Shown here: positions 1-64,000 of the stretch, in pieces
Layout of the letters: the number at the start of each line of letters is the position of its first letter
Position numbering within the stretch: position 1 is the stretch's first letter
From: Pseudomonas sp. JQ170C
GTDB taxonomy: Bacteria > Pseudomonadota > Gammaproteobacteria > Pseudomonadales > Pseudomonadaceae
Direction of reading: 5' to 3'
Assembly: GCF_035581345.1 (NCBI RefSeq)
Contig: NZ_CP141608.1
Coordinates: 3,006,501-3,070,500, forward strand
DNA: 64,000 nucleotides
The notes under the pieces: model-generated
Told to the model about the DNA's origin: nothing
What the model saw: only the letters and a program-made list of their open reading frames with translations
Databases searched by the model: none
Translations under genes and position numbers: made by a program

Positions 1-1
1 G

Positions 2-928
2 GTTGCCACTGGCCCGTTCCAACGCCCGGTGATTCCGGCCATCGCACCGGCCGGCGGCAGCGTCACCCAGATTCACTCTGCGCAGTACCGCAACCCCCAA
101 CAACTGGCCGAAGGTGCCGTGCTGGTGGTGGGCGCAGGCTCGTCGGGCGTACAGATCGCCGACGAGTTGCAACGCGCTGGCAAGCAGGTCTACCTCTCGG
201 TCGGTGCCCACGACCGTCCACCGCGTGCCTATCGCAACCGCGACTTTTGCTGGTGGCTGGGTGTACTGGGCCTGTGGGACGCCGAGGGCGTGCAGCCGGG
301 TAAAGAGCACGTGACCATCGCCGTGAGCGGCGCCCGTGGCGGCCACACCGTGGACTTTCGCCGGCTGGCCCAGCAGGGCATGACGCTGGTCGGGCTGACC
401 AAGGCGTTCAACGACGGTGTGGTGAGCTTCGAGTCGAACCTGGCCGAGAACATTGCCCGCGGCGATGAAAACTACCTGGCCCTGCTCGATGCCGCCGATG
501 CCTACATAGACGCCAATGGCCTGGACCTGCCGCTGGAACCCGAAGCGCGGATCATGCTGCCGGACCCGGAATGCATCACCCAGCCGATCCTGACGCTGGA
601 CCTGGCCAAGGCCGGCATCACCACCGTCATCTGGGCCACAGGCTACTCGGTCGACTACGACTGGCTGAAGGTCGATGCCTTCAAGGCCGACGGCAAGCCG
701 CAGCACCAGCGCGGCGTTTCCAGCGAACCCGGAATCTACTTTGTCGGCCTGCCGTGGCTGGCCCGTCGCGGCTCGGCCTTTATCTGGGGGGTGTGGCACG
801 ACGCCCGGCACATCGGTGAACACATCATCAAGCAGCGCGCTTATTTCGATTACCGGGATGCCTCGCAACGCCAGGCCCCCACCTGCGACACCCACCTCAA
901 AGCCGCCAGCCTCATGGGAGCCCGTTGA
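2..928 (+). CDS. Flavin-containing monooxygenase (5' end outside window)
   Basis: This is the C-terminal part of an FAD/NAD(P)H-dependent monooxygenase. The reading frame is open from base 2, where it already encodes the family's ATG-type hinge (VATGPFQRP), so the start codon and the FAD-binding GxGxxG lie upstream of the window. A second Rossmann motif (VVGAGSSGVQIA) binds NAD(P)H, and a later ATGYS motif is also typical of the family. The stop overlaps the next start by one base, so it is translationally coupled to the RidA-like gene. Family members oxygenate N or S atoms or carry out Baeyer-Villiger reactions. The neighbours suggest a nitrogen compound. The substrate cannot be read from the sequence. 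Confidence 0.85.
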   Translation, partial: VATGPFQRPVIPAIAPAGGSVTQIHSAQYRNPQQLAEGAVLVVGAGSSGVQIADELQRAGKQVYLSVGAHDRPPRAYRNRDFCWWLGVLGLWDAEGVQPGKEHVTIAVSGARGGHTVDFRRLAQQGMTLVGLTKAFNDGVVSFESNLAENIARGDENYLALLDAADAYIDANGLDLPLEPEARIMLPDPECITQPILTLDLAKAGITTVIWATGYSVDYDWLKVDAFKADGKPQHQRGVSSEPGIYFVGLPWLARRGSAFIWGVWHDARHIGEHIIKQRAYFDYRDASQRQAPTCDTHLKAASLMGAR

Positions 929-1338
929 TGCCTACTCATACCCGCATCCGCATGTTCAACACCAAAGACACCTACCCCAACCAGACCCTGGACAACGACC
1001 TGTGCCAGGCAGTGCGTGCCGGCAACACCGTGTATGTGCGCGGTCAGGTGGGCACCGACTTCAATGGCCAGCTGGTCGGGCTCGGTGACCCGCGCGCCCA
1101 GGCCGAGCAGGCCATGCGCAACGTCAAGCAACTGCTGGAGGAAGCCGGCAGCGACCTGAGCCACATCGTCAAGACCACCACCTACCTGATCGACCCGCGG
1201 TATCGGGAGCCGGTGTATCAGGAAGTCGGCAAGTGGCTCAAAGGCGTGTTCCCGATTTCCACGGGGCTGGTGGTCAGTGCCCTGGGCCAGCCGCAGTGGC
1301 TGATGGAAATCGACGTGATCGCGGTCATCCCCGAGTAA
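928..1338 (+). CDS. RidA/YjgF-family protein, subfamily without the catalytic Arg
   Basis: A 136-residue Rid-family protein. RidA itself hydrolyses reactive enamine/imine intermediates. The ATG at 928 overlaps the monooxygenase stop (TGATG), and I prefer it to the in-frame TTG just before. The C-terminal half has the family signature (LMEIDVIAV). The Arg that anchors the substrate carboxylate in RidA (in its PARSCVEV motif) is replaced here: the matching stretch reads PISTGLVV. It is therefore probably one of the other Rid subfamilies, which sit in catabolic operons and may act on different intermediates. Its place between a monooxygenase and a hydrolase suggests handling of an oxidised nitrogen intermediate, which is inference. 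Confidence 0.85.
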   Translation: MPTHTRIRMFNTKDTYPNQTLDNDLCQAVRAGNTVYVRGQVGTDFNGQLVGLGDPRAQAEQAMRNVKQLLEEAGSDLSHIVKTTTYLIDPRYREPVYQEVGKWLKGVFPISTGLVVSALGQPQWLMEIDVIAVIPE

Positions 1339-1348
1339 GGAGCCTGCC

Positions 1349-2023
1349 ATGACCTTTTCCATCGTCGGCCGCTGCGCCGAAACCGGCCAGCTGGGTATCG
1401 CCATCAGCTCATCGAGCATCGCCGTCGGTGCCCGTTGCCCCTGGCTGCGTACCGGTGTGGGGGCTGTATCGAGCCAGAACATCACGTTGCCGGCCCTGGG
1501 CACCCAGGTGCTCGACGCACTTGATGAAGGCCTGGCACCGCATCAGGCCCTGGACCACGCACTGACCCGCAACGGCTACAGCCAGTACCGCCAGGTGGCG
1601 GTGGTCGATGCCCAGGGGCGCACGGCGCTGTTCAGTGGAACCCATACCTTGGGCACCCATAACGCCCTGGCCGGCGATCAGTGCGTGGCGGCCGGCAATC
1701 TGCTGGCCAACACCGCCGTGATCGAACGCATGGTCCAGGCCTTTGAAAACAGCGAAGGCTGCCTGGCGGCGCGCCTGCTCACGGCGCTGCAAGCCGGGCA
1801 GGACGCCGGTGGCGAGGCGGGCGCGGTGCATTCGGCGGCAGTGTCGGTGGTCGGCGAGCTGGTCTGGCCGATAGTCGACCTGCGCGTGGATTGGGCCGAC
1901 GAGAACCCCATCGGTGAACTGCACAAACTCTGGAGCGCCTACGAGCCACAGCTACAGGACTACCTGACCCGCGCCCTCAACCCGACCCTGGCGCCCAGCT
2001 ACGGAGTGCCGGGCGATGAGTGA
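1349..2023 (+). CDS. DUF1028 family protein, probable Ntn-hydrolase fold
   Basis: A 224-residue DUF1028 protein. The N-terminus (MTFSIVGRC, then GQLGIAISSSSIAVG) and the internal GDQCVAAGNLL block are diagnostic. Removal of Met1 would expose Thr2, consistent with an N-terminal-nucleophile hydrolase. That mechanism is inferred from the fold family, not proven. An RBS (AAGGAG) lies about 6 bases before the ATG. Its last 8 bases overlap the M20 peptidase start, so the two are coupled. DUF1028 genes often travel with RidA and M20 genes in catabolic operons, and a role in hydrolysing an amide-like intermediate is plausible. No function is established. Confidence 0.85.
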   Translation: MTFSIVGRCAETGQLGIAISSSSIAVGARCPWLRTGVGAVSSQNITLPALGTQVLDALDEGLAPHQALDHALTRNGYSQYRQVAVVDAQGRTALFSGTHTLGTHNALAGDQCVAAGNLLANTAVIERMVQAFENSEGCLAARLLTALQAGQDAGGEAGAVHSAAVSVVGELVWPIVDLRVDWADENPIGELHKLWSAYEPQLQDYLTRALNPTLAPSYGVPGDE

Positions 2024-3176
2024 GCTGCGCAGTCGCGCCGTGCTGGCCAGGCTGATCGGCTTTGCCACGGTCAGCCGCGACTCCAACCTCGCGCTGATCG
2101 AGTTCGTGCGCGACTACCTGCACGACCTGGGCGTTAGCTGCGAGCTGATCTACAACGCCGAGCGCAGCAAGGCCAACCTGCTCGCCAGTATCGGCCCGGA
2201 TATAGAGGGCGGCGTGGTGCTGTCGGGGCACACCGACGTGGTTCCGGTGGACGGCCAGGCCTGGACGGTCGAGCCGTTCAGCCTGACCGAGCGTGACGGC
2301 AAGCTGTACGGACGCGGCGCCGCCGACATGAAGGGCTACCTGGCCTCGGTGCTGGCCGCCGTGCCGCTGTTCCTGGACAGCGACCTGCGCCGCCCGGTGC
2401 ACCTGGCGTTCTCCTATGACGAGGAGGTCGGTTGCCTGGGCGTGCGCAGCCTGCTGGCGGTGCTGCCCCAGCGCATCGCCACGCCTGCGCTGTGCCTGAT
2501 CGGCGAGCCCACCGAACTCAAGCCGGTGCTCGGCCACAAGGGCAAGCTGGCCATGCGTTGCCATGTGCACGGTGCGCCGTGCCATTCGGCCTACGCGCCC
2601 TATGGCGTCAATGCCATCGAACAGGCGGCACGGCTGATCGGCCGCCTGGGCGAGATCGGCCAGCGCCTGGCTGCCCCCGAGCATCACGACCCGCGCTTTG
2701 ATCCGGCGTTCTCGACCGTGCAGGTCGGGGTGATCCAGGGCGGTACGGCGCTGAACATTGTGCCGGCCGATTGCCGTTTCGACTTCGAGGTCCGTGCGTT
2801 GCCGGCCTTCGAGCCGCAAGCGGTAATCGACGAACTGCACACCTACGCCCACCAGCAACTGCTGCCCGCCATGCAGGCGGTCAAGGCCGATACGGCCATT
2901 CGCTTTGAACCGATTTCGGCCTACCCGGGCCTGGCCACCGCGCCTGAAAGCGCTGCCGCCCGGCTGGTTGCGCAGCTATGCGGTAGCGACGACTTCACCA
3001 CCGTGGCATTTGGCACCGAGGGCGGCCTGTTTGCTCAGGCCGGCATCCCGGCGGTGGTCTGCGGCCCCGGCAGCATGGAGCAGGGCCACAAGCCCGACGA
3101 ATTTGTCAGCGTCGAACAGATGGCGGCCTGTGACCGCCTGATGGACCGGCTGGCCGCTTACCTATCTACCCCCTGA
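2016..3176 (+). CDS. M20 metallopeptidase, ArgE (acetylornithine deacetylase)-like
   Basis: A 386-residue di-zinc M20 deacylase. The metal-binding elements are visible: GHTDVVPV (His72, Asp74), GAADMKG (bridging Asp104), the YDEEVG motif (Asp135, with catalytic Glu136 and metal-binding Glu137), and GHKPDE near the C-terminus. An Arg/Gly-rich dimerisation domain separates them, as usual. Length and motifs match acetylornithine deacetylase. Because the gene sits inside a catabolic operon away from arginine biosynthesis genes, it more likely removes an acyl group from a pathway intermediate. I therefore do not assign argE. The start overlaps the DUF1028 gene by 8 bases. Confidence 0.88.
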   Translation: MSELRSRAVLARLIGFATVSRDSNLALIEFVRDYLHDLGVSCELIYNAERSKANLLASIGPDIEGGVVLSGHTDVVPVDGQAWTVEPFSLTERDGKLYGRGAADMKGYLASVLAAVPLFLDSDLRRPVHLAFSYDEEVGCLGVRSLLAVLPQRIATPALCLIGEPTELKPVLGHKGKLAMRCHVHGAPCHSAYAPYGVNAIEQAARLIGRLGEIGQRLAAPEHHDPRFDPAFSTVQVGVIQGGTALNIVPADCRFDFEVRALPAFEPQAVIDELHTYAHQQLLPAMQAVKADTAIRFEPISAYPGLATAPESAAARLVAQLCGSDDFTTVAFGTEGGLFAQAGIPAVVCGPGSMEQGHKPDEFVSVEQMAACDRLMDRLAAYLSTP

Positions 3177-3210
3177 TTCTCCAACAGCGGATAACAACAA
3201 GGAGTCTGCG

Positions 3211-4704
3211 GTGAACGATTTCAATGACTGGACCACCCTGGCAGCAGGACTACGGCTGATCGACAGCGCCTTTATCGAAGGCGAACCCTATGCGGCACAG
3301 AATGGTGCGCGCCTCGAGGTGATCAACCCGGCCAACAATCGCCTGCTGGCCAAGGTGGTTGCCAGTGGTGAAGCCGACATCGACCACGCCGTGCGCAGCG
3401 CCCGCCGTGCGTTCGAGCAAGGCCCCTGGGCGCGCATGGCACCGGGGGAGCGCAAGGCGATTCTGTTGCGCCTGTCGCAGCTGATGCTTGAACACCGCGA
3501 TGAGTTGGCGTTGCTCGATTCCCTGAGCATGGGCAAACCGGTGATGGACGCCTGGAACATCGACGTACCGGGCGCCGCCCATGTGTTCGCCTGGTACGGC
3601 GAAAGCCTGGACAAGCTCTACGATCAGGTCGCGCCGACCGCCAGCAACGCGCTGGCCACCATCACCCGCGTGCCGCTGGGGGTGATCGGCGCGGTGGTGC
3701 CGTGGAACTTTCCGTTGGACATGGCGGCCTGGAAACTGGCCCCGGCCCTGGCCGCAGGCAACAGCGTAGTGCTCAAGCCCGCCGAGCAATCGCCGTTCTC
3801 GGCCCTGCGCCTGGCGGAGCTTGCGCTTGAGGCAGGCATTCCGGCGGGTGTGCTCAACGTGGTGCCGGGCCTGGGCGAAGTGGCCGGACGCGCACTGGGG
3901 CTGCACATGGACGTCGATGCCCTGGTGTTCACCGGCTCCACCGAAGTGGGCAAGTACTTCATGCAGTACGCCGCGCAGTCGAACCTCAAGCAGGTGTGGC
4001 TCGAATGCGGCGGCAAGAGCCCGAACCTGGTGTTCGCCGATTGCCAGGACCTGGACCTGGCCGCCGAGAAAGCCGCCTTCGGCATCTTCTTCAACCAGGG
4101 CGAGGTCTGCTCGGCCAACTCGCGCCTGCTGGTGCAGCGCTCGATCCATGACGCATTCGTCGAGCGTCTGATCGACAAGGCGCGCCAGTGGGCCCCCGGC
4201 AACCCGCTGAACCCGGCGAGCAGGGCAGGGGCGATTGTCGATACGCGTCAGGCGCAGCGGATCATGCAGTACATCGAACAGGCCCGGGCCGAAGGCGCGC
4301 AACTGGCCTGTGGCGGGCGCCAGCTGAGCTTCGATGGCTCGGGCAATTTCATCGAACCCACGATCTTCACCGGCGTCACCGCCGACATGACCCTGGCCCG
4401 CGAAGAAGTGTTCGGCCCCGTACTGGCTGTGACGGCGTTCGACGATGAGGACGAGGCCGTGGCCATCGCCAATGACCACATCTATGGCCTGGCTGCCTCG
4501 GTCTGGAGCGATGACCTCAACCGCGCCCACCGCGTCGCCCGCCGCCTCAACGCCGGCACGGTGTCGGTGAACACCGTCGATGCCCTGGATGTGACCGTGC
4601 CGTTCGGCGGTGGCAAGCAATCGGGCTTTGGTCGCGACCTGTCACTGCACTCGTTCGACAAATACACGCAGTTGAAGACCACCTGGATTCAATTACGCGG
4701 GTAG
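3211..4704 (+). CDS. NAD(P)-dependent aldehyde dehydrogenase, PuuC-like
   Basis: A 497-residue aldehyde dehydrogenase. The GTG start at 3211 follows a good RBS (AAGGAG). Visible motifs are VPWNFP (163-168, cofactor-binding region), FTGSTEVG (240-247, Rossmann region), the general-base Glu265 in LECGGKS, and the nucleophile Cys300 in NQGEVCSANSR. The overall sequence resembles gamma-glutamyl-gamma-aminobutyraldehyde dehydrogenases of the putrescine pathway. With the aminotransferase downstream, it could oxidise an aminoaldehyde formed by deamination of a diamine or amino acid. The exact substrate is inferred from context only. Confidence 0.92.
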   Translation: MNDFNDWTTLAAGLRLIDSAFIEGEPYAAQNGARLEVINPANNRLLAKVVASGEADIDHAVRSARRAFEQGPWARMAPGERKAILLRLSQLMLEHRDELALLDSLSMGKPVMDAWNIDVPGAAHVFAWYGESLDKLYDQVAPTASNALATITRVPLGVIGAVVPWNFPLDMAAWKLAPALAAGNSVVLKPAEQSPFSALRLAELALEAGIPAGVLNVVPGLGEVAGRALGLHMDVDALVFTGSTEVGKYFMQYAAQSNLKQVWLECGGKSPNLVFADCQDLDLAAEKAAFGIFFNQGEVCSANSRLLVQRSIHDAFVERLIDKARQWAPGNPLNPASRAGAIVDTRQAQRIMQYIEQARAEGAQLACGGRQLSFDGSGNFIEPTIFTGVTADMTLAREEVFGPVLAVTAFDDEDEAVAIANDHIYGLAASVWSDDLNRAHRVARRLNAGTVSVNTVDALDVTVPFGGGKQSGFGRDLSLHSFDKYTQLKTTWIQLRG

Positions 4705-4761
4705 AAGCGGGCGTGCCCCGCGATGCCTCCAGTTCCAACAAATACAACAATGGAGCACCCC

Positions 4762-6201
4762 ATGAACAGCAATGCAAGCGTGTCCACCGGCGCCCTGGCG
4801 CCACCTGCAACCCGCAAGAAACTCGGCCTGACCGCCTTGTTGGCCGTGGCCATCGGCCTGGTCGTGTCCCAAGGGGTCATGGTGCTGATGCTGCAAGGCG
4901 TCGGTATCGCCGGCCCCGGCTTTATCGTGCCGCTGGCCCTGGCCTGGCTGTTGGCCCTGAGCTATGCCTGCTCGTTCTCCGAACTTGCGCTGATGATTCC
5001 CCGGGCCGGCAGCCTGAGCAGCTACACGGAAGTGGCGATCGGTCAGTTTCCGGCGATCCTTGCGACCTTCTCCGGCTACGTGGTGGTGGCAATGTTCGCG
5101 CTGTCGGCCGAGCTGCTGCTGATGGAGTTCATCATCGACAAGGTCTACCCGCACTCCATGCCGCCACTGACCGTGGCCCTGGGCGTGCTGGTGCTGTTCA
5201 CCGTGCTCAATCTGTTCAACATCGACATCTTCGCCAGGCTGCAGACCGTGCTGGCGGTGGTCATGGTAGTGGTGTTGCTGGTGATGGGCCTGAGCGCGAT
5301 GAACAGCGATATCGTCTCGCCCAATGCCAGCCTGTTCGAGGGCAGCAGCTGGAACCCGCTGGGCCTGGGGGTGATTGCGCTGACGGCCATGGCGGTGTGG
5401 GGCTTTGTCGGTGCCGAGTTCGTCTGCCCGCTGGTTGAGGAAACCCGTCGTCCGCAGCGCAATATTCCGGCCTCGATGATGATCGGCCTGACCGTGATCT
5501 TCGTGATCATCGCCCTGTACTGCCTGGGTGCCTTGCTCACCGTGCCCCAGGCGGAGCTGGCCAGCAGTGTGCTGCCGCATTATCTGTTCGCCACCACGGT
5601 GTTCGGCGAGGCCGGCAAGGTGTTCCTGGTTACCGCGGCGGTCACCGCCACGTGCAGCACCCTGAACAGTTCCCTGGCGGCCATCCCGCGCATGCTCCTG
5701 GGCATGGCCCGCAACGGCCAGGCATTCGGGGTGCTCAAGCGCGAGAGCAAGCGTACCGGCGCGCCCTGGGTCGCAGTGCTGTTCGTCTCGGCGATCACTG
5801 GCCTGCCGCTGCTGCTGATGCACGACCATCCCGATGCCATCAACCAGCTGCTGCTGGCGGCGGCACTGGCCTGGCTGCTGGCCTACATCATCACCCACGT
5901 CAACGTGATCGCCCTGCGCCGACGCTACCCAAAGGTCGCCCGGCCGTTTCGCACCCCGTTCTACCCACTGCCTCAAGTGGTCGGGATCGCCGGCATGCTC
6001 TTTGCGATCTGGCATGTCTCGCCGAGCCCGGAAATGACCTTCTCGATTTTTGCCTACGCAGGCCTGGTGCTGCTGGTGGTGTCGATCATCGCCGTGCTGT
6101 GGATCAAGTGTGTGATGGGCAAGCCGCTGTTCAAGCCTGAACCCCTGGAATGTGCATTGAGCACCGCCAACGATAAAAACCCGCAAGGAGACTCGCAATG
6201 A
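4762..6201 (+). CDS. APC-family amino acid/polyamine permease
   Basis: A 479-residue inner-membrane permease with about 12 hydrophobic segments. The N-terminal region after KKLGLTALLAVAIG is typical of the amino acid-polyamine-organocation superfamily. I chose the ATG at 4762 because GGAG sits 6 bases upstream. An ATG 12 bases earlier has no RBS. The last 4 bases overlap the next gene (ATGA). Together with the PotD-like protein encoded downstream, it would supply the substrate of this operon from outside the cell. Specificity is unknown, and the PuuC-like and SpuC-like neighbours make an amine or amino acid likely. Confidence 0.88.
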   Translation: MNSNASVSTGALAPPATRKKLGLTALLAVAIGLVVSQGVMVLMLQGVGIAGPGFIVPLALAWLLALSYACSFSELALMIPRAGSLSSYTEVAIGQFPAILATFSGYVVVAMFALSAELLLMEFIIDKVYPHSMPPLTVALGVLVLFTVLNLFNIDIFARLQTVLAVVMVVVLLVMGLSAMNSDIVSPNASLFEGSSWNPLGLGVIALTAMAVWGFVGAEFVCPLVEETRRPQRNIPASMMIGLTVIFVIIALYCLGALLTVPQAELASSVLPHYLFATTVFGEAGKVFLVTAAVTATCSTLNSSLAAIPRMLLGMARNGQAFGVLKRESKRTGAPWVAVLFVSAITGLPLLLMHDHPDAINQLLLAAALAWLLAYIITHVNVIALRRRYPKVARPFRTPFYPLPQVVGIAGMLFAIWHVSPSPEMTFSIFAYAGLVLLVVSIIAVLWIKCVMGKPLFKPEPLECALSTANDKNPQGDSQ

Positions 6202-7580
6202 CCGCTCAAGTGAAACCCGACCGCAGCACCGGCGATTACCAGGCCGCAGATGCCGCGCACCACATTCACGCGTTTCTCGACCAGAAGGCCCTGAACGAGG
6301 AAGGCCCGCGGGTGATCGTGCGCGGTGAGGGCCTGGCCCTGTGGGACAACGACGGCAAGCGCTACCTGGACGGCATGTCGGGCCTGTGGTGTACCAACCT
6401 CGGCTACGGTCGCAAGGACCTGGCTGCCGCGGCCAGCAAGCAGCTGGAGCAGTTGCCGTACTACAACATGTTCTTCCACACCACCCACCCGGCGGTGGTG
6501 GAGCTGTCGGAGCTGCTGTTCAGCCTGCTGCCAAGCCACTACAGCCACGCCATCTACACCAACTCCGGCTCCGAGGCCAACGAGGTGCTGATCCGTACCG
6601 TGCGTCGTTACTGGCAGATCGTCGGCAAGCCGCAGAAGAAGATCATGATCGGGCGCTGGAACGGCTACCACGGCTCGACGTTGGGCGCCACGGCCCTGGG
6701 CGGGATGAAGTTCATGCACGACATGGGCGGGGTAATCCCGGACGTTGCGCACATCGACGAACCCTACTGGTTCGCTCACGACGGTGATCTGACCCCGGCC
6801 GAGTTCGGCCTGCGTGCGGCGCGCCAGCTGGAGGAGAAAATCCTCGAGCTGGGCGCCGAAAACGTCGCCGCCTTTGTGGCCGAGCCGTTCCAGGGCGCGG
6901 GCGGCATGATCTTCCCGCCGGAAAGCTACTGGCCACAAATCCAGCGCATCTGCCGCCAGTACGATGTCCTGCTGTGCGCCGATGAGGTCATTGGTGGCTT
7001 TGGCCGCACCGGCGAGTGGTTCGCCCACCAGCACTTTGGTTTCGAGCCCGACACCCTGTCGATCGCCAAGGGCCTGACCAGCGGCTACATCCCCATGGGC
7101 GGGTTGATCCTGTCCAAGCGCATGGCCCAGGCGCTGGTGGAGCAGGGCGGGGTGTTTGCCCATGGCCTGACCTACTCCGGGCACCCGGTGGCCGCTGCGG
7201 TGGCCATCGCCAACCTCAAGGCGCTGCGCGACGAAGGCATCGTCACCCAGGTGAAGCAGGAGACCGGCCCTTATCTGCAGCGCTGCCTGCGCGAAGTGTT
7301 CGGCAATCACCCGCTGATTGGCGAAGTGCAGGGCACGGGCCTGGTGGCAGCGCTGCAATTTGCCGAAGACAAGGCCAGCCGCAAGCGCTTTGCCAACGAG
7401 AACGACATGGCCTGGCGTTGCCGCACCATTGGCTTTGAAGAGGGCCTGATCATCCGCTCGACCCTGGGCCGGATGATCATGGCGCCGGCCCTGGTGGCCA
7501 GCCATGCCGACATCGACGAACTGGTCGACAAGACCCGCCTTGCAGTAGATCGCACCGCCCGCGAATACGGTCGCCTTTAA
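6198..7580 (+). CDS. Class III PLP aminotransferase (SpuC-like, polyamine/beta-amino acid type)
   Basis: A 460-residue class III (omega) aminotransferase. The PLP lysine is Lys291 in SIAKGLTSGY. Asp262 in LLCADEVIGGFGRTG contacts the pyridine nitrogen, and NSGSEANE (122-129) binds the cofactor phosphate. The N-terminal part (HHIHAFLDQKAL, then LWDNDGKRYLDGMSGLWC) is characteristic of putrescine/spermidine:pyruvate aminotransferases and relatives. The start overlaps the permease stop by 4 bases (ATGA). It would convert a terminal amine to the aldehyde used by the dehydrogenase upstream. Confidence 0.92.
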   Translation: MTAQVKPDRSTGDYQAADAAHHIHAFLDQKALNEEGPRVIVRGEGLALWDNDGKRYLDGMSGLWCTNLGYGRKDLAAAASKQLEQLPYYNMFFHTTHPAVVELSELLFSLLPSHYSHAIYTNSGSEANEVLIRTVRRYWQIVGKPQKKIMIGRWNGYHGSTLGATALGGMKFMHDMGGVIPDVAHIDEPYWFAHDGDLTPAEFGLRAARQLEEKILELGAENVAAFVAEPFQGAGGMIFPPESYWPQIQRICRQYDVLLCADEVIGGFGRTGEWFAHQHFGFEPDTLSIAKGLTSGYIPMGGLILSKRMAQALVEQGGVFAHGLTYSGHPVAAAVAIANLKALRDEGIVTQVKQETGPYLQRCLREVFGNHPLIGEVQGTGLVAALQFAEDKASRKRFANENDMAWRCRTIGFEEGLIIRSTLGRMIMAPALVASHADIDELVDKTRLAVDRTAREYGRL

Positions 7581-7632
7581 CCCCCTGTGGCCGGTGCGCG
7601 CGGGCGTGCCGGTCGTTTCGAGGAACCGCTCC

Positions 7633-8673
7633 ATGTCCAGATCCTTGCGTTGCTGTGTTCCGTTCGCCCTGGCCCTGATCAGCACCGCCGCCTTGGCGAC
7701 GCCCCAGAGCCTCACCGTCATCTCCTTTGGCGGTGCCACCAAGCAGGCCCAGGACAAGGCCTACTTTCAACCCTTCAACGCCAGCGGCGCAGGACGCATC
7801 GTCGCCGGCGAGTACAACGGTGAGCTGTCGAAGATCAAAGCCATGGTCGATGTCGGCCATACCAGCTGGGACGTGGTCGAAGTCGAAAGCCCGGAGCTGC
7901 TGCGTGGCTGTGACGAAGGCCTGTTCGAGCGCCTGGACCCGGCACGCTTCGGCGACCCGGCGCGGTTCGTGCCGGGCACCTTGAGTGAGTGCGGGGTCGC
8001 CACTTACGTCTGGTCGATGGTCATGGCCTATGACCACGACAAGCTCGCCAAGGCCCCGAACTCCTGGGCCGACTTCTGGAACGTGGCCGAGTTTCCCGGC
8101 AAGCGCGGCTTGCGCAAGGGCGCCAAGTACACCCTGGAGATCGCCTTGCTGGCTGACGGGGTCAAGCCCGCCGAGCTGTACCAGGTACTCGCCACCCCCG
8201 AAGGTGTGAGCCGTGCGTTCGCCAAGCTTGACCAGATCAAGGGCAACATCCAGTGGTGGGAAGCCGGCGCGCAACCGGCGCAATGGCTGATTGCCGGCGA
8301 TGTGGTGATGAGCGCCGCCTACAACGGGCGTATTGCCTCGGCGCAAAAAGAGGGCATGAAACTGAGCATCGTCTGGCCGCAAAGCCTCTACGACCCCGAG
8401 TACTGGGCCGTGGTCAAGGGCACGCCGAACAAGGCGCTGGCAGAAGACTTCATTGCCTTCGCCAGCCAGCCGCAGACCCAGAAAGTGTTCTCTGAAGAAA
8501 TCCCCTACGGGCCGGTGCACCGCGAGGCCCTGGCCCTGCTGCCGACCGCCGTGCAGCAACAACTGCCCACGGCCGAGGCCAACCTTGCCGGGGCGAGGGC
8601 AGTGGATGCCGCGTTCTGGGTAGACCATGGCGAGGAGCTGGAGCAACGCTTCAACGCCTGGGCGGCCCGCTGA
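7633..8673 (+). CDS. Periplasmic polyamine-type ABC substrate-binding protein (PotD-like)
   Basis: A 346-residue secreted binding protein. The start at 7633 is chosen because AGGAA lies 8 bases upstream and the sequence then begins a normal Sec signal peptide (MSRSLRCC, hydrophobic core, cleavage near ALA-TP). The mature protein has the SBP_bac (PotD/PotF-like) pattern, including the VISFGG start and a WWEAGAQ motif. No ABC permease or ATPase genes follow it, so it must either use components encoded elsewhere or act with a non-ABC partner. It closes the operon: a hairpin follows directly. Confidence 0.85.
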   Translation: MSRSLRCCVPFALALISTAALATPQSLTVISFGGATKQAQDKAYFQPFNASGAGRIVAGEYNGELSKIKAMVDVGHTSWDVVEVESPELLRGCDEGLFERLDPARFGDPARFVPGTLSECGVATYVWSMVMAYDHDKLAKAPNSWADFWNVAEFPGKRGLRKGAKYTLEIALLADGVKPAELYQVLATPEGVSRAFAKLDQIKGNIQWWEAGAQPAQWLIAGDVVMSAAYNGRIASAQKEGMKLSIVWPQSLYDPEYWAVVKGTPNKALAEDFIAFASQPQTQKVFSEEIPYGPVHREALALLPTAVQQQLPTAEANLAGARAVDAAFWVDHGEELEQRFNAWAAR

Positions 8674-8690
8674 ACCCCCTGTAACGGGGG
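8674..8690 (+). terminator. Short GC-rich hairpin after the catabolic operon
   Basis: CCCCC, a five-base loop and GGGGG follow immediately after the stop of the binding-protein gene. There is no strong T-tract, so it may be a weak terminator or a 3'-end stabiliser. Confidence 0.45.
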
Positions 8691-8723
8691 CGTCCGTTGC
8701 ACGCCGCAGGCGTGGCGGTGGTT

Positions 8724-8749
8724 TTGCGCTCGCCTTTCGGCGGGCGCAA
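8724..8749. terminator. 11-bp stem hairpin between operon end and transporter gene
   Basis: TTGCGCTCGCC, loop TTTC, then GGCGGGCGCAA: an 11-bp stem with one T-G pair, nested inside a GGTGG/CCACC pairing. It lies in the 155-bp gap before the AspT-like gene and could act as a terminator on either strand. I see no other gene in this gap. Confidence 0.5.
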
Positions 8750-8828
8750 CAGCCACCGAAGGTGGAAATCTGACAAGCACAACCCCGTGAACTAGGCTGC
8801 TGACAGCTCCTGACAGGAAGCCTGCGCC

Positions 8829-10520
8829 ATGTTCGATTTTCTCTTGCACGCCTTGCGGTCGACACCGGAGATCGCGGTGTTCCTGGCCATTGCCCTGGGC
8901 GTCTTCATCGGTCGGATTCACCTGGGGAGCTTTCACTTGGGTTCGGTGGCGGGGGCGCTGTTGATGGGGCTGCTGATCGGCCAGATTGGCCTGGAGGTGC
9001 CCAGCGGGCTCAAGACGGTGTTTTTTGTACTGTTCATCTACGCCGTGGGCTTCAAGAGCGGCCCGGAGTTTTTCGGCAGCCTCAATCGCGGGACCCTCAA
9101 GCTGGTGCTGGTATCGGTCATGCTCTGTGCGACAGCCCTGGGCTGCATTCTGCTGATGGCCACCCTGTATGGCTTTGATGCAGGCTTTACCGCAGGGCTC
9201 GGCGCTGGCGCACTGACCGACACGGCGATCATGGGCACGGCCACCAGCGCCATCAATCAACTGGCCATCGACAGCGCGGCCAAGGCTCAGCTCAATAGCC
9301 ACATGGCCATTGCCTATGCCATCACCTACCTGTTCGGCACCATCGGCCTGATCGTGTTCGTCGGCACGGTGGCGCCGAAACTGCTCGGGGTCGACCTCAA
9401 GGCTTCGGCGCGGGAACTGGAACTGGCGCTGGGCATCGCCAATGACGAAGACGCAATCACGGTGCCCTATACCCGCATCGTGGTACGTGCCCACCGGGTG
9501 GTCGCAGGGGGTGAAGCCGATGGCGTGCGCATCGCCGATATCGAGGCCCGGCACCCGTCGTTGACGGTGGAGCGGATCGTACGTGCCGGCCAGGTCATCG
9601 ACCGCGATCCACAACTGACCTTGCTCGCCGGGGACATCGTTGGTGTGTATGCCCTGCGCGAAGCGGTCGGTACGCTGGCGTTGTGGATGGGGCCTGAGAT
9701 CGACCATCCCGAGTCGTTGTCGTTTCCCACCCGCCAGGTCGACATCGTGCTGACCGCGGCGCAATTCCACGGCAAGACCATTCACCAGGCCAAGGCACAA
9801 CTGGGCAACGTCCAGGGTTTGGGCTGCTTTGTTAACACAGTCACCCGCCAAGGCTATGAACTGCCGCTGTTGCCCAACACCGTACTGCGCCGTGGCGATG
9901 TGATTACCCTGACAGGGCGCACCGCCAGTGTCGAAGCCCTGGCCGAGCGACTGGGACGAATCAGGGAGAGCAGCTACAAGAGCGACATCGCCATGCACGG
10001 CCTGGGCATGGTTATGGGTTCGTTGCTGGGGCTGTTGTCGACCCATATCGGCATGATTCCGGTGGAGCTGGGGATCGGCGGCGGGGTGTTGGTCGCAGCG
10101 CTGGTCATTGGCTGGTACAACTCGCGCCATCCGGAAATCGGCGCCTTGCCGCCGGCGGCACAGTGGGCGTTCTCCGAGTTCGGCCTGACCGCCTTCGGTG
10201 CAGTGGTGGGGCTGTTGGCCGGCCCGGCCGCCATAGCGGCCATGAAGGAGCAGGGCATGGCGCTGCTGTTGTCAGGTGCCGTGGTGACCATCGTGCCGCC
10301 GTTGGTGGCGCTGTACTTTGGCCGCTACGTGCTGCGCCTGCACCCGATGATCCTGTTTGGCGCCTTGGCCGGTGCACAGACCGAAGCGGCGTCGATGAAC
10401 AAGATCATCGAGCAGTCCGGCAGCAATACGCCGGTTATCGGTTTCACTGTCTGCTATGCGATTTCCAACGTTCTGCTGGCGGTGTGCGGACCGATCATTG
10501 TCTATGTAGTGGCCGGGTAG
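8829..10520 (+). CDS. AspT/YidE-type aspartate:alanine exchanger family transporter
   Basis: A 563-residue membrane protein of the AAE family. It has two internally related membrane halves (about residues 10-175 and 385-560), each with the family's glycine-rich segments (GAGALTDTAIMG; GALAGAQTEAASMN). Between them lie soluble domains that look like two RCK_C/TrkA_C units (roughly 205-370). Family members exchange dicarboxylates or amino acids. It has its own leader, with a hairpin upstream, so it is probably transcribed separately from the catabolic operon. The substrate is unknown. Confidence 0.85.
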   Translation: MFDFLLHALRSTPEIAVFLAIALGVFIGRIHLGSFHLGSVAGALLMGLLIGQIGLEVPSGLKTVFFVLFIYAVGFKSGPEFFGSLNRGTLKLVLVSVMLCATALGCILLMATLYGFDAGFTAGLGAGALTDTAIMGTATSAINQLAIDSAAKAQLNSHMAIAYAITYLFGTIGLIVFVGTVAPKLLGVDLKASARELELALGIANDEDAITVPYTRIVVRAHRVVAGGEADGVRIADIEARHPSLTVERIVRAGQVIDRDPQLTLLAGDIVGVYALREAVGTLALWMGPEIDHPESLSFPTRQVDIVLTAAQFHGKTIHQAKAQLGNVQGLGCFVNTVTRQGYELPLLPNTVLRRGDVITLTGRTASVEALAERLGRIRESSYKSDIAMHGLGMVMGSLLGLLSTHIGMIPVELGIGGGVLVAALVIGWYNSRHPEIGALPPAAQWAFSEFGLTAFGAVVGLLAGPAAIAAMKEQGMALLLSGAVVTIVPPLVALYFGRYVLRLHPMILFGALAGAQTEAASMNKIIEQSGSNTPVIGFTVCYAISNVLLAVCGPIIVYVVAG

Positions 10521-10699
10521 CGGCTGTAGTTCTGGCTACACATAATGTTGAAACCAACTTGGCCTTGGATGCATTTATTCCTGGTTTATTGAACTGCCTT
10601 AGTGACTCGCCAAAGTAGCATTCAGAAATAATTGCTTACCTGCGTTGAGAAATATTTTTACTAGCCTCAGTGTCTTTCGCACAAGGAGGCGCATGCAAT
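10521..10699. other. Leader region of the radical-SAM operon
   Basis: A 179-bp non-coding stretch, more AT-rich than its surroundings. A strong RBS (AAGGAGG, 10683-10689) sits 10 bases before the ATG at 10700. No promoter could be placed with confidence. Confidence 0.5.
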
Positions 10700-11854
10700 A
10701 TGCCGATTTATAAACAGAGCATTAAGGGCGCCGGTCAATGGAATGACTGGCGCTGGCAACAGAAGAACGCTGTACGCGACGAACCTGCACTTAACGCGGC
10801 CTGCGGTGGTTGGAGCAAAGAAATCTCGGTGCATATTGAGCGCAACTTGCAAACGCGCAAGATGCAAATCACGCCGTACTACATTGATCTCATCATGCGT
10901 TCGCTCGATAACGGCCCGGTGACGGAGCATCCACTGTGGCAGCAGGTGGTGCCCTACTGGAGTGAAGCCGTAGCGGGTGACTACGACGGCACTTCCGAGA
11001 ATTGGGAATTGCACCATGAGATGAAGACGCCTATTTGCCAGCACAAGTACGACAACCGCGTCATCCTGCGCATGACCAATACCTGCAATGCCTATTGCCA
11101 GTTCTGTTTCGAGGCCCTGCGTACCTTGCAGGTCGATACCGGAAAAGCCAATGCCAACACCCGCTCATTCCTGGCATCGGTGGAGTACGTGCGCAATAAC
11201 CCGGCCATTGAAGAGGTGATTCTCAGCGGCGGCGACCCCCTGATGCTGGCTGACCGCAGGCTGGAAGAGAACCTGGCGGCCTTGCGCGGCGTCAGCGACG
11301 ACCTGCTGATTCGCATTCATTCGCGCGCCTTGAGCTTCAACCCGTTTCGCATCACCGATGAATTGGTGGCCATGTTGGAGAAGTACAAGGTCAACGCCTT
11401 TGGTGTTCATGTCTGCCATCCACTTGAACTGAGCGCTGAGTTTACCGCGGCGGTCAAACGTATTCAGCGTGTGGTACCGATTGTGTTTTCCAACATGCCG
11501 TTGTTGCGCGGCGTGAATGACGATGAGGAGACTTTGCACACACTGTTTATTGACCTTTATCGCCTGGGTGTAAAACCCTATTACCTGTACCACTTCATGC
11601 CGTTCTCGCCGGGTGCGTCGCAATACAAGGCATCGATCAGTCAGGCCATCGCCATCATGGATCGGCTTAAACGACGTGTGTCCAACATCGCCATGCCCGA
11701 ATATGTTCTACCCCACGCCCAGGGCAAGTTCACCGTGCCCTTGCTGGATTTTGACAAGCCTCAGGACTTGCCGCACTTTGAAGTTCGCGATGGACAGCGC
11801 CATTACCGTTTCCGGAACTGGCAAGGCCACTGGTGCAGTTGGCAGGACGCCTAA
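10700..11854 (+). CDS. KamA-family radical SAM aminomutase-like enzyme
   Basis: A 384-residue radical SAM protein related to lysine 2,3-aminomutase. The 4Fe-4S motif is Cys129-Cys133-Cys136 (CNAYCQFC), followed by the SAM-binding SGGDP (176-180). A C-terminal Gly-Lys (Lys343) aligns with the PLP lysine of lysine aminomutase. The two aspartates that recognise the lysine side chain in that enzyme appear to be missing: the matching segments read HFMPFSPG and VLPHAQGK. It may therefore act on another amino acid, or not be an aminomutase at all. I prefer the ATG at 10700 because AAGGAGG lies 10 bases upstream. It leads a four-gene operon with a ligase, a dioxygenase and an exporter. Confidence 0.85.
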   Translation: MPIYKQSIKGAGQWNDWRWQQKNAVRDEPALNAACGGWSKEISVHIERNLQTRKMQITPYYIDLIMRSLDNGPVTEHPLWQQVVPYWSEAVAGDYDGTSENWELHHEMKTPICQHKYDNRVILRMTNTCNAYCQFCFEALRTLQVDTGKANANTRSFLASVEYVRNNPAIEEVILSGGDPLMLADRRLEENLAALRGVSDDLLIRIHSRALSFNPFRITDELVAMLEKYKVNAFGVHVCHPLELSAEFTAAVKRIQRVVPIVFSNMPLLRGVNDDEETLHTLFIDLYRLGVKPYYLYHFMPFSPGASQYKASISQAIAIMDRLKRRVSNIAMPEYVLPHAQGKFTVPLLDFDKPQDLPHFEVRDGQRHYRFRNWQGHWCSWQDA

Positions 11855-11888
11855 ACTTACTTAATTACCGAAACAGGACGTTTTGATC

Positions 11889-13244
11889 ATGAAGCAGGAT
11901 GCCATTCTTTTTATTGATGTCGATGACAGTCCCCATGTTCGCTATCGCTACCGTGAACCGCACTTTGCAGCGGCCCGCGAACAGGACTTGGTGTGTTTGA
12001 CGGCAGCGGTGGCGGGGCGTCATCACCTGCAACGACTCTGGGATGATAGTGACGAGGTGTTCCTGCTCGAGTCGTTGAGCGAACTCGCCCTCCTGGGCCT
12101 GGTTGGCCGACTTGAGGGGGAGTACACCCTGCGGGCGATTTTCTGCCAGGCCGGACATTCGTCGACTCACGGGGACGTGGGGGGGATTGTGGCGCGGGCC
12201 TGTCAGCGGCTCGGCCTGGTTCACACCTGCCCCGAGGCCATTGCCGCCTGCAACAACAAGTTCCTGATGCGCCGTGTGCTGGACAAACAAGGGCTTCGCT
12301 CCGTGCCCTTCGCGCTGTGCAATGACGAACAGGCCCTCAAGGCGGGGGCTGAGCGGGTGGGATATCCGCTGATTGCCAAGCCGCCCTTTGGCGGTGCTTC
12401 CGCGTTTATCAAGAAGTGTTGCAACTGGGAAGAATTGCGCGGCCATTATGCGCATTTTCGCCGCGATCACGGCGCGGCCGTCCACGCGGACTTCTATGGC
12501 GTTGCACACACCCTGGCGGACGGGCACGCGAACGTTCCAGGCTGCAGCATGCTGCTGGAGGGATATATCCCGGGCATTGAAGGGAGTGTCGAGTGTGTGG
12601 TTGTCGGCCGGCAGGTCCATGCGCTGCTGATCAACGAAAAACTGATCCTCACAGAGCGCCGTGGCACGGTCCTTGAAAACCTGCTGATTTCGCCGCCGGC
12701 GTCCTTTACCGAGCAGCAGTGCAAGCAGATCCGCCAGTACGCCGTGGATTGCCTGCGCGCGGTTGGCCTGACCAACGCGGTGGTGCATTTCGAGTTCCGC
12801 ATGAGCGCCGAAGGCCCTGTGGCCATCGAGATCAACCCGCGCATGGGCGGGCTCTACGTCAATGCGGCGTTTCGTGACCTGGCCGCCATCGATCCCTACC
12901 AGCTGTACATCTCGGTATTGCTGGGCGAAGCGGGGATAGACGTGCAGCTCGTTGGCGCAGCGCAGAAGGTCGCCGCAGCGCAACAACGCTACTCGATGCT
13001 GGCGCTCTTTCCGCAACACAGCGGCCATTTCAAGGGTATTGAAGGCCTGGACTTCCTGGATCAGCACGCCTGTGTGCTGGAGTATGCCCAGCAGAACGCC
13101 GGCAGCTACATCGACGCGGATATCGAAGAGCACTACTTGCTCAAGTGCTGGGCCAAGGTCGACGATGCCGCACACGCCCATTCCCTGCATGATGCAATCA
13201 GGCAAAACCTGCGCGTCATCCTCGATAACCCGGCGGCAGGATAG
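11889..13244 (+). CDS. ATP-grasp carboxylate-amine ligase
   Basis: A 451-residue ATP-grasp protein. Visible elements are the lysine-containing NKFLMRRV (from 123), the small ATP loop in PLIAKPPFGGAS (160-171), LLEGYIPGIEGS (222-233), and the Mg-binding EINPRMGG (314-321) preceded by HFEFR. This layout is typical of L-amino acid ligases and related biosynthetic enzymes that join a carboxylate to an amine with ATP. The N-terminal third is the divergent pre-ATP-grasp domain. It follows the radical SAM gene by 34 bases and precedes the dioxygenase by 4. It probably makes an amide bond between the product of the radical SAM enzyme and another unit, which is inference. Confidence 0.85.
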   Translation: MKQDAILFIDVDDSPHVRYRYREPHFAAAREQDLVCLTAAVAGRHHLQRLWDDSDEVFLLESLSELALLGLVGRLEGEYTLRAIFCQAGHSSTHGDVGGIVARACQRLGLVHTCPEAIAACNNKFLMRRVLDKQGLRSVPFALCNDEQALKAGAERVGYPLIAKPPFGGASAFIKKCCNWEELRGHYAHFRRDHGAAVHADFYGVAHTLADGHANVPGCSMLLEGYIPGIEGSVECVVVGRQVHALLINEKLILTERRGTVLENLLISPPASFTEQQCKQIRQYAVDCLRAVGLTNAVVHFEFRMSAEGPVAIEINPRMGGLYVNAAFRDLAAIDPYQLYISVLLGEAGIDVQLVGAAQKVAAAQQRYSMLALFPQHSGHFKGIEGLDFLDQHACVLEYAQQNAGSYIDADIEEHYLLKCWAKVDDAAHAHSLHDAIRQNLRVILDNPAAG

Positions 13245-13248
13245 CGCG

Positions 13249-13974
13249 ATGGACGTCCAACAGATTTCGGCGCATTTGCGCGAGCATCACTATTGCCACA
13301 TCCGGGATTTTCGGGCGCTGGTGCCGATCGAGCCCGGTGAAGAGGACAGCTTTCGCGCGTATTGGTCAAACCTGGTGCGGGACGAGGCGTTCAAGGCGTA
13401 CACCCACCGCGAACGCCGTATCCTGCGCTATCGACTGTTGCCTTCACGGCAGCTGCAACTCGACAGGAATGCCGCGTTCGAGTCAGCCGTCACCTATGCC
13501 ATCACCTATCGCCAGGGTGTGAATCACTTGAGCTATTGCGAGGAGGGCTTTCTCTCGCATCCGCTGCTGCACCGGCTGCTGGCCACGGACCTTGCGGTGA
13601 TTGGCCCGCATCTGGGCAGGCAGGCTTATACGATTGATATCCACCTGTTCCGGGTCAGGGCAGATGCCCAGTCCAGCAGCCCGACCACCTCGGGGATTCA
13701 TCAGGATGGCCTGGACTGGGTATTTGCGCATTTCATTGGCGAGCACAATACGGTGCCGGTGGTTTCGGAGGTGTTTGCCAGTGAAACCGAACACAGTCGG
13801 GTATGGAACCTGGCGATGGGGCAGTTCCTCGAAACCCTGGTGATGAACGACCGCGAGATCTACCACCGCGGCAGTAATGTTCGCCCGCTGGACGATACGG
13901 CACCCGCCTGGCGCGATGTGTTGCTGGTGGGCCTGCGCAGCGTGGCACCTGACGCAGAGGCACAGCGTTCATGA
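13249..13974 (+). CDS. 2-oxoglutarate/Fe(II) dioxygenase, PF10014-type
   Basis: A 241-residue protein that I read as a 2OG-Fe dioxygenase of the family that includes amino acid hydroxylases such as isoleucine dioxygenase and BsmA. The iron triad is His151-x-Asp153 (GIHQDGLDW) with His206 (IYHRG). Arg212 is well placed to bind 2-oxoglutarate. I use the ATG at 13249, which has AGGA about 8 bases upstream. The open frame extends further back only by running through the ligase gene. The stop overlaps the exporter start (ATGA). It would hydroxylate, or otherwise oxidise, a free or ligated amino acid. Confidence 0.8.
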   Translation: MDVQQISAHLREHHYCHIRDFRALVPIEPGEEDSFRAYWSNLVRDEAFKAYTHRERRILRYRLLPSRQLQLDRNAAFESAVTYAITYRQGVNHLSYCEEGFLSHPLLHRLLATDLAVIGPHLGRQAYTIDIHLFRVRADAQSSSPTTSGIHQDGLDWVFAHFIGEHNTVPVVSEVFASETEHSRVWNLAMGQFLETLVMNDREIYHRGSNVRPLDDTAPAWRDVLLVGLRSVAPDAEAQRS

Positions 13975-15203
13975 GCCGCGATTCGCCGTTGGCCCGCTCG
14001 ACCCGCAACGCGCGCCTGATCATCATCGCCAGGGGGATTTCGGATTTTGGCGCGTTCCTCAACATGGTGGCGCTGTCCACCTATGTCTACTGGCTCAGCG
14101 AAAGCGTAGTGTTCGTCAGTCTCTTCCTGGCGTGTCGAGTCACTGGCGGGATTGTCGCCAGCCTGTTCGGCATTGCGTTTTTCCGGCGCTTTGCCGGGCG
14201 TGGCGCCCTGGCCGGCCTGGACCTGGCCAGGGCGCTGTTGTTGACGCCGCTGCTGGTGCTGATACCGGCGCATCAGCTCAGCATCCTGCCCTTCATCGCC
14301 TTTGGGATTGGCCTGTGCAATTCGCTGTTTGCCATTGGTATCAACAGCCAGTTACCCACCTGGGTCGCGCTTGAGCAGCGGGTGAGCACCAATGCGTGGA
14401 TTACCTCTGCCGCCGCCACCGGCGCGGTGTTCGGCAGCTTGCTGTCGGGGGTGCTGATCGCAACGGCGGGGTTTGAAGGGGTGTTCACCGCCAACATTGC
14501 CACCTACGTGCTGGCCGCCGGCTTGATCTTGCCGTTGCGCGGGTTGTACTCGGTCGCCGTTGCTGCGCATCGGGGCCTGGCTGCCGAGTGGCACGAACTG
14601 AGAACAGGACTGCGCGGCGCGCCGGTGCTGGCGGCCATGTTGCTGGTCAGCATGCTCGACACCCTGGGTAGCGCCGCCCATAACGTCGGGTGGCCCGTGC
14701 TGTCCCAGTACATTTCTCCGGACACGGCGAAAACGGTGATGGGTTACTTACTGGCGGTGTGGGCCTGTGGCAAGTTCGTCGGTGCACGCCTGGCCAGTGC
14801 GGTATTGAACCGGGGTGGCACGCACCGCATGGAACGCGTGTTCATGCTTGGTGTGGCGCTGATGTCCAGCGGCTTCATTCTGACCTTTCAACAAACCGAG
14901 TTGTGGCTGGCACTGGTGTTGGTCGTGTGGGCGGGCCTGGGGGATGGTCTGTCCGAGGTGGCCCTGGTCTCCCGGGCGCAGAGTGAGCCCGATAGCCTGC
15001 GCCTGCCACTGTTCAGTCTGCTGACCCTGATCCAGATGGCCGGCTTCGGCGTGGGGATGCTCCTTGTAGGACCGTTCTATGTGGCGTGGCCCCCGGCCCA
15101 GGTGATTGTCGTGTTCCATGGCTTGCCGTTGGCCGCACTGGTCATCATGGCGCTGTGGATCAAAAGGCTGCCGACTGGCGTGGGGGCGTGGAAGAAATAT
15201 TGA
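13971..15203 (+). CDS. MFS efflux transporter (EntS/MFS_3-like)
   Basis: A 410-residue membrane protein with about 12 hydrophobic segments and the layout of small MFS exporters of the enterobactin-exporter type. A long loop follows segment 6. The start overlaps the dioxygenase stop by 4 bases, so it is the fourth coupled member of the operon. In this setting it most likely exports the product made by the three enzymes upstream, and it may also give self-protection. The next gene is convergent and 77 bp away. Confidence 0.85.
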   Translation: MSRDSPLARSTRNARLIIIARGISDFGAFLNMVALSTYVYWLSESVVFVSLFLACRVTGGIVASLFGIAFFRRFAGRGALAGLDLARALLLTPLLVLIPAHQLSILPFIAFGIGLCNSLFAIGINSQLPTWVALEQRVSTNAWITSAAATGAVFGSLLSGVLIATAGFEGVFTANIATYVLAAGLILPLRGLYSVAVAAHRGLAAEWHELRTGLRGAPVLAAMLLVSMLDTLGSAAHNVGWPVLSQYISPDTAKTVMGYLLAVWACGKFVGARLASAVLNRGGTHRMERVFMLGVALMSSGFILTFQQTELWLALVLVVWAGLGDGLSEVALVSRAQSEPDSLRLPLFSLLTLIQMAGFGVGMLLVGPFYVAWPPAQVIVVFHGLPLAALVIMALWIKRLPTGVGAWKKY

Positions 15204-15280
15204 GCTCGACAAAGGAGATGTGTTCAGAGGGGTGTTGCACGGGCAGCCCCCCCCGGAACGCTTTGCTTTGCAGGGTTGAA

Positions 15281-17638
15281 TCACCAGTCCACGGCGTAGC
15301 TCAGTGCCAGGCGACGTCCTTCGGCATGGGGGTAGGGCGCTGCGGCGTTGGCCTGCATGTAGAGCGTCTGGTAGTTGCGATCACTGAGGTTGTAGACCCC
15401 CATTTCCAGCTTGCCGACCGGCAGCGCCACTCCCGCCAGCAGGTCGACGGTGGTGTAGCCTTCGATCTTGCGGCCATTGCCATCGTTGAAGCCGTCGTCA
15501 TAGCTTTCAAGGCGCATGGCTTGCAGGCGCAAGTTGTAGTCATCGTTATCAAAGGCGACGAAGGCGGTGGTCTTGGCCGGCGAGATACGCGTGGCTGGCA
15601 GATCCAGCCATTCGCCGTTCTGATGGGTCTGGCCCTTGGTCCAGGCGTAGGTGCCGCCCAGCGACCAGGCGCTGTCCAGGTGGTAGGTCAGGCTGGTCTC
15701 GACCCCGCGCACGCGCTCCTTCTGGTCGATCAGGCGCTGGGCACGGGTGACCGAATCGTAGTACTGGGTGATGTCCGAGCGGTTCTCGAACACGGTGACG
15801 TTGGCCTGCAACGCCTCCCAGTCACCGCGCCAGCCCACCTCATAGCTGTCGACTTTGATGGCCTGGGCATTGAGGTCCTGAATGTCGTAGCTGCCGCGTA
15901 CATCGCGCAGGAATCGCTGGATGTCGGGCAGCGAGAAGCCCTGGCTGAAATTGACGAACACATCCTGGGTCGTGCTCAGGTGGTACACCGCACCCAGGTT
16001 GTAGAGGGTGTCTTCGTACTTCAGGGTGCCACCGGGCAACACCTCGGAAACACCCGCCTGCCAGATGCCGCCGAACGCTACGCTATCGTCCACATCGCTA
16101 TGAATCCACTCGTGCCGGGCACCGCCGCGCAAGGTCCAGTCGCCGACTTCCCAGGTTGATTGAGCGAACAGCGCGGTGGTGTTGGTTTCGATGTCCGGAC
16201 CGAACGCATAGGTCTGGCCGGTGGGGGTGTAGACCAGGCCATCGACGCTGTAGCGATCACCGTCCTGGCTGACCTGTTCGTTCTCGAAGTCCGCCCCCCA
16301 GACCAGGCTGCCGCTGGCGCTGCCGATGCTTGGCAGGCTGCTTTGCACGGCAGCGCGCAGGCCATACACCCGCGCTTCGCTCTCGGAGGCGACCACCCCG
16401 GCATTGCTACCCCAGTTGTACGGGAAAAACCGCGCCTGCTGCTTGCGCCAGTAGCTCTCCAGCAGCAGTTCCTGGCCGAACAAGTCGTTGTCGCTGTAGT
16501 TGAAGTTCACCGCCTGGTTGTGGGTGAAGGGCTGGTCGCTCAGTTGCAGGCCTTTGATCGCCACCGACTCACCATTGCGGGTGCCGGCCACATAGCCGGT
16601 GTCCTGCTTGTCTTCGTACTCCTGCAGGGCGAGGGTCATGCGGCGCTGGTCGTTGAGGTCGTAGCCGAACTTGGCATGCAGGTCATGGCTCTCGGTGTCC
16701 ATGTTGCTGCCCTGGAAGGCCTCCTGGGGGATGCGCTTGCCATTGCCGTCGAACTGGTCGTTACGCTGTACGAGGTCTGCCGAGAGGTACCAGTCCAGTG
16801 CATCCTGGCGGCCGGTCACACTCTGGAAGCCTTCGTAGGCGAAGCCCTTGTGGTTGAAATTGTCGGCGCTGCTGATGCCCGCGCGGCTGCTGAACGCCAG
16901 CGCCTGGCCATCGTTGCGCTTGGTGATGATGTTGATGATGCCCCCCGAGGCTCCGGCGCCATACAGGCTGCTAGCCCCCGATACCACCTCGATGCGCTCG
17001 ATGCTCGAAGGCGCGACGCTGTTGAGTTGGCGCGACACATCGCGGCTGGCGTTTTGCGAGACGCCGTCGATCAACACCAGCACGGAGCGCCCGCGCAGGG
17101 TCTGGCCGTAGTTGCTCATGGTCCCGGAGGAGGGGGCCAGGCCCGGTACCAGGGTGCCCAGAATATCGGCGACCTTGCGCCCGGCGGCAGACTGCTGGGC
17201 AATCTGCGGCGCCTGTATCACCTGCACCGTGCCCGGGATCGAGGCGATGCTGGCTTCGCTGCGCGAGGCAGTGACCAGGGTTTCAGACAGCGCCATCGGG
17301 GCGCTGCCCAGATCGACTACGGGTGCCGGTTGCACAACGATGCTGTTTGGCCCGCTCAGGCGCCACTGCAGACCGCTGCCCTGGAGCAAGGCATCGAGCG
17401 CACGCCCGGCGCTGTAGTCACCCTGCAATGCAGGCGCCGATTTGCCGCGCAGCAACGTGGCATCAACACCGATGGCAAGCCCGGTGCGGGTGGCCAGTGC
17501 GGTCAGGGCGCTGGCCAGCGATTGGCTGGCCAGCTCGAAGTGGTAGGTGGTCTGGACGCTATCGGCAAAGGCCGGTGCGGCGCAGGCCAGGGCCAGTGCC
17601 AGGGCGCTGTGGCGAAACAATTGAGCAGTGGTGGTCAT
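15281..17638 (-). CDS. TonB-dependent siderophore receptor with STN signalling domain (IutA-like barrel)
   Basis: A 785-residue outer-membrane receptor. It has a Sec signal peptide (MTTTAQLF, cleavage near AFA-DS), then an STN domain (about 30-105) that signals to an anti-sigma factor, then a plug. The plug contains LIDGVSQN and SLYGAGASGGIINI, and a 22-strand barrel ends in an aromatic residue (Trp). The plug and barrel resemble the aerobactin receptor IutA, for example in NYGQTLRGR and DVSRQLNS. E. coli IutA has no STN domain, so this is a transducing version. With the fecI- and fecR-like genes just upstream it forms a cell-surface signalling system. A hydroxamate/carboxylate siderophore is a reasonable guess for the ligand. 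Confidence 0.88.
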   Translation of the reverse strand: MTTTAQLFRHSALALALACAAPAFADSVQTTYHFELASQSLASALTALATRTGLAIGVDATLLRGKSAPALQGDYSAGRALDALLQGSGLQWRLSGPNSIVVQPAPVVDLGSAPMALSETLVTASRSEASIASIPGTVQVIQAPQIAQQSAAGRKVADILGTLVPGLAPSSGTMSNYGQTLRGRSVLVLIDGVSQNASRDVSRQLNSVAPSSIERIEVVSGASSLYGAGASGGIINIITKRNDGQALAFSSRAGISSADNFNHKGFAYEGFQSVTGRQDALDWYLSADLVQRNDQFDGNGKRIPQEAFQGSNMDTESHDLHAKFGYDLNDQRRMTLALQEYEDKQDTGYVAGTRNGESVAIKGLQLSDQPFTHNQAVNFNYSDNDLFGQELLLESYWRKQQARFFPYNWGSNAGVVASESEARVYGLRAAVQSSLPSIGSASGSLVWGADFENEQVSQDGDRYSVDGLVYTPTGQTYAFGPDIETNTTALFAQSTWEVGDWTLRGGARHEWIHSDVDDSVAFGGIWQAGVSEVLPGGTLKYEDTLYNLGAVYHLSTTQDVFVNFSQGFSLPDIQRFLRDVRGSYDIQDLNAQAIKVDSYEVGWRGDWEALQANVTVFENRSDITQYYDSVTRAQRLIDQKERVRGVETSLTYHLDSAWSLGGTYAWTKGQTHQNGEWLDLPATRISPAKTTAFVAFDNDDYNLRLQAMRLESYDDGFNDGNGRKIEGYTTVDLLAGVALPVGKLEMGVYNLSDRNYQTLYMQANAAAPYPHAEGRRLALSYAVDW

Positions 17639-17720
17639 CGGTAGAGCCTGTGCAATCGACTGTATTTACTTCAATGACCGGGCTGCAAAAGAATCGGGCA
17701 GTCGATTCGGATGTTTTTTT

Positions 17721-18254
17721 TCAACGTGGCCGCACGTTCACCAGGTAGCGGCTGTAGACGTCGACGCGGATCGGCAGCGTTGCCTGCAACAACGCCAAGG
17801 CGGCGTCGGTATCCTGCAGCGGCAGCACGCCGGTGAAGCGCAAGCCTTGCAACGAGGCCGCGTCGCTCCAGATCAAGCCGGGGCGGTGGCGGTCCAGTTC
17901 GCCCAGCACTTCGGGCAGTGGACGGTCATGAAACACCGCCTGCGCGGCGGGCGCCGCAATGGGCGCGGGTTGGCTGTTTCCGAACTCCAGCGGCAGGAAC
18001 TGTACCGCCGCAATGGCGACCGGCAACGCCAGGGCAAGGCCGATGGCCACGATGGGCCGTGAGCGTCTTTGCGTGGGTGGCGAGACGGCCTGCCAGAGTT
18101 GCTGCAACTGCTGGTAAACCTGCCCGTGACGACTGTCGGCCTCGCACCAGGTGCGAAACTGCGCCAGGTCTTCCGGCGTCGGGCGCTCGTCCAGGCACAC
18201 CAGCCATTGGGCTGCCTGGTCGCGAATGGTGTCCAGGGGCCGGGCCTCAGTCAT
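17721..18254 (-). CDS. FecR-like anti-sigma factor lacking the central domain
   Basis: A 177-residue FecR relative. Typical FecR proteins have roughly 320 residues. The N-terminal cytoplasmic anti-sigma segment is present (about 5-57, with RDQAAQWLVCLDE and WCEADSRHG), as are one membrane segment (about 68-87) and the C-terminal STN-like domain (about 105-174, FHDRPLPEVLGELD). The beta-rich FecR domain normally found between them is missing. The frame is intact and compact, so this looks like a short functional form rather than a broken gene. The ATG at 18254 overlaps the sigma-factor stop by 8 bases. Confidence 0.82.
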   Translation of the reverse strand: MTEARPLDTIRDQAAQWLVCLDERPTPEDLAQFRTWCEADSRHGQVYQQLQQLWQAVSPPTQRRSRPIVAIGLALALPVAIAAVQFLPLEFGNSQPAPIAAPAAQAVFHDRPLPEVLGELDRHRPGLIWSDAASLQGLRFTGVLPLQDTDAALALLQATLPIRVDVYSRYLVNVRPR

Positions 18255-18780
18255 GCGTAAACCCTTCAGGCATGGCATCGAACAGGCGCGCATGAAAGTG
18301 CGCCAGCGCCTTGGCCAGGTACTGCTTCACGCTGCTTTCCGAGACCTGCAAGTGGCGGGCGATTTCGCTGTAGGCGCAGCCATCGACCCGCGCCATGAGG
18401 AAGGCCGTGCGGGGCTTTTCATCGAGCTCTTCAAGCAGCAACAGCAGGACTTTACCCAGCAATTGGCGCACCGCAACGATCTGCTCCGGGCCTTGCTGGG
18501 TGGTTTGTTCCATCAGCACCGCCATGCTGCGCAAGGTTTCATCCTCGACCCGGCGCCGGTGGTACTGATTGATCAACAAGCGGTTGGCCGCCACCAGGAG
18601 AAACGCCCGGGGCTCCTTGAGTGCAGGCAGATGCTCAAGGCCCAGCAGTTTGACAAAGGTGTCCTGGGTCAGGTCGGCGGCATTGTCGGGACAACCCAGC
18701 TTCTTGCGCAGCCAGCCGACCAGCCAGCCGTGATGGCGCTGATAAAGCTCGGAAAGAGGGGATACGGGCTGGCCCGGCAC
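18247..18780 (-). CDS. ECF sigma factor, FecI-like
   Basis: A 177-residue iron-starvation-type ECF sigma factor. Region 2 contains DLTQDTFVKLL, and region 4 contains the HTH (YSEIARHLQVSESSVKQYLAKAL). I use a GTG start at 18780, with GAGG about 7 bases upstream. This gives the usual FecI length, while the longer open frame adds a non-homologous N-terminus. It overlaps the fecR-like gene by 8 bases and should direct transcription of the receptor gene when the ligand is bound. Iron control through Fur is expected, but I could not place a convincing Fur box upstream. Confidence 0.88.
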   Translation of the reverse strand: MPGQPVSPLSELYQRHHGWLVGWLRKKLGCPDNAADLTQDTFVKLLGLEHLPALKEPRAFLLVAANRLLINQYHRRRVEDETLRSMAVLMEQTTQQGPEQIVAVRQLLGKVLLLLLEELDEKPRTAFLMARVDGCAYSEIARHLQVSESSVKQYLAKALAHFHARLFDAMPEGFTHD

Positions 18781-18884
18781 GACAAGACCTCGAGCGAAGA
18801 CAAATCTAAATGGGAAGCTGATGCGGTTGCGAATGCTGTCATGTCGGGGCGGGGCAGGCAAGGGGGGTGATGATCTGGTGTGTT

Positions 18885-18956
18885 CGCGGGGGACCCATGA
18901 AAGCGGTGGGCGCTGGCATGCCGGCCATGAGGCCGGTACACCCAGCGTGCCCCGCG
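18885..18956. terminator. Large nested hairpin downstream of the OprD gene
   Basis: Three nested inverted repeats lie between the porin stop (18962) and the fecI start. They are CGCGGGG/CCCCGCG (outer), CGCTGG/CCAGCG (middle) and GCCGGCC-ATGA-GGCCGGT (inner). The element directly follows the porin gene on its strand and is probably its transcription end or a REP-like element. Confidence 0.6.
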
Positions 18957-18961
18957 ACTGC

Positions 18962-20224
18962 TCAGTAGCTGATCGTGTACCGCAGGATCAAACGGTTTTC
19001 GTTGGCGCTGTCGGCATAGGTGGAGCGGTTGGTGGAGTTGCGCCATTGCAGCGAAAGCCCTTTGACCGGGCCGCTCTGGACCACGTAGGTGATGTCGGTC
19101 ATGCGCTCCCACTCCTTGCCGTCTTCCCCTGTGGCGCGAAGACCGGCGGCCTGTGAGGTGTTGACCATGGTCGGATCGACGTCCTCGCCCTTGGCGTATT
19201 TCACCCCCAGGGTCAGGCCGGGAACACCCAGCGTGACGAAGTCGAAGTCGTAGCGGGCGAACCAGACGCGCTCATTGGCAGCGGTGAAGGTACTGACCAG
19301 GGACTCGGCAAACAGGTAAGTGTCGGTGCCGTTGACGAATGCAAACGGGGTATCGCCCCAGGCCTTCTGGTAACCGCCGCCCAAGGTGTGGCCCTTTAGG
19401 CTATAGGCCAGGTAACTGCTCAAGGTCCGGTTGTCGACTTCGCCCAGGCGTTTGTCACCGGTCTCGTTGGCATCGAACAGGCGTATATCGGTAATGAGGG
19501 TACCGACCGACAGGGGTTGGTTGAGTTTCAGGCCGGCGTAGTTGTTGCGGTACAGGTCTTCAAGCTCGGCGACGTGATAGCTCAGGGTCAGGGTCGGCAG
19601 CGCTTTGTAGTCGAAGGCCAGGTAGTTGTAGTAGTCCGCTTCCACCGGCGCGTAGGCCGTGGCGGTGAGGGACTCGAAGTCGGTGGAGTTGCGCTGCTTG
19701 ACCTTGCTGATGCGCAGCGCCGAGAAGGTCAGCCCGGACAGGTCGTTGGACACCAGGCTACCGCCGCGAAACACCTGGGGCAGCAGGCGGCTGTTGTTGC
19801 TTGCGAGCAATGGCATGACCGGGTTGATGCCGCCGATACGCAGCTCGCTTTTGCCCATGCGCGCCTTGGCGGTCACGGTCATCTTGCTGTATTCGTCCTC
19901 GACGTTGCGCTCGGAGTCATAGGCCAGCAGGCCTGAGCCGGTGCGGTCGGGACTGGAGTCGAGCTTCACCCCCAGCAGGCCCAGGGCATCGACACCAAAA
20001 CCGACCGTCCCTTCGGTAAAGCCCGATTGCAGGTTGAGGATGAAGCCCTGGCCCCATTCATCGCGCTTGTTCTGGCGTGCATCGTCGTTGCGAAAGTCGC
20101 GGTTGTAGTAGAAGTTGCGCAATTCAAGGCTTGCCTTTGCGTCATGGACAAAGTCCGCCAGTGCCACAGGGGTTTGCGTGGCAACAGCCGTGGCGAGCAG
20201 CAGCTTCACAGGGTGTTTCGACAT
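18962..20224 (-). CDS. OprD-family outer-membrane porin
   Basis: A 420-residue substrate-specific porin. The signal peptide (MSKHPVKL, cleavage near ALA-DF) is followed by the OprD-family opening ([13 protein letters not shown]), and the C-terminus ends in the TISY-type aromatic strand. The start at 20224 has AAAGG 8 bases upstream and overlaps the nitroreductase stop by one base (TAATG), so the two genes are coupled. The [12 protein letters not shown] and [17 protein letters not shown] blocks are typical of the family. Members import basic amino acids or aromatic and other carboxylates. The aromatic-acid transporter in the same cluster points to an organic acid. Confidence 0.9.
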
Positions 20225-20973
20225 TACAGGCACCTTTTATTTTTGTTGTTGTGATCACAGTGGAACGTTGTAAACGCACTGACCGGCTCCCGATCGGTCA
20301 CCAAGGTGTTTTCGACAAATGCAGGGTCGGCGTAGCCGAGGCTCATGCCACACACCAGCATCTGCTCGGGCGCAATGCCCAAGTGCTGCGCGATGAGGGC
20401 GTGGTACTTGAGGAAGGAGGCCTGCGGGCAGGTGTGCAGGCCTCGGCCGCGCGCGGCGACCATCACACTTTGCAAGAACATGCCGTAGTCGAGCAGGCTG
20501 CCTTCGCCGAGGCTGCGGTCGATAGTGAACAGCAGGCCCACCGGGGCGTCGAAGAACCGGTAGTTGCGACCGTGCTGTTGATGCATGCGTTGCTTGTCAC
20601 CCTTGTCGATGCCCAGCAATCCGTAGAGCGCCCAGCCCACGGCCCGCCGGCGGTCGAGGTAGGGCGCTTGCCATTGGCGCGGGTAGTACGCGTACGGGTC
20701 CTGCAGGTGGGCGCTGTGCTCCGGGTGATCGTCGAGTTCGGCAATGGCGCGGGACAACCGCGCCTTCACCTCGCCGGTCACCACGTGAACCTGCCAGGGT
20801 TGCATGTTCACGCCGGTCGCGCTGAAGCGGGCGACATCGAGGATGGCCTCGATGTCGGCCTGCGCCACCTGGGTGGGAAGAAATGCCCGGATGCTGCGTC
20901 GCGTGGTGATTGCCCAGTCAACGGCCTGGTGCACAAGCGCTGCGTCGGCTGGCGGTGGCGATAGTCGGTTCAT
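20224..20973 (-). CDS. Nitroreductase-family flavoprotein
   Basis: A 249-residue FMN-dependent nitroreductase-family protein. It has the N-terminal [11 protein letters not shown] motif that binds FMN phosphate, the [12 protein letters not shown] motif, and a C-terminal GMSLGYAD block. The sequence resembles PnbA-like enzymes that reduce nitro groups on aromatic acids, although many members have other substrates. It is co-transcribed with the OprD porin (one-base overlap) and lies 30 bp after the aromatic-acid transporter gene. The set therefore suggests uptake and reduction of an aromatic or heteroaromatic acid. The substrate is not established. Confidence 0.85.
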
Positions 20974-21003
20974 GTCTGATCCTGCAGGCAGCTTGCGATG
21001 GAC

Positions 21004-22347
21004 TCAGCGCGACAACGCCAGGGCTTTTTTCTCTTGGGTCGATTGCGCCCGGGACTGGTTGATCAGGGTGACCGCCAGGGCACCGATCAGGCCGGCCAGG
21101 CTGATGGCCATGAAGTTCTGCTGCAGCGGCAGGGCCAACGACACCAGCCAGCCAATCAGCACCGGGGCGACAATGGCGCCGATGCGACCCACACCGGAAG
21201 CGAAGCCGACGCCGGTGGAGCGGATTTCCGAGGGGTAGAAGTCACCGGCGTAGGCATAGGCCAGCAACTGCGTACCGAGGGTGGAGGCGCCGACCAGGAA
21301 CACCACGGCGAACAGCAGTGTGGTATCGCGGGTGAAGCCCAGGAGGGTGAGGGCGATGGCACCGATGATGTAGAAGCACACCAGTACATACTTGATGTTG
21401 AACTTGTCGCTCAACCAGCCCCCGACCATGGCGCCGGCGATTGAGCCGAGGTTGAAGACGATGACGAAGTTCAATGCCGAGCCCAGACTGAAGCCCGCCA
21501 TTGCCATCAGCTTGGTGAGCCAGGAGTTGAGGGCATAGACCATGAACAGGCCAGTCATGAAGGCGGTCCAGATCATCACGGTGCTGAAGCCGCGGCCTTG
21601 CTTGAACAGGTCGCGTACCGGGGTTTCCTGGGTGTTCTGCACAGGTACGTTGCCCGTCACCACGGTAGTGCTTGCCAGGTTCAGGCCCGGCTCGAGCTTC
21701 TGCACGACCTCGCGCAGCTCATCCTGGCGACCGGTCCGGAGCAGGTAGCCGATCGACTGCGGCATGCTTTTGAGAATGAAAGGAATCAGCAGCACGGGCA
21801 GCCCGGCGACGTAGAACACCCACTGCCAGCCATAGCTCTCGATCAGTTGCTTGGCGGTAAGTGCCACCAGGATGCCGCCTACCGAATAGCCCGCGAACAC
21901 CAGGGTGATCAGGCGGGTGCGCAACTTGAGGGGCGAGTACTCACCCATCTGCGCCGTACACACTGGCAGTACACCACCGATGCCCAGGCCTGCAATGAAG
22001 CGCGCGATGCTGAAGCTGACCGGGTCGTCGGTCAGGCCTGCCACTGCGGTGAAGATGCTGAACAGCGCCACGCAGATGGCGATCATGCGTGGACGGCCGA
22101 TGCGGTCGGCCAGCGTACCGAGGAAAATCGCACCCAGCATGGTGCCCAACAGCGCCGAGCCCGCCATGATGCCGGCGCTGGTGGGGTCGACATTCATGTC
22201 CTGCATGATCGCCGGCAGCGCCGCACCGACCACGGCGAGGTCGTAGCCGTCGATGATCAGAATGAGCACACACCAGAACAGGATGCGCTCATGAAAACGA
22301 TTGAACTTTGAATCTCCCGCCAACGCGTAGACGTTCACTGATTGCAT
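21004..22347 (-). CDS. MFS aromatic acid:H+ symporter (AAHS, PcaK-like)
   Basis: A 447-residue MFS transporter with 12 predicted membrane segments. The first segment carries the AAHS signature (DGYDLAVVGAALPAI), and the loop between segments 2 and 3 has the MFS motif LADRIGRPR. AAHS members import protonated aromatic acids such as 4-hydroxybenzoate, gentisate and vanillate. It is the first gene of a three-gene minus-strand unit (transporter, nitroreductase, porin). About 160 bp separate it from the AraC gene, which is on the same strand. Confidence 0.88.
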   Translation of the reverse strand: MQSVNVYALAGDSKFNRFHERILFWCVLILIIDGYDLAVVGAALPAIMQDMNVDPTSAGIMAGSALLGTMLGAIFLGTLADRIGRPRMIAICVALFSIFTAVAGLTDDPVSFSIARFIAGLGIGGVLPVCTAQMGEYSPLKLRTRLITLVFAGYSVGGILVALTAKQLIESYGWQWVFYVAGLPVLLIPFILKSMPQSIGYLLRTGRQDELREVVQKLEPGLNLASTTVVTGNVPVQNTQETPVRDLFKQGRGFSTVMIWTAFMTGLFMVYALNSWLTKLMAMAGFSLGSALNFVIVFNLGSIAGAMVGGWLSDKFNIKYVLVCFYIIGAIALTLLGFTRDTTLLFAVVFLVGASTLGTQLLAYAYAGDFYPSEIRSTGVGFASGVGRIGAIVAPVLIGWLVSLALPLQQNFMAISLAGLIGALAVTLINQSRAQSTQEKKALALSR

Positions 22348-22507
22348 ATCTGTCTTCCTTCGCTCTTATTCTTGTTTGTGAAGTGCACAGTCGTGATGCC
22401 AGGGCCCAGTGGGCAACCTGCTGCGAATCCTAGGGGGGTTTACCAATACGTCACATGCCCGGGGGCGTCGTTGTGATTGACCGAAATGGGCACTGGCAGG
22501 AACGAAG

Positions 22508-23533
22508 TCAGGAAACCCTGCGTTCCGAGGTGCTGGTGCGGCGATAGGCGCCGGGGCTTACCCCGGTCCACTTCTTGAAGGCGCGGTGAAAGGCACTGGT
22601 TTCCTGAAAGCCTGCCTGCGCGGCGACTTCGCAGACCGTCAGGTCCGATTGCCCGAGAAAGTTGATGGCCATGTCGCGCCGGAGGTTGTCCTTGAGCCCC
22701 TGGTAACTCTCGCCTTCGGCCTGCAAGCGCCGCTGCAGGGTGGAGCTGGACATGCTCAGTTGATTGGCGATTTCATCCAGCGCCGGCCAGTCTTCCGGGC
22801 GGTGGTTGCGTAGCCGCTGCCTGACTTGGGCACTCAAGCTGGCATCGTTGCGGTACTTGACCAGCAGGCTGGCCGGCGACTCCCTGAGGAAGGTCGCCAG
22901 GCTCTCGTGGGTCTGGACGACCTTGAGCTTCAAGAAACAAGGATCAAAACGTGCGACAGTTACCGGCGCACCGAACTCGATGTGCTCGCAGAATCGCATC
23001 CGGTAGTCACTGTCATCAATGGGACGCGGCGTGCGAAAACTCAACGCCTGCAATGGAATACGACGGTTACCCAGCCAGCACAACAGGCCATGCACGAGGA
23101 TCAGCCAGGTGCCGTAGCTGAACAGCCGGCGCTCGATGCCATGGTCATGGATGATGATCTGCGCCGAATTCCCCTCTATCTGCAATTCGCCATACAGATC
23201 GTCCAGCCCCAGGCGCAGGAACGCGAGTATCCGCCGCAGCGCCTGTTCCAGCGTCTCACACCCCATGGTTGCATGGCACATCAAGCGAAAGCTGCCGCGT
23301 CGCAAGGGATGGCTGTCGATAGCAAAGAACTCATCGTCGAGCATGTCGGACAACGCCACCCATAGCCTTGAGAAAGCGGCAGCTGACACCCGCGCATTGG
23401 GGGACGTCAGCAATTGCGGGTCGATACACGCCTGCTGCAGGGGGAGGGCAGTACAGAGCCCCCGCTGGGCCGCTCCATAAAGGGCTTCACGCACAAGGCT
23501 GATGGAGGTGGTTCCCTTATAGGCAGCGAGCAT
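22508..23533 (-). CDS. AraC-family transcriptional regulator with N-terminal PF12625-type domain
   Basis: A 341-residue AraC regulator. The N-terminal ligand domain (about 20-205) is of the arabinose-binding-like type found in OruR/ArgR-like regulators, with the FRLMCHATMGCETLEQAL block. The C-terminal pair of HTH motifs (about 235-335) includes LSMSSSTLQRRLQAEG and FQETSAFHRAFKKWTG. It lies directly upstream of the transporter, nitroreductase and porin genes, on the same strand, and is the obvious candidate activator for them. Confidence 0.9.
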   Translation of the reverse strand: MLAAYKGTTSISLVREALYGAAQRGLCTALPLQQACIDPQLLTSPNARVSAAAFSRLWVALSDMLDDEFFAIDSHPLRRGSFRLMCHATMGCETLEQALRRILAFLRLGLDDLYGELQIEGNSAQIIIHDHGIERRLFSYGTWLILVHGLLCWLGNRRIPLQALSFRTPRPIDDSDYRMRFCEHIEFGAPVTVARFDPCFLKLKVVQTHESLATFLRESPASLLVKYRNDASLSAQVRQRLRNHRPEDWPALDEIANQLSMSSSTLQRRLQAEGESYQGLKDNLRRDMAINFLGQSDLTVCEVAAQAGFQETSAFHRAFKKWTGVSPGAYRRTSTSERRVS

Positions 23534-23654
23534 TGCGACGTCTCCATCCGTTGATTCAAGCCGGAAGGAAACTTACCAGATGGCCGTGAACGGCGGGGCG
23601 CACATTTTTGCATATGCGCCAAGCGTTTAAGGGGTAGGGCAGTAGGCAACCTGA

Positions 23655-24212
23655 TTAACGATAATACTGAGTAACGTTGTGCATCTCGGCATCTTGAGGC
23701 GTGTATTGGTCGGGTCTTTTTTTAATACGCTGCCACGCACGTTGATGGACGTCCGGATGAATACCCAGGAAAGGGGCACTGTCCGCAGACAATACCGGCA
23801 CCACCACACTCACCCCACTGCGGTATTCATAATTGAATGTTCGCGGAATCAGCCCGGAATAGTGCTGCGTGTATTCGATACTCTTAAACCCTGCTGCCTT
23901 CAAGACAGCAATGATCTGCATACCAATGTAGGTGGACGGGGTGGAGCACCGCAAGCGTGACAAATGACCATCGCCGCCGAATATCTTGATGCGAGTGCGG
24001 CTGGAACTCATGTCGGCGCGATAGATTGCCGTGAGCATCCGATTGATATTGTGCTTTAACTGCTTGTCAGTATCGAAGTGAGCGCACACCAGCTTTCCAG
24101 CGGTTGCGTCTTCTCCATACAGGCCGATACAGGTTTGTATGGCGGGCATGGAGAGCGACAGATTTTCGGTAGGGAAGACACCATAACTTCCTTGCATGAT
24201 GACAGCGCGCAT
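23655..24212 (-). CDS. Stand-alone CheD-like protein (possible glutamine deamidase)
   Basis: A 185-residue protein I do not recognise at family level, but its first 110 residues have a CheD-like layout. Cys28 lies in PAIQTCIGLYG and His45 in KLVCAHFD, a 17-residue spacing equal to that of the catalytic Cys and His in CheD. They are followed by RTRIKIFGGDG (73-83), close to CheD's R-x-KVFGG segment. CheD deamidates glutamines of chemoreceptors. Here there are no chemotaxis genes nearby, so the target may differ. The C-terminal 70 residues are unlike CheD. AAGGA lies about 10 bases before the ATG. Base composition is lower in GC than the neighbours, suggesting transfer. Confidence 0.5.
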   Translation of the reverse strand: MRAVIMQGSYGVFPTENLSLSMPAIQTCIGLYGEDATAGKLVCAHFDTDKQLKHNINRMLTAIYRADMSSSRTRIKIFGGDGHLSRLRCSTPSTYIGMQIIAVLKAAGFKSIEYTQHYSGLIPRTFNYEYRSGVSVVVPVLSADSAPFLGIHPDVHQRAWQRIKKRPDQYTPQDAEMHNVTQYYR

Positions 24213-24480
24213 GACATTCGTATCCTTTTTGAATGGTTTGATTTACTGCATTTATCCCGCGGCAGGGACTGTACCTGAGAGGCTTTCAGGCATGGCTAGG
24301 AAATGTCCTATTTTCAAGGGGTTGAGGCAGGTGCGAGGGGTGGCGTGATGATGAGAGGAGCGGGATATATTGGACTTTATTGAGGTAGGCTGGATATAAC
24401 TCAACTAAATAGTCATTTAGTTGAGCTAAAAAATCTGACTGCAAATAACCCCCGTAAAGAGTAGGGCGACCTGCTGAATT
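24213..24480. other. AT-rich gap between CheD-like gene and recombinase genes
   Basis: A 268-bp non-coding stretch. Apart from the perfect inverted repeat listed separately, I see no gene in it. Confidence 0.5.
24400..24425. repeat. Perfect 11-bp inverted repeat next to the recombinase genes
   Basis: CTCAACTAAAT, spacer AGTC, ATTTAGTTGAG. The AT-rich, perfectly symmetric sequence lies 55 bp past the stop of the second recombinase gene. The shape fits a tyrosine recombinase core site (two arms and a short spacer) or a weak terminator. There is no T-tract directly after it on either strand. Confidence 0.6.
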
Positions 24481-25683
24481 CTAACCACGCCATGCAAAGA
24501 AACGTCGGTAGGCACTTTCCGCGTTTGATTTTCGCACAAGCCTGATTACGTCATCCATCCCCATCGTCCTTGCGCTGTGGTGCATACCTGTTTCTCGCAA
24601 CCAGAACAGACTCGCTTTACGGAACCCTGAGTCAGGCGAGACTTCATGTCCACTTTCGGTAAGCCGATCAATGACAACCTGACATACAGTCCGGAATAAC
24701 TCTCTCGCATGAGCTGAGCTTATCGAACCTTTCCCACGAATTTTCCCGAACAACAATGTGTGATCACGCTCCAATGGAAGGGATTTTTGGCCGAGTTTTT
24801 CACGATAACGATTCACATACTTAGCTACGAACTCTGGATGGATTTTCCATGCTCGATTGCCCGGGAAATTGTCCTCCACTAAATCGTAAGTTCCATCGCG
24901 CATGAGCCCCAGCGCACTGAACGTTAGTTTATTCCCTAAGCTGTCGATCTCAGATGGCTGCATCCTAAGATAATAAACTGACGCCATCATGAGTAGCGTA
25001 CGTTCATTTTGGATGTCCTCATCCGCCATGTCGCCGAGCGTCAACATCAAGACCGCGAACTCTTCATCAGTGAAAATATTCGCACCTGTGTGAATAGGAA
25101 GACTTAAAGCGTAGAAGCCGGCAGCGTGTAGCCTTCGCGCAGGGTTGACTGCTATAAGTTCACTGTAGTGCAGATGCAGAAAAAAAGTCGCAACCACTGA
25201 CCACTGTTTAGCGAGCGCGCCTCTACCAGCTATGTACGTTAAGCGGATACCGTCTTCCCCAATAGGCGGCTGATCAAAGCTAAACGGACGCCAGGCGGGG
25301 TTAAATCCTATTGCCTGTCTCAGGTTGCCAAGTGTAAATCGCCGACAAGACTTATCTGCCACCCAAGAGTCCGGGGGAGATGTGCAGAAACTCATAAATG
25401 CTTGAAGGTCGCCTTCATTCAAATCGGTTATAGGTTTTTTTGCCTCCAAAATGCTCCAGAGCAAAAGTCGCTCGATATACCTTCGGTAGTTCGAATAGCG
25501 CGTAGATTCGGCATGTTCAATCAAAAACTGCTTCACCAGCAGGTAGCTTTTTGTCGGCAGACTGCTAGCCGGGCATCGGTTAAGATACTCCTTAACTACA
25601 GGGAGCTCGCCATCAAATGTGTCTGGGTCTAGCCGTTCAAATTCTTGTAGCGTCTCGAAGCAAGGGCGGGATATTGATTCCAT
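24481..25683 (-). CDS. Tyrosine recombinase/phage integrase-like protein with degraded active site
   Basis: A 400-residue protein homologous to the recombinase encoded just upstream: both share an N-terminal SAM-like domain with FCTxPPxxW and a NPxWRPFS motif. The first catalytic Arg is present (YYLRMQPSE), as are Arg363 and a late Tyr392. The His of the HxLR box is Phe360 (FWLRETG), and the following LRH box reads VRK. It is therefore probably not a full strand-transfer enzyme by itself and may be a structural or regulatory partner, as in multi-integrase elements (RIT, GInt). The start is 28 bases after the first recombinase stop. GC content is clearly below the flanks. Confidence 0.8.
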   Translation of the reverse strand: MESISRPCFETLQEFERLDPDTFDGELPVVKEYLNRCPASSLPTKSYLLVKQFLIEHAESTRYSNYRRYIERLLLWSILEAKKPITDLNEGDLQAFMSFCTSPPDSWVADKSCRRFTLGNLRQAIGFNPAWRPFSFDQPPIGEDGIRLTYIAGRGALAKQWSVVATFFLHLHYSELIAVNPARRLHAAGFYALSLPIHTGANIFTDEEFAVLMLTLGDMADEDIQNERTLLMMASVYYLRMQPSEIDSLGNKLTFSALGLMRDGTYDLVEDNFPGNRAWKIHPEFVAKYVNRYREKLGQKSLPLERDHTLLFGKIRGKGSISSAHARELFRTVCQVVIDRLTESGHEVSPDSGFRKASLFWLRETGMHHSARTMGMDDVIRLVRKSNAESAYRRFFAWRG

Positions 25684-25711
25684 GTTTTCTTCTACCAGTT
25701 ATTTCTGAACT

Positions 25712-27121
25712 TCAGTCGCGATTTTTCAATCCCAATTTTCTAAGCGAGTACGAGCGTTTGTCCTCGTAGCTGCTGTAGTAGATATCCTGCGTAGTGGCCA
25801 AGTTGTTGTGACGTAGATCCATCTGTAAGTCCTTGGCGTCTCGCCAGGGGGCATCAAGTGTCGCCGCCGTATGCCTTAGCCAGTGAGTGGAGGCCAGTTG
25901 CAGAGCCACGATCTCGCCCGGCTGACGACCTTCGCGTATCATCTCATCAACGGCTCGGTCGAACAGTTCCTGGATAATCGAATGAACCATTCGAGTGGAT
26001 AACCCTGGACGACCATTCAAGGTCGCAATCAGAGGGGCCTGTTCATTAGGTAGTGGCAGTTCAGACAGCCCCATGAACCGCCGATAGCGCTTTAGGTACC
26101 GATCAATGTATTCCGGCCTAACCGCTACCTTGGCGGCTTTGTCACCCTTACCAATGAGGTGGAACCACCAGTTGCCTTCATGATCTGCCTTGAATGAGCC
26201 CATCGTGGGCTGCCAATTCACCCGACCACAGACATCTGAAACGCGTAGGTACATCGAGAACAACGTTGCGGCGATGAACAGGGTGCGCTCATAGCGCTCA
26301 GGAGCCGTTGCTGCCATTTTTTCAGCGGTGGTCAGCACGAAGTCCCATTGAAGAGGCGTGAGGGCGCGTCCGGTTTGCTCCATTGAGCGCGACGCTTTGA
26401 AGCGCGACTTCTGTTTGATCGCTCTGAAGGGATTCGCCGACGTCAGGCCCTCATCGAGACCGTATTCGTACAAGCTGCTGCAAACCGAGAAAACCTGGGA
26501 AATACTCCCTCGGGATGCCTGGTACGGAACGCCGGCACCCGGGCCGTCAAGATCAGCGGTATCAGGCGTGCGATTCGCTGTCTTCACCGAGAATGGACGC
26601 CAGCGTGGATTTGGGCACAGCCCTGAATCTTTGTCTGACGCCTGGATCAGAAACCTGCTGCGTGTCACGGGGCCAAGCCAGCCCGTGGGTGGATTCGTGC
26701 AGAATTCCAAAAAAGTTTCGGCGTCTGTGCGACGAAGCTCCATGAGGGGCTTCTTTCTGATCAACAATGCCCAAAGCAGCAGGCGCTCGGCATGGGTGCG
26801 ATACGAAACGAATGTCGCCTCGACGCTGGAGTATGAACGCAGAAAACCACTGACGGCTTCGAAACCGTCTATGGGTTTTAGCAGCGCATCAAAGTTAGCC
26901 AGATAGTTCATCACCAGCGGAAGGCTTGGGTCGGGCTCATCGCGAGCGTGGTTGATGAATTCTTTATAGGTGTTAAACAGCGGATGTGGGCTCAACATCT
27001 CGCCATCCTTCTTTGAATGCTGGATTGCAGACTTCCGATTCTGGGAGTTATCGGAAGTAGGGGACTTACCCTTCCGTTTTTTCGAGGCGAGCGCGTCCGT
27101 CTGCCTGGATGAATCACTCAT
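25712..27121 (-). CDS. Tyrosine recombinase (site-specific integrase)
   Basis: A 469-residue integrase-like recombinase with the catalytic set visible: Arg in MYLRVSD, His-x-x-Arg in HWLRHTAATL (from about 413), a third-box His in LRHNN, and Tyr in DIYY about 10 residues later. The N-terminal 40 residues are basic and low-complexity (KKRKGKSP), followed by a core-binding domain. I use the ATG at 27121, although a GTG one codon earlier is possible. It is the first gene of a two-gene unit with the degraded paralogue. The pairing resembles mobile elements that use several integrases, but no third integrase is present here. Confidence 0.85.
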   Translation of the reverse strand: MSDSSRQTDALASKKRKGKSPTSDNSQNRKSAIQHSKKDGEMLSPHPLFNTYKEFINHARDEPDPSLPLVMNYLANFDALLKPIDGFEAVSGFLRSYSSVEATFVSYRTHAERLLLWALLIRKKPLMELRRTDAETFLEFCTNPPTGWLGPVTRSRFLIQASDKDSGLCPNPRWRPFSVKTANRTPDTADLDGPGAGVPYQASRGSISQVFSVCSSLYEYGLDEGLTSANPFRAIKQKSRFKASRSMEQTGRALTPLQWDFVLTTAEKMAATAPERYERTLFIAATLFSMYLRVSDVCGRVNWQPTMGSFKADHEGNWWFHLIGKGDKAAKVAVRPEYIDRYLKRYRRFMGLSELPLPNEQAPLIATLNGRPGLSTRMVHSIIQELFDRAVDEMIREGRQPGEIVALQLASTHWLRHTAATLDAPWRDAKDLQMDLRHNNLATTQDIYYSSYEDKRSYSLRKLGLKNRD

Positions 27122-27280
27122 CACCTAGCCCTAACCATTTGATCGATGGCATGTAGGTTATACACAGCAAGCCTGGCTTTGCAAGTGCCACTTTTCAAGG
27201 GCTCAATAATGGCCAGGCAACTAACGACGCTTTAGTTATATATTGAGAGTTTTTATCTAATCGGGACTAATAAATTCCGA

Positions 27281-27310
27281 CCGCACGGCTGCGCGCACCA
27301 AGCCGTGCGG
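27281..27310. repeat. Perfect 10-bp stem hairpin upstream of the recombinase genes
   Basis: CCGCACGGCT, a 10-base loop, AGCCGTGCGG. It lies in the non-coding region between the recombinase start and the TTTTAAAAG repeats. It could be a structural end of the element or a terminator for transcription entering from outside. Confidence 0.55.
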
Positions 27311-27323
27311 CCCCAAGCTTGAA

Positions 27324-27346
27324 GCGCCCATCTCTTGAGATGGCGC
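27324..27346. repeat. Second hairpin, GCGCC-CATCTC/GAGATGGCGC
   Basis: A 10-bp stem with one bulged C and a TT loop, 14 bp after the first hairpin. A related GGCGCCATCT sequence recurs at 28258-28269 in a 12-bp tandem repeat (TAGGCGCCAYCT twice, 28246-28269). Confidence 0.5.
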
Positions 27347-27402
27347 CACTAGCGCTTTAGATGGATAGTTGGTCTTCACGCAAGCCATAACCTAGGGGTC
27401 AC

Positions 27403-27430
27403 TTTTAAAATATTCACCCATTTTTAAAAG
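27403..27430 (+). repeat. Paired TTTTAAAAG repeat, copy 1
   Basis: TTTTAAAA at 27403 and TTTTAAAAG at 27422, starting 19 bp apart. The spacer (TATTCACCCAT) shares the TTC...CA pattern with the other two copies. It lies about 280 bp upstream of the recombinase genes. Confidence 0.7.
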
Positions 27431-27500
27431 TGTTTAGCTGCGCCGCCCCGAAAATACGGATGCACGGAAGTGAATCGCCATAGTTAGCGGGCCTGATCAG

Positions 27501-27528
27501 TTTTAAAAGTTTCGGTCAGTTTTAAAAG
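27501..27528 (+). repeat. Paired TTTTAAAAG repeat, copy 2
   Basis: TTTTAAAAG at 27501 and again at 27520, again exactly 19 bp apart, with spacer TTTCGGTCAG. It begins 98 bp after copy 1. Confidence 0.75.
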
Positions 27529-27529
27529 T

Positions 27530-27721
27530 TTATTTTTTTGTGTAGAGAGCACCTTCAGAACAACCAGTTGTCAGCCCACGGAAAAGACTCTTGAAACCCA
27601 AGCCTATTAGTGATTTATAATGAAGCTTCTTCGAAGCTTCAGTCTTGAAGCCGTCTTTAAATAGTCTCCTTCCGCGTATATAGCGCTGTTCTAGGCGCTT
27701 GAATCTTCCCTGAGTTGACAT
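27530..27721 (-). CDS. Small basic hypothetical protein
   Basis: A possible 63-residue protein with many Lys and Arg residues (for example RFKRLEQRYIRGRRLFKDG). The stop lies next to repeat copy 2. GGAG is about 12 bases before the ATG, which is long. The amino acid composition looks protein-like rather than random. I do not recognise it, and it may be a chance frame. Confidence 0.3.
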   Translation of the reverse strand: MSTQGRFKRLEQRYIRGRRLFKDGFKTEASKKLHYKSLIGLGFKSLFRGLTTGCSEGALYTKK

Positions 27722-27739
27722 ATTGGTCGCTCGCTCCAA

Positions 27740-28457
27740 TGCCTATCCACGCTGCGCACGCCGGTGTTGTTAGCCCTCAACCAGGCTTAGCCTTCACGGC
27801 GCAGTAGCTTCCAGGTTACCGCCTTGATATTCGACCTTTCTGGATCATCGTGCACCGGCGTTTGAGACTGGAACGATCTGACGGCGAGCGATTGAGCCTA
27901 TGCGGCCAGGCACGTGTTTCGAGCGCTATTTCAGGTCTCAGCAAATCGCAAACCATCGTATTCATTGAGCTACTGGCGTGGTCACCTTTAAAAGTTTCAA
28001 GCATTTTTAAAAGAGGTCTCGCATCCTGGCGCTTTGTTGCACTGAACGAACCTGCTCGAAATGGGCGCTTACCAGGACGCATGGAAGCCTTTCTGCGCTG
28101 CATACCGCGTCTCGATCCCACAGAAAATGGCCAAACCATGGGTTATGGCCGATGCCGCCAGATTTAAAAAGCGCTGAAATGGTGATCTCCGAAGGTTTGA
28201 TTGCTCGCGAAGGCCCGGCCTACAAGGCTTTCGAGGTGGAAACTCTAGGCGCCACCTTAGGCGCCATCTTTAAGGGAGGGCCACAACGCCACTGGAGTTG
28301 CTGCCGAATTCCGGTCAGGTGTCCCTGGGACAGTGAGCCAAAGCTTCAAATCTGACCACCACCGGCCCCCGTGCCTCTGTAGGAAGATTCGCATAATGTA
28401 TATTATGTTAAATTATATGTCACGGCGCCCTCACTTGTATCCGCATTCAGTGATCCC
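27740..28457. other. Non-coding part of the island
   Basis: Open frames exist on both strands (for example 27850-28167 plus and 27816-28139 minus), but they overlap each other and have no recognisable domains. I do not call genes. The stretch holds repeat copy 3, the 12-bp tandem at 28246-28269, and an AT-rich imperfect palindrome around 28391-28407 (CATAATGTATATTATG). Confidence 0.4.
27986..28013 (+). repeat. Paired TTTTAAAAG repeat, copy 3
   Basis: CTTTAAAAG at 27986 and TTTTAAAAG at 28005, again 19 bp apart, with spacer TTTCAAGCAT. The spacer matches copy 2 at TTTC and copy 1 at CAT, supporting a common origin. Confidence 0.7.
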
Positions 28458-28565
28458 CCGGTACCGACCATGATCGAAGTCGGTGTGGCCAAACCCATGG
28501 CGCATGGGCAAGCGATAATCAGCACCGCTACAGCATTGACCAGGATCGCTGCCGCCTGCCACGTG
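28458..28565 (-). pseudogene. Fragment of a copper-type P1B ATPase gene (copA-like)
   Basis: On the minus strand this stretch reads [20 protein letters not shown], then PTSIMVGTG. This is the membrane segment with the CPC metal-binding motif of copper-exporting P-type ATPases. Homology begins and ends abruptly: the frame continues only to a stop about 65 bases further, with no P-domain (DKTGT), and nothing recognisable lies upstream. It is a gene remnant, probably left by deletion or insertion at the edge of the recombinase island. Confidence 0.7.
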
Positions 28566-28660
28566 GCATAGCGCTACAGCGCTACAGGTATTCGTGTAAG
28601 CCTGTGCGGGAGCCTATGCCAGGGTCCCGCGCGCATCACCCGCGTCTTGCACCCTGCGGG

Positions 28661-28810
28661 TTATGGCTGCCCGGGTAATGCTCTAATGCGTCTATCCTTG
28701 CGCATCCGATCAACAGCCACATCAGTAATTGACAGCTTGGCTAATCGCGTCACTTCCACGGCAAGCTGTACGCCTTTAACACCTGCTAGGCACTCTAAAA
28801 ACCCGCTCAT
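28661..28810 (-). CDS. Possible small protein or gene remnant
   Basis: A 49-residue frame (MSGFLECLAG start, RALPGQP end). The frame is open 17 residues further upstream and has a protein-like composition (VQLAVEVTRLAKLSITDVAVDR reads like amphipathic helices). I do not recognise it, and no clear RBS precedes the ATG. It may be the tail of a lost gene. Confidence 0.25.
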   Translation of the reverse strand: MSGFLECLAGVKGVQLAVEVTRLAKLSITDVAVDRMRKDRRIRALPGQP

Positions 28811-29095
28811 CCAAGGCACCCCGGCCTTGTCGCGGCACGTACGCGCCCCGAATCCCCGCCACTCAAAGGTTTAGAAAAACTATCCTGAAAGCTCAGGAGA
28901 TATCGTTTTTCCTTTTGCAAATAGCTCAATAGTATCCGGACACCACACGCTATCAGGCTTTAGCAAATCTTACCTTTAGACTGGGAAAATCATGTCCACG
29001 ACATCTGTCATCCAAGCACCCCCTCGATACCGGCACGCTGCGCATTCGATTAAGCCTGGCTCATGCCAGAAGCCCATCCTGAGCCGAGGCAAATC
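28811..29095. other. Leader region of the RND operon
   Basis: 285 bp without a supported gene. The stretch 28870-28990 is AT-rich and could hold the efflux operon promoter or the right edge of the island. I could not place -35/-10 boxes reliably. Confidence 0.4.
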
Positions 29096-30256
29096 ATGAG
29101 CACTCAATCCCATCGTGCCCCACGCTTCTCTAAACCGCTGGCACTGACACTCCTCGCCCTGCTCTGCGCTATCGGCGGGCTCTATCTCTATGACAATCAT
29201 CGCAAGCAAGCCGCTGAAGAAGCCGCGTTGGCGACCGGGGAAGCAGATCCAATTCCGGTGGAAGTAGCCTCGGTTCGCAGCGAGGTGTTGCCGGCTACGG
29301 TGATGACCATTGGAACAGTGGTTGCCGATCATCAAGTTCTGGTCGCTGCCGAGGTCGACGGACGCATCACCAAAGTGCATTTCACCAGCGGCCAGACCAT
29401 CACCGCCGGCACACCCTTGGTTCAATTGAACGACGGGCCACTGCGCAGTGAGCTCGAACGTCGCCGGGTGGCCTTGCGCCTGGCCCAGACCCACCTTGAA
29501 CGCGCCAAGCGCTTGCACGGCCAGACCATGTCCAGGGCCGAATTCGAACAGCACGTAGCGGCCTATGACGAAGCCCGAGCACTGGTTGCTCAATCGGAAG
29601 AGGACATATCCCAACGCCTGGTGCGTGCCCCGTTCACCGGGGAGCTTGGCTTGCGACGCATCAACCTTGGCCAGTACGTGGAAGCGGGTACCCCGATTGC
29701 CACGCTAACTGACAACCGCGTGTTGCACATTGATTTCACCGTCCCCGAACGCCATCGCGCAGCGCTGAAGACCGGCCTGCAAGTGCGAGTCAAAGGTGAT
29801 GGCGACAGCGGCAAGACCATGGCCGGGCAAATCTCGGCAATCGACCCGCAGGTGGATAAGGAAAATCACGCCATACGCGTGCGCGCCACGCTGCGCAAAG
29901 AGGCACAGGGCACCCTGTGGCCAGGGAAATTTGCCCATGTTGCACTCGAACTGAGCCCCGGCCCCGCCGTCACCACCATCCCTACCGTGGCGCTGGAGTC
30001 ATCGTTGTCCGGCGAGCGCATTTATGCCCTGCGAAAAACCGATGGCGCACTGCGCGCCCAGCTGGTTTCAGTACGTACGGGCGCGCAATCGGACAGCCGG
30101 ACCGAAGTGCTGGGCGGCACCCTCAATGAAGGGGATCTGGTGGTAGTGGCCGGCCAGATCAACCTGCAGGACGGCGCCCTGGTTGCGCCCCGTCAACCCG
30201 AAGCGCTCGCTTCAGGGACCGATACTGTCGGGTCCTACATCGGTAAAAAGGAATAG
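29096..30256 (+). CDS. RND efflux periplasmic adaptor (membrane fusion protein)
   Basis: A 386-residue AcrA/MexE-type adaptor. The start at 29096 has GAGG 7 bases upstream. An upstream in-frame ATG at 29063 lacks an RBS. An N-terminal membrane anchor (about 12-33) is followed by a lipoyl half-motif (VAAEVDGRITKVHFTSGQ), a coiled-coil hairpin (about 115-165), the second lipoyl half (VRAPFTGELGLRRINLGQYV) and a beta-barrel. It bridges the inner-membrane pump and the outer-membrane channel encoded next. The pump gene begins 6 bases after its stop. Confidence 0.92.
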   Translation: MSTQSHRAPRFSKPLALTLLALLCAIGGLYLYDNHRKQAAEEAALATGEADPIPVEVASVRSEVLPATVMTIGTVVADHQVLVAAEVDGRITKVHFTSGQTITAGTPLVQLNDGPLRSELERRRVALRLAQTHLERAKRLHGQTMSRAEFEQHVAAYDEARALVAQSEEDISQRLVRAPFTGELGLRRINLGQYVEAGTPIATLTDNRVLHIDFTVPERHRAALKTGLQVRVKGDGDSGKTMAGQISAIDPQVDKENHAIRVRATLRKEAQGTLWPGKFAHVALELSPGPAVTTIPTVALESSLSGERIYALRKTDGALRAQLVSVRTGAQSDSRTEVLGGTLNEGDLVVVAGQINLQDGALVAPRQPEALASGTDTVGSYIGKKE

Positions 30257-30262
30257 ACCGCC

Positions 30263-33200
30263 ATGGCTTTCACCGACATTTTCATTCGCCGCCCGGTGTT
30301 GACGCTGGCGTTTGCCCTGCTGATTGCCCTGGTGGGCATTCGCGCATTGATGGACCTGCCGCTGCGTCAGTACCCCAAAATTGAAAGCGCCGTGATCACC
30401 GTCACAACTGAGTACCCCGGTGCCCCCGCAGACCTGATGCAAGGGTTCGTCACCACCACCCTCGCCCAAGCAGTTGCCACCACCCAAGGCGTGGAGTACT
30501 TGAGTTCATCCTCGGAGCAGGGGTTGAGCACCATTACCGCCTACCTGCGCCTGAACGCTAACTCAGATGCGGCGCTGACCGAAGTACTAGCCAAAGTCAA
30601 CGAGGTGCGCTACCTGCTCCCCGAAGAAGCCTACGACCCCGTCGTCGTGCGCCAGGCTCCCGGTGCGATTGGGGTTATTTACGCCGGTTTCAGCCCTCAG
30701 CAAGGCGAACCGCTGACCGGCATCACCGACTACTTGATGCGCGTTGCGCGACCGATGCTGACCACCGTCGAAGGCGTTGCAGCAGTCAACGTGCTGGGCG
30801 GCCAGAACCTGTCGATGCGTATCTGGCTCGACCCGTTGCGCATGGCGGCTCACGGCATCACCGCTGGCGACGTTGACCGCGCCATCGAAGAAAACAACTA
30901 TCAGGCAGCCCCCGGCCAGATCAAAGGCGCGCTAGTGGTTGCCAACGTTCGTATCGACACCAACCTCAACACGGTGGAAGGATTCAAGCGGCTGGTGGTG
31001 AAGAAGGGTGAAAGCCTGGTCCGCCTCGAAGATATTGCAACGGTCGAAATCGGCACGCAAAGCCGCGACCAGATCACCGGCATGAACGGTGACGCAGCGG
31101 TGTACCTCGAGGTAATGGCAACGCCAGGGGGTAACCCGCTGACTATTTCACGTCAGGCCAGACAGGTACTCGACAAACTGAACCTGCCACCTGGGGTGAA
31201 GATGGCCATCCCCTACGACGTCACCGTGTTCATTGATGCGGCGATTGACAACGTACTGGTCAAGTTCGTGATTGCCGGCCTGGAAGTGGTACTGGTGATC
31301 TTCCTGTTCTTGGGCTCAATGCGCGCGGTCGCCGTGCCTGTGCTGAGCATCCCGCTGTCGCTGCTCGGCGCTGCCGCCATCATGCTCGCCCTGGGCTTCA
31401 GTCTCAATCTACTGACACTGCTGGCCATGGTTCTGGCCATCGGCTTGGTGGTCGATGATGCAATTGTGGTGGTGGAGAATGTCCATCGACGCATGGAAGA
31501 AGGCGAATCTTCCTTGCAGGCAGCCAAGAACGGCGCTCGTGAAATTGCTGGCCCAGTGTTAACCATGGCGGCAACCCTGGTTGCAGTCTATGCGCCGCTG
31601 GGCCTGATCGGTGGACTGACCGGCGCACTGTTTAGCGAGTTCGCCTTCACCTTGGCAGCCGCCGTCGCAGTATCAGCAATCGTCGCTCTCACCGTCTCTC
31701 CGACGGTGGCTTCCAAGCTGCTCCAGCATGACTCACCCAGTCGTTTTGCGCGCATCGTCGAGTCCATCACCAACCGCCTGGTGAGTGCTTATGACCGCTT
31801 GCTGGGCAAGGTCCTCAAGGATGTTCGCTTAGCGCTGATGATTGGCCTGGGGGCAATGCTGAGCCTGCCCGTGCTGTTCAACGGCCTACAATCGGAGCTG
31901 GCCCCAGCCGAAGACCAGGGCGAAATCGTCGTCGACATGAAAGCGCCGCAAGCCAGTAGCCTGGAGTTTCTTGAAGCCCAGGCCAAGCGCGTCGAGGCAA
32001 CCTTGCTGGCAATACCAGAAACCGGCACTGTCTACATGGTGGCAGGTGTAGGCGCCTCGTTGAACAAGGGCTGGGCCGGGGTAATGCTAAAACCTTGGGG
32101 TGAGAGAGAACGTTCGGCGGAAGAGATCATGGCCGAGCTGCAGGGCAACCTGGCTTCTGTGGAAGGCATTGCAGGTTCGGCCTTTCTGCCTGCCCCCCTG
32201 CCGGGATCTGTGGGTGGATTCCCCGTGCAACTGGTCGTGACGTCTGCAGCCAAGCATGAGGACGTCTACGAAAACATGGAGAAGGTCAAGGCCGCCGCTC
32301 GGAACAGTGGGTTGTTTGCCTTCGTCGACTCCGACCTGACCTTTACCAACCCCACCGTACTGGTTCGTGTCGACCGCTCCAAAGCCCATGACCTGGGCCT
32401 GGATATGAAGGAAATCGGCGACACCTTTGCCCGCCTGGTGGGCGAGTCCTATGTCAACCGGTTCGGTGCCCAAGGCCGCTCCTACGATGTTATTCCACAA
32501 GCGCCGCGAGACCAGCGCCTGACAGCGGAATTTCTCGAAAGCTACTACATCCGCACAGCCAGCGGCGGGCAAGTGCCAATTTCCACAGTGATCACGCTGG
32601 AGCAAGGGGTCGAGGCCAACGCCCTTACCCAGTTCAATCAACTCAACAGTTCGACCCTGGTAGCGATTCCAGCGCCTAACGTCACCCTCGGCCAGGCCGT
32701 GGCGTTCCTACAGCAACAAGCAGCCAAGTTACCAGCGGACTACCAGCATGACTTCCTGGGTGAATCACGCCAGTACTTGCAGGAACAGGGTGGCTTTGCG
32801 ATTACCTTCGCCTTTGCCCTGGCCTTCATTTTCCTGGTGCTGGCGGCTCAGTTTGAAAGCGTGCGCGACCCGCTGCTGATCCTGACCACCGTCCCCCTCG
32901 CTGCTTGTGGTGCGCTGACGGCGATGTTCTTCGGCTTCGCGACGCTGAACATCTATACCCAGATCGGCCTAGTAACGCTGATTGGCTTGATTGCCAAGCA
33001 CGGAATCCTGATCGTGGAATTTGCCAACGCCGCACAACGCAACTTGAACCTGGACCGGGTCGAGGCCGTACAAGCCGCCGCCCGCATTCGCCCGATCCTG
33101 ATGACCACTGCAGCAATGATTGGCGGGCTGCTACCGCTACTGTTCGCCAGCGGCGCAGGCGCGGGCAGTCAACGCTCGATCGCGGTAGTGCTGGTGGCAG

Positions 33201-33331
33201 GCCTGATGGTCGGCACCTTGTTTACCTTGTTCGTCCTGCCAGCGGTGTACGCCCGCTTTGGCCGACAGTTAGCCAACAAACAACCGCAGGCGAACGAACA
33301 ACCGCTGCATGCAACCCCTGACCACCTCTGA
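30263..33331 (+). CDS. RND multidrug efflux permease
   Basis: A 1022-residue RND pump of the hydrophobe/amphiphile (AcrB/MexF) class with twelve membrane segments and two large periplasmic loops. The proton-relay Asp pair is in VVDDAIVVVEN (about 397-407, segment 4), and the relay Lys is in the LIAKHGILIVEFAN block near the C-terminus. The N-terminal FTDIFIRRPVLT is standard. Substrates cannot be predicted. The absence of a CPC or metal-binding methionine cluster argues against a heavy-metal (CzcA/CusA) pump, despite the copA fragment nearby. Confidence 0.93.
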   Translation: MAFTDIFIRRPVLTLAFALLIALVGIRALMDLPLRQYPKIESAVITVTTEYPGAPADLMQGFVTTTLAQAVATTQGVEYLSSSSEQGLSTITAYLRLNANSDAALTEVLAKVNEVRYLLPEEAYDPVVVRQAPGAIGVIYAGFSPQQGEPLTGITDYLMRVARPMLTTVEGVAAVNVLGGQNLSMRIWLDPLRMAAHGITAGDVDRAIEENNYQAAPGQIKGALVVANVRIDTNLNTVEGFKRLVVKKGESLVRLEDIATVEIGTQSRDQITGMNGDAAVYLEVMATPGGNPLTISRQARQVLDKLNLPPGVKMAIPYDVTVFIDAAIDNVLVKFVIAGLEVVLVIFLFLGSMRAVAVPVLSIPLSLLGAAAIMLALGFSLNLLTLLAMVLAIGLVVDDAIVVVENVHRRMEEGESSLQAAKNGAREIAGPVLTMAATLVAVYAPLGLIGGLTGALFSEFAFTLAAAVAVSAIVALTVSPTVASKLLQHDSPSRFARIVESITNRLVSAYDRLLGKVLKDVRLALMIGLGAMLSLPVLFNGLQSELAPAEDQGEIVVDMKAPQASSLEFLEAQAKRVEATLLAIPETGTVYMVAGVGASLNKGWAGVMLKPWGERERSAEEIMAELQGNLASVEGIAGSAFLPAPLPGSVGGFPVQLVVTSAAKHEDVYENMEKVKAAARNSGLFAFVDSDLTFTNPTVLVRVDRSKAHDLGLDMKEIGDTFARLVGESYVNRFGAQGRSYDVIPQAPRDQRLTAEFLESYYIRTASGGQVPISTVITLEQGVEANALTQFNQLNSSTLVAIPAPNVTLGQAVAFLQQQAAKLPADYQHDFLGESRQYLQEQGGFAITFAFALAFIFLVLAAQFESVRDPLLILTTVPLAACGALTAMFFGFATLNIYTQIGLVTLIGLIAKHGILIVEFANAAQRNLNLDRVEAVQAAARIRPILMTTAAMIGGLLPLLFASGAGAGSQRSIAVVLVAGLMVGTLFTLFVLPAVYARFGRQLANKQPQANEQPLHATPDHL

Positions 33332-33369
33332 CCTATGCACTCAGGAACGCTCAGCGAAAAGGATACCCA

Positions 33370-34896
33370 ATGACAACCCTTAATAAGACGCTCGCCCTCC
33401 ACTACACGCGAGTACCGATGACCTTGAGTCTGCCGTTCGCCCTGGTGATTCTCAGCGGCTGCTCGCTCACACCCGATTACTCAGCGCCTGACGAACCCGG
33501 AAGCTGGGTATACAAGGAAGCACCAGCACTTGCGCAGAGTCAGGTGGGCTCCTGGAAGCAGGCGCAACCGGCTGAAGAGCAACTCCGCGGCCAGTGGTGG
33601 CGAGTGTTTGGCGACCCGCGCCTCGATCAGTTGGAAGAACAGGCAGCACTGGCCAACCCGGGATTACAGGCCGCTGCTGCCCGACTCAAGCAATCACGCG
33701 CACTGCAGCGCGATGCATGGGCAGAGAAAATGCTACGCGTCGACGCCGCGTCCGGGCCGTCGCGCCAGCGCGAATCCCCGGCCTCCCAGGGCCTGCCCGG
33801 CGGCGGCTCAGCCAATACCTTCACGCTTTGGCGCGCAGAGCTGGGCATCAGCTACGAAGTCGATTTGGTCGGACGGGTCGACGCGCAAGTCGGAGCAGCC
33901 ACTGCTGAGATGGAGAAAAGCGGTGCACTGTATCGAACCGTGCTACTGGCGCTGCAGGCCGATGTTGCCGAACATTACTTCCAGATTCGCGAGCTGGACA
34001 CACAGCTGTATGTCTATCGGCGCACCCTGGAATTGCGCAATGACACTTATCGCCTGATCAAGCATCGCCACGACAATGGCGATGCCGGCGAACTCGATTT
34101 AGTGCGCGCGCGCAGTGAACTCGAAGCCGCACGCTCAGAAGCCCTGGGTGTCGAGCGCGAGCGCGTCTCAGCAGAGCACGCTCTTGCTGTTTTGCTAGGG
34201 CTTGCGCCGGCGAAATTCAGCCTCGAACCCCAGTCACTTGGCGCAAAGGACATCGACATCCCTCCCGGCTTGCCTTCTTCACTGCTTGAACGTAGGCCGG
34301 ATATCGCCGCCGCAGAGCGTTCCATGGCAGCCGCCAATGCGCGCATCGGGATAGCCAAAGCGGCGTTCTTTCCGAAGCTGGAGCTCACCGCCTCGGGGGG
34401 CTTCGAGTCCAACGAACTGGGCAATCTGTTCGAGTGGTCCAGTCGAACGTTTCTGCTCGGCCCACTGGCTGGCGCCGTCATGACACTGCCATTGTTCGAT
34501 GGCGGGCGACGCCAGGCGGGCGTGGACTACTCACGTGCAGCCTACGAGGAGGACGTGGCCCGCTATCGGGAAGTGGTACTCAAGGCGTTCGCAGAAGTCG
34601 AAGACAATCTCGCACTCCTGCGCATTATGGGCGAGCAGAGCCGTGCGCAGCAGATAGCGCTGTCAGCGTCAGAGCGAGCAGCACAGCTTTCCCATCTGCA
34701 ATATCGCGAAGGCTCACACACCCAACTCGACACCATTGATGCCGACCGCACCATGCTCACCCAGCAACTGGCCAGCGCTCGCCTCAATGGGGACAAAGCG
34801 CGCTCGACCGTGCGTCTTATCCGGGCCCTGGGTGGCGGCTGGGAAGACGCCCAGCAAAGGCAGCAGAGCATTGTCAGCAACACCCGAGGGGAATGA
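33370..34896 (+). CDS. RND outer-membrane factor lipoprotein (OprM/NodT family)
   Basis: A 508-residue TolC-type channel. The start at 33370 has AAAGGA 7 bases upstream. A lipobox (LSGC, Cys about 35) marks a lipoprotein, followed by PDYSAPD, typical of the OprM family. Two internal repeats each carry a long coiled-coil helix region (LEARRARSE-type heptads near 235-260 and the C-terminal EDNLALLRIM). It completes a three-gene efflux operon with no local regulator apart from the truncated LysR downstream. Confidence 0.92.
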   Translation: MTTLNKTLALHYTRVPMTLSLPFALVILSGCSLTPDYSAPDEPGSWVYKEAPALAQSQVGSWKQAQPAEEQLRGQWWRVFGDPRLDQLEEQAALANPGLQAAAARLKQSRALQRDAWAEKMLRVDAASGPSRQRESPASQGLPGGGSANTFTLWRAELGISYEVDLVGRVDAQVGAATAEMEKSGALYRTVLLALQADVAEHYFQIRELDTQLYVYRRTLELRNDTYRLIKHRHDNGDAGELDLVRARSELEAARSEALGVERERVSAEHALAVLLGLAPAKFSLEPQSLGAKDIDIPPGLPSSLLERRPDIAAAERSMAAANARIGIAKAAFFPKLELTASGGFESNELGNLFEWSSRTFLLGPLAGAVMTLPLFDGGRRQAGVDYSRAAYEEDVARYREVVLKAFAEVEDNLALLRIMGEQSRAQQIALSASERAAQLSHLQYREGSHTQLDTIDADRTMLTQQLASARLNGDKARSTVRLIRALGGGWEDAQQRQQSIVSNTRGE

Positions 34897-34938
34897 CCGA
34901 ACGCCGCTCCGGTCAACAACTGGGGCGGCTCTCTCAGC

Positions 34939-35427
34939 TCACAATGCAGGCAGCGTCGATATACTTTGGGCCTCGGCAACGATCCAGTCGACGAACGCTT
35001 GCACTTCTGGACGCTGCCTGGCATCAGGACGGGTGACTGCGTAATAGGCGAAGCGTGAAGGCCAGGGCTTGTCCAAGGCCACAACCAATCCTCCGGCATC
35101 AATGTCTTCCTGGGCATGGGTGTCCTGGACCAGGGCAATTCCCTGCCCCGCTGCTGCCGCACGTAGCAGCAACAGGTCCTCTTCAAAGCTCATCCCACGC
35201 CGTCCCTCGTCCCCCACTTGCACGCCATGGGCTTGCAACCACAGCACCCAGTCAGCTCGATCACCATCCTGCAGCAGGGGATAATTGAGGCAATCGACCG
35301 GCTCACGAATCAAAGGCCCTTGGGCGAGTAACTGTGGGCATGCAACCGGTAACAATACCGGCGCCATCAACCGAATCGACTCCAACCCCTTGTAGTTGCC
35401 CAGCCCGTGTCGCAACGCTAACTCCTG
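34939..35427 (-). pseudogene. LysR-type regulator remnant (C-terminal ligand domain only)
   Basis: The minus strand encodes the second half of a GcvA-like LysR effector domain, from ELALRHGLGNYKGLES to a normal C-terminus. Upstream the frame continues into sequence with no LysR similarity, and no HTH is present. The DNA-binding half has been lost. The intact frame may be a recent truncation. It lies downstream of the efflux operon in convergent orientation, so it may once have regulated that operon. Confidence 0.75.
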
Positions 35428-35452
35428 GTGATCAAGGACTGATGTCCGTCTA

Positions 35453-35468
35453 GAGTACATTTGTACTC
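35453..35468. promoter_or_regulatory. Operator-like palindrome GAGTACA-TT-TGTACTC
   Basis: A perfect 7-bp inverted repeat with a TT spacer. A related half-site (TTTGTACAGAGTGATAC) lies about 20 bp further on. It lies between the LysR break point and the next plus-strand gene, and resembles a dimeric repressor site (TetR type). The regulator is not in the window. Confidence 0.5.
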
Positions 35469-35604
35469 CAGCACCAATAGACGTTTGTACAGAGTGATAC
35501 ACGACAGCCCTTTCCGGACATATCCCGGATAAAGCCCGTTGGCACCATGGCGCTTCAAACCGCGGTGGCATCCCGCACGCCGCGTTCAAGCTGTGGAGCC
35601 ACCC

Positions 35605-36375
35605 ATGAACCCTCCCACCGAAAACGCCAACCTCAAGGGTTGGCGATTGTTCTTCCTGCTTTCATTGCTGGTGCTGATCGTCACTTCGCTCGCCCTATGG
35701 GCCCAACCACAGTGGCTGGAGGCGCTGCGCAGCGCGATCCGCACCACGGCACGTACTTCATTCGTGCTGTTCCTCGCCACCTTCCTCGCGTCATCTCTGG
35801 CAGTTCTGGTGCCGAGTAGTTTCACCCGCAGACTATTGAGCGAACGGCGCTTTCTGGGCCTGGCCTTTGCCTTTTCCCACGCCGTTCATGCGGTGCTGAT
35901 ATTCCTCTATGTGAAGTTTTTCCCAGAAACCTTCTGGCATGGCCGTAGCGCTGCCGCGAACATTCCCGGTTCCATCGGTTATGTATTCATCATCTTGCTG
36001 ACCATCACGTCCTTTCCCGCTGCGGTGAAGATGCTCGGCGCCCGGCTTTGGAAAGGTCTGCACAGCACCGGCAGTTGGGTGATTGCCGGGGTGTTCTTCC
36101 TGTCGTTCTACAAGCGCATTCCCTTGGGTTCCTGGTACCCGCTGGGCTTTGCACTGATCTTCAGCGCCATTGCCTTCAAGCTCATCGCCAAGCTGGCCGT
36201 ACGCATGCGCCGAATCGCCCGCCCGGCCGTGATCGCGCAGCGAACGGGCGTCGTTGGCAATGTAGACAAACAGAACGCGCAGACGATCATCCATCGGACA
36301 TTTCCTCGGTCTGTTGGAGGTCTCCACCCGCTTGGACTTCCCTCCCCCTCGGCAATTTCTGTAAGGAAAATTTAA
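35605..36375 (+). CDS. Ferric-reductase-like transmembrane protein
   Basis: A 256-residue membrane protein with about six hydrophobic segments and the ferric-reductase-like (MsrQ/YedZ-related) fold. The sequence shows conserved histidines suited to haem (SHAVHAVLIFLYVKFF; LWKGLHSTGSWVI). The start at 35605 has GGAG 6 bases upstream. The last 45 residues are not hydrophobic and look poorly conserved. No MsrP-like partner is next to it, so a function in methionine sulfoxide repair is only a possibility. Confidence 0.7.
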   Translation: MNPPTENANLKGWRLFFLLSLLVLIVTSLALWAQPQWLEALRSAIRTTARTSFVLFLATFLASSLAVLVPSSFTRRLLSERRFLGLAFAFSHAVHAVLIFLYVKFFPETFWHGRSAAANIPGSIGYVFIILLTITSFPAAVKMLGARLWKGLHSTGSWVIAGVFFLSFYKRIPLGSWYPLGFALIFSAIAFKLIAKLAVRMRRIARPAVIAQRTGVVGNVDKQNAQTIIHRTFPRSVGGLHPLGLPSPSAISVRKI

Positions 36376-36503
36376 TCCGCTGGGTGGCCAGGCCGACGAC
36401 AGAACGCAAAAAGCCGGGTACAGCTGCAACGCTGCGCGCGCTCAAGCGCTGCATTGAGCAGCACCTGACGCGCAGCGGTATTCAGCCAAGGGTTCGGCGT
36501 GCA

Positions 36504-36519
36504 CGAGCCTGCTGGCTCG
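36504..36519. repeat. REP-like hairpin CGAGCC-TGCT-GGCTCG after algA
   Basis: A short hairpin 15 bp past the algA stop, of a type common between genes in Pseudomonas. It may also act in transcription termination of the alginate operon. The gap 36376-36534 holds no supported gene. Confidence 0.55.
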
Positions 36520-36534
36520 CTCCAGTGCTTTGGC

Positions 36535-37992
36535 TCAAGCGCCGGCGACCAGTTTGGCAGCCACGAGCGCCTCGCCGGTCCGTCCATAGACATCCTCCAG
36601 GCGCTCGATGTCGTCCTCGCCCAGGTAGCTGCCGGACTGCACCTCGATGATCTCCAGCGGGATCTTGCCGGGGTTGGCCAGACGGTGCACCGAGGCGATC
36701 GGGATGTAGGTGGACTGGTTCTCGGTCAGCAGGAACACCCTGTCGTCACAGGTCACCCGGGCGGTGCCGGATACCACGATCCAGTGCTCGGCGCGGTGGT
36801 GGTGCATCTGCAGCGACAACTGCGCGCCGGGCTTCACGGTGATGCGCTTGACCTGGTGGCGAATGCCGTTGTCCACCGAGTCGTAGCAGCCCCAAGGACG
36901 ATTTACCGCACAATGGCTCTGGGTTTCCGTGCGCCCCTGCAGATCCAGGCTATTGACCAGTGCCTTGACGTCCTGAACCGAATTCTTGTGGGCGATCATC
37001 ACGGCATCCTTGGTTTCTACTACCACCAGATCGTCCACGCCGACCAAGGCCACCAGCTTGCCGCTGCTGTGTACAAAGCTGTTGCGGCTGTCGTGGCTCA
37101 TCACATCGCCCTTGAGCACGTTGCCAGCCTGGTCCTTTTCATGCACTTCCCACAGGGAGGACCAGTTGCCCACGTCGTTCCAGCCGGCGGCAAGCGGCAC
37201 CACGCAGGCGTGGGAGGTCTTCTCCATCACCGCGTAGTCGATGGAGTTGTCCGGGCAGCACTCGAAGGCGTCGGTATCGATGCTCATGGCATTGCCGAAG
37301 CGATGACTGCGCTCCATGGCCAGCGCACAGGTGTCATAGATGTCCGGCGCGTGCTTGAGCAACTCGTCCAGGTACCGGCTGGCACGGAACAGGAACATGC
37401 CGCTGTTCCAGTAATAGCCACCCGCGCGGACGAGCTCGCGGGCCAGTTCTGCATTGGGTTTCTCAACGAAGTGGCTGACCCGGTAGGTGCCGGGATAGGC
37501 GCCGCCGGCGTCACCTGCGCGGGTCGCCTTGATGTAGCCGAAGCCGGTATCGGGACGCGCGACCGGGACGCCGAACAACACCATCTCCCCTTCTTCGGCC
37601 GCCCCGCGCGCCACTTCCAGTGCCTGGTGCAGCGCTGGCGTGTCTTCGATCACATGGTCGGCCGGCAGCACCAGCATCAGCTCGTCGCGACCTTCGGCCA
37701 GCAGTTGCAAGGCAGCCATCGCCACGGCTGGCGCGGTATTGCGGCCGAAAGGTTCGAGCAGTGTCGAGTGCCCCTCGACGCCGATCGCCTTTAGTTGCTC
37801 GTTGACGATAAAGCGGTGCTCATGGTTGCACACGATCAGCGGGCTCTGCATACCTTCAAAGGCCAGGCGCTGCAGGGTCTGCTGGAACAGCGAGAGCTCG
37901 CCGGTCAGGGCGAGGAACTGCTTGGGGTACTGCTTGCGCGACAGGGGCCACAAGCGGGAACCACTGCCACCAGAAAGGATTACCGGAATCAT
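36535..37992 (-). CDS. algA: Mannose-6-phosphate isomerase / GDP-mannose pyrophosphorylase
   Basis: A 485-residue bifunctional enzyme that makes GDP-mannose, the alginate precursor. The N-terminal nucleotidyltransferase domain carries the signature GGSGSRLWPLSRKQYPKQF and FGRNTAPAVAMAAL. The C-terminal cupin carries the isomerase metal site (QMHHHRAEHWIVVSGTA). I use the ATG at 37992, preceded by GGAGG at 8 bases, because it begins directly with the family's MIPVILSGG. It is the last gene of the alginate operon. Here its upstream neighbour is algL rather than algF, with a 95-bp gap. Confidence 0.97.
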   Translation of the reverse strand: MIPVILSGGSGSRLWPLSRKQYPKQFLALTGELSLFQQTLQRLAFEGMQSPLIVCNHEHRFIVNEQLKAIGVEGHSTLLEPFGRNTAPAVAMAALQLLAEGRDELMLVLPADHVIEDTPALHQALEVARGAAEEGEMVLFGVPVARPDTGFGYIKATRAGDAGGAYPGTYRVSHFVEKPNAELARELVRAGGYYWNSGMFLFRASRYLDELLKHAPDIYDTCALAMERSHRFGNAMSIDTDAFECCPDNSIDYAVMEKTSHACVVPLAAGWNDVGNWSSLWEVHEKDQAGNVLKGDVMSHDSRNSFVHSSGKLVALVGVDDLVVVETKDAVMIAHKNSVQDVKALVNSLDLQGRTETQSHCAVNRPWGCYDSVDNGIRHQVKRITVKPGAQLSLQMHHHRAEHWIVVSGTARVTCDDRVFLLTENQSTYIPIASVHRLANPGKIPLEIIEVQSGSYLGEDDIERLEDVYGRTGEALVAAKLVAGA

Positions 37993-38087
37993 GGGAGACG
38001 CCTCCATTAAAGTTCCATTTCAAATTCATACGTGTCCCCGCCGAGGCCGTGCCTCGGAAAACCGGGAAATTGGATGCATCGATGCAA

Positions 38088-39194
38088 TCAGGGGTTGAAC
38101 AGCTGGGTGACATTCCCTCCTAGCCGATAGGTCTCCAGGGGTTCCAGGGATCGCCGCCAGGCGTCGGTCTCGGCCGAGCAGCGATAAAGTGTGCAATAGG
38201 GTTCCAGCCAGGCGAACTTGCCGTCCTCCTGCAAATCTTCCAGCTCCTGCAGGTAGCCGGTCCGGGCCTGGAAAAGGCGTGGGTTGTGCACGCCCGTTTC
38301 GACCCGCCGGGCGAGCCGCTGCAAGGCGCCGCCGTTGACGCCACGCAGGTCTACTCCATTGGCCTGGGCGAATGCCGAGATCATCATCAGCGGCCCCAGG
38401 CTGTAGTTGTGGTAGGCCAGTGCCCGGGTGTGCCGGGACAGTTCCAGCGGCAGGTAGCCCTCGACGTCGACCTGCTCCACGCCATGGCGGTACTGCTCTA
38501 CCGCCCAGTCGAACAGGTCCTGGCGGTCGAGCACCACGGCACTTGCCATCACCGCCCAGGCGGCCCAGTACTGGTGGTTGTTACGCCGCTCGCGCGGTTG
38601 CTCGTTCCAGTCCTGCACCACCTGGTCGGCGAGCCGGGCGAACCACTGCTCGATGGCGCGCGTTTCGGCCTCATGCCCACGCAAGGGTTCGGAGCCGGAG
38701 AACTGCAGCCGCAGATAGGCGGCGGACAGACTTCCCAGCGCCCATTTGCGCACCGACTTGCCGGTGTGGTTGTAATTTCGGCTGAGCAGCGCGTCGGCTT
38801 CGGCCCATGTGTTCAACCAGGCCAGGGCGCAGTCGGCGTATTCCTGGCGGCCGTCCTCCAGATACTTGCCGACCAGTTTGTTCACGCCGCTTTCCAGCGC
38901 ACGCACCTCGCCGGTCAGCCGCTTGTAGCGCGCCGCGGCCTGCGGGTTCAGCTTGTCCCTGGCCGAGTCCGAGCCTTCGTACTTGCTCGGAAACTGCAAG
39001 TCACCCGTGTAGGGCTCGGGTGCCCCGGCACAGGCCGGTTTCTTGCCCGTGGGGGGCGGCGCGGCCAGGTAGTAGCCGCTGGGCGGCACCAGGCGGGCAC
39101 CAGCGTTGTCTTCCAGGGGCTTGCTGCAGCCGGCGACCAACAGCAGGCCCAGGCCGGTCAGCGCCATCCGCGAACAGATCAGGCTGGGTTTCAT
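38088..39194 (-). CDS. algL: Alginate lyase, lipoprotein form, displaced in the operon
   Basis: A 368-residue alginate lyase, which cleaves alginate left in the periplasm during polymer secretion. The catalytic signature NNHxYW is present (RRNNHQYWAAWAVM), as are KWALGSLSAAYLRLQF and the late WLEPYC. The start at 39194 is preferred because GAGGA lies 6 bases upstream. The signal sequence ends in a lipobox (LLVAGC), so it is predicted to be lipid-anchored, whereas P. aeruginosa AlgL is soluble. Its position between algF and algA is unusual: it normally sits between algX and algI. Confidence 0.93.
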   Translation of the reverse strand: MKPSLICSRMALTGLGLLLVAGCSKPLEDNAGARLVPPSGYYLAAPPPTGKKPACAGAPEPYTGDLQFPSKYEGSDSARDKLNPQAAARYKRLTGEVRALESGVNKLVGKYLEDGRQEYADCALAWLNTWAEADALLSRNYNHTGKSVRKWALGSLSAAYLRLQFSGSEPLRGHEAETRAIEQWFARLADQVVQDWNEQPRERRNNHQYWAAWAVMASAVVLDRQDLFDWAVEQYRHGVEQVDVEGYLPLELSRHTRALAYHNYSLGPLMMISAFAQANGVDLRGVNGGALQRLARRVETGVHNPRLFQARTGYLQELEDLQEDGKFAWLEPYCTLYRCSAETDAWRRSLEPLETYRLGGNVTQLFNP

Positions 39195-39203
39195 AGCCAT
39201 TCC

Positions 39204-39851
39204 TCAGTTGGTCGCGACCGGACGCTTGACCCAGGCCGGTGACAGCTTGTCGGCGGAACCGGTGACGAACAGGCTGACCACTTCGCCGCGCTCCAGCACC
39301 AGCGGGTCAAGGTCACGAATCTTGCGGTCGCCGGCGTACAGCGTCAGGCGCACCTTGACCGGGTTGATCTCGCGCTCGCCTCGGGCGTTGGCCGATACCG
39401 GGCGGATGACCTCGGTACGACCGTCGGCGGTTTTGATCGACAAGGCGGTGTCAGAAAGATTCTGCAGGCGCAGCAGCGACTTCTGGCGATTCTTGAACGG
39501 CGGCTCCTCCACCAGCTCCAGCTTTCCACTCGGCATCTGCACCAGTGTGTAGTAGCGCTCGGCGTCGAGCTTCACGGCCAGGCTCTTGCCGTCCGCGCTG
39601 GCGGTGTAGCTGCCGGCCGGCAGAAAGGCGAAATCGCTGCTGCTTTTGGCGCCCAGGTCGTTGATGCGGACAGGGCCGAGGTTGGCGTCAAAACTGCTGC
39701 TTGCGGCGTTGAAGCCGCGCACGAAGGCCGAGCCGTTCGGTGCCGCCGGACCGTAGAGCGCCGCTTCGTCAGCCATCGCCCACGGGGCGGACAGGCCAAG
39801 CAGCAGGCTGCCCAGGCGCAGGGTGTAGGACATCGAGGAAAAAAGGGACAT
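39204..39851 (-). CDS. algF: Alginate O-acetylation protein AlgF
   Basis: A 215-residue secreted protein needed for alginate acetylation in the periplasm. A Sec signal peptide (cleavage near AMA-DE) is followed by ALYGPAAPNGSAFVRGFN, typical of AlgF. The rest consists of two small beta domains. AGGAG lies 8 bases before the ATG. It is separated from algJ by 10 bases and from algL by 9, so the three are transcribed together. Confidence 0.93.
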   Translation of the reverse strand: MSLFSSMSYTLRLGSLLLGLSAPWAMADEAALYGPAAPNGSAFVRGFNAASSSFDANLGPVRINDLGAKSSSDFAFLPAGSYTASADGKSLAVKLDAERYYTLVQMPSGKLELVEEPPFKNRQKSLLRLQNLSDTALSIKTADGRTEVIRPVSANARGEREINPVKVRLTLYAGDRKIRDLDPLVLERGEVVSLFVTGSADKLSPAWVKRPVATN

Positions 39852-39861
39852 ACAGGTTCTC

Positions 39862-41022
39862 CTAAGGTTGAGGGCCAGTGGCGGTTTGCAGCGCTGCGCG
39901 GCTGGCCGCTTTCTCGTCGTTGCGCAGCCGGGCGAGCCAGGCCGCGTCGAGCTTGGACAGGTCGCTGGGTAGCATCAGATAGCGCTCGGGAAACTCCCAG
40001 ATCACCAGGCGCAGCCCGGCGAGCTCTTTATCCCCCTGTTGCAGCAGGTTCAGCATGGGCACCAGCGGGCCCCTGCCCTCCTCGGCGTAATTGAGCAGAT
40101 CGCTGCCCAGGGCCTGTTTCAGGGCACCGGCGAAGTTCCAGTTCGCGTTGGCGCTGTAGCTGGTCCCGACCAGGGCGATCGCCGGTTGGGCGTCGACGAA
40201 CAGCGCATCCTCGGCGCTCTCCTCCTGCCCCTCGGCGGCCCGGGTCAGGCGCAGGCGCAACTGCTCGGCCGGTAGCTGCCGGTCGGCGAAGTACGGCTCC
40301 AGGGGCAGGAAACTCAGCAGGTCACCTTTGTGCTCCCGGCTGTCGACAGCCTCGGTGACGAAGGTCTGGTCGCCATGCTGCCAGATACCCTGCCGCGCCA
40401 GATGCTCCGCCAGACTCCTGGCCGCGACCTCTGCGCCGAACGGAGTCCAGTGGGTATCGGTGCGCAGGAACACCGGTTCCTGCGCCTTCGCCTCCCGCAG
40501 GGCAGGCAACAGATCCGGCCCGTTCACCCCGGTTTGGCGCATCATCTCGTGGGCCTTTGGGTACAGGCGCTGCTGGGCCAGCGCGGGGCGATCGTCGTTC
40601 AGATGCTCCGGATAGAGCCGGGCCTTGGCTGGCAGGAGCGCCAGCACCAGTGTTACCCCACGACGCTCGAGTTCCAGCCGTACCGCGTTCACCAATCGCC
40701 AGTTGTCCTGCAACTGATCGGGTTGGGTCGCAGGCTTGAACTCCTCGTCCGAGAAGAGCCAGCCGTCCTGGCCGATGACCACGCCCTGGCGGCCTTCGCC
40801 GAACAGCGTGTAGCTCGCCAGCGCCCAGAGGTTGGTGCCCAGTTGCTTGACCGGGAATTCGGCGTCGTAGTGCTTCTCGAAGGCCTGCGTCAGTTTGCCG
40901 TCCAGCACGCTGGTTTCGCTGGCTGCGGAAAAGCCCAATACCGCGCGCAGCGACCACAGGCACAGCGCCAGCAACAAACTGCAGAAAAGCAGGCTGTAGA
41001 GCAGGTTCAGGGTTCTGTTCAT
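39862..41022 (-). CDS. algJ: Alginate O-acetyltransferase AlgJ
   Basis: A 386-residue SGNH-like protein anchored by an N-terminal membrane segment (about 8-28). The catalytic residues are visible: Asp189 and His191 in RTDTHWTPFG, and Ser288 in VGTSYS. It receives acetyl groups from AlgI in the periplasm and is related to AlgX. The gaps to its neighbours are 12 and 10 bases. All key residues are intact. Confidence 0.95.
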   Translation of the reverse strand: MNRTLNLLYSLLFCSLLLALCLWSLRAVLGFSAASETSVLDGKLTQAFEKHYDAEFPVKQLGTNLWALASYTLFGEGRQGVVIGQDGWLFSDEEFKPATQPDQLQDNWRLVNAVRLELERRGVTLVLALLPAKARLYPEHLNDDRPALAQQRLYPKAHEMMRQTGVNGPDLLPALREAKAQEPVFLRTDTHWTPFGAEVAARSLAEHLARQGIWQHGDQTFVTEAVDSREHKGDLLSFLPLEPYFADRQLPAEQLRLRLTRAAEGQEESAEDALFVDAQPAIALVGTSYSANANWNFAGALKQALGSDLLNYAEEGRGPLVPMLNLLQQGDKELAGLRLVIWEFPERYLMLPSDLSKLDAAWLARLRNDEKAASRAALQTATGPQP

Positions 41023-41034
41023 CGTCGGTTCCCC

Positions 41035-42522
41035 TCAGAACTGGAAATACAGGAAGGGCGAGAAGCTTTGCGCCGAGAGCTTTAACACCGAGACGGTGAA
41101 CAGCAGCAGCACGGCAGTGTGGAAGGCCACGGCGCCGATCCGCAGACGCGCCACGGCGGCGCTGCCGTTGGCGTTGATGGCGATGCCGTCGTGGTCTTCA
41201 CGGATGCTGGCTTTGGGCGCGCCGGCCAGTGGCTGGGCGTGGAACTGGCGGATGCCGAAGATGGCCAGCACGACATAGGCCAGCACCAGGGTGGCGATCT
41301 GCAGGCTGGTGAGCTGGGCGCGCAAGAGTTCGGAGAGCTGCCAGTCGGCAAAGCTGAACATGGCCGCGTACATGCGCCAGGCCACGTCGAGGTTCTCGGC
41401 GCGGAAGATCACCCAGCCGATCACCACCAGCAGGAAGGTGAAGGCCCACTTCAGCGGGTAGAGCACCCGTGGCGCGGCGTCCACGCCCAGGGCACGCTCA
41501 ATGGCCAGCCAGGCGCCGTGCCAGGCGCCCCAGAGGATGTAGGTGAAGTTGGCGCCGTGCCACAGGCCGCCCAACAGCATGGTCAGGAACAAGTTGCGGT
41601 AAGTCTGGAAGGTGGTGCCGCGGTTGCCGCCCAGGCTGATGTACAGGTAGTCGCGCAACCAGGTGGAGAGGCTGATGTGCCAGCGTCGCCAGAACTCGGT
41701 AATCGACTGGCTGATGTACGGCTGGTTGAAGTTCTCGATGAAGCGAAAGCCCATCATCAGACCGAGGCCGATGGCCATGTCGCTGTAGCCGGAGAAGTCA
41801 AAGTACAGCTGCGCGGTGTAGGCCAGCGCGCCAAGCCAGGCGTCGCCCATGCTGGGGTCGGAAAGCGCAAAGCAGTGGTCGGCGATGGGCGCGATGCTGT
41901 CAGCAATAAAGACCTTCTTGATGAAGCCTTGCATGAAGCGCGTACAGCCTTCGGCGAACTTGTCCACCGTGTGGGTACGGTGGTTGAACTGGTCCACCAG
42001 GTCGCGAAAGCGCAGCACGGGGCCGGCGATCAGGTGCGGAAAGATCGCCACGAACGCGGCGAAGTCGATCAGGTTGCGGGTGGCCGGGGTGTCGCCGCGG
42101 TACACGTCGATGATGTAGCTGATGGACTCGAAAATATAGAACGAGATCCCGATCGGCAGCAGGATGTGCGTGAGCACGAAGGGCTCCATGCCGAACGAGG
42201 TAATGATGGCATTGAGGCTGTCGACGCCGAAATTGGCGTACTTGAAGTAGCCGAGGACGCAGAGGTCCACCGCCACGCCGAGGAGCAGCCATTTCTGCGC
42301 CGTTTTCGTGCGCACCCCGGCCGCGCCGATGCGCAGGCCGATCCAGTAGTTGAACACGGTCACCACCGCGAACAGCGCCAGAAAGTCGATGCGCCACCAG
42401 GCATAGAAGATGTAGCTAGCGACCAGCAACAGCAGGTTTCGATAGCGCGTCCCGACCAGGTAGTACAAGCCGAGGAAAATCGGCAGGAACAGGAACAGGA
42501 ACACGTTGGAAGAAAAGACCAC
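41035..42522 (-). CDS. algI: MBOAT acetyltransferase AlgI
   Basis: A 495-residue multi-spanning membrane protein that carries acetyl groups across the inner membrane for alginate acetylation. The MBOAT His is in GGLWHGANFTYILWGAWHG, and YFDFSGYSDMAIGLG is also diagnostic. I use the GTG at 42522, which gives the family's standard N-terminus (VFSSNVFLFLFLPIF) and has GGAG 9 bases upstream. The open frame extends 20 residues further without homology. An 82-bp gap separates it from algX, in the place where algL is usually found. Confidence 0.95.
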   Translation of the reverse strand: MVFSSNVFLFLFLPIFLGLYYLVGTRYRNLLLLVASYIFYAWWRIDFLALFAVVTVFNYWIGLRIGAAGVRTKTAQKWLLLGVAVDLCVLGYFKYANFGVDSLNAIITSFGMEPFVLTHILLPIGISFYIFESISYIIDVYRGDTPATRNLIDFAAFVAIFPHLIAGPVLRFRDLVDQFNHRTHTVDKFAEGCTRFMQGFIKKVFIADSIAPIADHCFALSDPSMGDAWLGALAYTAQLYFDFSGYSDMAIGLGLMMGFRFIENFNQPYISQSITEFWRRWHISLSTWLRDYLYISLGGNRGTTFQTYRNLFLTMLLGGLWHGANFTYILWGAWHGAWLAIERALGVDAAPRVLYPLKWAFTFLLVVIGWVIFRAENLDVAWRMYAAMFSFADWQLSELLRAQLTSLQIATLVLAYVVLAIFGIRQFHAQPLAGAPKASIREDHDGIAINANGSAAVARLRIGAVAFHTAVLLLFTVSVLKLSAQSFSPFLYFQF

Positions 42523-42585
42523 GCCCTCAATCTCCGTTTGAATGATCATCGTTGCCCTGAGGAGCCCATGCGCCAAGCACAACCC

Positions 42586-42598
42586 GGCGCAAGGCGCC
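42586..42598. other. Hairpin in the 82-bp algX-algI gap
   Basis: GGCGC-AAG-GCGCC, within an outer CCCG/CGGG pairing. It lies in the gap where algL is found in other Pseudomonas alginate operons and may mark the deletion scar or give partial termination. Confidence 0.45.
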
Positions 42599-42604
42599 CT
42601 CGGG

Positions 42605-44032
42605 TCAATTGGCCTTGGCTTGCATCACGTTTTCAGGTTTGTCCGCCCTGCGGCAGATCTTCGCTTCGACCTGCAGGCCCTGGGGCATGTCTGCCGGCAT
42701 GTCGATTTCAAGGGAGAGCAGCGTCTGCCCTGCCCACTCGGCGTCCTCACGCAAGCGAAAAACAAAGCGGCCGTTGGGCTCGACTTCCCGTGCCCGGCTG
42801 ATCAACAGGTTTTCCCTGGAGCCGGTCATGTACCAGATGGTGCTGCGCAACTCATTGATCACGGGTTTGCTGAACTGGATCTCGACGACGGAGTCCTCAC
42901 TGCGGATCGGCTTGACCCCGGTGTTGACCAACACCTCGTTCTTGCCGGGCCGCAGGGCCATCTTCTGGCCCAGGGTCGCCGCTACGTTCCGGCAACCGTT
43001 ATCCAGCAGGGGCATGACCTGGCGGTAGAACGTCGCCATGGCCAGGTCGTAATAGCTGTTGACCTCCCAGATGAGCACCTTCGGCGGCTTGTGCTGGAAG
43101 TCCTGGCTGCCGAGGTACTGCAGCATGGCACTGTGGAAGCCACCGCCTGTCACCGAGCGGTTGTCGACGTCGACGCGGGCGTACTGCTTGAGGAAACCGT
43201 CGAAGTTGTACTGCGCGGAACTGAAACTGGTGCCAACCAGCACCACATCGGGCGTTTCGGTATCGCCAAACAGCTCGGCGCTCTCCTCCTTGGGCTCGGT
43301 CACTGCGCGAGTGAAATACTCGTTGGCGTAACCACTGCCACAGATTTTGCCGAATGCCTGGTTAAGGGAGCCGACCTTGTACAGGTTACCTTCCGTGCGC
43401 GTGGCAAACTCCTTGCGCGCAATCCCCATGAAGACGTCCGACTTACTCAATTCAGCGGCCAGCAATTGCGCGGCCAGCTCAGCACCTTGCGGGGTCCAGT
43501 GGTTGTCGCGCTTGAAGAAGAATTTGCTGCGCACCTCGGCCGGATGGGCCAGCAGCGCGGAGAGGTCCGGCACACGTATGCCCAGGCCGCGCAGATGCTC
43601 GATGGTCGCCAGGTAATTCTTGCGCGACAGTTCGGCATTGAAGCTGCTGCGGTCCTGGGGGCGGAGCATTTCAGTGACGAGCAGGCCACGGGGTGGCAAG
43701 TAGACCATCACCAGCTCCACGCCCCTGGCTTTGAGCGCATCACGCAGATCCTCTAGCAGCTTGAAACCCTCGGGCGTGGTCCCGATGTTGGTCATGAAGT
43801 CGATCTTGCTGCGAAACAGCCAGTCCTCCTGCCCCTGCACCAGTTGGCGGAAATCGCCCAGATCACCGGGGTAGCTGCTGTCCTGCAGCGCCTGCGGGCA
43901 GATCTGGCAGCAGCGCTCGATCGCGTATTGCGGCGCCTCGGCGGCCAGGCTCAGGGAACTGGCGAAAAGCGTCGCAACCGCTGCGGACATCCGCCAGGCC
44001 TGGGCGAAGCGGCTCATTGAACACCCTTTCAT
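42605..44032 (-). CDS. algX: Alginate biosynthesis/acetylation protein AlgX
   Basis: A 475-residue periplasmic SGNH-like acetyltransferase that binds alginate through a C-terminal carbohydrate-binding module. The catalytic Asp176, His178 (KRDNHWTPQG) and Ser269 (VGTSFS) are present. A signal peptide ends near SLA-AE, followed by paired cysteines (CCQIC). The ATG at 44032 overlaps the algG stop (ATGA). An ATG at 44017 with AAGGG 6 bases upstream is an equally good alternative. Confidence 0.95.
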   Translation of the reverse strand: MKGCSMSRFAQAWRMSAAVATLFASSLSLAAEAPQYAIERCCQICPQALQDSSYPGDLGDFRQLVQGQEDWLFRSKIDFMTNIGTTPEGFKLLEDLRDALKARGVELVMVYLPPRGLLVTEMLRPQDRSSFNAELSRKNYLATIEHLRGLGIRVPDLSALLAHPAEVRSKFFFKRDNHWTPQGAELAAQLLAAELSKSDVFMGIARKEFATRTEGNLYKVGSLNQAFGKICGSGYANEYFTRAVTEPKEESAELFGDTETPDVVLVGTSFSSAQYNFDGFLKQYARVDVDNRSVTGGGFHSAMLQYLGSQDFQHKPPKVLIWEVNSYYDLAMATFYRQVMPLLDNGCRNVAATLGQKMALRPGKNEVLVNTGVKPIRSEDSVVEIQFSKPVINELRSTIWYMTGSRENLLISRAREVEPNGRFVFRLREDAEWAGQTLLSLEIDMPADMPQGLQVEAKICRRADKPENVMQAKAN

Positions 44033-45600
44033 TGTTTGTCACTCACTTGAAGTTGAGCCAACTTGTCGAGCGGCAGCACCTGCACGGCCCGCTTCTGTCG
44101 TACCAGCAGGTCGATGATTCGGCTCTGCTCCTTGGCCAGTGCACCGAATATGCCGATGCCGCTGGGCTGGCTCGGCATCAGCATTTCCACCCCGTAGAGC
44201 TTCACGCTCTGCGGTGACACCACGGAGATGGCGCCCGACTCGTTACCGATCAGGCGACCGCCAACCACGGTCAGGGAGAGGTTCATGTCGAAGGGGTCGA
44301 GCGTCAGGTCGCGGGGCGTGTCGGTGAGGTCCTTGACGTGCCCGTAGATGCCGAGCAGGCCGTTGGCCACCGCGAGGTTTTCATAGAGCCCGACATTGGC
44401 GCTGTTGCGCACGCGTATGCCGTGCCGCGAGTTGTTGAACGCCCGGTTGCCCCACAGCAGGTTATCGCCACTCTCATAGATGGTGATGCCATCGGAGCCG
44501 TTGCGATAAACCTCGTTGTTGGCCACCACGTTGTTGACGCTGCTACGGTCGACCACGATCCCGGAGAGGGTGTTCTCATAGGAGCGGTTGTTGAAGATCC
44601 AGCTGTCGTTCACCTCGCGGGAGACGATGATGCCGTGCTTCTCGCGGGTGCCATAGGCGGTGTTCTCGGCGATGATCAAGCGCCGCGAGCGGTCGTGCGG
44701 GTCGATACCGTAGACCAGGTTGTTGCGATAGGTATTGCCCTTGAGTACCACGTCATAGGCTTCGTAGCAGTAGAAGCCGTACCACATGTCGTCGAACATC
44801 GAGTCAATCAGCCAGCCGCTGGGATGTTCGCGCTGCATGATCGGGTGCATTGCCGGGCTGTACTGGGAGATGGATACGCCATAGGACTTGCTCGCGGTGT
44901 AGCCAAGACTCGATACCACCGAGTTGACGATGTAGGTCTCGGTACCGCCCCAGGCGTTGAGGAAGGGGCGGAACTTGCCCTTCTTCTTGAACCAGTCCTG
45001 CTGGTTCTCCTCCTCGCTCCAGGCGGTAAGGCGGGTGTCCATGATGAACAGCTTGCCGTCGTTGATCAGGAACGCGCCGCGCTCGCTGGAGAGGCGCAAG
45101 TCACGGGTTTCCACGCCGATGTGCAGGGTCGCGCCCCGGCTGACGACGATCGGCAGGCGAGCGATATAGATACCCGGCTCGGTCTCTTCGAAATATTTCT
45201 TCGGCAGGCTGCGGGCCAGATCCGTCAGCGTGACATAGCCGCCCTCGATGAAAATCGCCTGGGGCATTTCACCCTGGCGTTTCACCCACTCCCGCAGGCG
45301 CTCGTCACCACCGGTGAACTCCACCAATTGGTCCACGCCGATCATGCGCTTGAGCACCACGTTGCCAGTGGGCTTGCTCACGATCCGGGCCTTGGCCGCC
45401 TCGGCCGTATAGGGCGACAGATCGGGCAGCTGCGGCGGCGCGATCAGCAGCGGCTCGGCTGGAATGCTCGACACCTGGTAAGCGGGTGCGGCGTCCCCGG
45501 CCGGCGCCACGGCCGCCCACGCGAGGCTACCCGCGAGGAGCAGGCCGGCGGTCCAGCGCTGCCTGTTTCTTGTGTGTGAATACATAGCGTCCAACTCCAT
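44029..45600 (-). CDS. algG: Poly(beta-D-mannuronate) C5-epimerase
   Basis: A 523-residue periplasmic epimerase that converts mannuronate to guluronate residues in the growing polymer. The catalytic DPHDR motif is intact (YGIDPHDRSRR). The C-terminal two-thirds is a right-handed beta-helix with NNxxY-type turns (for example NNRSYEN and NNEVYRNG). A signal peptide precedes it. The ATG at 45600 is chosen. One at 45585 with GGAG 9 bases upstream is possible. Confidence 0.95.
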   Translation of the reverse strand: MELDAMYSHTRNRQRWTAGLLLAGSLAWAAVAPAGDAAPAYQVSSIPAEPLLIAPPQLPDLSPYTAEAAKARIVSKPTGNVVLKRMIGVDQLVEFTGGDERLREWVKRQGEMPQAIFIEGGYVTLTDLARSLPKKYFEETEPGIYIARLPIVVSRGATLHIGVETRDLRLSSERGAFLINDGKLFIMDTRLTAWSEEENQQDWFKKKGKFRPFLNAWGGTETYIVNSVVSSLGYTASKSYGVSISQYSPAMHPIMQREHPSGWLIDSMFDDMWYGFYCYEAYDVVLKGNTYRNNLVYGIDPHDRSRRLIIAENTAYGTREKHGIIVSREVNDSWIFNNRSYENTLSGIVVDRSSVNNVVANNEVYRNGSDGITIYESGDNLLWGNRAFNNSRHGIRVRNSANVGLYENLAVANGLLGIYGHVKDLTDTPRDLTLDPFDMNLSLTVVGGRLIGNESGAISVVSPQSVKLYGVEMLMPSQPSGIGIFGALAKEQSRIIDLLVRQKRAVQVLPLDKLAQLQVSDKQ

Positions 45601-45621
45601 GGTCAGCTCGGCAGGCGGCAC

Positions 45622-47055
45622 TCAGTAACGCCAGACAAAATCAACGACTGCGCGGTGCATGCTCGAATCCGTGCCTTTGCCGAAGGCATCGCCCGGAAAG
45701 AACAGCCCGCCACGAAAGCGCACCAGCGCGGAGGATGCCCTCAGCCACTCCAGCCCGGCCGGAATCTGCCCGCGGTTCAGGTAGCGCGTCACCACCAGGT
45801 CGACTTCCTGGCCGATATCCTTCTCGCCGGGCACCAACTGGGCCTTCAGGCCGCTGCTGCTGTCGGCCTGGTCATCCACCCGCCAGAAGCGGTGGTAGAC
45901 CAGGCTGGCGTCGTAGTCCTCACCCAACTGCCAGCCGGTGAACACGCTGGCCGCCTGCAGGTTGTTCAGCTCGCCGCGATAGGCTTCGCCGAAGCGGTTG
46001 ATGCCACTCCCGGTGCCGGTGAATTTGGCGCGGTTGCTCTCCAGCCCGGTCTGCCTGAACTGTTCGGAGTCGTCGCCGTCGGAGCCGCCGCTGGTACGCG
46101 CATAGGTGGCGCCGACGCGCCAGTTCTGGTCGATGTTCCAGCGCAGCCCAAGGTCGACCGCCCAGGCGTCGAGGTCCTGGCTGAGCTGGCCGTCGGCCTG
46201 GCGCTGGCCGGCTACGGTACTGGTGCGCAGGGTGTCGATATTGCCGGTCAGCCAGGTGGCAGCGACCCAGTAGCTGAGTGGCAGGTTGCTGCGCTCGTTG
46301 TAGAAATCCCCATTGAGTTCGGCCCCTAGCCAGGTGAGTTCGCCTGTCGTGGTCTTGCTCAACTGATCCACTGCAGCCCCCTGCCCGGGCAGGTTGCCGC
46401 GATCGTCGCTGTGATGGAGCTTCAGCCCGGCCCAGTGACCCGGCTGCCACTGCCAGGACAGGTCGGCGAGCAGGTGCAGGCGATCCTCGTCCTCGGGCGC
46501 CAGCTCATCCAGGTCAGTGCGGTAATCACTGAAACGTTCGGCAATGCCGATGTGGGCACTGAGCAGGGTTGTCTCGAAGTTCCAGCGCAAGGCTTCGATA
46601 TTGCTGTCCCACCACAGGCCGTCAGCACTGCGGATCTTCTGCCGACCGAGGCGCAGGGACTCCCCCGGGTAAGCGGTCAGGCCGCCATAGTCGACCCAGA
46701 ACTCGTGCAGGGCGAGGAACTTGTCCTCCCGATCACGGGCGTCGTTGGGGTCGAAGGTGTCGGATTCGCTGGTATCCGACTCGATGGTGTCGCTGGCAAG
46801 GAACGCCTCGCCGAGCGCGAAGGCGCTCCAGTCGCCCTGCCGCGTGTAGATCCAGGGCCGCACGCTGAGGCCGGCGCCATTGAAGTCGCCACCGTCGCGG
46901 GTACCCAGATCGAGGTCCTCGATCGACTGCGCGGTGAACTTGAGATTGGCGCCATAAGACAAGCCGGGCTGCGGTTGCGCCCCAAGGGCGACGGAGCTGG
47001 CCAGCAATCCGGCCATGCAGGCCAGCGTGGTGGCGGGACGGTATTTCAAAGTCAT
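45622..47055 (-). CDS. algE: Alginate export outer-membrane porin
   Basis: A 477-residue beta-barrel that secretes alginate. A signal peptide (cleavage near LGA-QP) is followed by the family's YGANLKFTAQSIEDLDLGTRD-type start, and the protein ends in an aromatic strand (VWRY). The loop region ASDTIESDTSESDTFD contains a short acidic three-fold repeat. The start overlaps the algK stop (ATGA). Confidence 0.95.
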   Translation of the reverse strand: MTLKYRPATTLACMAGLLASSVALGAQPQPGLSYGANLKFTAQSIEDLDLGTRDGGDFNGAGLSVRPWIYTRQGDWSAFALGEAFLASDTIESDTSESDTFDPNDARDREDKFLALHEFWVDYGGLTAYPGESLRLGRQKIRSADGLWWDSNIEALRWNFETTLLSAHIGIAERFSDYRTDLDELAPEDEDRLHLLADLSWQWQPGHWAGLKLHHSDDRGNLPGQGAAVDQLSKTTTGELTWLGAELNGDFYNERSNLPLSYWVAATWLTGNIDTLRTSTVAGQRQADGQLSQDLDAWAVDLGLRWNIDQNWRVGATYARTSGGSDGDDSEQFRQTGLESNRAKFTGTGSGINRFGEAYRGELNNLQAASVFTGWQLGEDYDASLVYHRFWRVDDQADSSSGLKAQLVPGEKDIGQEVDLVVTRYLNRGQIPAGLEWLRASSALVRFRGGLFFPGDAFGKGTDSSMHRAVVDFVWRY

Positions 47056-48437
47056 AGCACTTCCTGCGCTTGATCAGCTTGATTCCTGGCGGTGACCTGC
47101 TGGCCACCGCGTGCCTCGATTTCACGGGCCAGCAGGCTCTCGACCTGCTGGTAGTCCTGCGCCTGCAGCCTCGGCGCCAGGCGCTCCATCAGGACCTGCC
47201 CCTGGGCCATGCCCTGGTGCGAGGCGAGCTTGGCGAAGGTGTAGCTGTAGACGGGGTTGATCCGCACGCCCTTGCCCTCGCCAAACAGCTGGGCCAGCGC
47301 GATGTTGGCGCTCGGGTCGCCCGCACGGGCGGCAATCAGCAGATGCTCCAGCGCCTTTTCCGGCTCGATGTCGCCCAGCGCGCCATCGCGGTACAGCCGG
47401 CCCAAGAGCAGGTGCGCCTTGGTGTGGCTGGACGCGGCCTGCAGCAGGTACTGCTCCGCCGCCCGCGGGTCGGCCGGCACGGCCTGGCCCTTGAGGTACA
47501 GCTGCCCGAGCATCAGCGCGGCGCGGCTGGAACCGGCGTCCATGCCCTTGTTCAGGTACCCGGTGAGTACGCTCGCATCCCCCAGGTCGGGGAAGCGCAA
47601 GACCAGCTCGGCCAAACCGCACCAGGCATCCGGGTAGGCCGGCGCAATGCGCGTGTAGAGCGCCTGGGCAGCCTGCGGATCAGCTTCGCCAAGGCTGCTG
47701 TCGGCCAGTACCTTGGCAACGCCCTGCACACGTTCAGGCGACACCAGGCCGGCCTGATAGGCGGAGTCCAGCCGCGCCAGCAACTGCTGTTGGCTGCTTT
47801 TGTCGCCACGTCGCTGGTAGACCTCGGCCAGTTCGACATAGCACTCACTGGCCTGGTCCAGCCAGCCGGCACAAATGGCTTCGATCTCGTCCAGCTTCTG
47901 TTCGTAGTTGCCACGCACACGGTACAGGAGCACCTTGCCGAGCCGAGCTTCACCGATGCCTTGCGCCTGCCATTGCTCCAACTCGCGCTCCAGCTCGCCG
48001 CTGGCAAGCTTTTGCGGATCCTGCAGTTGTACCTGCACCAGCGGCAGCAGTGCGCTGTTGTCGCCGGCCGCCAGGCTCTGGCGCAACAGCTGCTCGGCCT
48101 CGAGACGCTCGGCAGGCGTCGCCTGTGGCTTGTTCGCCAGCCATTTACCCAGCCGCGCCGGCGCCGCCGCAGAGCGATCGAGGGCCTGGCGATACAGCGT
48201 CTCGCCCTGCATCCGTTGCTCCACCGAAGGGCTGCGTACCAGCAGATCGGCGAGGCCGATCTGGGCGTCGACATAACCCTGGCTGGCGAGGATGCGGTAG
48301 TTCTGTTCCGCGGTCGCGAGGTCACCACTGCCCCTGGCCTGCTTGGCCAGTTGCAGATCGGGCAACGCCACGCAACCGGCCAGCAGGCCGAGGCTGAGCG
48401 AGCTCAGCAGCCCGCATGCTAGTCCGGTCCTGTTCAT
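47052..48437 (-). CDS. algK: Alginate secretion lipoprotein AlgK
   Basis: A 461-residue outer-membrane lipoprotein (lipobox LLAGC near residue 22) made of TPR-like/Sel1 repeats. It scaffolds the secretion complex and helps place AlgE. Repeat units can be followed through the C-terminal half (for example ALMLGQLYLKGQAVPADPRAAEQYL and LLGRLYRDG). It overlaps both neighbours by 4 bases. Confidence 0.94.
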   Translation of the reverse strand: MNRTGLACGLLSSLSLGLLAGCVALPDLQLAKQARGSGDLATAEQNYRILASQGYVDAQIGLADLLVRSPSVEQRMQGETLYRQALDRSAAAPARLGKWLANKPQATPAERLEAEQLLRQSLAAGDNSALLPLVQVQLQDPQKLASGELERELEQWQAQGIGEARLGKVLLYRVRGNYEQKLDEIEAICAGWLDQASECYVELAEVYQRRGDKSSQQQLLARLDSAYQAGLVSPERVQGVAKVLADSSLGEADPQAAQALYTRIAPAYPDAWCGLAELVLRFPDLGDASVLTGYLNKGMDAGSSRAALMLGQLYLKGQAVPADPRAAEQYLLQAASSHTKAHLLLGRLYRDGALGDIEPEKALEHLLIAARAGDPSANIALAQLFGEGKGVRINPVYSYTFAKLASHQGMAQGQVLMERLAPRLQAQDYQQVESLLAREIEARGGQQVTARNQADQAQEVL

Positions 48438-49600
48438 TTTTCAGACGCCAGGCTGTTGTTGACGAAGACGCCGTTCAGCGGGCGAATGCGCACTTCCACC
48501 GGGCGCTTGGCCAGATTGCTGGCAAGCGGCTCGTTCGGCTGGATCTGCACACGGATGTCGGAGGCCAGGCCGCCGTCCTGCAGGGCCATGCTGACGATCC
48601 GGCCGCCGCGCTCGGTGGCTTCGCCGCCCACCAGGAAGGTCACCGGGGTGCCCGGTTGCAGCTGGCTGAACGCGCGGTAAGGGAAACGGGCTTCGACGGT
48701 GGCGACGCTGTCCACCGGCGCCAGCAGGAACACCGGGGTGCCCTTGGGCGCCACTTGGCCATCACCCACCAGCTGGCTGACCACTTTGCAGTCGCAGGGG
48801 CTGGTCAGGGTGCCCTGGAAGGTCTTGTTGAACAGGCGCTCCAGGTTGTCCGGGGTCATCTCCGATTCCGGCAGCGCGCCCTTCAGGGCATCCAGCATGT
48901 TCGCGGTGAAGGTGGCCACTGGCGCGCCTTTGCTGACAGTGCTGCCGACGGTGACCAGGCTTTGCACGGTGCCTTCGCGCGGCATCGCGACCTGCGAGCC
49001 GGGCACACTGACCTGGGCCGAGTCGGCGTGGGTGACGAAGTAGATGTCGTAGAACTGGTACAGCACATAGGCGAAGGCGCTCAGGCCGGCGACGAGGATC
49101 ACCAGGGTTAAACCCATGGCACGCAGGCGGCCGACCAGGCTGAGTTTTTCATTCCCTTTGCCACCCCGGGCCTTGGTGAAGTTCTCGCGCTGGAGAATGC
49201 TGATCAGGCCACCGACGTTGACCAGCTCGCCGCTGACGAAGGAGCTGATCAGGTAGCGCAGCGCCGACACCTCGCGCGGACGCAGGTTGTGGAATTCGCA
49301 GCCGACGCGCTTGCCGCCGATGATCGAGCGCACCTGGAATTCGACATCCATGGAGAAACCGATGCCCTCCACTTCAAACATCAGCTTGCCGCGATAGAGC
49401 TTGCCCTCGATCACCGACTGGCCGCCCTGCTCGAAGCTGAAACCGCCTGCGGAGAGGTCCAACAGCTGGACTTCCTGGACGCCCCCCTGCTGGCCCTGGA
49501 ACCGGACCTTCGCCGGCAGCTTCAGGCGCGCATACTGACGCTGCGCCTCGGACTCGTGCACCACATTGGCGTTGCCCACCGGGCTGATCACTGCACTCAT
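48434..49600 (-). CDS. alg44: Alginate copolymerase subunit with c-di-GMP-binding PilZ domain
   Basis: A 388-residue membrane protein that activates polymerisation on binding c-di-GMP. The N-terminal PilZ domain has the RxxxR motif (Arg21 to Arg25, QRQYARLK) and D/NxSxxG (Asp48, Ser50, Gly53 in LDLSAGG). A single membrane segment (about 165-185) and a periplasmic adaptor-like domain follow. The ATG at 49600 has AGGGA 7-8 bases upstream. The open frame runs further up without homology. Confidence 0.95.
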   Translation of the reverse strand: MSAVISPVGNANVVHESEAQRQYARLKLPAKVRFQGQQGGVQEVQLLDLSAGGFSFEQGGQSVIEGKLYRGKLMFEVEGIGFSMDVEFQVRSIIGGKRVGCEFHNLRPREVSALRYLISSFVSGELVNVGGLISILQRENFTKARGGKGNEKLSLVGRLRAMGLTLVILVAGLSAFAYVLYQFYDIYFVTHADSAQVSVPGSQVAMPREGTVQSLVTVGSTVSKGAPVATFTANMLDALKGALPESEMTPDNLERLFNKTFQGTLTSPCDCKVVSQLVGDGQVAPKGTPVFLLAPVDSVATVEARFPYRAFSQLQPGTPVTFLVGGEATERGGRIVSMALQDGGLASDIRVQIQPNEPLASNLAKRPVEVRIRPLNGVFVNNSLASEK

Positions 49601-49664
49601 AACGTTTCCCTTTCGAATTAGTAAGTTGAACCTGGTTTCAAGGCTTCTTGGGCAATTTCGCCGC

Positions 49665-51146
49665 TCACACCACAAACATCAGCAAGGCCAGAAAGACGCT
49701 GCCCGCCGAGAAGGTCATGGCGCGTGAAGACCAGGTGTTGAACCAGCGCGAGAAGCTGGCCAGGTCGCGATTAAGCTTGGTGTTCTGGCGAGTCCAGGAC
49801 TGGCGGTCGAGGCGGAAGAACACGTACACCTTCACCAGCGCGCCCATGATCTGGTTGTAATAGAGGATCAGCGGATAGGCCGGCCCCACCTTGTGCCCGG
49901 ATGCCAGCAGCAACAGCGTCAGCGCCAGGCGGGTAATGCCGATCCACAGCAGGTACAGCATCAGGAAGCCGAAGCCGTACTTGAGGCTGGCGATGATCGC
50001 CACGGTGGGCCCCAGCAGGCTGGTCCACATGGATACGCGCTGGTCGGCCAGCACCAGGCAGGTGAACCAGCCCAGGCAGTTGGGGCCAAGGCCCAGGGCG
50101 CGGGAGTTCTGCCGCAGGTTGTTGCCGTACCAGCGGAACATCAGCTTGCGGCTGGCCTTGATGAAGCTCTTCTCCGGCGGGTGCTCAACGGTGTTGATGG
50201 CCGCGTCCGGCACGTAGAACGTGTCGTAGCCCAGGCGCATCAGGCTGTACCAACTGGACTTGTCGTCGCCGGTGAGGAAGCGGAAGCGTCCGAGGCGCCA
50301 GTGTTCCAGGTGGTCGCTCTCGACATCGGCGATGAAGCCGGGGTTGGTCACCACGCTGGCGCGGAACACCGACATCCGCCCGGTCATGGTCAGCACACGC
50401 TTGGAGAGCGCCATGGAGCACATGTTGAGATGGCGCTGGGCGAAACGCAGCTTGTGCCACTCGCTCATGATGTAGCTGCCCCGCACCTCGCAGAACTCGT
50501 TGGTGGTCAGGCCACCGACAGAGGGGAAGAGCTTGAACCAGGGCACAGTCTTCTTCACCACGCCCTGCTCCAGCACGGTATCGCCATCGATCACCGCCAC
50601 CACCGCATCATCGTCAGGCAAGTGCCGGGAAATGGCGCGGAAGCCATGGGCCAGACCATCGCGCTTGCCGGTACCGGCGATGCGCACGAAATCCAGCCTG
50701 ACCCGCTCGGGTGGGTTCATCTGTCGCCACAGGCTCTCGATCAGCAGCTCGTCCGAACGCTCGACAATGGAACACACCACGGTGGTCGGGTAACCGCAGG
50801 CAATGGCCTCGCGCAGCACCGATTGGTAGACCTGGGCGGTAGTCAGCGCTTCGATGCGGAAGCTGGTGACCAGCAAAAACACATGGGACGGGGCCGCTGC
50901 CGCACCGAGCTGCCGCACTTTGCGCCGATACCAGGGGAACACCAGATAGAGGAAGATCATCCCCCGCACGAAATGCACGGCGCCCATGGAATAGCGCCAG
51001 ATGCCAATGACACCCAGCAATAGAATGAAATCGGTGGACTCCGGGTCGAAGGTGCTGCGCGGCAGCAGCAATGCCATCCCCATGAGCGTGATTACCAGCA
51101 GTAACCACCCTGCGGCGGTGCGCAGGCGACTCTGAAAAACATCCAT
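49665..51146 (-). CDS. alg8: Alginate polymerase glycosyltransferase
   Basis: A 493-residue family-2 glycosyltransferase that polymerises GDP-mannuronate at the inner membrane. It has N-terminal membrane segments, a cytoplasmic catalytic domain with the [11 protein letters not shown] motif, the acceptor-site block [11 protein letters not shown], and C-terminal membrane segments. It pairs with Alg44 (64-bp gap). Confidence 0.95.
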
Positions 51147-51235
51147 GTCTCGGACCTGTATGACTTATCAACAACACGGCAACAGGGGCGCCGCGCCTGT
51201 TACCAGGGCGCCCCGCGAGCATCACTCCACCGGTT

Positions 51236-52546
51236 CTACCAGCAGATACCTTCGAGTCCGGCACCGCTGGACTGACGCATGAATCCCACCAGGTCGAACA
51301 CCTGCTTGTCGGCGGGAACCCGGTCTACCAGGGGCGTGAAGGCTTCATCGCTGTTGCCCAGGACGATCACGTCGGCATTGGCGACCACTGCGTCGAAATC
51401 GGAGCGCAGCAACGACGACACATGGGGAATCTTCGACTCGATGTAGTCGCGGTTGGCACCGTGGACACGGGCGTACTCGACGTTGCGGTCGTAGATGCTG
51501 AGGTCGAAGCCCTTGCCGATGAGCATCTCGGCCAGCTCCACCAGCGGGCTTTCACGCAGGTCGTCGGTGCCGGCCTTGAAGGACAGCCCCATCAGCGCGA
51601 CCTTGCGCTTGTCGTAACTGGCGATGATGTCGAAGGCCTTGCGCACCTGCGCGGCGTTGCTGCGCATCAGCGAGTCGATCAGCGGCGACTCGACGTCCAG
51701 CTGGCCGGCGCGGTAGCTCAGCGCGCGCACATCCTTGGGCAGGCAGGAGCCGCCGAAGGCGAAGCCCGGGCGCATGTAGTACTTGGACAGGTTGAGCTTG
51801 TGATCCTGGCAGATCACCTCCATCACCTCGCGGCCGTCGACACCGACCGCCTTGGCGATGTTGCCGATCTCGTTGGCGAAGGTGACCTTGGCCGCGTGCC
51901 AGACGTTGCAGGTGTACTTGATCATCTCCGCGACTTCGATGGTCTTGCGGATGATCGGCGCATCGAGCTCGCGGTAGATCTCTTCCAGCAAGTCGCCGGA
52001 GGTGCTGTCCAGCTCGCCGATCACCGTCATCGCCGGATAGTCGTAGTCATTGATCGCGGTGCTTTCGCGCAGGAACTCGGGGTTCACCGCCACGCCGAAG
52101 TCCACGCCGGCCTTGAGCCCGGAATACTGCTCCAGGGTCGGAATCACCACCTTGCGCAGGGTGCCCGGCAGCACCGTGCTGCGTACCACTACCGTGTGAC
52201 GGGTGGTCTTGAGCGGTAGCACCTCGCCGATCTGCCGGCACACCTCTTCGATGTAGGTCACATCGAGGTCGCCGTTGCGCTTGCTCGGCGTCGGCGGTGC
52301 GAGGAAGGAAATATCGGTTTCGAGGACGGCCTCGCGGGCATCCAGAGTGCCGCGCAGCCTGCCACTGGCGACTCCTTGCTGCAGCAGCTCGCCCAGACCC
52401 GGCTCGACAATGGGCGACTTGCCACTATTGATCAGATCAATCTTCAGCGCCTGAACATCGACCCCGATGATCTGATGCCCTCTTGCCGACAAACATCCGG
52501 CACATACCGCGCCGACGTAACCCAGACCAAATATGCTGATTCGCAT
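51236..52546 (-). CDS. algD: GDP-mannose 6-dehydrogenase
   Basis: A 436-residue enzyme that oxidises GDP-mannose to GDP-mannuronate, the committed step of alginate synthesis. The N-terminal Rossmann motif is GLGYVGAVCAG. The catalytic Cys268 is in GFAFGGSCLPKD. AAGGAG lies 9 bases before the ATG. As first gene of the operon it is preceded by a long regulatory region. The gap to alg8 is 89 bp. Confidence 0.97.
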   Translation of the reverse strand: MRISIFGLGYVGAVCAGCLSARGHQIIGVDVQALKIDLINSGKSPIVEPGLGELLQQGVASGRLRGTLDAREAVLETDISFLAPPTPSKRNGDLDVTYIEEVCRQIGEVLPLKTTRHTVVVRSTVLPGTLRKVVIPTLEQYSGLKAGVDFGVAVNPEFLRESTAINDYDYPAMTVIGELDSTSGDLLEEIYRELDAPIIRKTIEVAEMIKYTCNVWHAAKVTFANEIGNIAKAVGVDGREVMEVICQDHKLNLSKYYMRPGFAFGGSCLPKDVRALSYRAGQLDVESPLIDSLMRSNAAQVRKAFDIIASYDKRKVALMGLSFKAGTDDLRESPLVELAEMLIGKGFDLSIYDRNVEYARVHGANRDYIESKIPHVSSLLRSDFDAVVANADVIVLGNSDEAFTPLVDRVPADKQVFDLVGFMRQSSGAGLEGICW

Positions 52547-53252
52547 GCGACGAACGCTCCTTGCAACTTAAGGCCATGGAATGTCCCTATAACATTCCCG
52601 TATCCATTTACAGGCAACTTCAACCCACAACCTGTAATACAGCAGGGCTGCGCTACTTGCGCCGCCCTTGTAATTCAATTTGAACAACTTCAACTTTCTT
52701 GTGAGCACCCACGCAGGCGCCAACTACCGCTATAAATAATAACGGTGTCAACAAGCACAAGACGTACGACAGAAAGAGTAAGTGCAGCAACGCCAACGCT
52801 ACGACACCCGTCCTCAGGGCTTATGGGCCGAGACATGTGGCGGACGATTAGACAGCAGCGTTGCTCAGCAAGGCAATAGGAAATTCAAAAATTAATAATA
52901 AATAAATACCCTGACCTTATGGCGCCAAAATAACAGCAGGAGAGAAACTTAATTTAACTGCCACGCCCTATGCCGACTTTATGGCGACAATATAATTGCG
53001 CCAACAGAGACACTTTTGCGCGCCAAATACTTCGCCACATTAATGGCGCTTAAAGCATGACGGGCAATGCAGTTTCTATGGCGCCGAAAATATGACTTGC
53101 GCTGCTGGTTTTATGACGCCGCGCTTTCGTCAACGTTTTATTGCCAAAGCGTTGAAGCGCGCGGCGAGCAGGACGAGACAATCACGCTGCAGGCTGTTTA
53201 ACTTTGAGATTCACCAGGGGAGTAGCCAGGCGCATTAACCGGAGGCGTTGTA
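52547..53252. promoter_or_regulatory. Long regulatory region upstream of algD
   Basis: 706 bp without a gene between the divergent algD and YdeI-like genes. It is much more AT-rich than the flanks in its middle part. A long control region with distant regulator sites is known for algD in Pseudomonas. I could not place the expected AlgU-type promoter (GAACTT with 16-17 bp spacer) with confidence. Confidence 0.6.
52917..53120. repeat. Five copies of a TTATGGCGCC-type motif upstream of algD
   Basis: Matches to TWATGGCGMC occur with their ATGGCG cores at about 52919, 52981, 53043, 53078 and 53112 (the last reads ATGACGCC). The first three are 62 bp apart and the last three 34-35 bp apart. The best copies contain the palindrome GGCGCC. 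They look like a set of binding sites for one regulator. The regulator is not identified. Confidence 0.55.
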
Positions 53253-53807
53253 ATGACAGCAGTCGATGTGAAATCCCGATTCCAGGCAACGCTTCTTCGT
53301 CCGGCAAAGCCTGATAGTGAAACGTCGTGGGCGTTCGTCGTATTGCCAAGAGACACCAGTGAACAGCTGCCGAGGCGAGGACGGACGACCGTTGAAGGCA
53401 CCCTCAATGGGCACCCTTTCCAGGCAACCCTTGAGCCGGATGGTCAGCTGAGCCATTGGCTGCAGGTAAGTACCGCATTGCTCGAAGCTGCAGGTGCGGC
53501 CGTCGGGGATAGGGTTACGCTGGAACTGGCCGCTGTGAAGAAGGAACCCGAGCCTGACATCCCGGCAGATTTTCAAGAGGCACTGGCAGCCAGCCCTGAG
53601 GCGCGTAAAACCTGGAACAGTACAACGACCATCGCACGCGTCGACTGGATACACTGGATCACTTCAGCCAAACAACTCAAGACGCGGGCAAAACGAATTG
53701 ATAATGCCTGCGACATGCTTGCTTGCGGCAAGAAGCAGGTGTGCTGTTTCGACTCGTCCGGTTACTACAGCAAGGCCTTCCGTGCGCCCGAGGCAGAAAA
53801 CCTCTGA
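53253..53807 (+). CDS. YdeI/DUF1905 family protein
   Basis: A 184-residue protein with a DUF1905 domain (about 8-95, WAFVVLPRDTSEQLPRRG and VEGTLNGHPFQATL) and a C-terminal YdeI/OmpD-associated segment (about 105-160, with FQEALAASPEARKTWNS). GGAGG lies 8 bases before the ATG. The family is poorly understood, and some relatives are linked to stress or bacteriocin tolerance. The gene is divergent from algD and ends 104 bp before the convergent malate dehydrogenase-like gene. Confidence 0.8.
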   Translation: MTAVDVKSRFQATLLRPAKPDSETSWAFVVLPRDTSEQLPRRGRTTVEGTLNGHPFQATLEPDGQLSHWLQVSTALLEAAGAAVGDRVTLELAAVKKEPEPDIPADFQEALAASPEARKTWNSTTTIARVDWIHWITSAKQLKTRAKRIDNACDMLACGKKQVCCFDSSGYYSKAFRAPEAENL

Positions 53808-53911
53808 CCGGCAATGGCTATTGGAAACAGCCCGGCCTGGATGAAGGTGCTGCGGGCAACACCACGCCCCCCAAGCGCCAGGGTCCGGCGCCCTGCTCCC
53901 CACTGCCCCAC

Positions 53912-54841
53912 TCACAACGCATTCATTTCAGCAATATCACGCGCCACCTGATCGGCAGATCGGTCGAACATCGCCTGCTCCTGCGCATCCAGAGACAACT
54001 CGATCACCTGCGCAACCCCCTCCGCTGCCAGCACACAGGGGACACCCATGGCGATACCTGTACGCCCGTACTCGCCTTCGAGAATCGCGACCGTCGGCAG
54101 AATGCTGTTTCGCCCGTTGGCGATGGCATCCACCATCTGTGCAATGGCCACGCCCGGCGCATCGCAGGCGCTCCCGACCTTCTTCAAACCCAGGATCTCG
54201 CCGCCACCCTGCCGTGTGCGCTCCACAATCCGCTCTATTTGCTGATCGGACAGGAAGTGGGACAGCGGCACCGAACCGACCGCGCAATACCGCATCAGCG
54301 GCACCATGCTATCGCCATGCCCTCCGAGCACCAGCGCCGTGATATCCCGAGCAGAAAACCCTGTTTCCTCGGCAATGAAGCACTTCATGCGCGCTGTATC
54401 CAGTACCCCCGCCTGCCCGAATACCTTGTTGCGTCCCAGCCCGCTGAGACTCCAGGCCCGATAGGTCAGTACGTCGACCGGGTTCGACACCACCAGCACA
54501 GTCGCCGCCGGAGCATGACGTTTGATATCCCGCATGATGCTATCGAGAATGGGCAGATTGATACTCAATACATCCTGACGCGACTGGCCAGGTTTGCGCG
54601 GCACACCCGCCGTGATCACCACCAGGTCGGTGTCCTGCAACAACTCGGCGTTGGACCCGCCGTACACCCTGGTATCAGAGCCTGACTCAACGGCCGCCTG
54701 CCAGACGTCCAGTGCCTTGCCCTTCGCCAACTCACCCTGCACATCAATCAACATCAACTCACGACAGAACTCTTCCCGGGCGATGATCTGAGCCGCCGCC
54801 TCACCGACAATGCCGGCACCCACAATGGATAGTTTGTTCAC
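53912..54841 (-). CDS. Malate dehydrogenase (lactate/malate dehydrogenase family)
   Basis: A 309-residue NAD-dependent dehydrogenase. It has GAGIVGEAAA for NAD binding and TAGVPRKPGQSR, whose Arg is typical of malate rather than lactate specificity. The catalytic His is in LGGHGDSMVPL, with Asp in the NPVDVLTY and VLDTARM blocks. GTG start at 54841 with GGAAGG about 6 bases upstream. Many pseudomonads rely on a membrane malate:quinone oxidoreductase, so a soluble enzyme is an accessory trait. Malate is the likely substrate. Confidence 0.85.
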   Translation of the reverse strand: MNKLSIVGAGIVGEAAAQIIAREEFCRELMLIDVQGELAKGKALDVWQAAVESGSDTRVYGGSNAELLQDTDLVVITAGVPRKPGQSRQDVLSINLPILDSIMRDIKRHAPAATVLVVSNPVDVLTYRAWSLSGLGRNKVFGQAGVLDTARMKCFIAEETGFSARDITALVLGGHGDSMVPLMRYCAVGSVPLSHFLSDQQIERIVERTRQGGGEILGLKKVGSACDAPGVAIAQMVDAIANGRNSILPTVAILEGEYGRTGIAMGVPCVLAAEGVAQVIELSLDAQEQAMFDRSADQVARDIAEMNAL

Positions 54842-54912
54842 GTCACACCTTCCCGCGGTTCGCACCGCCAGCAAATCCCCCGCCTATAGAAGTATTACCC
54901 GCTAAAGCGAAA

Positions 54913-54932
54913 AGGCCACCCGAAGGTGGCCT
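54913..54932. terminator. Hairpin AGGCCACC-CGAA-GGTGGCCT
   Basis: A perfect 8-bp stem in the divergent region between the malate dehydrogenase and transglycosylase genes. Read on the minus strand it is followed by a T-rich stretch. No minus-strand gene lies immediately upstream, so its role is unclear. Confidence 0.45.
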
Positions 54933-55067
54933 GTACCCGCCGTACGTCCATGCAAGTTCCAAGGCCGTTTACAAGAGGTATAACTACTAGGACAAACGGC
55001 GGATCACCCAGACTACGCCCTCCAAAGGCAACGACCGGGCCAGGCGCCAGCGGTGTGGAGCGATGTG

Positions 55068-55790
55068 ATGAGTTCCAGAGTATGGCGATGGGCTCGCAAG
55101 CGCCTTTTGGGCTGCATCCAGCTGGCCTTGCTGGTCGCTCCACTGTACGCCAGCGACATGGCGAGCGCCGCTGTCGGCACCAAGGCAATGGCCCAGCCAC
55201 GGGTGGTGCGCGAAGACGACCCCGGCGCGGTGCGGGTGCGGGTGTTCACCTTCGTCCACCGGGGTGTTCGGCAATATGTGAGCCGGCGCCCCGTGGGGAT
55301 CTCCGCACGGGTCGATGTCCTTGAGCTCTATTACATCAAGGGCTGCTATCTGTGCAGGGCGCCGAAGGATTTCAAGGTCGCCTCACTGCGCCTGGACACC
55401 CATTCCTATCGGCGCGAGATCGAAGCGGCTTCGGGTCGGTATGGTGTCGACCGGGCGCTGGTCCGCGCAGTGATACATGCCGAATCGGCGTTTCGCCCCA
55501 ACGCCATTTCCGTTGCCGGCGCCCAGGGGCTGATGCAGTTGATGCCCGCCACCGCCGAGCGCTTCGCCGTGGACGATCCGTTCGACGCACGACAGAACAT
55601 TCATGGCGGCGTGCGCTACCTGGCCTGGCTGCTCAAGCGCTTCAACGGCAACCAGATGCTGGCGCTGGCAGGTTACAACGCCGGCGAAGCGTCCGTGGTC
55701 GAGTACAACGGGGTGCCCCCCTACGCCGAAACGCAATCCTACGTCACCCTCGTGCAGTCCCTGGCCGAACGCTATCGCAGCCATCGGTAG
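55068..55790 (+). CDS. Lytic transglycosylase (SLT domain)
   Basis: A 240-residue secreted or membrane-tethered lytic transglycosylase that cleaves peptidoglycan glycan strands. The catalytic Glu139 is in VIHAESAFRPNA, followed by GAQGLMQLMPATA and later ALAGYNAGE, all diagnostic of the SLT fold. A hydrophobic segment (about 12-28) precedes a 90-residue region with no recognised domain. I use the ATG at 55068 (GGAG 7 bases upstream). The stop is only 2 bases from that of the convergent L,D-transpeptidase gene. Confidence 0.88.
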   Translation: MSSRVWRWARKRLLGCIQLALLVAPLYASDMASAAVGTKAMAQPRVVREDDPGAVRVRVFTFVHRGVRQYVSRRPVGISARVDVLELYYIKGCYLCRAPKDFKVASLRLDTHSYRREIEAASGRYGVDRALVRAVIHAESAFRPNAISVAGAQGLMQLMPATAERFAVDDPFDARQNIHGGVRYLAWLLKRFNGNQMLALAGYNAGEASVVEYNGVPPYAETQSYVTLVQSLAERYRSHR

Positions 55791-55792
55791 TA

Positions 55793-56509
55793 CTACTTGC
55801 GAGCGAGCGTCTGATTCGCCATCGGGCAGCTCTGGGCGTTGAGGAAGCGCGATGTTTTCAGCCAGTCGCCCTGTGGGTAATAGGCGAACACATAGCTACC
55901 GCGCCCCAGCGTGTCGATCAGCTTGCCGGCAATGGCCGGCCGGACGGCAGGACAACCCTGGCTGCGACCCAGGCGACCGAGACCGGCAACGACCTTGGGG
56001 TCGGCATACGCGGCGGCATGCATGACGATCGCCCGCGACATGCTGTTGTCGTTGAACCCCGGCTCCAGCCCCTGCAGGCGGAGCGAACGGCCGTGCTTGC
56101 CGCTGTAGGTCTGACCGGTCTCATACAGGCCGATGGAAGATTGGTAGCTGTTCGGGGTGTTGGAGAACGTCGTCGGCACATCGGCGCCGCTGTTCTTGCC
56201 ATGGGCAACCCATTCCTCGAACAACAGTTTTTTGGCGCGCAAGTCGAACACCCACAGGCGTTTGTCACGCGAGGCCTTGGAGTAGTCGATTACCGTGAGC
56301 AACTTGTCCGCGTCGCTGTCACTGGCGCAGGCATAGGCGGTAAGTGCCAGGGTCAGGGTCGAAAGGCTGGCGCTCGGCGCCAATTGCTGCAGTTCGGCGG
56401 CGCTAGGCAACGCTTGCGCGTGGGCGGTGTGCCAAACGCTGAGGAAAAACAGGCCAACAGTGGCCGCTGAGAGCCGGATGGCTCCCCGCAATGGTTTGAA
56501 CATCGACAT
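55793..56509 (-). CDS. L,D-transpeptidase of the YkuD_2 (murein) type
   Basis: A 238-residue periplasmic protein with a signal peptide (cleavage near AHA-QA) and the YkuD_2 catalytic pattern: His164 in IVMHAAAY and Cys186 in LGRSQGCPAV. Members cross-link peptidoglycan or attach proteins to it. AGGG lies 6 bases before the ATG. It ends tail-to-tail with the transglycosylase gene with almost no spacer, so transcripts from the two genes must overlap. Confidence 0.87.
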   Translation of the reverse strand: MSMFKPLRGAIRLSAATVGLFFLSVWHTAHAQALPSAAELQQLAPSASLSTLTLALTAYACASDSDADKLLTVIDYSKASRDKRLWVFDLRAKKLLFEEWVAHGKNSGADVPTTFSNTPNSYQSSIGLYETGQTYSGKHGRSLRLQGLEPGFNDNSMSRAIVMHAAAYADPKVVAGLGRLGRSQGCPAVRPAIAGKLIDTLGRGSYVFAYYPQGDWLKTSRFLNAQSCPMANQTLARK

Positions 56510-56662
56510 GGATTACCCTGTTGGCACCTGTCTTCAATCGAAAGCCGCACGGCGCTGGCTGGCGAAGTCGTCAACAGGTGCTAAGTCCTAATGGTCGGTT
56601 TTGCGTTGCGTTGTTTTGAAGCCAAAGGCCACTACTTTGCTTGATATTCACAGGATTGCCGA
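56510..56662. other. Gap between the two L,D-transpeptidase genes
   Basis: 153 bp, moderately AT-rich, presumably the promoter region of the downstream (YkuD_2) gene. I see no further gene or clear hairpin. Confidence 0.4.
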
Positions 56663-57706
56663 TCATTTCTTGACCAATGGTTTAACTTCTTCGCTGTCTT
56701 CGGTGCTGACCACCGTGAATTTTCCATCGCTGCGGGTATCCCGGGTGGACGCCCAGTCGGTGATCACCAACATTGTGCCGATGTCCATCGCCGCGCGTAA
56801 ATGACGGCGGAACTCCGGATTCATGGTCAATTGGCCCAATTGGTCATACGGCGTATCCCCGTATTCCGGATTGCTCAGCCCCACCACCGACCAGCGTAAT
56901 GGCAGCGAAGCCTCGAGCGCCAAGGCAGATGGCCTTTGCAACAACGAATAAACCGCCATGCCACTGCGATGTTTGCTGCTCTCAAGCGAGAGTGCTGGCG
57001 CCGAGCCGATCAACTGGCCACCGCGAAACACGTAGGCACGCAAGTCGGCGCGACTGATCAGGATCGACAACGGCCCCGCCGTCGGGTCCGGATCGTTCCA
57101 GAACTGTTGCTGGTTCAATACCAGCGGGCCCTGGGCCTTGCCCTCGTTGACCGTAGGTGCGAGCACACCGGGGTGGTAAACCTCCACCGGTGCACTATGG
57201 GTATCGGAAACGATCACGGTGGTCGAACTGAAACCGGTGACTTCGTACAGCTTCTTGGCGAAAGCCAGCGGCAGGCGCACGCAACCGTGCGAGGCGGGGT
57301 AGCCCGGCAGATGGCCTGCGTGCAAGGCAATGCCGTCCCACGTCAGCCGCTCCATGTAAGGCATCGGCGCGCTGTTGTAGAGGCTGGATTTATGCTCGAC
57401 CTTCTTCTGCAGAATGCTGAAGACCCCGGTGGGGGTTTCCCGGCCGGGCTTGCCGCTGCTCACGGTGCTGACACCGATGGCGATGCCATTGCGATAGACG
57501 TAGGCACGTTGCTCGGTGAGGCTGACCACCACGGTCACCGGCCCCACTGGCGACACCTGCGGGTACCAGAGAAACTGGCCAGGCTTGAGACTGTCGAGCT
57601 GGGCCTTGAGTTCGGCCGGGGTAGGCACCTGCACCGGCGCCGCTTCGACCACGGCAGCGGCAAGTAACAGGCCCAGAGCGAGCGGTAGATGCATCATCGA
57701 ATCCAT
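56663..57706 (-). CDS. L,D-transpeptidase (YkuD domain)
   Basis: A 347-residue secreted L,D-transpeptidase. The signal peptide ends near VEA-AP. The catalytic motif is complete: His129 and His132 (LHAGHLPGYP), Ser139, His140, Gly141 and Cys142 (SHGCVRLP). The C-terminal 150 residues form a second, YkuD-like region without the catalytic Cys (ISRADLRAYVFRGG repeats the pattern near residues 60-75), so it looks like an internal duplication with one dead copy. It lies on the same strand as the other L,D-transpeptidase. Confidence 0.88.
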   Translation of the reverse strand: MDSMMHLPLALGLLLAAAVVEAAPVQVPTPAELKAQLDSLKPGQFLWYPQVSPVGPVTVVVSLTEQRAYVYRNGIAIGVSTVSSGKPGRETPTGVFSILQKKVEHKSSLYNSAPMPYMERLTWDGIALHAGHLPGYPASHGCVRLPLAFAKKLYEVTGFSSTTVIVSDTHSAPVEVYHPGVLAPTVNEGKAQGPLVLNQQQFWNDPDPTAGPLSILISRADLRAYVFRGGQLIGSAPALSLESSKHRSGMAVYSLLQRPSALALEASLPLRWSVVGLSNPEYGDTPYDQLGQLTMNPEFRRHLRAAMDIGTMLVITDWASTRDTRSDGKFTVVSTEDSEEVKPLVKK

Positions 57707-57777
57707 CCTCAGAGAATCATGCCGCCAGCTTAGCCCGAAGCGCTTGGCGCGACCATGCGAATCGAGTTGCGCAAAGG

Positions 57778-59034
57778 CTAAAAGAGCTCGACCGGCAAAC
57801 TCACGATCAATCGATTCTCAGTAAAGTCATTCACCCCAAAATCCCGCCCCACCTCAGCGTTGATCCAACGAACGCTGAGCCCCTGAAGCGCACGGAACTG
57901 AAAGGTGTACGTCAGCCCCACATCACGTTCCCACTCCCGGCCATGGGTTGTCTCGACGGTGTTGATATGGTCGCCGTGGGTGTAGCGCATCAACAGCGTC
58001 AGCCCCGGTATGCCCAGCGCGGCAAAGTTGTAGTCGTAGCGCAGTTGCCAGGAGCGCTCGTTGGCGTACACAAAGGTGTTGGCGAACATGTCATTGGCCA
58101 AGGTGCTGCCCAGCGAGCGGTCAATCGTGACCCAGCCGTCCTCCCCGTACATGCGCTGCAGCCCCAGGTAAAACCGGTGCCCCCCATGGGCGGCAGACAA
58201 CAGCAATGACGCGGCCTGGTTGTCCAGCGTTCCTGCCAGCGAGCGGCCGCTGTCGCGGGTGTCGAATGCCCCCAGCACGCCGCCGACGGTCCAGCCGCCC
58301 GCCGGCTGATAGTGAGTCAGGCTGTAGTAGTTCTGGCGGTAGACGTCTTCCAGCTCTGCCGTCCAGACGCCGAGCGCCGAATCCTTGCCCAGGCTGTATT
58401 CGCCGCCTGCGTAGGTGAAGCGGTCAGAGCTGGCGGTGGCAACGGTACGACCGCTGACCGAGGGGTACAGGTCTTCGCTGTCGGCGGCGCTGCGCGGGCT
58501 GAAAGAGTGGATCTGGCCGGCATGCAGGGTAAGACGATCCAGTTCCCTGGAGGTCAGCATGGCGCCTTGAAAGGTCTGCGGCAGCAACCGGCCGTCATTG
58601 AAGCGCAGGATGGGCACCTCGGGCAGCAGCTCACCCAGGCGCAGTTCGGTGTGCGACAGGCGCACCTTGGCGGTCAGGCCCAGTCGGCCATAGCTGCCCG
58701 GCGCGCGGCCATCGTCATGGTCGTAGGGCAGCAGCTCGGTACCCGTGCGATCGGGGCTGCTGTCCAGCTTGACGCCCACCAGGCCCAGTACATCCACGCC
58801 CACGCCGACGGGGCCCGGGGTGTAGCCGGAGGTGCCCTTGACGATGAAGCCCTGGGCCCATTCCCGGCGCTGGCTTTGCACCGCACCGCTGTCACTGTAG
58901 TCGCGGTCGAAGTAGTAGTTGCGCAGCAATACCGTGGCCTTGCTGTCATCGATCAAGCCTGCATCAGCCATTGCCGACCAGGCAGTCGTGCACAGCAGTG
59001 CCGCCCGGGTAATCGGGTTGTTCAAAGCAAACAT
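57778..59034 (-). CDS. OprD-family porin of the nucleobase/amidohydrolase operon
   Basis: A 418-residue OprD porin. The signal peptide (MFALNN start) is followed by the family pattern (LRNYYFDRDYSD, then REWAQGFI) and [17 protein letters not shown] use the ATG at 59034 with AAGGAA about 8 bases upstream. The open frame extends further only as a shadow of the TSUP gene. It is the last gene of the LacI-controlled operon and should bring the pathway substrate through the outer membrane. It is related to, but clearly different from, the porin at 18962-20224. Confidence 0.9.
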   Translation of the reverse strand: MFALNNPITRAALLCTTAWSAMADAGLIDDSKATVLLRNYYFDRDYSDSGAVQSQRREWAQGFIVKGTSGYTPGPVGVGVDVLGLVGVKLDSSPDRTGTELLPYDHDDGRAPGSYGRLGLTAKVRLSHTELRLGELLPEVPILRFNDGRLLPQTFQGAMLTSRELDRLTLHAGQIHSFSPRSAADSEDLYPSVSGRTVATASSDRFTYAGGEYSLGKDSALGVWTAELEDVYRQNYYSLTHYQPAGGWTVGGVLGAFDTRDSGRSLAGTLDNQAASLLLSAAHGGHRFYLGLQRMYGEDGWVTIDRSLGSTLANDMFANTFVYANERSWQLRYDYNFAALGIPGLTLLMRYTHGDHINTVETTHGREWERDVGLTYTFQFRALQGLSVRWINAEVGRDFGVNDFTENRLIVSLPVELF

Positions 59035-59081
59035 GGCGAATTCCTTTTTTGTACTTGTTGTGGAATGCGATGGATCGTTGC

Positions 59082-59795
59082 TTATTGCACCAGCAGAAGC
59101 GCCCCGGAGACGAAGGCGAAGATGAGTACGAAGCGGCGCAGCCGCGTCTCGTTGATCAGGTTGCGGGCCCAGTGGCTGGCAACCACACCCAGTGCCAGCG
59201 GCACGCACAGGGCCAGCACCGGTGAGACCTGCTCGGTGTGCAGATGCCCGCCCAACGCCAGCACCACCAGCGAGATGATCTCCCCCACCAGGAAGCACAG
59301 GGCCACAGAGCCCCGCAAGGTGGCCACCGGCGAGTGCTGGTACACCAGGGCAAGCGGCGGGCCGCCCACTCCGGTGGCGGTTTCAGTGATGCCGGTGATC
59401 ACCCCGGTCGAGATCAGCGCCCGGCGCCCGGGCACGAACGACGGCGCCATCCAGGTAACCAGGCAGGCGGCGATCGTCGACAGCCCGATCAGCAGGTTCA
59501 GCTGAGAAAGCGGCAGCAACAGCAGGATCCAGACCCCACCAAAGGTGCCGGCAAAACGCCCCAGGGTAATCCACGAGCTGCCTCTGAAATCGATGGCACT
59601 GCGCTCGCGCCAGGCAACGGCGGCATTGAGCGGCAACATCAGTATCAGCAGGCTGATGGGCAAGGACTCCGGCGCCAGTAAGACCATTACCGGCGCCACG
59701 ATCAGAGCAAAGCCCATGCCCGTCGTACCCTGGACAAGCGCACCGCAGGCGACGGCCACAGCAATGATGTACAGGGGGTCGAAGGGTAGATTCAT
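59082..59795 (-). CDS. TSUP (TauE/SafE) family transporter
   Basis: A 237-residue membrane protein with about eight hydrophobic segments and the TauE/SafE motif near the N-terminus (GALVQGTTGMGFALIVAP), repeated in a weaker form in the second half (TGITETATGVGGPPLALV). Members move sulfite, sulfoacetate or other small organic anions. It sits between the amidohydrolase and porin genes in the same operon and may export a by-product or import an acid. It lies 21 bases from the amidohydrolase gene. Confidence 0.85.
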   Translation of the reverse strand: MNLPFDPLYIIAVAVACGALVQGTTGMGFALIVAPVMVLLAPESLPISLLILMLPLNAAVAWRERSAIDFRGSSWITLGRFAGTFGGVWILLLLPLSQLNLLIGLSTIAACLVTWMAPSFVPGRRALISTGVITGITETATGVGGPPLALVYQHSPVATLRGSVALCFLVGEIISLVVLALGGHLHTEQVSPVLALCVPLALGVVASHWARNLINETRLRRFVLIFAFVSGALLLVQ

Positions 59796-59816
59796 CGTTG
59801 TCTCGTTCCAGATCAG

Positions 59817-61214
59817 TCAAGCCACAGTCGGCAAAGGGTGCACTTTATGGATGGGGGCCTGGTCAACGACGCGTCTGGCCAGTGCATCGACCCGGCGCAT
59901 CAGATCGCGTGCATCCCAGTCGGTGGGCCAGCCTTGCCACAGGCGTACCCTGCCCTGCACCACCACCGCCTGGATCTGGTCGCGGTTGGCGAGCCTGACC
60001 AGGTCCCAGGGCAGGTTCCAGGACGGCACCAACTCAGGCACCGCCAGGTCCACCAGCAGGAAATCCGCAGCCTTTCCCGCCGCGATGCGCCCGGTCACCT
60101 TGCCCAGCCCCAGTACATCGGCGGCGTTCTGGGTGCCCATGTCCAGCCACAACTGGCCGCCGCCGCATACCGAGTCACCTACCGGCAAACCATGGGCGAA
60201 GCGTTGCGCGGCTTCGGCGTAATCGAGCAGCCGAAAGCCATCACCACGGGTGCCGTCGGTGCCCAGGCCCTGGGGAATGCCCAGGCAGTGCATCAGGTGC
60301 GCCTGGGCAACGGCATTGCCTTTCCAGGCGCTGGCCACCGGGTTGTAGCTCACGGCTGCGCCGCTATCGCGCAGCAGGCAGAGTTCGTTGGAAGTCAGCA
60401 GTGTGGCGTGGGCCAGCAGTGCCCCCGGCCCCAGCGCGCCCGCCCGGTGCAGTTGCTCAAGCGGCCGTACGCCGTAACGCTCAAGGGAACGTTCGACTGC
60501 AACCAGGTGCTCGTTGACATGGCTCTGGAACACCCTGCCCGCCTCATGGCACAAACGGTACGCAGCGCCCAGGGTGGGGTCGGTGGCAATCTCGGGGATA
60601 GGGATTGCCAGTGACGGGGTAATCAACGGGTCGTTGTCCCACGCCGCCAGGTGCTGCTCCGCCACCGCGAGCACCTGGCGCGCATCGAGAACGCGCGCGC
60701 CTTCCAGGTCGTTGCAGGTTTTCGCCAGTACGCAGCGTATGCCCACTTCATGCACCGCCTGGGCGATCGCCTCCACCCCTTCCTTCGAGCGGGTACCGGC
60801 ATCGCACACCGTGGTGAAACCGCCACGCAACGATTCAAAGGCGGCCAGTTTACTGGTCAGGTACAGCAGGTCGGTATCCAGCGATCCCTCAAGGGGAATC
60901 CACACCCGGCGAAAAATCTCCGACGGCTCGCCAAACACCAGGCCTTTGCCAAAGCTCTGGCTGAGGTGGTGGTGGGTGTCGATGAAGCCTGGCATCAACA
61001 GCTGGTGCTCAAGACGCAGCACGGCATGGTTGGGATAGCGGCCTTGCAACAACTCCAGCGGGCCGACATCGGCGAAGTGGCCATCGACAATGCGTACGGC
61101 GTGATCGCGACGCGGCCCTTCGGGCAACAGCAGCCAGTCGGGGGCCAGCAGTTGACCGGGCGCGGCAAGGTGCTCTGGCGAAACTGCCAGGTGATTGGTA
61201 ACAGTGCAGTTCAT
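59817..61214 (-). CDS. Amidohydrolase-superfamily deaminase (TRZ/ATZ, 8-oxoguanine deaminase-like)
   Basis: A 465-residue metal-dependent hydrolase. The metal ligands can be traced: HHH in PGFIDTHHHLSQSF, His in FQSHVNEHL, His in LLAHATLL, and Asp in GLGTDGTRGDG. The layout is that of deaminases acting on purines, pterins or s-triazines. The nucleobase permease just upstream supports a heterocyclic substrate such as an oxidised purine or a pterin. This is inference from context. The gaps to its neighbours are 21 bases on both sides. Confidence 0.88.
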   Translation of the reverse strand: MNCTVTNHLAVSPEHLAAPGQLLAPDWLLLPEGPRRDHAVRIVDGHFADVGPLELLQGRYPNHAVLRLEHQLLMPGFIDTHHHLSQSFGKGLVFGEPSEIFRRVWIPLEGSLDTDLLYLTSKLAAFESLRGGFTTVCDAGTRSKEGVEAIAQAVHEVGIRCVLAKTCNDLEGARVLDARQVLAVAEQHLAAWDNDPLITPSLAIPIPEIATDPTLGAAYRLCHEAGRVFQSHVNEHLVAVERSLERYGVRPLEQLHRAGALGPGALLAHATLLTSNELCLLRDSGAAVSYNPVASAWKGNAVAQAHLMHCLGIPQGLGTDGTRGDGFRLLDYAEAAQRFAHGLPVGDSVCGGGQLWLDMGTQNAADVLGLGKVTGRIAAGKAADFLLVDLAVPELVPSWNLPWDLVRLANRDQIQAVVVQGRVRLWQGWPTDWDARDLMRRVDALARRVVDQAPIHKVHPLPTVA

Positions 61215-61235
61215 ATAAAAGCCTTAGTGTGCGGG

Positions 61236-62585
61236 TCAGGAGTTGATCAGCTTTGCCTTGGCGTCCACCGCGGTGTGCTGGCGGCCAATGCAATGGAAAA
61301 GAAAGTTCATGACGGCCGCGGTCAGCGCGCCCATGGCCACGCCATTGCCGAGCAGCCCGGCGATGCCGTTGGGGAACTGGCTGTAGACGCCAGGTACAAG
61401 AATCGGTAGCAGGCCGACGGCCAGGGCGATGGACACCACATACATGTTGCCGTGGTTGCGCAGATCCACTTTGCGCAGCATGTCGATGCCCATGGTGCCG
61501 ACGATGGCAAACACGATCAGGCTGGTGCCGCCGACCACGGCTTCAGGAACGCCTTCGATCAACCGTGCCAGCGGCGCAAGCAAGGCGAAAATCAGCAGCA
61601 GCACGCCGGAAACCGCCGTCACATAGCGTGAGCGCACGTGGGTGGCGCGGATGACGCCGATGTTTTCGCCGCTGGTGATGATCAGTGACGTCCCCATGAA
61701 ACCACCGAGTATCGACGTCAGCGCATCGCCGCGGATTGTCCGCACCACGTCTTTGTCGACGTCCAGGGGTTTGTCTACGGCTTCACTGATGGCCACGGTC
61801 TGGCCGGTGGCTTCTACCATCGAAACCAGGCAAAAGAGCATCAGCGGGATCGAGGCGAACACATCAAAGTGCGGTACACCGAACGGCATGAAGGTCGGCA
61901 GGCTCAACAGGGGGTAGACGCCGAGGCCGGAGCTGTCGAATGCGCCGATGGCTACCGCGAGCAAACTGCCGCCCAGCAAACCCAGCAAAATCGACAACTG
62001 GCCCAGCGTGCCACGCAATAGCCGTGCGCAGAGCACCGTGATAACGATGGTGGCAAAGGCCAGCAGCAGTTGCTGGGGCGCAGCGAAGTGCGCACTGCCG
62101 GGCGCCCCGACAATCAACTGGCCCGATAGCTTGACCAGATTGACCGCGACCAGCAGCAACATGGTGCCCACCACCACCGAAGGGAAAAACCGCAGCAGGC
62201 GCCGGAACACCGGCAGCACCAGAAAGTAGAAGATGCCCGTCAGGATCACCGCGCCCGAGGCTGTCGCCACCCCGTTCTGCTGGGCGATCAGGATGAACAG
62301 CATGATTGGCGCGCCGCCGGGCAGCATGATGAACGGCAAGCGTGCGCCGCAGCCGCGCAAACCCAGTGACTGCAACAGTGTGCCCAGCCCGCACACCAGA
62401 AAAGTGGCGCTGAGCAACTGCAGCGTCAGCTCACTGGAAAAACCAAGCGCCGTGGCCATCAGGAACACCGACGCAATCGGCGATGCCGCCATCACCAGCA
62501 CATGCTGGGCACCAAACATCAGCAACTGGCGCCAGGGCAGGCGCTCATCAACAGGGCTAACAGGGTTCTTTTCGATATCCGGCAT
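61236..62585 (-). CDS. Nucleobase:cation symporter-2 (xanthine/uracil permease family)
   Basis: A 449-residue inner-membrane permease of the NCS2 family. It has about 14 hydrophobic segments, the AQHVLVMAASPIASVFL first segment and a substrate-site block (VEATGQTVAISEAV) in the middle. It is the first gene of the operon, with the LacI operators and a strong promoter about 100-165 bp upstream. Likely substrates are purines or related heterocycles. Confidence 0.9.
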   Translation of the reverse strand: MPDIEKNPVSPVDERLPWRQLLMFGAQHVLVMAASPIASVFLMATALGFSSELTLQLLSATFLVCGLGTLLQSLGLRGCGARLPFIMLPGGAPIMLFILIAQQNGVATASGAVILTGIFYFLVLPVFRRLLRFFPSVVVGTMLLLVAVNLVKLSGQLIVGAPGSAHFAAPQQLLLAFATIVITVLCARLLRGTLGQLSILLGLLGGSLLAVAIGAFDSSGLGVYPLLSLPTFMPFGVPHFDVFASIPLMLFCLVSMVEATGQTVAISEAVDKPLDVDKDVVRTIRGDALTSILGGFMGTSLIITSGENIGVIRATHVRSRYVTAVSGVLLLIFALLAPLARLIEGVPEAVVGGTSLIVFAIVGTMGIDMLRKVDLRNHGNMYVVSIALAVGLLPILVPGVYSQFPNGIAGLLGNGVAMGALTAAVMNFLFHCIGRQHTAVDAKAKLINS

Positions 62586-62682
62586 ATCCCACCTCGACCT
62601 GGGCCGTCACCGACAGCCCATTGAATTATTGTTATTTGGATCTGGACGAGCCTCGGCGGGAAAATGCGCACATCTACCCGAC

Positions 62683-62694
62683 CAAATCGATTTG
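62683..62694. promoter_or_regulatory. LacI-type operator 1 (CAAATCGATTTG)
   Basis: A perfect 12-bp palindrome in the divergent region between the permease and lacI-like genes. Its centre is 22 bp from that of operator 2, about two helical turns, so both lie on the same DNA face. Confidence 0.8.
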
Positions 62695-62702
62695 TACATT
62701 CA

Positions 62703-62718
62703 CCCAAATCGATTTGGG
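62703..62718. promoter_or_regulatory. LacI-type operator 2 (CCCAAATCGATTTGGG)
   Basis: A perfect 16-bp palindrome with the same 12-bp core as operator 1 and the central CG typical of LacI-family operators. It starts 3 bp past the -10 box of the permease promoter, so a bound repressor would cover the transcription start. Confidence 0.85.
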
Positions 62719-62721
62719 CAG

Positions 62722-62750
62722 AATGTATTCCTGTTCTGGAGGGCTGTCAA
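62722..62750 (-). promoter_or_regulatory. Sigma-70 promoter for the permease operon
   Basis: On the minus strand: TTGACA (62745-62750), a 17-bp spacer, TACATT (62722-62727). The -35 box is perfect and the spacing ideal. Transcription would start within operator 2 and give a leader of about 130 bases. Confidence 0.8.
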
Positions 62751-62837
62751 CGCATCCCTCACCCCTCTTTGCCTCAGTAGCTGATAGCCTTCAGGCAGCG
62801 TATAACTGCCGCCATCGCTTAAAGAGCCCATCTGTCT

Positions 62838-63860
62838 ATGCCCAACAGCCCTTCTCGCCGCCTCACCATTGCCGATGTCGCCAACGCCGCCGGGGTGTCG
62901 CGCACCACCGTGTCCCACGCGCTCAATGATCGCGGGCAAGTCGATCCGGTCACCCGGGCACTGGTGAAAGAAGTTGCTGAACGCCTGGGCTACAGCCCCA
63001 ACCTGCGTGCCCAGCGCCTGCGCACCGGACGCGCCAACGCCATCGCCCTGCTCTCCTCCATGCCCTTTGCCGTGGCCGGTGGTTCGTCGCGCCTGGGCTT
63101 TTTGATGGAAATTGCCGCCACCGCCACCGAAGCGGCGCTGCGCCGAGGCGTGGCCCTGGTGCTGGTGCCGCCCATGGATGAGGCCAGGGAGCTGCTTGAT
63201 ACGCTGGATATCGACGGCGCGGTGATCATCGAGCCGGTGGCCAACGATCCAAACGTTGCGCGCCTGCGCAAACGTGGCGTGAAGCTGGTGTCCATCGGGC
63301 GCCAACCCGAGGCCCAGGCCTTGCCGTACATCGACATGCATGGCCAGGCCACCGGCACACTGCTGCTCGACCACCTGCAACAGCAAGGCGCGCGGCGCAT
63401 CGGCCTGGTGATCGGCGTGCAATCCCGGCACTCCTACCTGGACATGGAGCAGGCCTACCGGGCCTATTGCGCGGCCACCCACCAAGAGCCGGCGATTGTT
63501 CGGGCAGATGAAGGGGGTGGCGAAGCTGCCGGTGCGGCGGCGTGTATGGAGCTGCTGCAAGCGCACCCCGGCATCGATGGCCTGTGCGTGCCGGTCGATG
63601 CCTTTGCCACAGGCGCTGTGCGAGCGCTGCGGGACAAAGGGCTCAAGATCCCCCAGGACGTGAAGGTGGTGACGCGCTACGACGGCTTGCGCGCACGCGA
63701 AAGCACCCCGCCCCTGACGGCGTTGAACATGCACCTTGAAGAAGTGGCAGCCCTGGCCATCGAACTGCTCTTCGAGCAGATCAATGACACCGGCGAGCGC
63801 CAACGCATCGACGCCCCCCTGGCCACCCTGATTCCACGCGAATCGACCCTAACGCCGTAG
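62838..63860 (+). CDS. LacI-family transcriptional regulator
   Basis: A 340-residue LacI/PurR-type regulator. The N-terminal HTH reads LTIADVANAAGVSRTTVSHALN, followed by the hinge helix region (NLRAQRLRTGRAN). The rest is a periplasmic-binding-protein-like effector domain. It is divergent from the permease operon, whose promoter carries two LacI-type operators, and is therefore the likely repressor. The effector is probably the imported nucleobase-like compound or its product. Confidence 0.92.
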   Translation: MPNSPSRRLTIADVANAAGVSRTTVSHALNDRGQVDPVTRALVKEVAERLGYSPNLRAQRLRTGRANAIALLSSMPFAVAGGSSRLGFLMEIAATATEAALRRGVALVLVPPMDEARELLDTLDIDGAVIIEPVANDPNVARLRKRGVKLVSIGRQPEAQALPYIDMHGQATGTLLLDHLQQQGARRIGLVIGVQSRHSYLDMEQAYRAYCAATHQEPAIVRADEGGGEAAGAAACMELLQAHPGIDGLCVPVDAFATGAVRALRDKGLKIPQDVKVVTRYDGLRARESTPPLTALNMHLEEVAALAIELLFEQINDTGERQRIDAPLATLIPRESTLTP

Positions 63861-63904
63861 TTGCTGCCCCGCCGTAATACACAATCCCGGCAGTGCAACC
63901 TGAA

Positions 63905-64000
63905 CTACTTGGCGCGCACCGCTGCCGGCGGCGTCCAGGCACCGGACAGCACCTCGGCTTTGGGCCAGTACGTACGGATGGTCAACTCGAAATCGCTTCT
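63905..64000 (-). CDS. DUF1254/DUF1214-type protein (C-terminal end only)
   Basis: The minus strand holds the last 31 codons of a gene cut by the window edge. The end (RTYWPKAEVLSGAWTPPAAV, then a stop) matches the C-terminus usual in DUF1254/DUF1214 proteins. Nothing more can be said about it. Confidence 0.6.
   Translation of the reverse strand, partial: RSDFELTIRTYWPKAEVLSGAWTPPAAVRAK

What the first reader, a model, noticed from the sequence alone, without database searches (positions are those of the whole stretch)
10700..15203. Four-gene biosynthetic operon: KamA-like radical SAM, ATP-grasp ligase, 2OG-Fe dioxygenase, exporter
The four genes are tightly coupled (gaps of 34 and 4 bases, then an ATGA overlap). 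They combine an amino acid-modifying radical enzyme, an amide-forming ligase, an amino acid-type hydroxylase and an MFS exporter. That is a complete minimal route to a small modified dipeptide or amino acid product, with no NRPS or RiPP precursor. I do not know a described pathway with this exact set. It is the best candidate for an undescribed system in this window. Product and bioactivity are inference.
Basis: partly seen in the sequence, partly recalled or inferred. Interest (0 to 1): 0.85.

Follow-up and report, generated by a model that had tools for sequence, protein, structure and literature searches.

The report
Stand-alone pboFGHI-like peptide-making operon
Four adjacent Pseudomonas genes look like a compact assembly line for a small exported peptide; the same kind of set was described in 2021 inside a larger toxin-related cluster whose product is unknown, and its radical enzyme has an unusual active site.

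Summary
In detail: four intact, tightly coupled genes (gaps 34, 4, then a 4-base overlap) encode a KamA-family radical SAM enzyme, an L-amino-acid-ligase-type ATP-grasp enzyme, a PF10014 2-oxoglutarate dioxygenase and an MFS transporter. They travel together: of 36 loci with this type of radical enzyme, 34 carry all four in the same order, across Pseudomonas, Xenorhabdus, Dickeya, Burkholderia, Rhodobacteraceae and others. The claim that the set is undescribed is wrong: pboF-G-H-I of the Pbo cluster of P. syringae pv. phaseolicola (PMC8473136) has the same families, order and junctions, in an operon needed for phaseolotoxin production; its product is unknown. Here the set stands alone, without NRPS/PKS neighbours. 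What looks new is the radical enzyme: a separate KamA clade (49 rows, one long branch, 100/100) where two residues constant in 40 other KamA rows (lysine 2,3-aminomutase Arg134 and Asp293) are Glu and Met in all 49. So it is unlikely to be a lysine or arginine 2,3-aminomutase. Most likely it makes a modified amino acid that is ligated into a dipeptide, oxidised and exported. Substrate, order of steps and product are inference.

The parts
10700..11854 (+). KamA-family radical SAM enzyme, 384 aa, divergent clade (pboF-like)
   Evidence: (2a5h lysine 2,3-aminomutase E 3e-45)
11084..11125 (+). CX3CX2C cluster motif and clade signature CNAYCQFCFEALRT (Glu138 at the position of lysine 2,3-aminomutase Arg134)
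   Evidence: E in 49 of 49 clade rows, R in 40 of 40 others; E in 22 of 22 rows found without any motif pattern
11726..11728 (+). Lys343, probable pyridoxal-phosphate lysine
   Evidence: aligned with the PLP lysine (invariant column); it falls two columns away but is invariant in 49 of 49; same spacing after the YV pair as in arginine 2,3-aminomutase L129
11889..13244 (+). ATP-grasp ligase, 451 aa, L-amino-acid-ligase fold (pboG-like)
13249..13974 (+). 2-oxoglutarate/Fe(II) dioxygenase, PF10014, 241 aa (pboH-like)
13699..13914 (+). Stretch holding the probable iron and 2OG ligands His151-x-Asp153, His206, Arg222
   Evidence: invariant in 25 of 25 rows of A5; assignment to roles is recalled from the family pattern
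13971..15203 (+). MFS transporter, 410 aa (pboI-like), probable exporter
   Evidence: TIGR00900 78 bits and EntS 39.6 bits, both below their cut-offs of 319.6 and 324

Best explanation
A stand-alone version of the pboFGHI gene set. The radical SAM/PLP enzyme changes an amino acid by radical chemistry (most likely moving or rearranging an amino group, on a substrate other than lysine or arginine bound in the usual way). The ATP-grasp ligase joins that residue to a second amino acid. The PF10014 dioxygenase oxidises a C-H bond of the free amino acid or of the dipeptide. The MFS protein exports the product, which acts outside the cell as an antimetabolite or signal. Shown: gene structure, families, predicted folds, conserved catalytic residues, co-conservation, homology to KamA and the replacement of residues that are constant in other KamA rows. 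Inferred: substrates, order of the steps, dipeptide product, export direction and biological role.
Against: No enzyme of the set has been assayed as far as I saw. The residues at the Arg134 and Asp293 positions are changed, so even the amino-shift chemistry is uncertain. A fold match shows no substrate. The PLP-lysine match is off by two residues in one of two alignments. In P. syringae the set works together with NRPS/PKS genes, so a stand-alone product is not certain. The sequence of pboFGHI was not held, so identity to it was not measured. The operon is rare: 1 of 369 genomes sampled over the class, the window's own.
Confidence: 0.58

Rival explanations
1. The four genes are one arm of a larger pathway: NRPS/PKS genes elsewhere in the genome complete the product, as in the Pbo cluster, and the end product is a regulatory signal.
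For: In P. syringae pv. phaseolicola pboF-I sit in one operon behind pboA-E (NRPS, ketosynthase, carrier protein among them); the authors favour a regulatory, signal-like metabolite.
Against: None of eight flanking window genes is NRPS/PKS. In 8 of the 34 complete loci (L046, L059, L061, L069, L074, L075, L084, L087) and in G770, one to four flanking ORFs each were scanned; none was NRPS or PKS, one 1035-aa ORF in G770 had no Pfam match. Genes elsewhere in the genomes were not searched.
Confidence: 0.2
2. The radical enzyme works after the ligase, on the N-terminal residue of a dipeptide, as a peptide aminomutase. This would explain why the residue thought to hold a free carboxylate (Arg134 position) is lost.
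For: Arg at that position in 40 of 40 other KamA rows, Glu in 49 of 49 clade rows.
Against: In the sister clade 7 of 13 gene sets hold an AzlC-type protein (amino acid export family) and no recognised ligase, which fits a free amino acid product better.
Confidence: 0.1
3. An ordinary lysine or arginine 2,3-aminomutase feeding beta-lysine or beta-arginine into a dipeptide.
For: Best family scores are arginine (213.8 bits), lysine (200.4) and glutamate (197.8) 2,3-aminomutase; CX3CX2C and a PLP-lysine candidate are kept.
Against: Scores are far below the cut-offs (600, 525.4, 650). Positions of Arg134, Asp293 and Asp330 are E, M and P; the last is variable in other KamA rows too.
Confidence: 0.07
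4. A small iron-carrier pathway: EntS-like exporter beside a TonB receptor with FecR/FecI-type regulators.
For: Window 15281-18861 holds a TonB receptor with an STN domain, a FecR-type protein (DUF4880) and an ECF sigma factor on the other strand; EntS model 39.6 bits.
Against: The EntS score is far below its cut-off of 324. In the nearest relative L046 the ORF list shows a 423-aa ORF (the size of the window's OprD porin, not scanned in L046) next to the operon and no receptor-sized ORF there. None of the four enzymes supplies a usual iron-binding group (recalled knowledge).
Confidence: 0.04

Closest known systems
pboF-pboG-pboH-pboI of the Pbo cluster, P. syringae pv. phaseolicola NPS3121/1448A (PMC8473136)
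   Same: Same four families in the same order; Phyre2 templates lysine 2,3-aminomutase, B. licheniformis L-amino acid ligase (our top fold match 3vot), isoleucine 4-hydroxylase and an MFS symporter; same 4-nt gap between ligase and dioxygenase genes and overlapping stop/start of dioxygenase and MFS genes (against 99).
   Different: There it is part of 16 genes with NRPS/PKS functions in a genomic island and needed for phaseolotoxin; here it stands alone. Protein identity to pboFGHI could not be measured.
Hil operon (Pantoea ananatis, P. syringae, Xenorhabdus nematophila; PMC3684760)
   Same: PF10014 dioxygenase, and in some bacteria a PF13535 ligase and an MFS exporter; proposed dipeptide antibiotic (passages).
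   Different: Its core genes hilA (PF13640), hilC (short-chain dehydrogenase), hilR and hilP are not among the genes scanned here, and the passages list no radical SAM gene for Hil.
Bacilysin operon (BacD ligase, BacE exporter)
   Same: Dipeptide made by an ATP-grasp L-amino acid ligase and exported (as told in PMC3684760).
   Different: Other modifying enzymes; only fold-level similarity of the ligase (18% identity).
KamA family: lysine 2,3-aminomutase, arginine 2,3-aminomutase BlsG, EpmB
   Same: CX3CX2C, GG motif, PLP-lysine candidate, 28-33% identity.
   Different: A separate clade on a branch of 2.72 changes per column (100/100) with positions constant in the other rows replaced.
Mangotoxin operon mboABCDEF (PMC13185094)
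   Same: Pseudomonas peptide toxin built by ATP-grasp ligases and an oxidase, without NRPS (passages).
   Different: The oxidase is a heme-oxygenase-like diiron enzyme and there are two ligases; no radical SAM or PF10014 gene in the passages seen.

Membership tests
KamA-family radical SAM/PLP enzymes | CX3CX2C radical SAM cluster motif | tested here: met
   C129, C133, C136 in all rows
KamA-family radical SAM/PLP enzymes | Conserved PLP lysine (Lys337 of lysine 2,3-aminomutase) | tested here: inconclusive
   Lys343 invariant in the clade and aligned with it; two columns off
KamA-family radical SAM/PLP enzymes | NCBIfam TIGR00238 above cut-off 199.2 | tested here: not met
   197.4 bits; of six clade relatives scored, L061 (205.5) and L069 (200.3) pass, four do not
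Lysine 2,3-aminomutase (TIGR03820) | Equivalog cut-off 525.4 bits; Arg134, Asp293, Asp330 (roles recalled: substrate carboxylate and side-chain amine) | tested here: not met
   200.4 bits; positions are E138, M300, P338
Arginine 2,3-aminomutase BlsG (TIGR04468) | Equivalog cut-off 600 bits | tested here: not met
   213.8 bits; members L129 615.9 and L041 634.6
L-amino acid ligases (BacD/BL00235 type) | ATP-grasp fold closest to solved L-amino acid ligases | tested here: met
L-amino acid ligases (BacD/BL00235 type) | Forms a peptide bond between two amino acids with ATP to ADP | not testable with these tools
   needs an enzyme assay
PF10014 2OG dioxygenases | Pfam score above cut-off and HxD...H iron ligands | tested here: met
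   119.9 bits, cut-off 23.1; H151, D153, H206 invariant
Pbo cluster | pboF-G-H-I order and junctions | tested here: met
   same order; 4-nt gap and overlap
Pbo cluster | Accompanying NRPS/PKS genes among pboA-E and pboK-P | tested here: not met
   none among eight flanking genes scanned at 4723-20233; only two ORFs of 750 aa or more in the window. The rest of the genome was not searched
Pbo cluster | Protein-level orthology to PSPPH_4554-4557 | not testable with these tools
   sequence not held; one of the two pboG primers gave a single one-mismatch hit in 398 Pseudomonas genomes, in G738, which is not among the 22 with the radical enzyme
Hil operon | Core hilR-hilP-hilA-hilB-hilC | tested here: not met
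   only the PF10014 gene has a counterpart among the genes scanned

The most novel reading that the evidence does not exclude
The clade with the signature CxxYCQFC[FY]EALRT is a new radical SAM/PLP enzyme type whose reaction is not a 2,3-amino shift on a free alpha-amino acid, and the four-gene set is a minimal, horizontally spread, NRPS-free route to a new class of oxidised dipeptide that is also the unknown core product behind the Pbo cluster.
Probability: 0.35. Interest if true: 0.78.

Novelty: new variant of a known kind. Interest (0 to 1): 0.5.

Why it matters
The product of the Pbo cluster, required for phaseolotoxin production in a bean pathogen, was unknown in the 2021 paper, and that cluster has 16 genes. 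A four-gene stand-alone version in other Pseudomonas, Xenorhabdus, Dickeya and more distant bacteria makes the chemistry of this part testable in a simple host. The radical enzyme suggests that the KamA scaffold has been re-equipped for a different substrate, and its sister clade in other gene sets points to a wider unexplored enzyme group.

Tried and rejected
Iron-carrier idea: dropped, because the TonB/FecR/FecI genes beside the operon are not seen in the ORF list of its nearest relative. Furanomycin, FVG and mangotoxin: leads from listings and, for mangotoxin, passages; set aside. Promoter and terminator scan (0 and 2 sites, below the shuffle means of 1.4 and 4.5) and Rfam scan (0 matches) gave nothing. 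Viral contigs: 22 pattern matches, none a relative. Phages: only distant KamA proteins (19 records, under 60% identity). Plasmids: distant proteins except one Burkholderia cenocepacia replicon with the radical enzyme at 67.9% and the ligase at 49.4% side by side. Whole operon DNA against plasmids: no match. MFS against solved structures: no match. Papers on Arg134/Asp293/Asp330: none found, so those roles are recalled; the residue numbers do match the 2a5h sequence printed.

Counts, biases and dropped rows: one search gave 49 loci; 13 are class 2 (L078-L083, L085, L086, L088, L089, L091, L093, L094) and 36 class 1. Of the 36, L066 stops at a contig end just after the radical gene and L092 shows a split radical gene with a dioxygenase but no ligase match; L051 (dioxygenase) and L076 (radical/ligase junction) look damaged though all four genes are recognised. 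In L073, L077, L084 and L087 the MFS is only 22-27% identical. The scan selects for the peptides ICQHKYD or CNAYCQF, so conservation inside them is partly by construction; Glu138, Arg141, Met300, Pro338 and Lys343 lie outside them. In the 22 rows, found without such patterns, all five residues are kept in 22 of 22, including one row with neither peptide. Tree and residue counts used 49 clade rows and 40 others (30 best TIGR00238 hits, L041-L044, L129-L134; weaker hits were not fetched). Left out were L032, L033-L040 and L095 (duplicates), L092 (split) and L094 (open frame of only 177 aa).

Results against my reading: in a sample over the class, 1 of 369 genomes has the radical enzyme at E 1e-65, the window's own. 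Within the genus 22 of 398 genomes have it, 16 class 1 and 6 class 2 by identity and neighbours. In those 16 the ligase is adjacent in all and the start of the dioxygenase is seen in 15; G770 was completed. All four genes were seen in 11 of the 16; for five (G715, G760, G801, G811, G825) the fetched loci end before the MFS. The class-2 protein that I first took for an ATP-grasp enzyme has no Pfam match and only 49% hhalign probability, so it is called probable only.
Full report
What is there. The window lies in a 5.94 Mb genome, Pseudomonas by its nearest named relatives. At 10700-15203 on the + strand are four intact genes: a radical SAM enzyme, an ATP-grasp enzyme, a PF10014 2OG dioxygenase and an MFS transporter. 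The gaps are 34, 4 and -4 bases. The genome has no second strong KamA-family match (one other, 20.6 bits) and no other PF10014 match.

Is it a unit? A scan of the genome collection with the radical enzyme's alignment gave 49 loci. Two kinds emerged. In class 1 (36 loci) the ligase, dioxygenase and MFS genes follow in the same order in 34; the other two are a contig end (L066) and a damaged or partial locus (L092). Class 1 covers 16 Pseudomonas loci, 10 Xenorhabdus, 2 Dickeya, one Enterobacteriaceae metagenome genome, Burkholderia anthina, a Neisseriaceae and a Thiotrichales genome, three Rhodobacteraceae/Paracoccaceae genomes and a Pseudovibrio contig. In class 2 (13 loci) the radical enzyme is 46-52% identical to ours. 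A divergent MocR-type gene was matched in 12 of 13; a 2-hydroxyacid dehydrogenase and an aminotransferase in 13 of 13; an AzlC-type gene in 7 and an MFS gene with a probable ATP-grasp-like protein in 6 (families). Within Pseudomonas, 22 of 398 genomes have the enzyme, 16 class 1 and 6 class 2; in a sample over the class, only the own genome of 369. The operon is rare and patchy but keeps its four genes together, which fits a horizontally moved accessory pathway (inference). dN/dS ratios between the window and three relatives are well below one in all four genes.

The radical enzyme. It aligns with lysine 2,3-aminomutase 2a5h over 337 residues, but every specific NCBIfam aminomutase model scores far under its cut-off. 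In a tree of 89 rows the 49 clade rows sit together on one branch of 2.72 changes per column with support 100/100 (midpoint root, and the tool warns of long-branch joins among the other rows). In an alignment of 49 clade rows and 40 other KamA rows the position of lysine 2,3-aminomutase Arg134 is Glu in 49 of 49 and Arg in 40 of 40; that of Asp293 is Met in 49 of 49 and Asp in 40 of 40; that of Asp330 is Pro in 48 of 49 and varies in the others (E 18, D 14, T 7, C 1). The clade rows were picked by two short peptides, neither of which holds these positions, and a pattern-free set agrees in 22 of 22. I recall, without a call to support it, that Arg134 holds the substrate carboxylate and Asp293 and Asp330 its side-chain amine. 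The cluster cysteines are universal. Lys343 is invariant in the clade and aligns with the PLP lysine, with the same spacing as in the arginine enzyme; it falls two columns away, so the PLP lysine is probable and not proven. The reading: same scaffold and cofactors, different substrate.

What is known. The decisive paper is PMC8473136 (I read parts 1-3 of 6 of the text and the figures-and-tables section). The Pbo cluster of P. syringae pv. phaseolicola has 16 genes. Its pboF, G, H and I are a lysine-2,3-aminomutase-like radical SAM protein, an L-amino-acid-ligase-like ATP-grasp protein, an isoleucine-hydroxylase-like dioxygenase and an MFS protein; pboH starts four nucleotides after pboG stops and pboI overlaps pboH. 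The four polar mutants made in that operon, pboG among them, lose phaseolotoxin. The authors propose an unknown, perhaps signalling, metabolite. So the gene set is described and its product was not known. The window's operon is the same set without the NRPS/PKS partners. I could not compare sequences: I found no such locus in the data held. One pboG primer was not in any of the 158 loci, 18 pbo primers had at least four mismatches in five loci, and the other pboG primer gave one one-mismatch hit in 398 Pseudomonas genomes, in a genome without the radical enzyme. The Hil operon paper (PMC3684760; passages and abstract) gives the closest worked-out logic: PF10014 hydroxylation, a PF13535 ligase and an MFS exporter, with a proposed dipeptide antibiotic. 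Of PMC13185094 and PMC13336071 I saw passages. Subscription journals are mostly outside that library.

Most likely mechanism. A modified amino acid from the radical enzyme is ligated into a dipeptide, oxidised by the dioxygenase as the free amino acid or as the dipeptide, and exported. I give this 0.58. The main rivals are a larger NRPS-dependent pathway (0.2) and a radical enzyme acting on the dipeptide (0.1).

Verdict. A real, co-conserved biosynthetic operon; the set is known as pboFGHI; new, as far as I could search, are its stand-alone spread over several genera and the distinct KamA clade. New variant of a known kind, interest 0.5.

Noticed in passing
L041-L044 (four unnamed Pseudomonas genomes); L041 4346-14302: Cluster in L041: arginine 2,3-aminomutase, asparagine-synthase-like protein, TauD-type and Asp/Asn-hydroxylase-type oxygenases, MATE exporter, AraC-type regulator nearby, and an ATP-grasp gene related to the window's (Pfam of that one scanned in L043). 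L042-L044 were seen only to hold the ligase and aminomutase relatives.
   Followed up: partly
L078-L083, L085, L086, L088, L089, L091, L093, L094: Sister clade of the radical enzyme in other gene sets: 2-hydroxyacid dehydrogenase, aminotransferase, and an AzlC-type gene (7 of 13) or MFS with a probable ATP-grasp-like protein without Pfam match (6 of 13), with a divergent MocR-type regulator in 12 of 13.
   Followed up: partly
L084 8706-17312: A Paracoccaceae version with a second ligase-dioxygenase pair and a methyltransferase behind the four genes and a TauD-type oxygenase gene before them.
   Followed up: no
window 15281-18861: TonB receptor with STN domain, FecR-type protein (DUF4880) and ECF sigma factor on the - strand just after the operon.
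   Followed up: partly
L059 4778-9352: A 1524-aa protein with a dermonecrotic-toxin N-terminal domain (ToxA_N) lies upstream of the operon in P. fluorescens PS918.
   Followed up: no
L129, L130: Arginine 2,3-aminomutase genes beside NRPS and/or PKS, TauD-type dioxygenase and aminotransferase genes on plasmids of Azospirillum argentinense and Xenorhabdus bovienii.
   Followed up: no
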